From the IMG/VR virus record IMGVR_UViG_3300026116_000027, positions 1 to 31,097 of that record: DNA of 31,097 bases, one strand, 5' to 3'. Position 1 is the stretch's first letter, and the number at the start of each line of letters is the position of its first letter. Source of the DNA: a virus. Made by a program: the position numbers and the translations under genes. Below, piece after piece: positions 1 through 31,097 of this stretch. The notes beneath the pieces were generated by a model that made no database searches, had not been told where the DNA came from, and worked only from the letters and a program-made list of their open reading frames with translations.

Positions 1-99
1 CGCCTCGGTGACCTCGGTGGCCTTGCGGCGCTGCGCCACCTTCGCGGCCTTGGCCACCGTGTCGACGTGCACCCGCTGCCACGCCACCAGCCCGGCCTT
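1..99. repeat. Left copy of 99-bp terminal direct repeat
   Basis: Bases 1-99 are identical to 30999-31097. This is what a circular, or terminally redundant and permuted, genome looks like when assembled as a linear contig. The length of 99 equals a k-mer size used by common assemblers, so the repeat is probably an assembly overlap and not a biological terminal repeat. A reading frame runs through the junction without a break, which supports the join. Confidence 0.9.
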
Positions 100-495
100 G
101 GCGCTCCGCGCCTGGCGCGCCTGCCTGTAGGGCACGCCCGGCCCGGTCTCGTCCACGGTGACCACGCCGTCGAGCGTGATGGTCGTGGGACGGTAGGCGT
201 CGCCAGACCGCTCATAGGTCCAGACCACGATCCGATCGCTGGTCTCGGTGGCGCTCAGCGCGTCGACGGCCCGCGCCTCGTGGTCGTCGATGGTCGCCAG
301 GTACGCCTCGGCCCCTGCCTTGCTGACCTCCCACGGGGCGAAGCCCACGCCCGGGCACTGCCCGCGCAGCTCACCGGTGCCCGGGCGCCTGTAGCCATGC
401 AGCACGACGACCATCGCGCCGGCCTTGGCGCGCAGCGCGTAGGTCCCGAAGCAGACCGGGCACGTGGCCCTTGGCTTGTCCTTGTCGTCGTTCAC
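1..495 (-). CDS. Zinc-ribbon-like phage protein, 5' part (continues at 30998 through the circular junction)
   Basis: The leftward frame opens with GTG at 493-495 and runs off base 1. Joined to 30998-30915 it makes an uninterrupted 192-aa protein ending in TAG. No other start codon is available between GTG and the upstream in-frame stop, and its ribosome site is weak. Near the N-terminus are a CPVC pair and a later Cys (QCPGVGF), with an HGYRRPG motif between them. From memory, this Cys-pair, HGY(K/R)RPG, Cys-PGVG layout occurs in a widespread family of phage proteins of unknown function, plausibly a zinc ribbon. The C-terminal half is rich in Ala, Lys and Arg and probably helical. It is divergent from the 637 gene, with an inverted repeat between them, and its 3' end overlaps the convergent GIY-YIG gene by 32 bp. 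Function unknown. Confidence 0.75.
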   Translation of the reverse strand, partial: MNDDKDKPRATCPVCFGTYALRAKAGAMVVVLHGYRRPGTGELRGQCPGVGFAPWEVSKAGAEAYLATIDDHEARAVDALSATETSDRIVVWTYERSGDAYRPTTITLDGVVTVDETGPGVPYRQARQARSAKAGLVAWQRVHVDTVAKAAKVAQRRKATEVTEA

Positions 496-549
496 GGGCC
501 GACGATGCCCGCGCGCAGCGCCCTCGACAACTGGCCTGTCGTCCTACCC

Positions 550-577
550 GCTTCGACGATCGCTTGGCTGTCGAAGC
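550..577. promoter_or_regulatory. Inverted repeat between divergent genes, candidate operator
   Basis: GCTTCGAC at 550-557 is the exact complement of GTCGAAGC at 570-577, with a 12-bp spacer. It lies in the 141-bp gap between the leftward gene starting at 495 and the rightward gene starting at 637, where promoters for both are expected. I see no convincing -35/-10 pair. An operator role is inferred from symmetry and position only. Confidence 0.35.
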
Positions 578-636
578 ACAACACCGCAGGCAAGCCCACG
601 GTCCACGGCGTCACCCTCGACGTGGAGGACACAACC

Positions 637-1008
637 ATGACCCGTTCCGTTCAGCTCACCAGCAAGCTCGATATCGAGACCCTTGGCCAGGTCAGCGCAG
701 AGGCTGTCGTCGCGGCGATCCAGCGACGCAATGACCGAGGCACCGCCACGACCGTGGTGGTCGTCAGCCCGGCCGCGCACTCGTTCCTGCGCGAAGTCTT
801 CGGCGTCGTCGACACCGGTCCCGTGCAACGCATCACGCCGGAGAACGCCAAGGACATGGTGCCCGTGGCCCCGGACCTTGGCGTCAAGGTCTCCCTGCGG
901 CCGGTGACCTTGGCCGGCCGGCCCGTGGTCGCTTCGGCCCTCGTGGCCGACGACGAGGTGGGTTTCGTCTCGCTCGACGACAGCCCTGCGCTCAAGGCCG
1001 CGGCATGA
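637..1008 (+). CDS. Hypothetical phage protein, 123 aa
   Basis: The ATG at 637 is preceded by a good GGAGG ribosome site. The frame is open far upstream but only by codon bias, so this start is preferred. The protein has alternating hydrophobic strands (for example TTVVVVSP and RPVVASALVADDEVGFVSL), suggesting a small alpha/beta fold. I see no recognisable motif, signal or membrane segment. It overlaps the next gene by four bases (ATGA), so the two are translationally coupled. It stands first in the rightward block leading to the terminase genes. I do not recognise the family. Confidence 0.75.
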   Translation: MTRSVQLTSKLDIETLGQVSAEAVVAAIQRRNDRGTATTVVVVSPAAHSFLREVFGVVDTGPVQRITPENAKDMVPVAPDLGVKVSLRPVTLAGRPVVASALVADDEVGFVSLDDSPALKAAA

Positions 1009-1292
1009 ACACGACAGCCAGACCTCAAGACGATCCAGCGGTGCGCGAAGCCGTCGCGACGATGATGTGGCTGGTCCATGCCGTCGCGAAGAGGCGCAAT
1101 GCAGGCGCGGCCCTGACGCCGAACGACCCCAGTGTCCAGATGCTGCTGAGGTACCTCGCCATCCACCGAGCTGCATGGGACGACGAGATCACGGGCTGCG
1201 TGTCGGCACTCATGGGCCGCCCGGGCGACTCGCCGGAGCGATCTCCATTGGTGCCAGAGGCGGCGGCGCCCACGACCGCGGAGCACGCATGA
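1005..1292 (+). CDS. Hypothetical phage protein, 95 aa
   Basis: It starts in an ATGA overlap with the 637 gene and has an AAGG ribosome site inside that gene's 3' end. The central part (about residues 12-70) looks helical, with conserved-looking Trp and Arg residues; the last 25 residues are Pro/Ala-rich and probably disordered. No motif is recognised. Coupling to the preceding gene suggests a joint role. The frame ends just before the structured non-coding stretch at 1293-1517. Confidence 0.7.
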   Translation: MNTTARPQDDPAVREAVATMMWLVHAVAKRRNAGAALTPNDPSVQMLLRYLAIHRAAWDDEITGCVSALMGRPGDSPERSPLVPEAAAPTTAEHA

Positions 1293-1517
1293 CGACGTCA
1301 GGTGCCGGTACCTAGCTGGCCATGGTCGTCGACGACGTGACAGCCTGGCCATAGTGGCCCGCGCCCCGGCGCCTTCTTCTTTTTCTTCGTCGTCGACGGC
1401 GCGGGCCACCGTGCGGCGCATCCTCACCGTGGTGGCCGCGCCCGCGCCGGCAGTCTGTCCGTGCCTGTGTCGGTCGGCGCGGGCGTCGGCCACCGCCCTC
1501 GACGTCACGGAGCGCCC
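1293..1517. other. Non-coding stretch with palindromes upstream of the terminase genes
   Basis: This 225-bp gap holds an exact 12-bp palindrome GTCGTCGACGAC at 1325-1336, flanked by direct copies of CTGGCCAT at 1316-1323 and 1345-1352. It also holds a perfect 12-bp inverted repeat: GTGGCCCGCGCC at 1354-1365 and its complement at 1398-1409, with a pyrimidine-rich loop. Position just before the terminase genes makes a packaging site (pac or cos) possible; a promoter/operator or terminator is equally possible. No -35/-10 pair is convincing. Confidence 0.4.
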
Positions 1518-1808
1518 ATGCACACCACGCCCGCGCTCGCCGATGACGTCGTGCTCGCCGACATGGCCACGCTCAAGACCCTGGTCGACCGCTACCCCGA
1601 GGCCTTTGCCGCGGAGCGGGCCACGGGCCGCATGATCCCCCGCGGCGCAATGAAGGCCCGCGATCACGCGCGGTACCTGCCGGTGTGGACGGCGGCGCAT
1701 CGCAGCGGTGTCCTCGTCAAGACCGGTGGCTATCGGCAGATCAAGCCGAAGGTCAGGGGACGCGGCTGCGAAGTGTCGGTCTTGTCTGACGACTATCGGG
1801 TCACTTGA
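1518..1808 (+). CDS. Hypothetical protein upstream of TerL, 96 aa
   Basis: The ATG at 1518 follows a GGAG ribosome site; the frame is open upstream to 1461 but runs into the structured gap, so the later start is chosen. The protein is basic in its second half (Lys/Arg around residues 50-90) and may bind nucleic acid. Its place 65 bp before the large terminase is where a small terminase subunit is often encoded, but no helix-turn-helix is evident and 96 aa is short, so that role is only a guess. The gene at 29822 is an alternative small-terminase candidate. Confidence 0.65.
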   Translation: MHTTPALADDVVLADMATLKTLVDRYPEAFAAERATGRMIPRGAMKARDHARYLPVWTAAHRSGVLVKTGGYRQIKPKVRGRGCEVSVLSDDYRVT

Positions 1809-1873
1809 GAGGGACGTCGTCGACCGTGGCTTGATCATCCGCGGCACGACGACACTGGCCGGCACCCTCCCAG

Positions 1874-3397
1874 ATGGATGCTGCCGCTGACGTCGTCACC
1901 ACCACCGCACCCAAGAAGCGCAAGAAGCGCCGACCGTACCCGGACCTCGACCGCAAGAAGCTGAAGCGCCTCGCCCAGCTCGTGCGCATCGTCGACCAGT
2001 CCACCGACCGCACCACGCGCTTCCACTTCAACCCGGAGCAGCGGTTGGTGCTGCGCGCGATGCTGCGGTACCCGCGCGTTTGCGTGCTGAAACCACGACA
2101 GGTTGGCATATCAACTATATGTTGTTTTCTAGATCTCGTGCACGCGATGACCCGGCCCGACCAGGCCGTGGCGGTCATCGCCCACGATCACCAGTCGACG
2201 ATCAGCTTGCTGCGCAAGATCCGTGGCTGGTGCTCTGACCTCGGTGTGCCGCTCGTCGTCGCCAATGAGACGCGCCTGGTGCTGCCCAACCGCTCTGAGA
2301 TCCTCGGCTTCACGGCGTTGTCGCACTCCAGCACCGGCGACAGCAAGGTGGGCCGCTCGCGTTCCTTCCAGCGGGTGCACATCACCGAGTTCGCTCGCTT
2401 CGCCCGCGCCAGCGACGTGCTGTCGGCGGTCTCGGACTCGCTGTCGCCCAACTCGCCCATGGTGATCGAGTCGACCGCGGCCGCCGGAGACACCGCGTAC
2501 AAGCGCCTGTGGACCGGCCTCGACGTCGACGGGAACCCGATGCCCGGCACCGACGACTGGCACCGGGTGTGGCTGCCCTTCGAAATGCACGGCGCCTACC
2601 AGCACGACCCGGACTACCTGTCCGACGACGAATGGGCCACCGCGCAAGCAGAGGGCTTCACCAGTCGGCCACACGCTGCCTACTGGTACCTCAAGCTGCG
2701 GACGGTCAAGGACAACAACAGGTTCTTGACGCTGCGTGAGTTCCCGATCACGTCGGACGACGCCTTCGCCACGGCCATCGGCACGTGGATCCACAACTAC
2801 GTCGAGGCACGCCCGCGCCAGGAAGGCTCGTGGCGCTTCTACAGCTCGCCCGACCCCGCGGACCGCCCGGTGTTCGGCCTCGACATCAGCCACGGCGTCG
2901 GGGCGGATTACGCGGCCCTGGCGGTCATCTCGCACCGCACCGGCGCGATGCTGGCGACGTGGATGAACAACACGACGTCGCTGCCCGACCTGGAGCAGGT
3001 CGTCATCGTGGCCGCGCAGCGCTGGAACCCGGTCAAGGTGTGCGTGGAGACCAATGGCGGCAAGGCGCTCGGTGACCGCGTCGCAATCAACCTCGCCAGC
3101 GCGCGCTTGCCGGTGCACCCGTGCTTCTCACACTGGAACGAGAAACCGCACCGCATGGACTACGTGCGGCACGCGATCGAGTCCGGCCTCGTCCTCGCTG
3201 GTCCTGAGCTGATCGCCGAGATCACGTCGTCCACTGTGGACTTTCACGGGCAGTACCACGGCCGTGACGACCTGATAAACGCCCTCGGCCACGCTCTCAT
3301 ATGGCGCAAGCACAACCCCTATCAGGCGCCACCAGAGTCCTTTGACCGCACCAAGGTGTACGTGCCTGGACCTGAGCGTCGGCGCGGGATGGCGTGA
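1874..3397 (+). CDS. Terminase large subunit (packaging ATPase/nuclease)
   Basis: This is the motor that pumps DNA into the prohead through the portal and cuts it. The 507-aa length fits the family. Residues 72-80 (LKPRQVGIS) form the variant Walker A of terminases, with K73, R75 and S80. VHITEF at 168-173 is the Walker B region, with Thr-Glu where Asp-Glu is usual, as in some P22-like enzymes. The C-terminal RNase H-like nuclease is marked by D337 (FGLDISHG), E392 (VCVETNGG) and D465/D466 (GRDDLINALGHA). The N-terminus carries a basic Lys/Arg patch (14-31). The ATG has no clear ribosome site. Oddly, the codons straight after Walker A (about 2107-2136) are AT-rich and rare for this genome. 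Confidence 0.93.
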   Translation: MDAAADVVTTTAPKKRKKRRPYPDLDRKKLKRLAQLVRIVDQSTDRTTRFHFNPEQRLVLRAMLRYPRVCVLKPRQVGISTICCFLDLVHAMTRPDQAVAVIAHDHQSTISLLRKIRGWCSDLGVPLVVANETRLVLPNRSEILGFTALSHSSTGDSKVGRSRSFQRVHITEFARFARASDVLSAVSDSLSPNSPMVIESTAAAGDTAYKRLWTGLDVDGNPMPGTDDWHRVWLPFEMHGAYQHDPDYLSDDEWATAQAEGFTSRPHAAYWYLKLRTVKDNNRFLTLREFPITSDDAFATAIGTWIHNYVEARPRQEGSWRFYSSPDPADRPVFGLDISHGVGADYAALAVISHRTGAMLATWMNNTTSLPDLEQVVIVAAQRWNPVKVCVETNGGKALGDRVAINLASARLPVHPCFSHWNEKPHRMDYVRHAIESGLVLAGPELIAEITSSTVDFHGQYHGRDDLINALGHALIWRKHNPYQAPPESFDRTKVYVPGPERRRGMA

Positions 3398-3436
3398 CCA
3401 ACAGGCACTTGACGCACGGGCCGCACACCCTGGCCC

Positions 3437-3799
3437 ATGCGATACCCAACCCTCGCTGAATTGCTCGCCTCGCCCGACGAGCTGGAAGCAGCAAAGACCG
3501 AAGCCGCAGCGCCCGGGCAAGCCCAGGCCATCGGCTCCACCATCGGCACCGTCGCCGGCGGCACCGCGGGCGCCCTCCTGGCCCTCGTGCCCGGCGTGGG
3601 CCCCGCGCTGGCCATCCCGGCCATGGGTGCGGGTGCTGGCGTCGGTGGTGCCCTCGGCTCGGCCATCGGTCAGCAGGTCGGCGGCAACATCGCCTCTGAC
3701 GCTGAGAAGAAGCTGGCGCAGCGAGACGCGTTTCGTCAGCGGACGCTGGCCGAGATGAACGCGCGTCGTCAGTCGCTTCAAGACCTCCTGGCTGAGTGA
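3437..3799 (+). CDS. Glycine-zipper membrane-type protein, 120 aa
   Basis: Residues about 29-85 are a long hydrophobic stretch of Gly, Ala, Val and Ile with repeated GxxxG spacing (glycine zipper). It is broken near the middle by PGVGPALAIP, suggesting two closely packed membrane helices. A charged amphipathic C-terminus (KKLAQRDAFRQRT) follows. Such proteins can sit in or cross the inner membrane; DNA ejection or lysis (holin-like) are both possible. Its place between terminase and portal favours a virion component, though no direct motif decides this. The ribosome site is weak. It ends 11 bp before the portal start. Confidence 0.7.
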   Translation: MRYPTLAELLASPDELEAAKTEAAAPGQAQAIGSTIGTVAGGTAGALLALVPGVGPALAIPAMGAGAGVGGALGSAIGQQVGGNIASDAEKKLAQRDAFRQRTLAEMNARRQSLQDLLAE

Positions 3800-3810
3800 G
3801 GCACGCACCC

Positions 3811-5631
3811 ATGGCTGCCACACCAGACAAGATCCGCACGCTGTTCAACACGTGTTTGATGCGCGGACAAGCGCAAGCCAAAGACTCGCGTGCCCAAGCC
3901 GAGATCAATGAGGCGTACGTTGCTGGTCGGCAGTTTGGTTCCATCCAGCACACACCAAACACGACGATCTACAAGCCCGACGACTGGAACGACGACCTAC
4001 CGCGCATCACGATGAACGTGTGCCGCGGGACCATGCAGGTCTGGGCCGCGTACCTGTCTAAGGCCCGCGTCTCGGCCACGGCCTACCCGGCGTCGGACGA
4101 TCCCGAGGACGTCTACCGCGCGGAGCTGGCCAATAACCTGATCGAGTTCACGATCACCGAGGACAAGACCGCGGAGCTGATCGGCCACATCGTGCAGCAA
4201 GCATGCGTCGCCGGCACCGCTGGGCTTCGCCTTGAGTACGACTCCGACGAGGACCGCATCACGTGGACGCCCCAGACGATCTGGGACTTCTACGTCGACA
4301 ACAAGCAGGACCCCACCGAGCGGCGCTGGTGCATCTTCGTCAAGCACGTGGACGTCGAGGCGGCCCTGGACCTCGTGGAGCGCTTCGGAACCGACAAGGC
4401 GTTCACGCCGTCTGAAGAGCCCTACAAGCAGGCCAATGGCGTCGAGGCCGACGGCGTGCTGGTGCACGAGTTCTATCACCGGCCCACCCGCGACTTCCCT
4501 CGTGGGCTCTATGCGCTGTTCCTGGCCGGTGAGCTGCTGCACTCGCTCGACTTCCCCTTTGTCGTTGAGAACGACAGCAGCAAGCCCGAGTACCTCTTGC
4601 CGCTGGTGCTGATGCGCGTGCGCACGGTGCGCGGCCTGGCCTATGGCGAGACCAATCTCTCCGACGTCATCGGGCAGCAGCGCCTGATCAACGAGATGCT
4701 GAATCGCGAGCTGGCCCACCTGCGCAAGACCGCGGGCGTCAAGCTGGTCGCGCCCACCGACCTCTCACAGAAGTGGCTGCCCGGCGAAGACCAGATCTTT
4801 GGGTACTCGCCCATGGACCCATCCGGTGGACGCGGGATCGAGATCCTCACGATCCCCGAACCGCCAACAGCGTATGCGCGCATGCGCGCCGAAGCCGAAG
4901 CGGCCATCCCCGGCATCATCGGTCTCAACGACCAGAGCGCGGGCGTCACCAACCGCACGTACAGCGGCAAGGCGCTGGAGCTGATCGATCAGCAGGACGC
5001 CAGCAAGAACGCCGACGCCCAGCGCTCTCTCGAAAACATGGTCCTCGACGCCTACCGGCTGTTCTTCGCGCTGGTGACGAGGTTCTACACGACGGCACGC
5101 CAGATGAAGATCGGCGACGCCGACCAGGCCACCGTCGTCAGCTTCAGTGGTGCGGACGTGCAGGGCGTCGACCTTCGCCTGGAAGCGGCGTCCGAGTTGG
5201 ACAAGCTGGACGCCGTCGAACAGGCCACCGCGAAGCAGGACTTGCAGCAAGGCACGGGGACCCGCGCCGACGTCGACAAGGCCACACACTCCGCGGGCTA
5301 CACGATGTCGCGCAAGATCTCGCGCCAGATCATCGCGCAGTACCTGGCCGGTCACACGCTGCCCGACCCGCGCCCGGGCGTGGACTTCGACGTGGACGTC
5401 TTCCACGACGAGCTGGCCCGCGCGAAGGCCCACGCCCTCGGCAACAAGGCCGACTGGCTCGCGCTGCACGCCCTCGGGCAGCTCATCGACGACCTGGCCG
5501 AGCACCACGACGACGCCGCTCCGCCCCGCGCAGAGCAAGCGCCCGCGCAACCTAACGCAGCACCTGCACCGGTCGCGTCGGCACCGACGCCTGCTGTGCC
5601 CACGACGGTGCCCGGAGGACTGCCCTCATGA
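3811..5631 (+). CDS. Portal protein
   Basis: The dodecameric ring at the capsid vertex through which DNA is packaged and ejected, and to which the tail attaches. At 606 aa it is in the range of podovirus portals (the P22 protein is larger). The N-terminus is helical (NDDLPRITMNVCRGTMQVWAAYL). A middle portion looks like the portal clip and stem. The region TNRTYSGKALELIDQQDASKN (about residues 377-397) is typical of P22-type portals, where the chain passes from the stem into the crown. The C-terminal 50 residues are Ala/Pro-rich tail. ATG 3811 is preferred over GTG 3796 because GAGG lies at a proper distance. It overlaps the next gene by ATGA. Confidence 0.85.
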   Translation: MAATPDKIRTLFNTCLMRGQAQAKDSRAQAEINEAYVAGRQFGSIQHTPNTTIYKPDDWNDDLPRITMNVCRGTMQVWAAYLSKARVSATAYPASDDPEDVYRAELANNLIEFTITEDKTAELIGHIVQQACVAGTAGLRLEYDSDEDRITWTPQTIWDFYVDNKQDPTERRWCIFVKHVDVEAALDLVERFGTDKAFTPSEEPYKQANGVEADGVLVHEFYHRPTRDFPRGLYALFLAGELLHSLDFPFVVENDSSKPEYLLPLVLMRVRTVRGLAYGETNLSDVIGQQRLINEMLNRELAHLRKTAGVKLVAPTDLSQKWLPGEDQIFGYSPMDPSGGRGIEILTIPEPPTAYARMRAEAEAAIPGIIGLNDQSAGVTNRTYSGKALELIDQQDASKNADAQRSLENMVLDAYRLFFALVTRFYTTARQMKIGDADQATVVSFSGADVQGVDLRLEAASELDKLDAVEQATAKQDLQQGTGTRADVDKATHSAGYTMSRKISRQIIAQYLAGHTLPDPRPGVDFDVDVFHDELARAKAHALGNKADWLALHALGQLIDDLAEHHDDAAPPRAEQAPAQPNAAPAPVASAPTPAVPTTVPGGLPS

Positions 5632-5984
5632 TCTCCACAGACTCGGTCCTTCGTGCGGCCTTCGGGCCCGTCAACGCGGCGTTGACGCCCGCGCTCATCA
5701 ACACCGTGGGCACGGCGTCGGCCGTGCTCTTCACGGACCTGGCCACCACCACAGGCATCACGTCGCGCCGCATCCGCATCGTGAACACTCACGCCACTCA
5801 GCAGCTTGCGTTGTTCGTGGTGCCGAATGGGCAGGCACCGGCCAGCGAAACCACCGCGTCGCTCAACGCGATGATCGTCATGCCTGGCGCATCGGAGTCG
5901 TTCGTCGTCGAGGGCCCGATGCGCGTGCTCGTCGCGGGCAGCGGCGCAGCCACAACCTTCGCGGCCGTCGCCTCGGACCGGTGA
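5628..5984 (+). CDS. Small beta-rich structural protein, 118 aa
   Basis: It starts in an ATGA overlap with the portal gene. The sequence is a series of short beta strands (RRIRIVN, LALFVVP, SESFVVEG, MRVLVAG) separated by turns and is almost free of charged helices, as in small capsid decoration or fibre-attachment proteins. No family is recognised. It precedes the 676-aa ConA-like fibre by three bases, so a role as that fibre's anchor is plausible but inferred. Confidence 0.7.
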   Translation: MISTDSVLRAAFGPVNAALTPALINTVGTASAVLFTDLATTTGITSRRIRIVNTHATQQLALFVVPNGQAPASETTASLNAMIVMPGASESFVVEGPMRVLVAGSGAATTFAAVASDR

Positions 5985-5987
5985 ACC

Positions 5988-8018
5988 ATGGCGTGGACCT
6001 CGCTCAAAGCCCGCCCCAATGTCTACCGCGCTGGCATAAGCCAGGGCGCACGCAAGGCCAGCGGTACAAGCGGGCCGGTGACGATGTTCGCCACGCTGAC
6101 CGGCGATTCGGGCAACGCCAATCTGTCGGACACTTTGACGGTCAACAGCACTGCGGTCGCGCCCACGCTGGCGTACCGCGGCGAGGATGCCAACGGCACA
6201 ACGTGGACACCCGTGGCCGGCCCGTCACTCAGCATCGGCAGCACGGGTGCGACGCCCACGAGCGCCTTGACGCCGGTGACGACGTCAACGGAGCGCGCCC
6301 AGGCCTTCGTCACGACCGGCAAGGTGTACCTCTCAGCCACGAACGGCGACGGCAACCTGGGCACCGATGACTTCGTGATCGAGATGCTCTACCGCGCGGG
6401 CAGCGCCGGGCAGCTCATCGGCAACCGCGTGGCCCTCGGCTGGAAGATGGACCAAACGAGCGCGACGGCCGCGCGCTTGGTGTTCTCCGACGGGACGACC
6501 AACGGAACGCCCGGATGGACGTCCAACACGGGCGCTTGGTACCACGTGCTCGCCTTCTCCGACCGCTCCGAAGGCGCCAACTCGTGCAGCGTTTTCGTCA
6601 ACGGTCAGCTCATCATCACGACGACGACGCCAACGAACAGCATCGACGCCTCAAACGTCTTCGCCATCGGCGCGCAGCCCGACGCGAACGGCAAGACCGA
6701 TGCGTCCCTCGGCTTCGCCCGGATGTGGCGTCGTCCCTCCTGGTTCGCTGGCACCGCTGGCGGCAACGCCGCGCAATGGCTGGCCGTCGCCCAAGAGCGC
6801 TTCGCGCGTCTCACGGGCTGCTATGCCTCAGCGAGCACTGGCGGCAAGCCCACGCCCACCACGATGACCCGCACGTCCATTGCCTACCTGGATCGAGTGG
6901 TCAGCACGGGCCCTTCGGTCCGCCAGCTCTTCTTGACGGGAGCCAACTGGCCGCGTCTCTGTCGTCGAGAGAACGTCGCTGGAGGCACCTTCCTAACCGG
7001 CGCTGTTCTTGAGCCACAGGCAACGAACCTCTGCTTGCAGTCGGAGACGTTCGACAACGCCTCCTGGACCAAGGTGGCTGGAACGATCACGCCCAACGCG
7101 ACGGCCGCGCCCAGCCTCGACGCCACAGCCGATGCGTACGTGGCCGACGCGACGACCGGCCTGCACGCGCTTGCACAGACCTTCACGCTAACTGCGGCCA
7201 CGCACGTGTTCTCCTGCTTCGTGAAGGCCGGCAACCAGTCCATGGTCATCCTGGAGGACGGCTTCTATTCGACGACGGGACGCGCCTGGTTCAACTTGGC
7301 GACGGGCGCTGTGGGCACAGTGCAATCTTCGATCGCAGAAGCGTTGATCGAGCCCTTCGGCAACGGTTGGTTCCGGTGCTCGATCAAGTTCACGGGCACC
7401 GCAGCCAGCCACACGCTGGCGGTGTACTGCGCGAGCACCGACAGCGATCCAACGAGCACCGGCGACGCATCCACGACGTCAACGTTGGTGTGGGGCGCTC
7501 AGCTCGAAATCGTCAGCGACGGTGCGCCGTCGAGCTACGTCACGACGACCACGGCAAGCATCACACGCACGATCGACTCGCTTGACTATGACCTGACCGG
7601 CAGCTTCCCCGCCACCGGCCTGCCGTTCACGGTCAGCTACGACATGATGTCGCGCAGCTATGACCTGCTTGCGTCGTCGATGCCGCTCTGGATCTCCAGC
7701 GCCTCGGGCACCAACACGGACAGCGTGTACCCGGTGATCAGCGGAGCGGACGTAGCGGCCGGCAACATGTTCGTGGGCGGTGTGAACCAGCTCGGCTTCT
7801 CGGGCGGCACCGACATCATGAACGGCGAGAAGCACACCCACGCGCTCGTCATCGCGTCGAACAACGCGGCGCTTGTCGTCGACGGCAGCACGGTGGCCAC
7901 CGACGCCACAGTCAACTTGATGTCAGCAGCGATGACGTACGCGCGCATCGGCAGCTTCCAGTCAGGAACGAACATGTGCGGCTGCCTCGTCAGCAACGTG
8001 CTCGTGAAAACACCGTGA
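5988..8018 (+). CDS. Virion fibre with concanavalin A-like (LamG-type) domains
   Basis: A 676-aa protein almost wholly of Ser/Thr/Ala/Gly-rich beta structure. Residues about 100-270 show a LamG/ConA-like jelly roll (FVIEMLYRAG, WYHVLAFSDR, SVFVNGQLI, FAIGAQ). About 340-520 is a module I know from many phage fibres: NLCLQSETFDNASW, then NGWFRCSI, then LVWGAQLE with a tail of Thr. About 529-676 forms a third jelly-roll-like module. These modules usually bind carbohydrate, so the protein probably contacts the host surface. Its position, between portal and scaffold, is unusual for a tail fibre and would suit a head fibre. It lacks a recognisable catalytic motif. Confidence 0.75.
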   Translation: MAWTSLKARPNVYRAGISQGARKASGTSGPVTMFATLTGDSGNANLSDTLTVNSTAVAPTLAYRGEDANGTTWTPVAGPSLSIGSTGATPTSALTPVTTSTERAQAFVTTGKVYLSATNGDGNLGTDDFVIEMLYRAGSAGQLIGNRVALGWKMDQTSATAARLVFSDGTTNGTPGWTSNTGAWYHVLAFSDRSEGANSCSVFVNGQLIITTTTPTNSIDASNVFAIGAQPDANGKTDASLGFARMWRRPSWFAGTAGGNAAQWLAVAQERFARLTGCYASASTGGKPTPTTMTRTSIAYLDRVVSTGPSVRQLFLTGANWPRLCRRENVAGGTFLTGAVLEPQATNLCLQSETFDNASWTKVAGTITPNATAAPSLDATADAYVADATTGLHALAQTFTLTAATHVFSCFVKAGNQSMVILEDGFYSTTGRAWFNLATGAVGTVQSSIAEALIEPFGNGWFRCSIKFTGTAASHTLAVYCASTDSDPTSTGDASTTSTLVWGAQLEIVSDGAPSSYVTTTTASITRTIDSLDYDLTGSFPATGLPFTVSYDMMSRSYDLLASSMPLWISSASGTNTDSVYPVISGADVAAGNMFVGGVNQLGFSGGTDIMNGEKHTHALVIASNNAALVVDGSTVATDATVNLMSAAMTYARIGSFQSGTNMCGCLVSNVLVKTP

Positions 8019-8100
8019 CGACGTCCGCCCTGCGCGGTTCCGTCCCATCGGTTCGGGTGATTCTCCGCTGCGCCTCCGGTGACCACGTCACCTCTGGCGA

Positions 8101-8943
8101 ATGGAACCCACAGCAGCCGCTGGCGCTGGAAACGGCGCAGACGCAAAGACCGAGTCGTCACCGGTCACCACTGGTACTCCTCCTCCGTCGCAGCACGAGC
8201 GAATGCTTGCGTCGGTGGCGAGGCACCAGGACGCGGCGACCGCCTCGCAAGCGGCCCCGCAACACGCGCAGCCTGGCGACGGCCAACAGGCGAACGCGGA
8301 ACAGCCCGACAGTGCCGGTGAGACGGAAGGCGCCCCCGGTGAAGAGGCGAAGAAGAAGACCGATGTCTCGATGCCTCCCGCCGCGCTCCAGGTTCGTCTG
8401 GACCGCGAGAGGGCAAAGGCGCAGCGCATCCAGGACGCGTTGAACTCAACGAGTCTTGAAGTCGCTCGACGTGACGCCGCGATCCGTCTCCTGACGCAAG
8501 AGCTGGAGACGATCAAAGCACGCGTGAACAGCTCCGATCCCCGAGACGAGCAACTCCGTAGCTACGCGCTACAGGAAGAGGCTCGCAAGGCGTTTGAAGC
8601 TGTCCAGGAAGAGCATCGGCAGAAGCTGGAGCAGCAGCGCGCGCAAGCCGAGCTGTCGGAGAAGCGTGCGGCCATTCGCGATCAGATGCGCGAGGCCTGT
8701 CAGCGGTACCCCGGCGTCGAATTCGAGATGCTGAAGGCCGCGATGCTGAAGAGCGAGAACGGTGACCCCCACGCCGTTGCAGCTCAGCTCCACGAACGCC
8801 TCCGGTCGCTGTTCTCGGCTTCGCCGGGGCAGCGGCCCGAGGCGCCTCCGCACGTGCGTGGCGGGACCGCCACCACGACGCGCCCACCCAACACTGAGGC
8901 CAGCATGGTCGAATACGTCAAGACCATGTTGGCGAAGGGCTGA
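8101..8943 (+). CDS. Capsid scaffolding protein
   Basis: 280 aa, placed directly before the major capsid gene. The first 85 residues are Ala/Gly/Pro/Gln-rich and disordered. Residues about 95-205 are strongly charged and helical (DRERAKAQRIQDAL, EEHRQKLEQQRAQAEL), predicted coiled coil. A short helical C-terminus (MVEYVKTMLAKG) would be the coat-binding end. Composition and gene order are those of scaffolding proteins, which guide prohead assembly and then leave. The start has a poor ribosome site, but no better one is nearby. Confidence 0.75.
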   Translation: MEPTAAAGAGNGADAKTESSPVTTGTPPPSQHERMLASVARHQDAATASQAAPQHAQPGDGQQANAEQPDSAGETEGAPGEEAKKKTDVSMPPAALQVRLDRERAKAQRIQDALNSTSLEVARRDAAIRLLTQELETIKARVNSSDPRDEQLRSYALQEEARKAFEAVQEEHRQKLEQQRAQAELSEKRAAIRDQMREACQRYPGVEFEMLKAAMLKSENGDPHAVAAQLHERLRSLFSASPGQRPEAPPHVRGGTATTTRPPNTEASMVEYVKTMLAKG

Positions 8944-8949
8944 TCTCCA

Positions 8950-10281
8950 ATGGCCGTCACGAACGTCACTGCGAACGCACTCAGCACGCTGATCCGTGAA
9001 TTCGCGCCTGAACGATGCATGACTGCATTGCAGGCGTCGTCTCCGCTCATGGCGGACAACTCGATCCTCGACAAGAAGACGAACGTCAAGGGTGAGTTGA
9101 CGTTCACCGTGTTCCCCGCCGAGAACTTCGCCGGCGGCATGGTCAGCGACTTCGGCAACTTGCCCGCCGGTGGCGCCGACATCCCGAGCAAGGGACGCGT
9201 GCTGCCGCAGCCCTTCGTGGAAGTGGTCCAGATGGGCCGCGCGGCCGTCGACATGGAAGTCACGGCCGAGGGCGTGGTCGAGATGTTCCAGAGCAACATC
9301 GACAACCGCAGCCGCGCGCTGAGCCGCAAGATCAACTCAGCGATCTACGGTGGTGCACCGCAGCCGAGCGCGGGCACGACGTGGAACGCCACGACCGCCA
9401 ACGCGACCGCCACCGTGGCCTTCACCGACGCGTCGCTGTTCCGTCCGGGTGCGGCATACGACTTCTGCGATCTCTCGTCGGGCAACACCTACGTCGTGCG
9501 CTGCACGGCCGTGGCGTACACCAGCAACGTCGCAGCCAACGTCAGCTTCATCAACGACGTGCCGTCGGCCACCGGTTCGGTGACGGCGCTGACCGACACC
9601 ACGATCGCCACTGGCGACACCTTCCGCATCCGCGGCGCTGGTGGTCCTGGCTTCGGCACGACGACGGTGCTCTCCGGCATGATCAGCTTCGACAGCATCG
9701 CCGGCACCGGTGCCGCAGCCACCCTCCACGGCATCGCACCAGCCTCGCTGCCTGGCTGGACCGGCCAGAACCGGGCGCTGGGCGCGGCGTTCACCCAGGA
9801 AGCCTCTGCGGGCTTCACGGGCCTCCTGGCGCAGATCTCGGGCAGCCAGTTCACCCACGTGCTGTGCGGTCCCCAGACCGCCGCAGCGATCGCCGTGAGT
9901 GGTGGCGTCCAGGGGTCGGTGCTCTCGTCGGGTGGTGCGGCTCCGGCCCTCGGTGGCGCTGGCCGTTACGACCTCGGCTCGGTGAACAGTGACAAGTACG
10001 AAGGCCTGGCGACGCGTGCGTCGGGCAAGACCGGCCTCACGCTGCACGGGCGGCCCGTCGTCGAGGACATCTCGTGCCCGGCGTCGACCATCGTCTACCA
10101 CTGCCGGGACACCACCAAGCTGGCCGTGTGGAAGGCCATGGGTCCCCAGGAAGAAGCTGGTGACCCGTTGCTCGTCGACCGCACCACGTACTCGTTCAGC
10201 ACCCAGATCGACTGGCGCGGAAACCTGTACACGAACCAGCGCGCCTCGATCGGCATCATGACAGGCGTGACCGCGCTGTAA
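8950..10281 (+). CDS. Major capsid protein
   Basis: 443 aa, six bases after the scaffold gene and followed by a strong terminator, the usual place and size for the shell protein. The N-terminal 130 residues contain an alternating strand/helix pattern (ELTFTVFPAENFAG, PFVEVVQMGRAAVDMEVT, RALSRKINSAIYGG) consistent with the E-loop and spine helix of the HK97 fold. The middle (about 135-240) is Thr/Ala-rich beta sequence, possibly an inserted surface domain. The C-terminal part (RTTYSFSTQIDWRGNLYTNQRASIG) looks like the P-domain/A-domain end. Identification rests on context and pattern; I see no close resemblance to P22 coat. Confidence 0.8.
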   Translation: MAVTNVTANALSTLIREFAPERCMTALQASSPLMADNSILDKKTNVKGELTFTVFPAENFAGGMVSDFGNLPAGGADIPSKGRVLPQPFVEVVQMGRAAVDMEVTAEGVVEMFQSNIDNRSRALSRKINSAIYGGAPQPSAGTTWNATTANATATVAFTDASLFRPGAAYDFCDLSSGNTYVVRCTAVAYTSNVAANVSFINDVPSATGSVTALTDTTIATGDTFRIRGAGGPGFGTTTVLSGMISFDSIAGTGAAATLHGIAPASLPGWTGQNRALGAAFTQEASAGFTGLLAQISGSQFTHVLCGPQTAAAIAVSGGVQGSVLSSGGAAPALGGAGRYDLGSVNSDKYEGLATRASGKTGLTLHGRPVVEDISCPASTIVYHCRDTTKLAVWKAMGPQEEAGDPLLVDRTTYSFSTQIDWRGNLYTNQRASIGIMTGVTAL

Positions 10282-10300
10282 GCCGCTTGATGGCGCAAGT

Positions 10301-10336
10301 GAAACGGCCCCCGCCTCCGGGGGCCGCTTTCATTTC
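10301..10336 (+). terminator. Rho-independent terminator after the capsid gene
   Basis: CGGCCCCC at 10305-10312 pairs perfectly with GGGGGCCG at 10319-10326 around a 6-nt loop, and flanking GAAA/TTTC can extend the stem. CTTTCATTTC follows. It lies 20 bp after the capsid stop and could lower expression of the tail genes relative to capsid. Confidence 0.75.
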
Positions 10337-10371
10337 TGAACCTGCGTCTCGCGTGCCTCGCACTCTCACCC

Positions 10372-10764
10372 ATGTTCAACCCGCTCGACGGCACCGAGCC
10401 GCACCCGTTCCACGACGAGGACCTGTTGGGCGACACGCCCATCGGGCCGCTGCGCCTTGCCGTGCAGCCCGGCCACTACATCGGGATTGAGCGCCTCGAC
10501 CACATGGACCCGGTCAACGGCAAGCACGTGGTCATTCACGTGCTCGATCACCGTGGCGTCCTCGCTGCGGTGTACGGGCGTCGGCCTCTCGAATGTGACG
10601 CCGTCAAGGCGATGTATGCAGAGCGCGCCGCGCGCCTCGACGCATCTCGCGACGCCGATGCAGCTCTGCTGCGCGCCGATGAAGCCAAAGAGTGGAAGCG
10701 CCTCGTGCGCAAAGACCAAGACGTCTCCGTGCTGCTCCTCGGTGGGCGTGTCGAGGTGGTCTGA
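10372..10764 (+). CDS. Hypothetical virion-module protein, 130 aa
   Basis: Residues 1-80 are beta-like (PLRLAVQPGHYIGIE, KHVVIHVLDHRGVLAAVYG); residues 80-120 form an Ala/Arg/Glu-rich helix (AKEWKRLVRKDQ). No ribosome site is evident before ATG 10372. Its stop overlaps the next start by one base. The place, between capsid and adaptor, suggests a head-completion or minor capsid function, but I do not recognise the family. Confidence 0.65.
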   Translation: MFNPLDGTEPHPFHDEDLLGDTPIGPLRLAVQPGHYIGIERLDHMDPVNGKHVVIHVLDHRGVLAAVYGRRPLECDAVKAMYAERAARLDASRDADAALLRADEAKEWKRLVRKDQDVSVLLLGGRVEVV

Positions 10765-11390
10765 TGTTGCTCTCTGCGGCACGGACTCGCGTCCGCACAT
10801 TCGCCGACGACCGAAACAGCGAGCTGTTCGCGGACTCGGACCTCGACGCCAGCTTGGCGAGCGCGCAGTACGAGGCGCTGCTGTGGGCCGTCAACGCCGG
10901 CGCCACGCTGTTCATGATCGAGGCCACGATCACCACGAACGGAAGTGGCGTCGCAGACCTCTCGTCGCTGGCCCCGCTCAAGATCCACAACGTCGCGCTG
11001 TCGTCGTCATCGTTCCGGCAGACGCTCAATCCGATCGCGCCGCATGACATCTCAGGCCCGTACTCGGGCACCCAGACGCTCGTCATCAATTACACGCCAC
11101 GGCCCGTGTTTCCGTCGTCACCCGCGTCGGCCTTCGTCTGGGGCAGCTCGATCGTCTCGTGCCCGCCGCTCGATCTTTACATGTGCTGCCTTGCAGCGAG
11201 CGAGCTGAAGATCCTCGACAACGAGGTGCTCAAGGGTCTGGAGATACGCAAGGCCGAGGCACAGAAGGCAGCCATGGCGCTCATCAGCCATCCCACGTGG
11301 ACGTCGATGCCGCTGCGCCAGCGCTGCAACGGCACCCTCGGCCTCTCCTGGACGTCGACGACGCCCGATTCCATTGCTCTTTGCTACTGA
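10764..11390 (+). CDS. Probable head-to-tail adaptor protein
   Basis: 208 aa from the ATG that overlaps the previous stop (TGATG) and follows a GAGG site. The N-terminus (ARTRVRTFADDRN, then DSDLDASLASAQYEALLWAVNAG) has the helical 'arginine-rich plus D/E-rich' start seen in many adaptor proteins that bind under the portal (P22 gp4 or similar). A helix-rich segment at about 150-180 (LCAASELKILDNEVLKGLEIR-type pattern) supports this. The middle has an unusual Ser/Pro beta section. The assignment is based on order and general pattern, not a defined motif. Confidence 0.55.
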   Translation: MLLSAARTRVRTFADDRNSELFADSDLDASLASAQYEALLWAVNAGATLFMIEATITTNGSGVADLSSLAPLKIHNVALSSSSFRQTLNPIAPHDISGPYSGTQTLVINYTPRPVFPSSPASAFVWGSSIVSCPPLDLYMCCLAASELKILDNEVLKGLEIRKAEAQKAAMALISHPTWTSMPLRQRCNGTLGLSWTSTTPDSIALCY

Positions 11391-11400
11391 GGCCACTGCG

Positions 11401-12528
11401 TTGCTTCGCGCCTACCCTCCCATTGCGGACCGCCAGCAAGGCGCTGACCGCCTCGTGTACAACGAGGACGACCTACGCTCGGTACTGGGCGAGGCACTCA
11501 CCGACGGCAGTGTCTCCACCATTCGACTCGGCGCCGACATCACGCCGACCCGCAGCTTCGTCCTGAGCGGCAACTACGGGGTCACGATCGATGGCGGCTC
11601 ACGCTACGGGTTCGTTGCCGCCGCGACGGTGACGCTTACCGAGTTCTTCACCGTGGCCGCGGGCGTGACCGTCGAGGGCATCGCGTTCCGCGGGTGCGGG
11701 TTCACGGCGTTCCCCGACTTGATCATCCGCTGCGCCGACGCCACGAGCACGCTCCGGCGCGTCGACTTCCACGACTGCTATGCGGACTTCGTCCACGACT
11801 TCGTCCTGGGCGACGGAGGTGCACCGACGTGGGCGGACTCCGTCGTCGAGGGCTGCACGTTCCTCTTGCAGCGGGGTTCCACGTTCATCACGCCGGGCTT
11901 CGGCCAGGCCGTCTTGCAGCGCTGCACGCTCCAGCGCAGCAACTGCGTTGACCTCACAGGTGGCGTGTACGCCACGCATGTCGACAACGCCGCAGGCAGC
12001 GACGGCAACACGTACATTGGCGTGACGGCCATCTCGGCGCTGGGCGCCAGCGACGTGTACCTGGCCGCGACGTCAGCAGAAGAGAACGTGCTGGCCCGGC
12101 CCCTCGTGGTTGGTACCTACCCGTCGTCGCTGTCCTCGATCGACTTCACGACGGTGCAGGGACGCAACGGCTGCAACGAGTTCACCGTTCAGGGCACGGG
12201 GACGACGTCGGGCGCGGTCTCGATCACCATCACGCAGTTCACGCCTGCGCCTTCAAAGAGCTACTTGATCACCATGCGCACCATCGGCAGGCGCACGAAC
12301 GGCACCGATCCCGGCCAGACCGATACCTGGATCATCCAACAGATGTTCAAGGTCAGCAGCACGGGCGTGGTGACGACGGGCGCTACTCTGACGAACAACA
12401 GCACGCTCGATGATGCCACGTGGGCCGCAGCCATCGACAGCGCATTGGGGAACATCCGCATGCGCGCCGCGGGCGCCGCGGGCCAGAACATCTCATGGGC
12501 GTGCACAGCCATCGTGGACGAGGTCTGA
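11401..12528 (+). CDS. Beta-helix tail spike-like protein
   Basis: About 375 aa. From residue 40 to 200 it shows the rung pattern of a right-handed parallel beta-helix of the pectate lyase type: repeated strands with small residues, Asn and Asp at turns (GVTIDGGS, GVTVEGIAFRGCGF, STLRRVDFHDCY, SVVEGCTFLL, QAVLQRCTLQRSNCV). The last 130 residues are another beta domain that may trimerise the protein. Such spikes bind and often cleave host polysaccharide; no catalytic residues can be assigned. The start is uncertain: TTG at 11401 has a GAGG site 8 bases away and follows the previous stop by 10 bp; TTG at 11374 would add nine residues but has none. Confidence 0.7.
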   Translation: MLRAYPPIADRQQGADRLVYNEDDLRSVLGEALTDGSVSTIRLGADITPTRSFVLSGNYGVTIDGGSRYGFVAAATVTLTEFFTVAAGVTVEGIAFRGCGFTAFPDLIIRCADATSTLRRVDFHDCYADFVHDFVLGDGGAPTWADSVVEGCTFLLQRGSTFITPGFGQAVLQRCTLQRSNCVDLTGGVYATHVDNAAGSDGNTYIGVTAISALGASDVYLAATSAEENVLARPLVVGTYPSSLSSIDFTTVQGRNGCNEFTVQGTGTTSGAVSITITQFTPAPSKSYLITMRTIGRRTNGTDPGQTDTWIIQQMFKVSSTGVVTTGATLTNNSTLDDATWAAAIDSALGNIRMRAAGAAGQNISWACTAIVDEV

Positions 12529-12530
12529 CC

Positions 12531-13955
12531 ATGCTGTGGGACCCCGCCACCGCAGAGTTGCACAACCTCGTCGTGCGAGACGCCAAGGTGCGCACGCGTC
12601 GAGGCCTGGTCTCGGCGAAGACGCCCACCGCGGGCACGGCCTACGTCGCTGGCTGGTCCATCGAGTCGCAGTCCACGACCGAGGTCTGGCACTACTTGTT
12701 TGAGCAGAGCACCACGACGAGCGTCGTGACGCTCCAGGTGGTCGACGAAGAATTCAACTCCGTGTTCTCGCTGCCCATCGGCCCTACACAGGGCCGCCCT
12801 GTCGTGACGAAGGCAGTGACCCTCAACCAGGTCATGATCAACAGCCCGTCGTTCTCCGGGCCGCTCTATGGCCTCGTTGGTGGTGGCCTCGTGCAGGCGC
12901 TCAAGAGCACCAGCGCGAACCCGGACACGACGTCGCTGGACATCCCACCGGGCCACATCACGGCGTGGGGAGACCGCTCGCCCATCGCCGTCGGCAACAA
13001 CCTGCTGTTCAACGACCCGCCGAAGCCCGACCCGCGCGCCTACGTGGCCAAGAACGTCGTGCCGCTCGGTGGCGTGATCTTCGATCACTTCACGGGCCCC
13101 GATGGCGCCCTGTACGTCTTCACGTCGCAAGACACGTACGTCATCGCTGCGGATGCGCTGGGCCAGGGCCAGACGGTCACGGGCTTCATCTCGACGTTGA
13201 CGGGTCTCAACCCTTCGCGCCCGGGAAACGCAGTGACGTCCAACGGCGTCATCGCCTGCCTGGCCCGTGACGGTCTGGTGACAATCGCCGGTGGCGTTCA
13301 GACCCGCGTGCCGCTCATGACCTACCAGGGCAAGCGCTACCTCAGCTTCCCCGGGGAGATGAGCGACTATCGCGACGGACGCCTGTTTCCGACGTCAACG
13401 GGCTTCTTGCTGTCGTTCGGAACGAGGCGCAAGCACGCCATCCACATCGACGTGCGCAATGGATTCCGCTCGGTGCTGTGGACGCAGACGGGCGCGCCCC
13501 TCGACGTCGTCGGCATGCTGCGTTCGCGCGACGGCGAAGACTTCCCGGTGCTCTCCAACCGGGTCGTGCAGTACCTCGGCTCCACGGACTTCGACGCTAC
13601 GGCAGTGCGTGGCGTGGCTGCCTCGCGCATCGAGGTGCCACCAGACCAGACGCCCACAATCCGCAGCATCACGGTGAAGGCCGACAACGTGGGCCAGCCC
13701 GTTGGCATGTCCGTGGGCGCAGCCACACGCACCAACACGACGCCAGCCAAGACACGTGACGTCGTGATCGGCACCGGCCTCTGGTCCGCCTCGGGCCAGC
13801 TCAACGGGCGCGAGCTGCGCACGACCCGGATGCAGTGCGACCAGCGCGTGACGGACCTTGAGGTGGAGGTCTCGATCGATGGTGGTGACCGAGGCCTCGG
13901 CCCCGTTGATGTCGAGGTGCAGGGCCAGGGCACGACCCGAAGGGATCGCATGTAA
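12531..13955 (+). CDS. Tail hub/nozzle-like beta protein
   Basis: 474 aa; the ATG follows a GAGG site three bases after the spike's stop. The middle shows blade-like repeats (NNLLFNDPPKP, VIFDHFTGPDGALYVFTSQDTYVI, GLNPSRPGNAVTSNGVIACLARDGLVTIAGG) that suggest a beta-propeller, as in the nozzle proteins that plug short tails (P22 gp10, T7 gp12 type). The C-terminal 120 residues are a beta sandwich. Placement after adaptor and spike matches a tail hub. No enzyme motif is seen. Assignment by fold pattern and order. Confidence 0.6.
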   Translation: MLWDPATAELHNLVVRDAKVRTRRGLVSAKTPTAGTAYVAGWSIESQSTTEVWHYLFEQSTTTSVVTLQVVDEEFNSVFSLPIGPTQGRPVVTKAVTLNQVMINSPSFSGPLYGLVGGGLVQALKSTSANPDTTSLDIPPGHITAWGDRSPIAVGNNLLFNDPPKPDPRAYVAKNVVPLGGVIFDHFTGPDGALYVFTSQDTYVIAADALGQGQTVTGFISTLTGLNPSRPGNAVTSNGVIACLARDGLVTIAGGVQTRVPLMTYQGKRYLSFPGEMSDYRDGRLFPTSTGFLLSFGTRRKHAIHIDVRNGFRSVLWTQTGAPLDVVGMLRSRDGEDFPVLSNRVVQYLGSTDFDATAVRGVAASRIEVPPDQTPTIRSITVKADNVGQPVGMSVGAATRTNTTPAKTRDVVIGTGLWSASGQLNGRELRTTRMQCDQRVTDLEVEVSIDGGDRGLGPVDVEVQGQGTTRRDRM

Positions 13956-14476
13956 TGGCAATCTCCAATGGCAACCCAGTGCTCGCATTCGACTTGGGCA
14001 CGATGACCTCGACGGCGCTCCTCAATGTGGGTGCCGACAACGGTCAGGGCCCGCTCGGCCACGAGCAGACGCACACGTTCTTCAACATCGTGGGCGGCGG
14101 CACGCCCACGTCGGCGCAGCGCAGTAAGGCGATCTTCGTCGTGCCCTTCGACTGCTTCGTTGAGTCGCTCGTGGCCGTGGCCAACGACCTCACCAACGGG
14201 TCGACCGTCAACGTGGCGTTGACGAGCGCGGGTGTCCTCGACGCCTTCCCCCTCGCGGTTAGCCAGACCGTGGTCACCGGCGCGGCCAAACTGACACGCA
14301 TCCTTTACGACAACAGCAGGGCCAACGCCGCAGCCAGCTACATGGCTAGCAACCCAGCGCTGCGCCTCTTGCCCAAGGGCGCCACCGTCGTCGTCACCGT
14401 CTCCACCACGAGCACGGCCACGCCCTCGTCCATCCAAGTGACGCTGGTGCTGCGCAGCTACTTCAACAGAGGCTGA
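13955..14476 (+). CDS. Beta-sandwich structural protein, 173 aa
   Basis: The start overlaps the nozzle stop (TAATG). The chain is nearly all beta. Its centre (VPFDCFVESLVAVAND, then STVNVALTSAGVL) resembles part of the next gene's product (CPVPCVVKAAIFSANM, then AEVKITLTTSAGAAV), so the two probably share a domain. Such domains could form a small virion fibre or decoration. No known family recognised. Confidence 0.65.
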   Translation: MAISNGNPVLAFDLGTMTSTALLNVGADNGQGPLGHEQTHTFFNIVGGGTPTSAQRSKAIFVVPFDCFVESLVAVANDLTNGSTVNVALTSAGVLDAFPLAVSQTVVTGAAKLTRILYDNSRANAAASYMASNPALRLLPKGATVVVTVSTTSTATPSSIQVTLVLRSYFNRG

Positions 14477-14478
14477 CC

Positions 14479-15507
14479 ATGCACGTAGCGCTCAACCCGA
14501 TCACGTTCACGACCGGGGACCTCCTGGACGGCGGGGACATCAACGACCTTTACCTGTACGCGGCCGACGCCATCGACGACGCGGCATCCAAGCGCTGGCA
14601 AGACGGCCTGGTCTCGTTCCCCTTCAACGAGGACACGACGACGAGCTACACCAACGGCTCATCCACGGAGGAGCTGACCTATCGCTTCACGTGTCCCGTG
14701 CCGTGCGTCGTCAAGGCTGCGATTTTCAGCGCCAACATGACGTGCTCGGCCGAGGTCAAGATCACGCTCACCACGAGCGCGGGCGCGGCGGTCTCGGGCG
14801 TGTCGGCGCCGCTGCTGACGACCGGCGGAGCCATCACGGTCGCGACCACGGACACGTCGCTGTCTTCCAACGACCGCTTCGTGCTGAGCGCGGGCACCGA
14901 GTACAAATTCGTGCTGTCGTCGTCGTCGGTGTTCAACATCCAGCGCGGCGATCTGGTCTTGCTCGTGTCAACAGACCGTTGGAACACGGCCGGCACGGCC
15001 AGCTCGCCGCTGTTCAGCCCGACGCTGCTGCGTGCATCCAACGCACCTGACGCCACGATCATCGCGGCGAACAACAGCGCGTTGACAGCGCAAGCAAACC
15101 TGTTTGGCGGAGCGCTCGTGGCGCCGACGCCGCTGCTGTTCGTGAAGCACAACGTGGTGTCCGGCTCACCGGCCAACCCACGCACCTTCTGGATTCCGCG
15201 CTTTGCCAGCGCCCGCGCGCAGTCGCGCATCACGCGAATCTACCTGTATGCCGCGATGGACGCGACCACGGGCACGACGTGCACCGCGACCCTCAAGGAC
15301 CAGAGCGGCAGCACACTGACGACGGTGACCGCCAACGTCGCGGGCGTCACGCAGGCATCGGCCGACTCGGGCGCGCTCAACGTCAGCCTGACGTCAGGTG
15401 CAGGGACAACCACCAGCACATCGTCTGACTACTCGCTGGTGTTGGCCAACGCGTCCGCGACGAACGCCCGCAAGCTTTACGCCCTCGTCTGGATTGGCCG
15501 CGCATAG
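14479..15507 (+). CDS. Beta-rich structural protein with two related domains, 342 aa
   Basis: The start is 2 bp after the previous stop, with a GAGG site. The N-terminal 45 residues (LNPITFTTGDLLDGGDINDLYLYAADAI) include a helix typical of virion anchoring segments. Residues about 65-200 hold the domain shared with the preceding protein. Residues about 220-342 (TFWIPRFASARAQSRITRIYLYAAM, then TATLKDQSG) look like a second copy of the same sandwich. Probably a fibre or tail-associated protein. The function is inferred from position only. Confidence 0.65.
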   Translation: MHVALNPITFTTGDLLDGGDINDLYLYAADAIDDAASKRWQDGLVSFPFNEDTTTSYTNGSSTEELTYRFTCPVPCVVKAAIFSANMTCSAEVKITLTTSAGAAVSGVSAPLLTTGGAITVATTDTSLSSNDRFVLSAGTEYKFVLSSSSVFNIQRGDLVLLVSTDRWNTAGTASSPLFSPTLLRASNAPDATIIAANNSALTAQANLFGGALVAPTPLLFVKHNVVSGSPANPRTFWIPRFASARAQSRITRIYLYAAMDATTGTTCTATLKDQSGSTLTTVTANVAGVTQASADSGALNVSLTSGAGTTTSTSSDYSLVLANASATNARKLYALVWIGRA

Positions 15508-15519
15508 GAGCAGGGAACC

Positions 15520-16383
15520 ATGGCAATCAGCCGGTACACCACACAGACCGCCGCGAAGGCCAAGCTGGACCCCTCGCTGCTGCAAGGCCTCACCGCAGAT
15601 GACGACGAGCACGACCTCGTCTCAGTGGCGAAGGCCGCGACAGGTACCAAGACGGCGACGGGCACCAAGACGAGTGGTCTCAACCCCACGGGCCGTGCGG
15701 CGCCAGCACCTGCACCCGCGGTCGACACGTCGCACGACCCCGCGGACACCGACCTCGACGGGATCATCTCCTTGCAAGAGAAGCAAGCAGCAGAGACGAA
15801 GGCCGCACAAGACGAGCTGGCGGCCAGCAAGGCGCAGCAGCTCCAACAGGCGCAGGCGAAGGCCAACCTGGGCGGCATGGGTCTCTCTGGCGCAGCAGCG
15901 TCCGAGCAAGGCGACATCACGCGCACTGCCGACCGCACGACGACAGAGACGATGGCTGACCTTCGCCAGAAGCAGTCAGACGAGACCTTTCAGACGCAAC
16001 AGCGGAAGGCAGCCATCTGGGAACAGGAGTTGGCCGACGGCGTTGACCTCGACGGCGACAAGTACGTGGGCCCGCCACCGTCGGAGACCGGCAAGACACC
16101 GGACCAGTACAACTCCGATCGCGCCGCAGCGAAGCGCAGCGATGAAGCCCTCAAGTACGAATCGAACAACGCCGGCGAGGATCTCTTCTGGTGGGATGCC
16201 GACAACCCACCTGGCTCGATCGAGCGGCCCTACGTCGCCAACGCCGCAGCCCGCGCCGAGATGGAGGCCGCTGGCTTCAGCTTCAAGGGCAAGACGGTCT
16301 CGGGCGTCGACCGCGTCAAGGGCGGTTGGGTCGACCGACAGATCTTCGTCGACAACGACGGCAAATACTGGGTGTTCCAGTAA
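15520..16383 (+). CDS. EF-hand-containing internal virion-type protein, 287 aa
   Basis: A strong AGGAG site precedes the ATG. Residues 76-87 (DTDLDGIISLQE) fit the canonical 12-residue calcium loop D-x-D-x-D-G-x-I-x-x-x-E exactly. A second, shorter Asp-rich loop lies at about 173-180 (DGVDLDGD). Between them is a Gln/Ala/Lys-rich helix (about 85-170). The C-terminus has aromatic strands (DLFWWDADNPPG, VDNDGKYWVFQ). No signal peptide. It precedes the 929-aa protein, and small helical partners of large internal proteins often take part in DNA ejection, so that role is plausible. Calcium binding is predicted from the motif and is not shown. Confidence 0.65.
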   Translation: MAISRYTTQTAAKAKLDPSLLQGLTADDDEHDLVSVAKAATGTKTATGTKTSGLNPTGRAAPAPAPAVDTSHDPADTDLDGIISLQEKQAAETKAAQDELAASKAQQLQQAQAKANLGGMGLSGAAASEQGDITRTADRTTTETMADLRQKQSDETFQTQQRKAAIWEQELADGVDLDGDKYVGPPPSETGKTPDQYNSDRAAAKRSDEALKYESNNAGEDLFWWDADNPPGSIERPYVANAAARAEMEAAGFSFKGKTVSGVDRVKGGWVDRQIFVDNDGKYWVFQ

Positions 16384-16425
16384 CTTCGTCGTCGTCAACA
16401 CGCTCTTTGCAGTGAGGACGTCGTC

Positions 16426-19215
16426 ATGAGCCTGAACAGCAGCTACCTCGCGATCATGACCGCCGCGGGCCTCGCCGATAAGCAGCTCGAACGCGAGCGC
16501 ATCAAAGCAGCGCGTGACGCGGCCAACGCCCAGGCATGGTCCGGTGCGCTCTCCTCGGGCGTGCAGGGGCTGACAGGCCTCGCCACCACTGCGCGGGACA
16601 CCGCAGACAAGAACTTCGATCGGAACATCGCACTGGACCGCCTCGTCGGTCCCGGCGAGCAACTGCCCGCGTCGGTCATCCCGGCCACGCCGGTGACCCT
16701 CTTGCCGCTGTCGGACACCAACGACTGGTTGGGCAAGCTGTCCGGCCCCAGCGTGCAGCGCATGCCCGCGGCTGCGATCCCAGTCGATGGCGTCGACGAG
16801 ACCGCGTCGTTCCAGGACATCCCCAGGTACGTGCCGCCCAAGCCCGCGCCGGTGCTCGACCTGCTTGCGCCACCGCGCACGGACTTCGTCACCAAGCCCG
16901 AGGACGACAAGCCCTCGACGCCACCTGCGCCCGCGCCGCTGATGCCTGCACCGTTCGGTGTGCCGGTCTCGGCCGCACGGGACGCCATCACCAACGCCGT
17001 GCCGAGCTACACCAAGCGCAGCGCCCCGGTGCTGACCAGCGACCTCCAGGAGCCTCTACAGGCGGCCAAGGAGGCCATCCCCGACGACGCCGGGCGTGAC
17101 GCCCTCGACGCGGCCATCACGTCGGGCGTGCGCACCAAGGACGAGCAAGCCCGCCTGTACGCGGCCCGCGCGTCCAACCCGTTCCCGGTGGCTCCGCCTG
17201 GCTCCAGCGAGCACGAGACGGGCAAGGCCATCGACATCGACTTGTCGACGATGACGCCCGACGCCCGCGCGGCCTTCACCAAAGTGCAGGACACCCGCAA
17301 GGCGCAGGGGCTCTCCTACTACACGTTCAACACCCCGAACGACCCGGTCCACGCAACGCTGATGCCCGCGGATCCCTCGGTGACGACGATCGTCGGCCGC
17401 AAGATGCCCGACCTCGACAAGCCGATCGACGTTGCTGGCGGCACGCCGTCCGACCTCGGTGTGCTGCCGGGCGAGACCCGCGACGCCTTCAAAGCGCGGT
17501 GGCGTCGTCAGCTCGGTGCGACCGACGACCAGGCCGAGGCCTACGCGCAGAACGTCTATGACACGTTCGGGCTGCGGCGCACCCGCACAGCCATCGCCAA
17601 CAAGCTGCAAGGCCTGCCCGAGGATCAGATCCTCGCTGCCCAAGATGCGGTGGCGCCACTGCCCTCGCGCACCACCACGACGACCGCGACACGCCCAAAG
17701 GTCCCACCGCCGGCCCCTCTCGCGGAGCCCACGCCCATCCACTGGGCAATGACGCCAGAGCAAGAGGCTGACCGCTACCTCGGCCAGCGCGGCCAGAAGC
17801 CCGGCCAGTCGTCGTGGCTGTCGCAGCTCGTCGGCATCCCCGAGGACAACTACGACTTCCATCGTGGTCGACTCGTCGACGCCATCAAGGGACAGCGCCG
17901 CGACACCGAGCAAAAGGCCTTCCAGGCGTTCCGCGATGCGCAGAAGCTGGACCTGGAGCGCCGCATCGGCGAGTCGACCATCAACAAGAACAACGCAGAG
18001 GCCGCGAAGGCCGCGGGCGCAGAGGGCTCGCTAGGCAAGCAGTTCACTGCCATTGCCCAGAACGCCATCACGCCCACGATCCAGAAGTACACGGCCAGGC
18101 TCCAGCTCGACGCCACGCCCGACCTGGTCACCGAGGCAAACAACGCGATGCGCTCCGAAGGCCTCAAGGCGCTGGCCAACGCGGGCATCGACATCACCGA
18201 TCCGAAGAACGCTGTGCTCGTGCAGTCCTCCGTGGCGCAGGCCATCGAGGACGCCACCAAGGCGAACAAGAAGCAGAAGGTCGAACAGAAGCAGGTCGAC
18301 GACTTCGAGTCCGTCCTCGACATCACCCGGCGCATGGACCTCAACGCGCAGAAACGAAAGGACTCCGGCTGGACGCCCGAGTTGCAGGACGTGCTCAAGC
18401 ACGAGCTGGACTCCGTCAAGCTGCCCTTTAACCTCGACACGATCGGTGAGGTCATCCGCGACGTGGGCCGCAAGATGCGCGTGACGCCCGCGCAACAGGA
18501 GTACCTGCGCGACAGCGAGGCGCTGATCAACCTGATGATGCGCACGGCCAACGGCAACTTCAACGTTACCGATGGCGACGCACGACGTCTCGTCGACGGA
18601 CTGATCTCGCCCTACACCACGGATGAAGCGTTCCGTCTCGCGAGCGAGAACCTCAAGCGCGACATGCTCGTGCGCGCCCAGCACAACTTCCAGAACTACA
18701 GCCCGTTCTGGGAGCTGCCCAAGGACCTCGGCCCGCGCATCGACGAGGCGCTGGGCAAAGCCCCGGGGGCTTCGCCCGACCCGCGCTTTGCGAACAAGAC
18801 GACACCAGAGCTGGTGAAGCCCTCGTCAGACACGAGCAAGGCTGACCAGATCGTCCTCGGTGAGACCGCTGCGCCGGTCAAAGGTCTCGTCGACATCATC
18901 ACATCGGGCGCGTCCAAGATCACCAACCCGCTGGAGCTGCTCACCGGGCCAAGCGAGGCCGAAACGGCACGCACTGGTGCGTCGACGACGGGGCCCAGCA
19001 AGCCCAAGACAAAGCCCTTCACCGGCAACAGCGCGAGGGACATCGGCGTCGACGCTCGACTCGGTGGCAAGCTGGGCGCGCTCAAGGCCGAGGCACAGGC
19101 CGCGGGCGTCGACCCCAACGCGATGACCGCGGCCCTCGCTGGCCTCTCGTTCTCGGGATCTGACCTGGTGAAGGCGGGTAGGAAGTACATCGCTGACCAC
19201 CGAACGAAGCGCTGA
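16426..19215 (+). CDS. Large internal virion protein with M15 peptidase-like domain
   Basis: 929 aa, the longest gene and last of the late block. The N-terminus has charged helices (KQLERERIKAARDAANAQ); 130-175 is a Pro-rich linker. Residues about 205-315 resemble VanY/M15 D,D-peptidases: TSGVRTKDEQARLYAAR, then SEHETGKAIDID with H263 and D270 as zinc ligands, then DPVHATL with H309. The usual catalytic Glu before the last His is not evident; Asp occupies that area. The remaining 600 residues are mostly long helices, as in ejection or tape-measure-like proteins. It probably travels with the DNA and opens peptidoglycan locally. The ATG has an AGGA site. Confidence 0.7.
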   Translation: MSLNSSYLAIMTAAGLADKQLERERIKAARDAANAQAWSGALSSGVQGLTGLATTARDTADKNFDRNIALDRLVGPGEQLPASVIPATPVTLLPLSDTNDWLGKLSGPSVQRMPAAAIPVDGVDETASFQDIPRYVPPKPAPVLDLLAPPRTDFVTKPEDDKPSTPPAPAPLMPAPFGVPVSAARDAITNAVPSYTKRSAPVLTSDLQEPLQAAKEAIPDDAGRDALDAAITSGVRTKDEQARLYAARASNPFPVAPPGSSEHETGKAIDIDLSTMTPDARAAFTKVQDTRKAQGLSYYTFNTPNDPVHATLMPADPSVTTIVGRKMPDLDKPIDVAGGTPSDLGVLPGETRDAFKARWRRQLGATDDQAEAYAQNVYDTFGLRRTRTAIANKLQGLPEDQILAAQDAVAPLPSRTTTTTATRPKVPPPAPLAEPTPIHWAMTPEQEADRYLGQRGQKPGQSSWLSQLVGIPEDNYDFHRGRLVDAIKGQRRDTEQKAFQAFRDAQKLDLERRIGESTINKNNAEAAKAAGAEGSLGKQFTAIAQNAITPTIQKYTARLQLDATPDLVTEANNAMRSEGLKALANAGIDITDPKNAVLVQSSVAQAIEDATKANKKQKVEQKQVDDFESVLDITRRMDLNAQKRKDSGWTPELQDVLKHELDSVKLPFNLDTIGEVIRDVGRKMRVTPAQQEYLRDSEALINLMMRTANGNFNVTDGDARRLVDGLISPYTTDEAFRLASENLKRDMLVRAQHNFQNYSPFWELPKDLGPRIDEALGKAPGASPDPRFANKTTPELVKPSSDTSKADQIVLGETAAPVKGLVDIITSGASKITNPLELLTGPSEAETARTGASTTGPSKPKTKPFTGNSARDIGVDARLGGKLGALKAEAQAAGVDPNAMTAALAGLSFSGSDLVKAGRKYIADHRTKR

Positions 19216-19227
19216 GAGGCCTCGGTC

Positions 19228-19263
19228 GACGGTGACGTTCCAGCCCCAGGGGACGTCACCGTC
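19228..19263 (+). terminator. Hairpin after the late block, probable terminator
   Basis: GACGGTGACGT at 19228-19238 is the exact complement of ACGTCACCGTC at 19253-19263, with a 14-nt loop. It begins 13 bp after the late block's last stop. No clean T-run follows (TCGTTTCGGCTTCT comes after a short gap), so Rho-independent termination is only likely. Confidence 0.5.
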
Positions 19264-19560
19264 AACACGTCGTTTCGGCTTCTGATCAACAACGGCCGAG
19301 ATCCCGAAGACGAGTCGATCCGAATTGTCGTTACGAGCTGACAATATCGAGATCTCGATCTTCGGAAGAGTGGAAGGAGGTACAGCCGGAGTCTCTGTGT
19401 TGGGTAGCCCGGCTGTAGACTGCGACCCAAAGTGCTTGCCTGGTCTCGCGCGCTGCGATAGGCAGCCCTCGGCCCAGGCGAGCGTTGGTTTGCATAGTAA
19501 TAGTGGACGTGCCTGATATGGTTTTCACCGTAAGGGAATAGTCCTTCTCCCAACGCACGA
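19264..19560. other. Structured non-coding stretch, no convincing gene
   Basis: I find several exact dyads here: ATTGTC/GACAAT at 19324-19329 and 19340-19345; a 14-bp palindrome ATCGAGATCTCGAT at 19346-19359; and TACAGCCGG at 19381-19389 paired with CCGGCTGTA at 19409-19417. The short open frames on both strands lack codon bias and good ribosome sites. A possible rightward promoter, TTGCAT at 19490-19495, 18 bp, then TGATAT at 19514-19519, would lead transcription into the hairpin array. The promoter call is weak. The stretch may be an RNA leader or a binding region. Confidence 0.35.
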
Positions 19561-19564
19561 CTGG

Positions 19565-19860
19565 ATTCCCCGCAAGGGGTCGGCCCCGACGAGAACCAGG
19601 GCGTGCCTTCGGGCCCCTGCGATGACCGTCGACGACCGCACCCCTGACATAGCCCCTCGGGGCACCCGGACCTGGCCCCGTAGGGGCACCATCGGCGCTA
19701 GCGCCACCACGTACCCAAATCCACATAGGGCCGAACGTCGTGACGCCCACCAAGAGCCTGTAAGGCACCCAGGCGCTTCGGCGCACCAAGCCCTAGTGGC
19801 ACCACGGTCCCGTAGGGACACACAAGCCCCAGTGGCACCCAGGCCGTTCACGGCACCAAG
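19565..19860. repeat. Quasi-periodic array of mini-hairpins, possible structured RNA or ssDNA element
   Basis: Nine short hairpins of 11-13 nt start at 19652, 19675, 19694, 19756, 19773, 19790, 19807, 19826 and 19843, mostly 17-19 nt apart. Stem sequences differ but pairing is kept (GCCCC/GGGGC, GGCG/CGCC, GCGC/GCGC, GTCCC/GGGAC, GCCG/CGGC). Loops are 3-5 nt (GTA, TTCG, CTAG). Eight of the nine are followed by ACC; the seventh has ACA. Looser members lie upstream (CCCC-GCAA-GGGG at 19568-19579; GCC-TTCG-GGC at 19605-19614). Neither strand codes convincingly. The pattern is seen directly; its role is unknown. Confidence 0.65.
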
Positions 19861-20103
19861 TCTACAGCGTTCTCTGGCTTCGGCTGGAGCAGCATATAGC
19901 GCCAGGCCTGATCAACCTGGCGGCGGCACGAGGGCTCCCTGTCATGTCCAGACGGGTGCGGGCCCCGGCGGAGCCGCGCCTCGACGCACCTGATGCCATC
20001 GGTGTGCGCGGGTGCGGCTCCGCGGCGCTGCGACGTCGACGATGATGGGCGTGCTTGACCGCGCCCAGCATCGTATCGGCGGAGCCGCGCCTCGGTGACG
20101 TCG
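19861..20103. other. Non-coding stretch with 18-bp direct repeat and alternative hairpins
   Basis: CGGCGGAGCCGCGCCTCG occurs at 19966-19983 and again at 20077-20094. Between them GCGGCTCCGC (20014-20023) can pair with the matching core of either copy, giving two exclusive hairpins. Another stem-loop at 20041-20072 (GATG/CATC plus TGGGCG/CGCCCA, one mismatch) lies just past the leftward gene's stop and may terminate its transcription. No gene is apparent. Confidence 0.45.
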
Positions 20104-21039
20104 TCAGAACATGCCGCTCGGTGCGTCGCAGGCCCAGTTGGTCATGGTTTCCAGATACATGCACTTGTCGCCGTTGGTGCAGTCCTCTTCGTGACCCTGG
20201 CGGCAGGTCTTGAGGCACGTGCCCGTGAGGGGTGAGCACTCGGACCCGGCCTCGCAAGGGTTGTCGGCGTTGCACGGTGTGCGGCACCGTGCCTCCCAGC
20301 GATTGCCGTAGCCGGTCTGAGAGCACGTCTCGCCAGGCTTGCACGCGTTGGGCTTCGAGCAGTCCACGGACGCCGTCGAGTAGCACATGCCTTCGCGACA
20401 CGAGTAACCGTGCTCGCATTTGACGTCGTCACAGCTCAAGCGGTCGCACACGAAACCATCGTAGGTCATCGTGCAACCGTAACCGGCGGGGCACTTCTGA
20501 TTGCCAGCGCATGACGCACCACAGAGGCCGCGTAGGCAGACGAGGCCTTCAGCGCAGCGCTCATCACCGTCGTTGATGCCGCAACCCTCGCCAACCTTGG
20601 CGTGACCGATGGCCTGGCACGTCGTGATGGTCGACCCGGCCTCGCTCATGGTGGCCGACGCGCAGCGTTCGCCCTTCTTACAGTCGGCGTCGACGCGGCA
20701 GTTACTCCTGATGCAGGCAGGCGCGCGCGTCGCCCAATCGATGCCGCAGTACCCGTCGTCACCACAGTCCGCGTTTGACTTGCACGTGCCACAGCCCGCA
20801 GCGGCGGGGTCGCACGCGAGCATCCCCTTGGGGATCGTGACGTGCTCACTGGCAAGCGGGACGGCGGCCTTCGCCACCGTCGCCACGCGCTTCGTGGTCG
20901 ACGTGGGCGTGTCGACGTGCTGGCCCACGGCTTCGCCAGCATCGGCCTGCACCTCAACGCTCGGTGCGTCGGTGCGCAGCAGAACGAGGCCGAGGACGAG
21001 GACGGCGAGCACGCCGACGACGATCGCTGCGCGGCGCAT
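20104..21039 (-). CDS. Secreted or membrane-anchored cysteine-rich protein
   Basis: 311 aa from the ATG at 21039, which has a GGAG site that overlaps the upstream gene's end. A single hydrophobic N-terminal segment (AAIVVGVLAVLVLGLVLL) is a signal peptide or anchor. After a 50-residue Thr/Ala linker come about 34 cysteines in repeated units such as CRVDADCKKGERC and CEHGYSCREGMC, suggesting disulfide-bonded modules outside the cytoplasm. Such Cys-rich repeat proteins are common in myxobacteria and relatives, so the gene may be captured from the host. It is in neither the structural nor the replication block and is leftward, typical of lysogenic-conversion cargo. A role at the cell surface, for example in receptor masking, is inference. 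Confidence 0.75.
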   Translation of the reverse strand: MRRAAIVVGVLAVLVLGLVLLRTDAPSVEVQADAGEAVGQHVDTPTSTTKRVATVAKAAVPLASEHVTIPKGMLACDPAAAGCGTCKSNADCGDDGYCGIDWATRAPACIRSNCRVDADCKKGERCASATMSEAGSTITTCQAIGHAKVGEGCGINDGDERCAEGLVCLRGLCGASCAGNQKCPAGYGCTMTYDGFVCDRLSCDDVKCEHGYSCREGMCYSTASVDCSKPNACKPGETCSQTGYGNRWEARCRTPCNADNPCEAGSECSPLTGTCLKTCRQGHEEDCTNGDKCMYLETMTNWACDAPSGMF

Positions 21040-21044
21040 GGCGA

Positions 21045-21248
21045 TCACTCCATCCAGTAGTCGACGGTGACCATGACGCCACCGATGGCGCACTTCTGGT
21101 ACCCGCACATGAGGTCGCCACCCTTGGCCGAGCAGCCGCACGCCTCACGCCCGTACATGCAGGCGCCAGCGCGGCCAGCTTGGGCGAGGGCAGCGCCGGC
21201 GGCAGTCATGATGGCGACGACGATGGCGATGGTGATCTTGTTCTTCAT
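21045..21248 (-). CDS. Small secreted cysteine-containing protein, 67 aa
   Basis: The ATG at 21248 opens a classic signal peptide: MKNKITIAIVVAIM then TAAGAALAQAG, with a probable cleavage after ALA. The mature part of about 42 residues has five or more cysteines (ACMYGREACGCS, MCGYQKC) and ends DYWME. It is upstream of and 5 bp from the 311-aa Cys-rich gene, so they form one operon and probably act together outside the cytoplasm. The longer upstream frame is not used, as the signal peptide starts here. Function unknown. Confidence 0.7.
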   Translation of the reverse strand: MKNKITIAIVVAIMTAAGAALAQAGRAGACMYGREACGCSAKGGDLMCGYQKCAIGGVMVTVDYWME

Positions 21249-21342
21249 GCGATGACCCCAGGGCGCCGAGATGGCGCGGGGCGCAGATGCCATGCGTGGT
21301 GCGCCGCACAACGGGGAAGACGCCAAAGTTACGACGTCGTGG

Positions 21343-21364
21343 CCCTGCAAGTTTGCTTGCAGGG
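21343..21364. promoter_or_regulatory. 22-bp perfect dyad in a divergent gap, candidate operator
   Basis: CCCTGCAAG (21343-21351) and CTTGCAGGG (21356-21364) are exact complements around TTTG. The site lies in the 176-bp gap between the leftward Cys-rich operon (start 21248) and the rightward HEPN-like gene (start 21425). It would suit a dimeric regulator acting on both. It could instead form an RNA hairpin in the leader of the rightward gene. Confidence 0.45.
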
Positions 21365-21424
21365 GTTGCCTCGCCTTGCGTAGCGCTAACACGGGGGGGC
21401 AGCCTCGGCCTCAGGGGGCTTCCA

Positions 21425-22162
21425 ATGACTGAAGAGACGCCGAAAGTGACAGGACTCCTGGACCGGGAGGTCCCCGACTTCCAGCCGTGGGTCGACGACA
21501 CTGGGGCCGTCACCATCCGAGGGTTCCTTGCCAAGCCGGACTACCTACAGTCCTACGCGGTTGCGTGCGCTCTCCTGTTCAAGACGGCGAAGGAAGCCGG
21601 CCGACTGGGTGAGTTGGTGCTGCCCGTCTTCTACATGCAACGCCACACAGTGGAGCTGGCACTCAAAGAGTTGATCGGCCACGCCTACGACATTGAGAGC
21701 TATCGATTGTGCTTTGATGCGACCGACTCCGCAGAGAATGTCGAGATCTGGAAAGAACGTCTCGCAGACAAAAAGACCCTCTTGACGACGCACGACCTCA
21801 AGAGGCTCTATCGCATCGCCCGCAGTGAGTTGCGGAGCTACGACGCCAAAGACGCGCTTGCGGAGGCCAGGGACATCGTCACGATGATCGAGGGCTTCGA
21901 ACGCGGCGTGCCGGAACGGTCGCGGTACGAGAGGATCTACAAGAGCAACGGCAAGTCACCGTTCCAGAACAGCCTGCCCTCCGGCATGGACGACGAGGTC
22001 AAGATCGACAGCGGAAACCTCCAGGCCAAGATCGAGCACCTGATCCACGCGCACATCACGTTCCGTAGCCCGCACGAGGATCCGCAGAACCTCTATGAGG
22101 AGCTGGCCGAGGCCTACGAGCACGCCGCGCGGGACGACTTCTACAAGTGGGAGCACCCGTAG
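21425..22162 (+). CDS. HEPN-like helical protein, 245 aa
   Basis: The ATG at 21425 follows an A/G-rich site (AGGGGGC). The chain is almost all helix. FYMQRHTVELALKELI (about 69-84), followed by a later THDLKRLYRIAR (about 122-133), has the layout of a widespread group of HEPN-like bacterial proteins ('RHxxELxLKxL ... HDLxxL'). Many HEPN proteins are RNases in toxin-antitoxin or abortive defence, with an Arg-x(4-6)-His motif. That exact motif is not clear here, so nuclease activity is uncertain. The gene stands alone beside attP, where phages often keep cargo such as superinfection-exclusion genes. No membrane segment. Confidence 0.6.
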   Translation: MTEETPKVTGLLDREVPDFQPWVDDTGAVTIRGFLAKPDYLQSYAVACALLFKTAKEAGRLGELVLPVFYMQRHTVELALKELIGHAYDIESYRLCFDATDSAENVEIWKERLADKKTLLTTHDLKRLYRIARSELRSYDAKDALAEARDIVTMIEGFERGVPERSRYERIYKSNGKSPFQNSLPSGMDDEVKIDSGNLQAKIEHLIHAHITFRSPHEDPQNLYEELAEAYEHAARDDFYKWEHP

Positions 22163-22268
22163 GGTCCACGGTTGGGTTACGCGGCCATCTGACTCAGGAC
22201 CTTCGCCGTCGGGCGCCGACAGCGGCGCGATGAGGGTCGCCAATTTTAGTTTGGGCCCCAAGCGATGT

Positions 22269-22288
22269 CCCACCACTTTCCCCACCAC
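22269..22288. repeat. Left integrase arm-type site repeat
   Basis: CCCACCACTTTCCCCACCAC is repeated exactly at 22537-22556. It is made of two tandem units of about 12 bp (CCCCACCACTTT). The two copies lie on both sides of the attP core, 145 and 68 bp from it, as expected for the arm sites bound by the N-terminal domain of a tyrosine integrase. Confidence 0.65.
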
Positions 22289-22413
22289 CTGCCCACGGTG
22301 CCCATCCAAGCAGTTGAAATTGCAAAGGTTCTGCGGGAGGCGCTACCCGCGTTTTTCGAGGGATAGTTGCAAAAAGCCTTTGTGATTACAGCTACTTAGG
22401 AGGTCAGGCGAGA

Positions 22414-22469
22414 ACTCAAAATCCGGTGCCCGCAAGGGCGTGCCGGTTCAAGTCCGGCCTCGGGCACCA
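22414..22469 (+). other. attP: attP core: 3' end of a tRNA-Leu(CAA)
   Basis: This segment reads as the 3' part of a bacterial tRNA-Leu: anticodon loop CTCAAAA (anticodon CAA), a long variable arm (TGCCCGCAAGGGCGT), T-arm GCCGG-TTCAAGT-CCGGC, acceptor strand CTCGGGC, then ACCA. No 5' half (an acceptor strand GCCCGAG) lies upstream, so it is not a working tRNA gene. A phage that integrates into a tRNA gene carries such a 3' copy so that the host gene is restored on insertion. It lies beside the integrase gene and between its arm sites. Confidence 0.8.
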
Positions 22470-22496
22470 AAACCCAGCGGAAACGCTGGGTTTTTT
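22469..22496. terminator. Strong stem-loop terminator next to the attP core
   Basis: AACCCAGCG (22471-22479), a GAAA loop and CGCTGGGTT (22484-22492) make a perfect 9-bp stem, extendable by A/T pairs, followed by TTTT. It can end transcription from the integrated tRNA-Leu on the plus strand. On the minus strand the flanking A-run becomes T, so it can also end integrase transcription, whose stop is 20 bp away. Confidence 0.8.
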
Positions 22497-22515
22497 CATG
22501 GGCCCGCCGATGGGA

Positions 22516-23748
22516 TCAGGCGGATCCACTATATGCCCCACCACTTTCCCCACCACTTTGGGCCGGCCCACGCCACACGGCAGCCGACAACGCCGCGCGC
22601 TTCTCGGCCATCTCGGCCGTGGAGTAGTGCAGGTGCATCGTCTCAGTGGTGTGCCCCGCGATGGCCATCGACACCGCCTTGTCGCCTGTGTGCTGTCGGA
22701 CCGTGTTGACCACGGTTCGCCGGAACGCATGCGGCGTGATCCTCGGCAGCTCGGCCAGCTCGCACGCCTTGTCCATGATGGTCCTGAACCTCTTGCTGGC
22801 CAGGGGCGTGCCCCGCTGCGACAGGAACAGCATGGCGCCCCACTTGGCCGAGGGCGCCCAGCCCTTGAGGTACTCCAGGAGCAGCGCCTTGGCCCGCGGG
22901 TCCAAGGGAACGAACCGCGTGGACCCTTCCGTCTTGGTCGTGTCGCGCACGTTGCCCTTGTTGTTCGACCGGTGGATGTGGATGACGTCGTGGACCAAGT
23001 CGACGTCCTCCTTGTGCAGCGCCGTGACCTCTCCAATGCGCGCACCGCTCATCGCGGTCAGGTAGAGGATCGTCCGCACCTTCAGCCACTCGCGCGGGTT
23101 CGGGTGACGACGGAGGCGCACGCGCTCCAGCGCGTCGAGGAAGCGCCATAGCTCTGGCTTGTTCGGCGTCGGCGTCGGCCTCATCTTCGGCAGGCCGGCC
23201 ACCTCGATCTTGAACCGGACGGTTCTGTCGAAGAGGTTGGGGAGGTTCGCCTTCCGGCACACGAAGCGCATGAACACGCTCAGCGTCCGCCATGCACCTT
23301 GCAGCGTGGCCTTGCTGTAGCGCTTGGCTGCGCTCGTCTTCTGTTTGGGCGCCCAGGCCAACCACTCGGCCAGGTCGTCTTTTGTCAAAGAACCGACTGA
23401 CCGCGACCCGAAGTAGGGCAGGATCAGCATCTCCATGTGCTCCAGGTACCGCTGCTGACTAGACGGAGCACATGTCGTAAATCCAGTGTCCTCTTTCCAT
23501 TTCTCCAGGAACGCGGACACCAGGTCACTGTTTTTGCCTGTCACCACCTTGTGGGCAGCGGCGCTTGTCAGTCCTCGACGCAATACAGCCTGTCTGTCTC
23601 TCGCATCGCTGATTGACCCAGTGACCTTCTCCTCTTTGAATGACCGCTCACCTTGCTTCTGTACTCTCGCGATGACCAAGTACACGCCAGGCTCTACTCG
23701 GTAGATCCCAGGGAATTCGGTCGCCTCGCCTCTTGTCGTTGTTGCCAT
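22516..23748 (-). CDS. int: Tyrosine-family site-specific integrase
   Basis: It recombines attP with the host tRNA-Leu site. 410 aa from the ATG at 23748. Longer frames exist upstream but are low-complexity, so they are left out. Residues about 10-60 match an arm-binding domain (GIYRVEPGVYLVIARVQKQG). About 75-165 is the SAM-like core-binding domain (FLEKWKEDTGFT, LTKDDLAEWLAW). About 190-390 is the catalytic domain, with R237 (SGARIGEVTAL), K272 (TKTEGSTR), H340-x-x-R343 (TPHAFRRT), H366 (AGHTTETMHLHY) and nucleophile Y375. The right arm site overlaps its 3' end. A second open frame with a zinc-finger-like motif overlaps the start on the same strand. Confidence 0.92.
   Translation of the reverse strand: MATTTRGEATEFPGIYRVEPGVYLVIARVQKQGERSFKEEKVTGSISDARDRQAVLRRGLTSAAAHKVVTGKNSDLVSAFLEKWKEDTGFTTCAPSSQQRYLEHMEMLILPYFGSRSVGSLTKDDLAEWLAWAPKQKTSAAKRYSKATLQGAWRTLSVFMRFVCRKANLPNLFDRTVRFKIEVAGLPKMRPTPTPNKPELWRFLDALERVRLRRHPNPREWLKVRTILYLTAMSGARIGEVTALHKEDVDLVHDVIHIHRSNNKGNVRDTTKTEGSTRFVPLDPRAKALLLEYLKGWAPSAKWGAMLFLSQRGTPLASKRFRTIMDKACELAELPRITPHAFRRTVVNTVRQHTGDKAVSMAIAGHTTETMHLHYSTAEMAEKRAALSAAVWRGPAQSGGESGGAYSGSA
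22537..22556. repeat. Right integrase arm-type site repeat
   Basis: Second exact copy of the 20-bp repeat found at 22269-22288, here inside the 3' end of int. Immediately after it CTTTGGG continues, so the site holds two full CCCCACCACTTT units. Confidence 0.65.
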
Positions 23749-24252
23749 GCGCTGCCGTCCAGTGCGGGAGCGCCTCCTGCTGCGTGGGGTAGGTTGCGTT
23801 GCAGGGACACGCAATGTGGTGGTTGCCCGGGGCTTGCGGGACCTGGGCGTGGGTGAGCTGAGCGCCGCCGCCAGCGAGGCAGCGGCGCCCTGCGCCAATG
23901 GGTTGAGCACGGGGACGACCGGGGACAGGCACGACGGGACCGGGCCACGGCGCGCCGCGCGGGCGCACCAGATGGCCACGTGGAGGCACCCAACGCCCGG
24001 TGCCCATCGCCCAGCTAGAGCTGGACGCACGCCGCACGGATGGGGGCCCGCGCGGTAGGTCGACCCTCGGACGGGTCGCTGTCGTGCCCTGGCCGCTGGC
24101 CGGGCTGCCTCCCCTCGCCACGACAGGGCGCCCCGGGAGGTCACGTGCCGCATTACGGCTGCGGACTGCCTGGATTCGGGGCTAGGTCCAGACACGTCTT
24201 ACGGCAATGGAGATCTTCCCCGATCACTGCGACCAACCTTGTCAACGAGCCC
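23749..24252. other. About 500 bp without a confident gene, upstream of int
   Basis: Frames are open on both strands because the DNA is so G+C-rich. The int frame extends upstream to 24195, but its product is a Pro/Ala/Arg-rich run without motifs. A minus-strand frame that overlaps the int start ends at 23648 and shows a C-P-C...H...H pattern at 23818-23740 with good third-position bias; it is described as a finding. No other structure is apparent apart from small G+C-rich dyads. Confidence 0.4.
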
Positions 24253-24268
24253 TTTACAGCGGTGTAAA
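24253..24268. promoter_or_regulatory. Dyad TTTACA-GCGG-TGTAAA, candidate operator
   Basis: A perfect 6-bp inverted repeat with a 4-bp centre, unusually A/T-rich for this genome, in the gap between leftward int and the rightward early block. A minus-strand TTGACA lies on its left (24240-24245) and a plus-strand one on its right (24284-24289). A regulator bound here could control both directions. Confidence 0.5.
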
Positions 24269-24283
24269 CTTGCTCGGTAATGC

Positions 24284-24311
24284 TTGACAGACGCTCGCTC
24301 TGCTCTATGTC
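24284..24311 (+). promoter_or_regulatory. Candidate early promoter
   Basis: A consensus TTGACA at 24284-24289 is followed after 16 bp by TATGTC at 24306-24311, a weak -10. The predicted transcript would start around 24318 and reach the first early gene at 24406. The dyad at 24253-24268 is 15 bp upstream of the -35. Confidence 0.4.
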
Positions 24312-24405
24312 GCAATACGCCACCGAGTCGAACCCCTCTCCTTGCTCGTGCGGCACCGACAACCCGCAATCACTCGCTGCGCCCACGGCGCGGCAAGGAG
24401 AGATC

Positions 24406-24669
24406 ATGTCCAGCGACGACAAGGTCACGGACGTCCTCGACGACGTCCACGCCCGCCTCCAGAAGTACGAGGACACACCGACCGACGACGATGGCGACGA
24501 GGACCTCAATCCGGTCCAGGTAGCGATCCTCGCCATCCACGAGGCGCTGTCGGACGCGAGCGACCGCAGGGCCGCAGCCAAGGCGCTCATCAGTGCCGTC
24601 GTCGACGGCCTGCTGTCGCACGATCGCCACGACGAGGGAGACGCGGATGACCGCCCTTCAGACCTTTGA
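24406..24669 (+). CDS. Small acidic hypothetical protein, 87 aa
   Basis: The ATG at 24406 has one of the best ribosome sites in the window (AAGGAGAG). The N-terminal half is very acidic (YEDTPTDDDGDEDLN); residues about 35-75 are a helix (VQVAILAIHEALSD, AAAKALISAVVDGLL). It is first in the early block and overlaps the BRO-N gene by 23 bp. The family is not recognised. Small acidic first early proteins are often regulators or host-takeover factors, which is conjecture here. Confidence 0.75.
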   Translation: MSSDDKVTDVLDDVHARLQKYEDTPTDDDGDEDLNPVQVAILAIHEALSDASDRRAAAKALISAVVDGLLSHDRHDEGDADDRPSDL

Positions 24670-25450
24670 TTTCCGCGGCGAGGAGCTGCGCATGGTCATG
24701 GTCGACGACGAGCCGTGGTTCATCGCCGTCGACGCCTGCGCGTGCCTCGGGATCGGCGATACCCACGTCGCTCTCAGGCGCCTCGACCCCGACGAAAAGG
24801 GTAGGTGCTCCGCACCTACCCCTGGTGGGCCGCAGGAGGTCCGCACAGTCAGCGAGGCTGGCCTCTACAAGCTGATCGCTCGCTCCGACAAGCCCACGGC
24901 AAAGCGGTTCCAGCGTTGGGTGACCCACGAGGTGCTGCCGAGCATCCGGCGGACCGGCAGCTACTCGGTGGCCTCTGACGACGACGACCTGGACGACCTC
25001 GACCAGGTCAACGCAAACGCACAGGCTGCGCTCGCGCTCGTCGCCCAGAACCAGGCGCTGTTGCAGCGGCACGTGGCCAAGGTCGCTAGGCGCGTCGAGG
25101 TCATCGATCAGCGCGTCGACGACCTGGAGACGGCCAAGGCAATCCAGTTGATCCCGGCCACCAAGAAGCAGGCGATCGCGCTGGTGCGCAAGTCGTTCTC
25201 GCGGGCGCTGACGTACGCTTTTGCCGACGAGGCTGCGCAGGCACACCGCGACGGTCAGAGTGGCGAGTTCTGGCAAGGGGTCAACGGCGCCCTCGTCAAG
25301 GCCGTCGGTGCCAAGCGCGCGGGCTGGCGGCACGAGCACTACGTGCTGGCTGTGCAGTGGCTGCACGACCACGCAGGCAAGGACCTCAGCCACGTCCTTG
25401 AGGGTCGTGCGGAGCCAGCGCCCACGCGCTCCCGTAGGCCGCGCGGGTAG
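24647..25450 (+). CDS. BRO-N domain antirepressor-like protein
   Basis: 267 aa; the ATG at 24647 follows GAGGGAG and overlaps the previous gene. Residues about 5-107 are a BRO-N domain: FRGEELRMVMVDDEPWFIAVDACACLGI, then LDPDEKG, TPGGPQEV, VSEAGLYKLIARSDKP, then FQRWVTHEVLPSIRRTGSY. The domain binds DNA and is found in phage antirepressors and early regulators. A coiled-coil stretch (about 125-165) and a C-terminal helical domain (about 170-255) follow. Its likely role is in the switch between lysogeny and lytic growth. The coding region for residues 51-59 contains a perfect 10-bp hairpin. Confidence 0.85.
   Translation: MTALQTFDFRGEELRMVMVDDEPWFIAVDACACLGIGDTHVALRRLDPDEKGRCSAPTPGGPQEVRTVSEAGLYKLIARSDKPTAKRFQRWVTHEVLPSIRRTGSYSVASDDDDLDDLDQVNANAQAALALVAQNQALLQRHVAKVARRVEVIDQRVDDLETAKAIQLIPATKKQAIALVRKSFSRALTYAFADEAAQAHRDGQSGEFWQGVNGALVKAVGAKRAGWRHEHYVLAVQWLHDHAGKDLSHVLEGRAEPAPTRSRRPRG
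24799..24821. repeat. Perfect hairpin inside the BRO-N gene
   Basis: GGGTAGGTGC (24799-24808) and GCACCTACCC (24812-24821) are exact complements with a 3-nt loop, TCC. It encodes the turn between DEKG and TPGG in the BRO-N domain. It may be chance or a transcript-level control. Confidence 0.6.
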
Positions 25451-25457
25451 CGCTGAT

Positions 25458-25520
25458 CCGTGACGACGACGACGATCAATCAACGCGCTCCACACGTGTT
25501 GCAGATCGTCGTCGTCACCG
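25458..25520. other. Long imperfect hairpin upstream of rep, candidate origin
   Basis: GTGACGACGACGACGATC at 25460-25477 pairs with GATCGTCGTCGTCAC at 25504-25518, one ACG unit being looped out. Inside, CAACGCG and CGTGTTG extend the stem with one mismatch. A further weaker stem (25568-25577 with 25602-25611) lies just before the rep start. Rolling-circle origins are typically hairpins near the rep gene, so a double-strand origin is possible. It could instead end transcription of the BRO-N gene. Confidence 0.4.
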
Positions 25521-25625
25521 GGGCTGAGTCCCTGGTCCCGCACGTAGTCCTCTCGTATCCCTACTCCCCCTGATCACCCTCACTACCCAAACCCCCGGGC
25601 AGTGGTCAGGGCACGAGGCCACGAG

Positions 25626-26777
25626 ATGCATTCGCCAGCAACGCGCGCAGCGCACGACGCCCACGACGAGTCCCTTGACGTGCTCCGTGCGTTGACCTCG
25701 TCCCGACTGCAAGACGCTCACATCGCGATGGGCGATGAGACCAGTGCCCACCGACTCGCCGCGTGCGGCAAGGCGGTCATGTTCATCGTGGGCGGAGAGC
25801 TGGTCTCCACTGACCAGGGCGAGGTCGTGCGCGAGCACGTTGCCTGTAGTGTCCCGCGGTGTCCTTGGTGCTCCACTGCCCGCTATGAACAGCACACTGC
25901 ATTGACGGCTTGCGTGGGGGAGGCCGGAGGCCGCTGCCGCTCTCTCGTCGTCACGGTGCCGCAAGATGTTGGGCCGAGAGACCTTTACTCCCGCTTCCAC
26001 TTCCTGACCGACGCTCTCCGACGTCTCTTCGCCAGCGCGAGCTGGCTGCGCCTCGTCGGCAAGGGTGTTCACGATGATGCTGGGTGGTTTTCAGCGATCG
26101 AGCCCAAGTGGACTGAGCGCGGTGGCCTTCACCTCCACGCCCACATCTTGACGGCCGTGGTCGTTGCGCGTGAGCGCCAGCTACTCTCTGACGTCGTCAA
26201 CACGTGGTCTCGGATACTAGGCAAGACCGCCGTCATCAGGATGGAACCAGTCAGGACCACTGCGGAGCAGGTTTCGCGCTACGTCTTGAAGGGCGTGGGC
26301 ACGGTCGGTGACGACGATGGCCCTCCTCCACATTTGCATGCCAGTGACAGCGACCTGAGAGATCTCGTGCGCCTCTCGATTGGCAGCGGTAGCGCGCAGC
26401 GCAAGGTGCCGGCGCGGTGGTGCGCCTTTCACGGCGCTTGGTGGGGACGTCCGAAGCCGGCTCCACGACGGAAGTCGAAGCTCAAAGGGCGCCGCGCAAC
26501 ACCCCGGCATGAGTTCCATGACGACGTCTCGGCGGGCAGGTACCTGGCGACCCGACTGCCTCGGCCTGTGCACATCGGCGCAGACGGGCAACCGACGCCG
26601 CTGACACCAGAGCTGGTGTTTGAAGACGAGCGCTTCAACGTCGAGGTGCCCACCGTGCGTTGGGTGCGGGTCCGCCGTCGTCGTCGCTGGTTCACCACGT
26701 TGCCTGCACGTCGAGACGAGTCCGTCGTGCGGTACGCGTGGGTCCGTGATGACCATGACGTCCTGGTCAAAGCGTAG
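25626..26777 (+). CDS. rep: HUH-superfamily rolling-circle replication initiator (Rep)
   Basis: 383 aa. It should nick the origin through a tyrosine and stay bound to the 5' end. A Cys cluster (C74, C79, C82: ACSVPRCPWCS) is like the zinc site ahead of motif 1 in plasmid Rep proteins. Residues 106-112 (SLVVTVP) match motif 1. LHLHAHIL (168-175) with H169/H171/H173 is the HUH metal site, aligned to the HPHFH form. RYVLKGV (218-224) with Y219 and K222 is the single catalytic-Tyr motif. The last 130 residues are basic. ATG 25626 has GAGG 7 bases away; GTG 25602 would add eight residues. Hairpins lie on both sides. It probably replaces a conventional replisome loader, as no other replication gene is recognised. 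Confidence 0.85.
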   Translation: MHSPATRAAHDAHDESLDVLRALTSSRLQDAHIAMGDETSAHRLAACGKAVMFIVGGELVSTDQGEVVREHVACSVPRCPWCSTARYEQHTALTACVGEAGGRCRSLVVTVPQDVGPRDLYSRFHFLTDALRRLFASASWLRLVGKGVHDDAGWFSAIEPKWTERGGLHLHAHILTAVVVARERQLLSDVVNTWSRILGKTAVIRMEPVRTTAEQVSRYVLKGVGTVGDDDGPPPHLHASDSDLRDLVRLSIGSGSAQRKVPARWCAFHGAWWGRPKPAPRRKSKLKGRRATPRHEFHDDVSAGRYLATRLPRPVHIGADGQPTPLTPELVFEDERFNVEVPTVRWVRVRRRRRWFTTLPARRDESVVRYAWVRDDHDVLVKA

Positions 26778-27179
26778 CGGTAGCTCCACTGCCACTTGCG
26801 CTTGCGCGGTGGGCGATGGGCTTCGCCCATCAGCCCACTCACCGCACTTGGCTAGGTGGCCGCCATCGACGTCATGGCGACGTCACCGAGCTGTACCCGG
26901 TTGCGGAGGGGCGCGCAGCGCGCCACCGTGGCCATGGTCATCGTGCAGTCGACAGTGACGTGTCTCGGGTTGGTGTCGACGTCGATGGCAAGCGCGCCGG
27001 GCACGGAGGGGTTCGTGCCCGGCGCGCGGCGTTTCCCCCGCGCAGCGACATCTCCAGCTCGGCCATGGCGAAGTGACGTCGTGGGCGCGGTCGCCGTGGG
27101 CCGTGACGGTGAATCGCAGGCACGTGTCCGATCGCCGTGGGCACCCTCGCTCAACCCCAGGTCAGCGAGGCACACGAGC
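26778..27179. other. 400-bp non-coding stretch after rep with two large hairpins
   Basis: A bulged stem at 26806-26845 closes with GCGGTG/CACCGC around a perfect 7-bp GATGGGC-TTC-GCCCATC. At 26992-27005 GCGCGCCGGGCACG pairs perfectly over 14 bp with 27014-27027, loop GAGGGGTT. Neither has a T-run. Open frames exist (one with a hydrophobic run, 26856 on), but none has a convincing start. Candidates: single-strand origin, terminator or packaging structure. Confidence 0.45.
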
Positions 27180-27815
27180 ATGGACTACCACAAAGGCAAC
27201 CGCATCGAGATCGGGCCAGGCGGCCGGACCGCCCGCGTCATCATCCGCAGCAAGCTGTACGGCCTGCACGTCGCCATCATCGACGCCGCGGACGCGCCGC
27301 TGGTCAGCAAAGGGACGTGGCGCGTCAAGCGCAGCCCCAAGCGGCGCCACGACCGGCCCTTTGAGGTCATCGGCAACGTCGGTCACCGGCGTGGCATCGC
27401 GCTGGGCCGCTACCTCCTGGGCGCGCCCCCGGACGGTTATGTCATCGATCATCGAAATGGGTGCACCTTCGACAATCGCCGGTGCAACCTGCGCGTCGTC
27501 ACGATCCAAGAGAACAGTTGGAATCGGGACGACGCCAGCGGGTGCAGCTTTCGTCGACGAGAGAACGCATGGGCCGCGTACATCCGCTACTGCGGCCGAC
27601 TGCTGTGGCTCGGACTGCACAGCACCTATGAGGCTGCGCACGCCGTGCACCTGGCGGCCAAGGGCGTCCTGCACGTCATCCCAGAACGGTGCCCACGCAC
27701 CGGCCGCGTCCTGGCCAGTGGGCGCGCCCCAGGCCCGGTGATGCGCGTGGTCTTGCGGATGGCCGCGATGGCCGAGTCGTCGAGCGCACCGACGACACTG
27801 GTGCTGCCCGCATGA
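27180..27815 (+). CDS. HNH homing-type endonuclease with AP2-like domain
   Basis: 211 aa. The ATG at 27180 follows GCGAGG; upstream extensions lack support. Residues about 80-113 are the HNH finger: DGYVIDHRNGCTFDNRRCNLRVVT in outline, with D90-H91, N93, N99 and N103. A DNA-binding AP2-like module follows at about 121-161 (CSFRRRENAWAAYI, then LGLHSTYEAAHAVHLAAK). This combination is typical of free-standing phage homing endonucleases. It cuts DNA and may spread itself or exclude related phages. The stop overlaps the next start (ATGA), so it is expressed with the early block. Confidence 0.85.
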   Translation: MDYHKGNRIEIGPGGRTARVIIRSKLYGLHVAIIDAADAPLVSKGTWRVKRSPKRRHDRPFEVIGNVGHRRGIALGRYLLGAPPDGYVIDHRNGCTFDNRRCNLRVVTIQENSWNRDDASGCSFRRRENAWAAYIRYCGRLLWLGLHSTYEAAHAVHLAAKGVLHVIPERCPRTGRVLASGRAPGPVMRVVLRMAAMAESSSAPTTLVLPA

Positions 27816-28432
27816 GCCTCAGCCTCGACAGCCTCGTCCCTCGACAGCTCCACTACAGCTTGGGGCCCGCGGCCGCGGACCACCAGCGCATCAGCACGGG
27901 TGCGGCCGAGGCGCTCCTGGACGTCACTGGCTGGTACACCACGAGGTCGCGCCTACCGTCCGCCAAGACCGCCGACGAATTCGTGGGTCTCACAGTCCTG
28001 TTGCTCGCGACGGTCCTGGGCGAACCACAGAGCGCCACAGTGCCCCTCTCGGTCCTGGCCCAGCACGTACCCGCCGACGTGCTCCAACCGGCCCTGGCTT
28101 GGCTCTCGGCGCGCCAGCACCTGGTCGTCGGCCGCGACCACACGGTGCGCGTCGAGCGCCGCCACCGACCCCGCCCCGGTCACCAGCTCGTCACTCAGCC
28201 CGACCCGCACGACGTCACCCCGCTCGACATCACGGAGGCCATCTTGATGGGCCCAAACGCCACTGCCGAAGTCCTGCACGCAATGCGACTGCGCCTCGAC
28301 GCCATCGACACGGACCTGCTCCTCATCCGCGGCACCTTGGACTTGCTGTTGGCCGATGTCGATCACCGGCGGTCGGTCGAGCGCGCCAGCGCCCAGCACG
28401 ACCACGACGAGGACAAAGCCTGCGCCGAGTGA
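27812..28432 (+). CDS. Hypothetical protein, possible winged helix, 206 aa
   Basis: The start overlaps the HNH stop. Residues about 25-115 (TGAAEALLDVTGWYTTRS, then VPLSVLAQHVPADVLQPALAWLSARQHLVV, then VRVERRH) look like a winged-helix domain: helices, a recognition-helix-like segment, then two strands. A Pro/His linker follows, then a helical section (about 150-190, ATAEVLHAMRLRLDAI and LLLIRGTLDLLL), perhaps for oligomerisation. It shares its general pattern with the 28466 protein. DNA binding is inferred. Family not recognised. Confidence 0.65.
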   Translation: MSLSLDSLVPRQLHYSLGPAAADHQRISTGAAEALLDVTGWYTTRSRLPSAKTADEFVGLTVLLLATVLGEPQSATVPLSVLAQHVPADVLQPALAWLSARQHLVVGRDHTVRVERRHRPRPGHQLVTQPDPHDVTPLDITEAILMGPNATAEVLHAMRLRLDAIDTDLLLIRGTLDLLLADVDHRRSVERASAQHDHDEDKACAE

Positions 28433-28465
28433 CCCGCCCGGCACTCTCACGACGAGGTACAAGCC

Positions 28466-28945
28466 ATGACCAAGCGCGTGCGCAAGTTCGACGACCCGGC
28501 AGCCAGCGACGAGAACAACAAGGCCGAGGCCGAAGACGAGTCCGAGGACACGGCCACCGACGAGGGCGCCCAGGACGGTGCCGACGTCGAACCACCACCG
28601 CCGCCAGATGACGTGAAGGCCGTCGACGGGGACACGTCGTCGGCCACGAGGGACCCGCTGGCGATCCCGGCGCTCAGCGACGAGACCAAGCAGCTCATCA
28701 GCTCGTGGTTCGTCGACATCAGAGCGCCACCCGAACGAGCCGCGACGCACTTCGTGCCGCGTGCGCTGCTGCTGTCGATCTACGCGCTGGTGGACGCAGA
28801 GCACCGACTCCACGTCAACGAGCTGTTTCGCCGGTTGCCCTCGACGGTGATCAACGACGGCTTGACGACGCTGCGGATCCTGCGGTTCATCGACTTTGAC
28901 GGCGCGACCATCACGCTGCTGCGGCTGCCCGAGGTCAAGGCATGA
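28466..28945 (+). CDS. Acidic-tailed winged-helix-like protein, 159 aa
   Basis: A GAGG site precedes the ATG. The first 65 residues are a charged, acidic, Pro-rich disordered segment (DENNKAEAEDESEDTATDEG in part). The C-terminal 90 residues (RALLLSIYALVDAEHRLHV, NELFRRLPSTVINDGLTTLRILRF, then TITLLRL) resemble a winged helix like that in the preceding protein. An acidic tail plus a helix-turn-helix could be a replication or transcription adaptor or a DNA mimic. It overlaps the next gene by ATGA. Confidence 0.65.
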   Translation: MTKRVRKFDDPAASDENNKAEAEDESEDTATDEGAQDGADVEPPPPPDDVKAVDGDTSSATRDPLAIPALSDETKQLISSWFVDIRAPPERAATHFVPRALLLSIYALVDAEHRLHVNELFRRLPSTVINDGLTTLRILRFIDFDGATITLLRLPEVKA

Positions 28946-29298
28946 CCATCACCGACTTCCAGGTGGGCCGGGTCTACTACCAAGGGTTCAAGCCCGATGA
29001 CCACGTCGTCGTCAAACCCAACTGCTCGGTCCTGGCACCCATCCAGCCACCGCAGAACACGGGGCTGATCGAGACCACCGCCAAGGTGCGCGGGACGATG
29101 GCGCTCTTGTACACGGTGGTTGCGACCAGTGATGTGCAGGACGACCACGAGGCCATCAAGGTGGGCGTGGGTGACGTCGTCACTGTGCGACTGGCGCACT
29201 GCGACCCCATCCACCCAGACGAACAACAACTCATCGTCCCGAATAGGGCGATCTACAGCATCGTGCATCGCGCTCCGCAGCGCGACGCCGCCCAGTGA
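28942..29298 (+). CDS. GroES-like co-chaperonin homologue
   Basis: 118 aa. The sequence follows the GroES strand order: FKPDDHVVVKPN (cf. PLHDRVLVK), an NTGLIETTAKV stretch where the mobile loop (GGIVLP...) belongs, LLYTVVATS (cf. GEVVAVG), IKVGVGDVVTV (cf. VKVGDKVLF), then EQQLIVPNRAIYSIV (cf. EEYLIMREDDILAVV). The loop residues differ, so binding to GroEL may be altered. Phages such as T4 and RB49 carry their own GroES-like proteins to fold capsid protein. Here it is an early gene, not next to capsid. The likeness is by eye. Confidence 0.5.
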   Translation: MTITDFQVGRVYYQGFKPDDHVVVKPNCSVLAPIQPPQNTGLIETTAKVRGTMALLYTVVATSDVQDDHEAIKVGVGDVVTVRLAHCDPIHPDEQQLIVPNRAIYSIVHRAPQRDAAQ

Positions 29299-29307
29299 CG
29301 CCCGACG

Positions 29308-29718
29308 ATGCCTCGGACACGCAAGCCACGAGAACTCAACAACAAGGAGATCTGGGCGCGCGATCCCGAGGCTGTCGAGGCTGCGCTCGACGCCATCACG
29401 ACGGCTGACGACATGGACCGCGCGGGCCGGCTCTTTCACTGCCTCGCCAACGGCAATCGCTTGCGCGCCCTCGTCGTCCTTGCCCGCACTGAGCTGTGCA
29501 TCGTGGACCTGGCCGGTGTCCTCAACATGACCCCGGCGGGCGCCACGACGATCGTCGACGCGTTCCGTGACCTCAATCTCGTGGATTGGCGTAGCGAGAG
29601 TGGCCTCCGCTTCTACTCGCTACGCAATCCCGACCTCGTCAAGGAAGCGGTGCGGCTCGTCGCTGAAACGGTGTGGCTCGGCAAGAAGAAAGCGAAGCGA
29701 CAGGCTAAGACACAATGA
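29308..29718 (+). CDS. ArsR-like winged-helix regulator, 136 aa
   Basis: Residues about 34-110 follow the ArsR pattern: DRAGRLFHCLANGNRLRALVVL (helices 1-2), ELCIVDLAGVLNMTPAGATTIVDAF (turn helix and recognition helix), then LVDWRSESGLRFYSLRNP (wing). The metal motif ELCVCDL of the family is ELCIVDL here, so the second cysteine is missing and metal sensing is probably lost or changed. It could act as the phage's own repressor or activator, since no CI-like protein is seen. The basic C-terminus (KKKAKRQAK) may aid DNA contact. Direct repeats follow the gene. Confidence 0.7.
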   Translation: MPRTRKPRELNNKEIWARDPEAVEAALDAITTADDMDRAGRLFHCLANGNRLRALVVLARTELCIVDLAGVLNMTPAGATTIVDAFRDLNLVDWRSESGLRFYSLRNPDLVKEAVRLVAETVWLGKKKAKRQAKTQ

Positions 29719-29763
29719 ATCCGATCTACACCGTGGACCAAGGACTGTGCCAACGGTCTTCAT

Positions 29764-29808
29764 AGCCGAAACAACTGCATGGTATTTGCACTGTTGAACA
29801 GCCGAAAC
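29764..29808. promoter_or_regulatory. Direct repeats AGCCGAAAC with central dyad
   Basis: AGCCGAAAC stands at 29764-29772 and 29800-29808, 36 bp apart (centre to centre). Just before the second copy is the dyad CTGTT-G-AACAG (29791-29801). They lie between the ArsR-like gene and the 29822 gene, in a stretch more A/T-rich than its surroundings, so they are possible operators. No clear promoter pair is visible. Confidence 0.4.
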
Positions 29809-29821
29809 GTGAGGATCTTGC

Positions 29822-30232
29822 ATGGTCAAACCACTCAACAGTGAGAAAGCCAGGCCTCTCGTCAAGAAGCGCGAGGCAGGACAACGCGTCGGCACGACGT
29901 CACGACCGTGGGACCCGTCTTCCCTTGCTGATCCACACGCTGAGGCCATCGGCATCAACGAGGACGTGAGAGCGTTCCTGGCAAAGCACTCTTTGACCGC
30001 AGCCAAGAGGTTGGTTGCCATCATAGAGAACGAGCGCACTGGCAACCGCGACGCAACAGCAGCGTGCAAGATCGTCTTGGACTACAGCGGCATCAAGCCC
30101 GACGCCAACCAGGCAGGCCTGGGTGCGGCCGCGGGCGCGCTGGCGAAGGTGGCCGATGCGCTCCGGCCCGACGAGCAACGCATCCGACGCCAGGCAGCCC
30201 TGGACGAGTACGACGACACGTTGGTCTCTTGA
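29822..30232 (+). CDS. Small terminase-like or hypothetical protein, 136 aa
   Basis: A GAGG site precedes the ATG. The N-terminal 45 residues are basic. Residues about 50-95 (AFLAKHSLTAAKRLVAIIENERTGN, then ATAACKIVLDYSGIKPD) fit a pattern common in phage small terminase-like or 'HTH' proteins ('aLxxLvximxd...s...r..Aa..lLdra.gkP'). The remaining helix (GLGAAAGALAKVADALR) is Ala-rich. It is transcribed toward the terminase block, separated from it by the GIY-YIG and divergent genes. The call is tentative. Confidence 0.6.
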   Translation: MVKPLNSEKARPLVKKREAGQRVGTTSRPWDPSSLADPHAEAIGINEDVRAFLAKHSLTAAKRLVAIIENERTGNRDATAACKIVLDYSGIKPDANQAGLGAAAGALAKVADALRPDEQRIRRQAALDEYDDTLVS

Positions 30233-30238
30233 GACCGC

Positions 30239-30269
30239 GCGGCAGCCGGTGGGGGGGTCCGGCTGCCGC
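30239..30269 (+). terminator. 11-bp perfect stem-loop after the 29822 gene
   Basis: GCGGCAGCCGG (30239-30249) pairs exactly with CCGGCTGCCGC (30259-30269); the loop is TGGGGGGGT. It starts six bases after the stop. There is no T-run, so the terminator role is inferred; it may act with Rho. Confidence 0.5.
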
Positions 30270-30332
30270 ACACTGCCCGCGCCGTGAGGCATGGCGACAG
30301 CGAGCGGCCACAGGCTACAGCCCGACGTCCCG

Positions 30333-30352
30333 GTGAACAATAGCAGTGAACA
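30333..30352. promoter_or_regulatory. Tandem GTGAACA repeats before the GIY-YIG gene
   Basis: GTGAACA occurs at 30333-30339 and 30346-30352, one-and-a-quarter helical turns apart. Further on, GGGTGT/ACACCC forms a 6-bp hairpin about 10 nt before the GIY-YIG start. Both are candidate regulatory elements, with no firm promoter seen. Confidence 0.3.
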
Positions 30353-30415
30353 CTTCAGCTCGGCATTGTGAGGACATTATCGGGCAAGGGTGTCCGGTAA
30401 CGCACACCCCTCTGG

Positions 30416-30946
30416 ATGACGAGCAACCAGGGTGTCTACACAATCGTATGTCTGGCCAACGGCAAGCGCTACATTGGCCACAGCACAGATCTCAAGCGCC
30501 GGTTCGTGATGCACCAGCATCGGCTGTACAAGGGCAACCATGCATGTCCGGCCCTGCAAGCTGACTGGACCGAGCACGGGCCCGACGCCTTCCTGTTCGC
30601 CGTGCTGGCCCGTGTTGACGGTGACCGAAAGGCGCTGGCCGCTGCGGAGCAACAGGCCATCGACGAAGGCCAGAACCTCTACAACGTGCGCAAGGCAAGC
30701 GCCGAGCAGTACGCCCTGGCTAGGCCACCGCAGCGAGACCGCCGCGTCTCTGTCGTCGAGGTCACCGACGCCAGGACCGGTGCTGTGCTGGCCTCGGGTG
30801 CGGCCGAGGCGGTTGCCCTGCAACTCGGACTCAACGCCAGGACGCTGCGCCGTGTGCGGGTCAGCGGTCGTCCGTACCGCGGGATGACCTTTCGGACTGT
30901 GGCCCCGCGCCGCGCTACTCCAACGACCGAGGCACCCACGCCTTGA
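30416..30946 (+). CDS. GIY-YIG homing-type endonuclease
   Basis: 176 aa. Residues 6-8 (GVY) and 19-21 (YIG) are the GIY and YIG motifs; R28/R29 is the catalytic arginine region; E78 (AAEQQAID) is the metal-binding Glu; and N90 (NLYNV) is the conserved Asn. The C-terminal part (about 105-165, VTDARTGAVLASGAAEAVALQLGLNARTLRRV in outline) looks like a small DNA-binding NUMOD-like helix-turn-helix. It cuts DNA at specific sites. It overlaps the convergent zinc-ribbon gene by 32 bp. The ribosome site is weak. Confidence 0.85.
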   Translation: MTSNQGVYTIVCLANGKRYIGHSTDLKRRFVMHQHRLYKGNHACPALQADWTEHGPDAFLFAVLARVDGDRKALAAAEQQAIDEGQNLYNVRKASAEQYALARPPQRDRRVSVVEVTDARTGAVLASGAAEAVALQLGLNARTLRRVRVSGRPYRGMTFRTVAPRRATPTTEAPTP

Positions 30947-31097
30947 TGGCGTCGCCCATGCGCACGCGCTCACTGCGCCAGAAGTCCACGACGGCCTGCG
31001 CCTCGGTGACCTCGGTGGCCTTGCGGCGCTGCGCCACCTTCGCGGCCTTGGCCACCGTGTCGACGTGCACCCGCTGCCACGCCACCAGCCCGGCCTT
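30915..31097 (-). CDS. Zinc-ribbon-like phage protein, 3' part (continued from base 1)
   Basis: The C-terminal part of the leftward gene whose start is at 495. The stop is TAG (CTA on the plus strand at 30915-30917). Bases 30999-31097 repeat 1-99, so 60 codons of this piece are partly duplicated between the two window ends. The C-terminus (TEVTEAQAVVDFWRSERVRM) is helical. See the entry at 1-495 for the function. Confidence 0.7.
   Translation of the reverse strand, partial: KAGLVAWQRVHVDTVAKAAKVAQRRKATEVTEAQAVVDFWRSERVRMGDAIKAWVPRSLE
30999..31097. repeat. Right copy of 99-bp terminal direct repeat
   Basis: Identical to bases 1-99. Removing one copy gives a circle of 30,998 bp with the leftward gene intact. 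Confidence 0.9.

Follow-up and report, generated by a model that had tools for sequence, protein, structure and literature searches.

Protein-titrating small RNAs of the CsrB/RsmZ type consist of hairpins in a row with a short, repeated single-stranded motif and stems that may vary, the Csr/Rsm motif being A(N)GGA and lying mostly in hairpin loops (PMC4005645). The hairpin array described here shares this layout, but its constant motif is ACC and lies in the linkers. GGA occurs only twice per strand and AGGA is absent (19652-19860), which rejects assignment to this type. ToxI-type antitoxin RNAs and phage pseudo-ToxI arrays are likewise tandem RNA units borne by phages. Each ToxI unit is a pseudoknot of 36 nt that hardly differs in sequence from the next (PMC3475682), whereas the units of the present array measure 17-19 nt and have diverse stems. 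Tandem Repeats Finder reported 2.2 copies only (19638-19690, 76% matches) and called no array over 19756-19860; the 2.2 copies rule out both a conserved-sequence tandem repeat and the near-constant repeats of a ToxI-like array. For the two neighbouring proteins (16426-19215; 20104-21141), Pfam and PHROGs gave no toxin-family match that would indicate a ToxN-type endoribonuclease.

GOLLD and ROOL offer a further comparison as large, possibly structured noncoding regions of phage genomes; they form conserved families that often lie close to tRNA islands (PMC12286853). No covariance model of GOLLD, ROOL or any other Rfam family matched at gathering score, and extending the search to E up to 10 returned one chance-level match only, in agreement with the first-pass annotation, which knew no named element of this design. 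Lambda-type and plasmid iteron origins also have short dyads or repeats lined up close to A+T-rich DNA, and iteron repeats are initiator-specific sites (PMC5043065). The present array, in contrast, keeps pairing rather than sequence and is spaced out of phase: instead of a conserved repeat sequence in helical phase, we found differing stems with centres ~17.5 bp apart. Rolling-circle plasmids have single-strand origins in noncoding, hairpin-rich regions, and the replicon studied here encodes a possible Rep_1-like initiator; however, no described single-strand origin family was matched, and both Rep function and nick site are putative in this genome.

The window analysed is the whole virus record IMGVR_UViG_3300026116_000027 (31,097 bases; Table 1). 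Its first 99 bases (1-99) recur as an exact direct repeat in the last 99 (30999-31097), and because this end repeat is exact, the record is most simply read as a phage genome that is circular, complete and 30,998 bp long. The phage is temperate and without close relative in the collections searched. An attP-like site (22419-22515) corresponds to the 3′ part of a tRNA-Leu(CAA), from the anticodon loop to CCA, ending GGGCACCA and followed by a hairpin and a T run. Repeats of CCCCACCACTTT flank the attP core (22269-22296, 22536-22559) and are possible integrase arm sites. The attP tRNA-Leu is up to 92% identical over ~50 nt to Myxococcota tRNA-Leu(CAA) genes, and the Cys-rich protein beside the array, for which Pfam and PHROGs gave no match, belongs to a kind that we take to be typical of Myxococcota. 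A host in Myxococcota is a guess, since it rests on these two points. The product of 25602-26777 matches Rep_1 (PF01446) below the curated cut-off (E 6.7e-4 with the library as reference, 3e-6 with the one genome). HLHAH and YxxK motifs were seen in it by eye, here in a tailed temperate phage, and perfect 13-nt inverted repeats (GTGACGACGACGA / TCGTCGTCGTCAC, 25460-25518) lie upstream of its gene as a possible origin or terminator.

Table 1. Coordinates of the hairpin array, its surroundings and the recognised genes of the phage genome
Feature	Coordinates	Strand	Remarks
Noncoding gap	19216-20103		888 bp, between convergent genes
17-nt inverted repeat	19225-19266		just past endolysin-like gene; terminator-like, without T run
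Candidate long-range closing helix, 5′ strand	19412-19421	+	GCTGTAGACT; perfect 10-nt complement of 19859-19868
A+T-rich stretch	19489-19553		tied second most A+T-rich 60-bp stretch of genome
Extended -10-like site	within 19489-19553	+	TAGTAA, 16 nt, TATGGT; towards array; consensus match only
Array of nine hairpins	19652-19857	+	ACC/ACA tails; direct reading
Hairpin 1	19652-19663	+	GCCC-CTCG-GGGC, then ACC
Hairpin 2	19675-19687	+	GCCCC-GTA-GGGGC, then ACC
Hairpin 3	19694-19705	+	GGCG-CTAG-CGCC, then ACC
Looser hairpin inside array gap	19728-19748	+	GGGC-13 nt-GCCC (4 bp), then ACC
Hairpin 4	19756-19766	+	GCCT-GTA-AGGC, then ACC
Hairpin 5	19773-19784	+	GCGC-TTCG-GCGC, then ACC
Hairpin 6	19790-19800	+	GCC-CTAGT-GGC, then ACC
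Hairpin 7	19807-19819	+	GTCCC-GTA-GGGAC, then ACA
Hairpin 8	19826-19836	+	GCC-CCAGT-GGC, then ACC
Hairpin 9	19843-19854	+	GCCG-TTCA-CGGC, then ACC
Candidate closing helix, 3′ strand	19859-19868	+	AGTCTACAGC; starts 4 nt after last hairpin
Terminase large subunit	1874-3397
Portal	3796-5631
Tail protein	5988-8018
Protein in capsid position	8950-10281
VanY-type endolysin domain	16426-19215		within 929-aa protein
Cys-rich protein beside array	20104-21141	-	hydrophobic stretch near its start
Tyrosine integrase	22516-24195	-
Bro-N (BRO family N-terminal domain) protein	24647-25450		PF02498, E 2.5e-21
Rep_1-like protein	25602-26777	+	weak match
HNH and GIY-YIG proteins			also recognised in genome

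Direct reading bore out the nine hairpins of 11-13 nt reported in the first-pass annotation, all in one orientation, and the tails directly 3′ of them, which are ACC in eight units and ACA in one. Its account of extent and spacing held in part: there is one gap and the steps are mostly 17-19 nt, but one step measures 23 nt (start to start: 23, 19, 62 across the gap, 17, 17, 17, 19 and 17 nt), and the array spans 19652-19857 rather than 19565-19860. Stems are 3-5 bp long, two of the nine hairpins combining a 3-bp stem with a 5-nt loop, and the counted stems contain no G-T pair. The second, third and fourth stem pairs vary on both sides among units, for example from C-G to G-C or to T-A. The best-conserved part of the units is the linker core, GSCACCNNG. 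Within the array the + strand carries 11 ACC and five ACC[A/C]AG, against one and none on the - strand; six of the + strand sites read ACCA, other units having ACCC or ACAC. Some units are evidently related copies (19787-19803 and 19823-19839, 94% identical; 19764-19790 and 19834-19860, 81%).

Six ACC/ACA-tailed hairpins follow one another at 16-21-nt steps in the longest chain observed, whereas dinucleotide shuffling, done 1000 times on the 888-bp gap and likewise on the array by itself, gave chains of two at most; this rules out chance in GC-rich DNA as the source of such ACC-tailed chains. Tailed hairpin ends numbered nine, compared with at most five in the gap shuffles and three in the array shuffles. 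In the array, 8 of 11 ACC sites directly abut a preceding hairpin with a stem of 3 bp or more, versus 114 of 1168 (9.8%) elsewhere in the genome (binomial p ~1e-6). Stem arms matched their own partners at 34 of 36 pairs, equalled in none of 20,000 re-pairings of the 3′ arms among units; this figure is partly built in, because the units were chosen for pairing, and the shuffle and ACC-anchored tests are fairer. Since chains of 7-9 hairpins occur in other GC-rich loci when the ACC condition is dropped, it is the ACC tail that makes the case. The codon usage of the phage genes is absent from all six frames over the array, every one scoring negative, and the 17- and 19-nt steps break the reading frame across it, which together rule out protein coding, including a protein-coding repeat. 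The shuffles, the arm re-pairing and the frame scores thus support the earlier proposal that the units, with differing stems and kept complementarity, have pairing in common rather than sequence or coding.

Excess folding energy of the array, whose absence the first-pass annotation had named beforehand among its grounds for refutation, was found on neither strand (z about -1). Unconstrained folding of 19560-19870 gave z -0.96 on the + strand and -0.65 on the - strand relative to shuffles, and in the predicted minimum-energy structure part of the mini-hairpins are lost. All nine form exactly once base pairs may span no more than 20 nt (z -1.44). Hairpin-loop energies favoured neither strand (+ or -) and neither chemistry (RNA or DNA). 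When pairs may span up to 60 nt, the whole gap is more stable than its shuffles (z -6.2 and -4.3), an excess likely due to the large dyads at both gap ends rather than to the array; the upstream part, 19370-19650, also exceeds its shuffles (z -2.2).

The gap, noncoding and dyad-rich as described earlier, is the largest between listed genes. At its far end (19968-20103), a 13-nt arm occurs in three alternating copies (GCGGAGCCGCGCC / GGTGCGGCTCCGC), of which the middle one can pair with either outer copy. An upstream promoter had been suggested as well: the extended -10-like site resembles the consensus and is among the best-scoring in the genome, but a stricter promoter scan found nothing. The candidate helix joining 19412-19421 to 19859-19868 would possibly close a domain ending shortly past the last hairpin; such a 10-nt complement could also be chance, one pair of this kind in a gap of this size being not unlikely. 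This helix and the promoter-like site could not both belong to one transcript, because the helix would begin upstream of that site.

No second array turned up in Rfam, in phage or plasmid collections, in scans of viral contigs or in 379 Myxococcota genomes. No relatives emerged among viral contigs searched by endolysin, portal, terminase and Rep, nor among genome contigs searched by portal; the tail-fibre protein led to 14 viral loci, the best of which shares that protein only. INPHARED contained no match to the endolysin, portal or Rep, and the plasmid collection none to Rep; DNA searches with the gap and with the array gave no useful match. Pattern scans of viral and genome contigs showed, among the matches listed (at least 294 loci, 2.4 Mb), no other array of at least four different ACC-tailed hairpins, the genome-contig pattern having a gap range too narrow to match this array itself and the viral scan having also been run with a wider range. 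A covariance model of the last six hairpins returned seven weak partial matches in the 379 Myxococcota genomes (E 0.01-0.06), fewer than expected by chance. Portal and Rep each gave one marginal match in Myxococcota, that for Rep being rejected on inspection by eye as it sits among TadE-like frames, and the capsid-position protein had no match in the Myxococcota class searched. Literature searches brought no relevant description of a hairpin array in a phage. Because the reach of these searches is limited, the lack of relatives is not proof of uniqueness.

Tentatively, at a probability of roughly 0.35, we favour the reading that selection has shaped the array to work in single-stranded form, most likely as a phage noncoding RNA whose hairpins space ACC(N)AG motifs so that a multivalent protein can bind them. 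Pairing that is kept while stem sequence is free suggests that the element works single-stranded, either as RNA or as DNA, and the linker after each hairpin is the one fixed element, which points to the hairpins as spacers and the linkers as binding sites. The array would be transcribed on the + strand as a phage noncoding RNA or part of one; the hairpins would be compact spacers that make few demands on sequence, and the single-stranded linkers recurring between them (five of them ACC[A/C]AG) would be read-out sites for a putative RNA-binding protein. Such a protein could engage several linkers at once, so that the RNA would gather or titrate it. The six-hairpin chain, the 34 paired positions and the + strand bias of the linkers argue for a noncoding RNA, as do the noncoding frames, the formation of all nine hairpins at the 20-nt limit, the extended -10-like site and the upstream folding. 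The + strand z of -0.96, the loss of part of the mini-hairpins at minimum energy, the weakness of 3-bp hairpins, the neutral loop energies, the conflict between closing helix and promoter-like site, the empty strict promoter scan and the absence of relatives in the collections searched weaken it. More doubtfully, the array may represent a novel class of elements that act single-stranded, whose sequence-free mini-hairpins form only a ruler that shows a fixed ACC(N)AG linker every 17-19 nt to a multimeric phage or host protein.

Two readings place the array in replication or DNA binding, and the weak Rep_1-like protein together with the A+T-rich stretch is why we retain the replication forms of both. 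Rolling-circle replication might expose the array on the displaced strand, where the hairpins would direct lagging-strand priming as a single-strand origin or load a phage or host protein; we consider this unlikely, though it would suit the largest gap between listed genes, which holds an A+T-rich stretch, and the Rep_1 match and its HLHAH and YxxK motifs point the same way. With Rep on the + strand, plasmid precedent would put the array on the displaced strand in its ACC orientation. The pC194-type nick motif, CTTGATA, is absent here, however, and we know of no single-strand origin built of such a hairpin array. Origins of the complementary strand rely on host enzymes and are separate from the Rep origin (PMC5714925), which fits the proposal, but the Rep match itself is weak, the structure predicted for the protein is unusable (pLDDT 34), no PDB relative was found, and DNA loop energies give no support. 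It is similarly improbable, in our judgement, that the units work as double-stranded DNA, in the form of degenerate iterons or operators whose GSCACCNNG cores, ~17.5 bp apart, are bound by an initiator, partition protein or repressor, the dyads being incidental or reflecting dimer binding. The linker core is indeed the most conserved part, lambda origin iterons are also inverted repeats binding O dimers, and an A+T-rich unwinding element, common in origins (PMC5043065), has a possible counterpart 100 bp from the array. Arms that match each other while differing in sequence would nevertheless not be expected if a protein reads sequence, and the spacing of centres is out of helical phase, unlike that of plasmid iterons generally (PMC5043065).

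An origin by mutation without function, in which an old tandem duplication was followed by template switching that perfected imperfect palindromes during replication, would account for the related copies (94% and 81% identity) and accords with the absence of relatives showing conservation. The ACC or ACA fixed beside differing hairpins and an 888-bp gap kept in a compact genome speak against such an origin and make it, to us, distinctly unlikely. Hairpins ending in ACC(A) could also mimic acceptor stems as decoys of tRNA 3′ ends for a host or defence enzyme, as the six ACCA on the + strand and the tRNA-Leu(CAA) 3′ part carried by the phage might suggest. This is very improbable: ACCA follows only part of the units, stems of 3-5 bp are far shorter than an acceptor stem, and ACC sites abound anyway in so GC-rich a genome (1168 outside the array).

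The array is a single example so far. If functional, it would show clearly, within one molecule, selection that holds base pairing while leaving stem sequence free, each unit being a comparison for the others. A multivalent RNA- or single-stranded-DNA-binding partner would then also be expected in a temperate phage without close relative in the collections searched.
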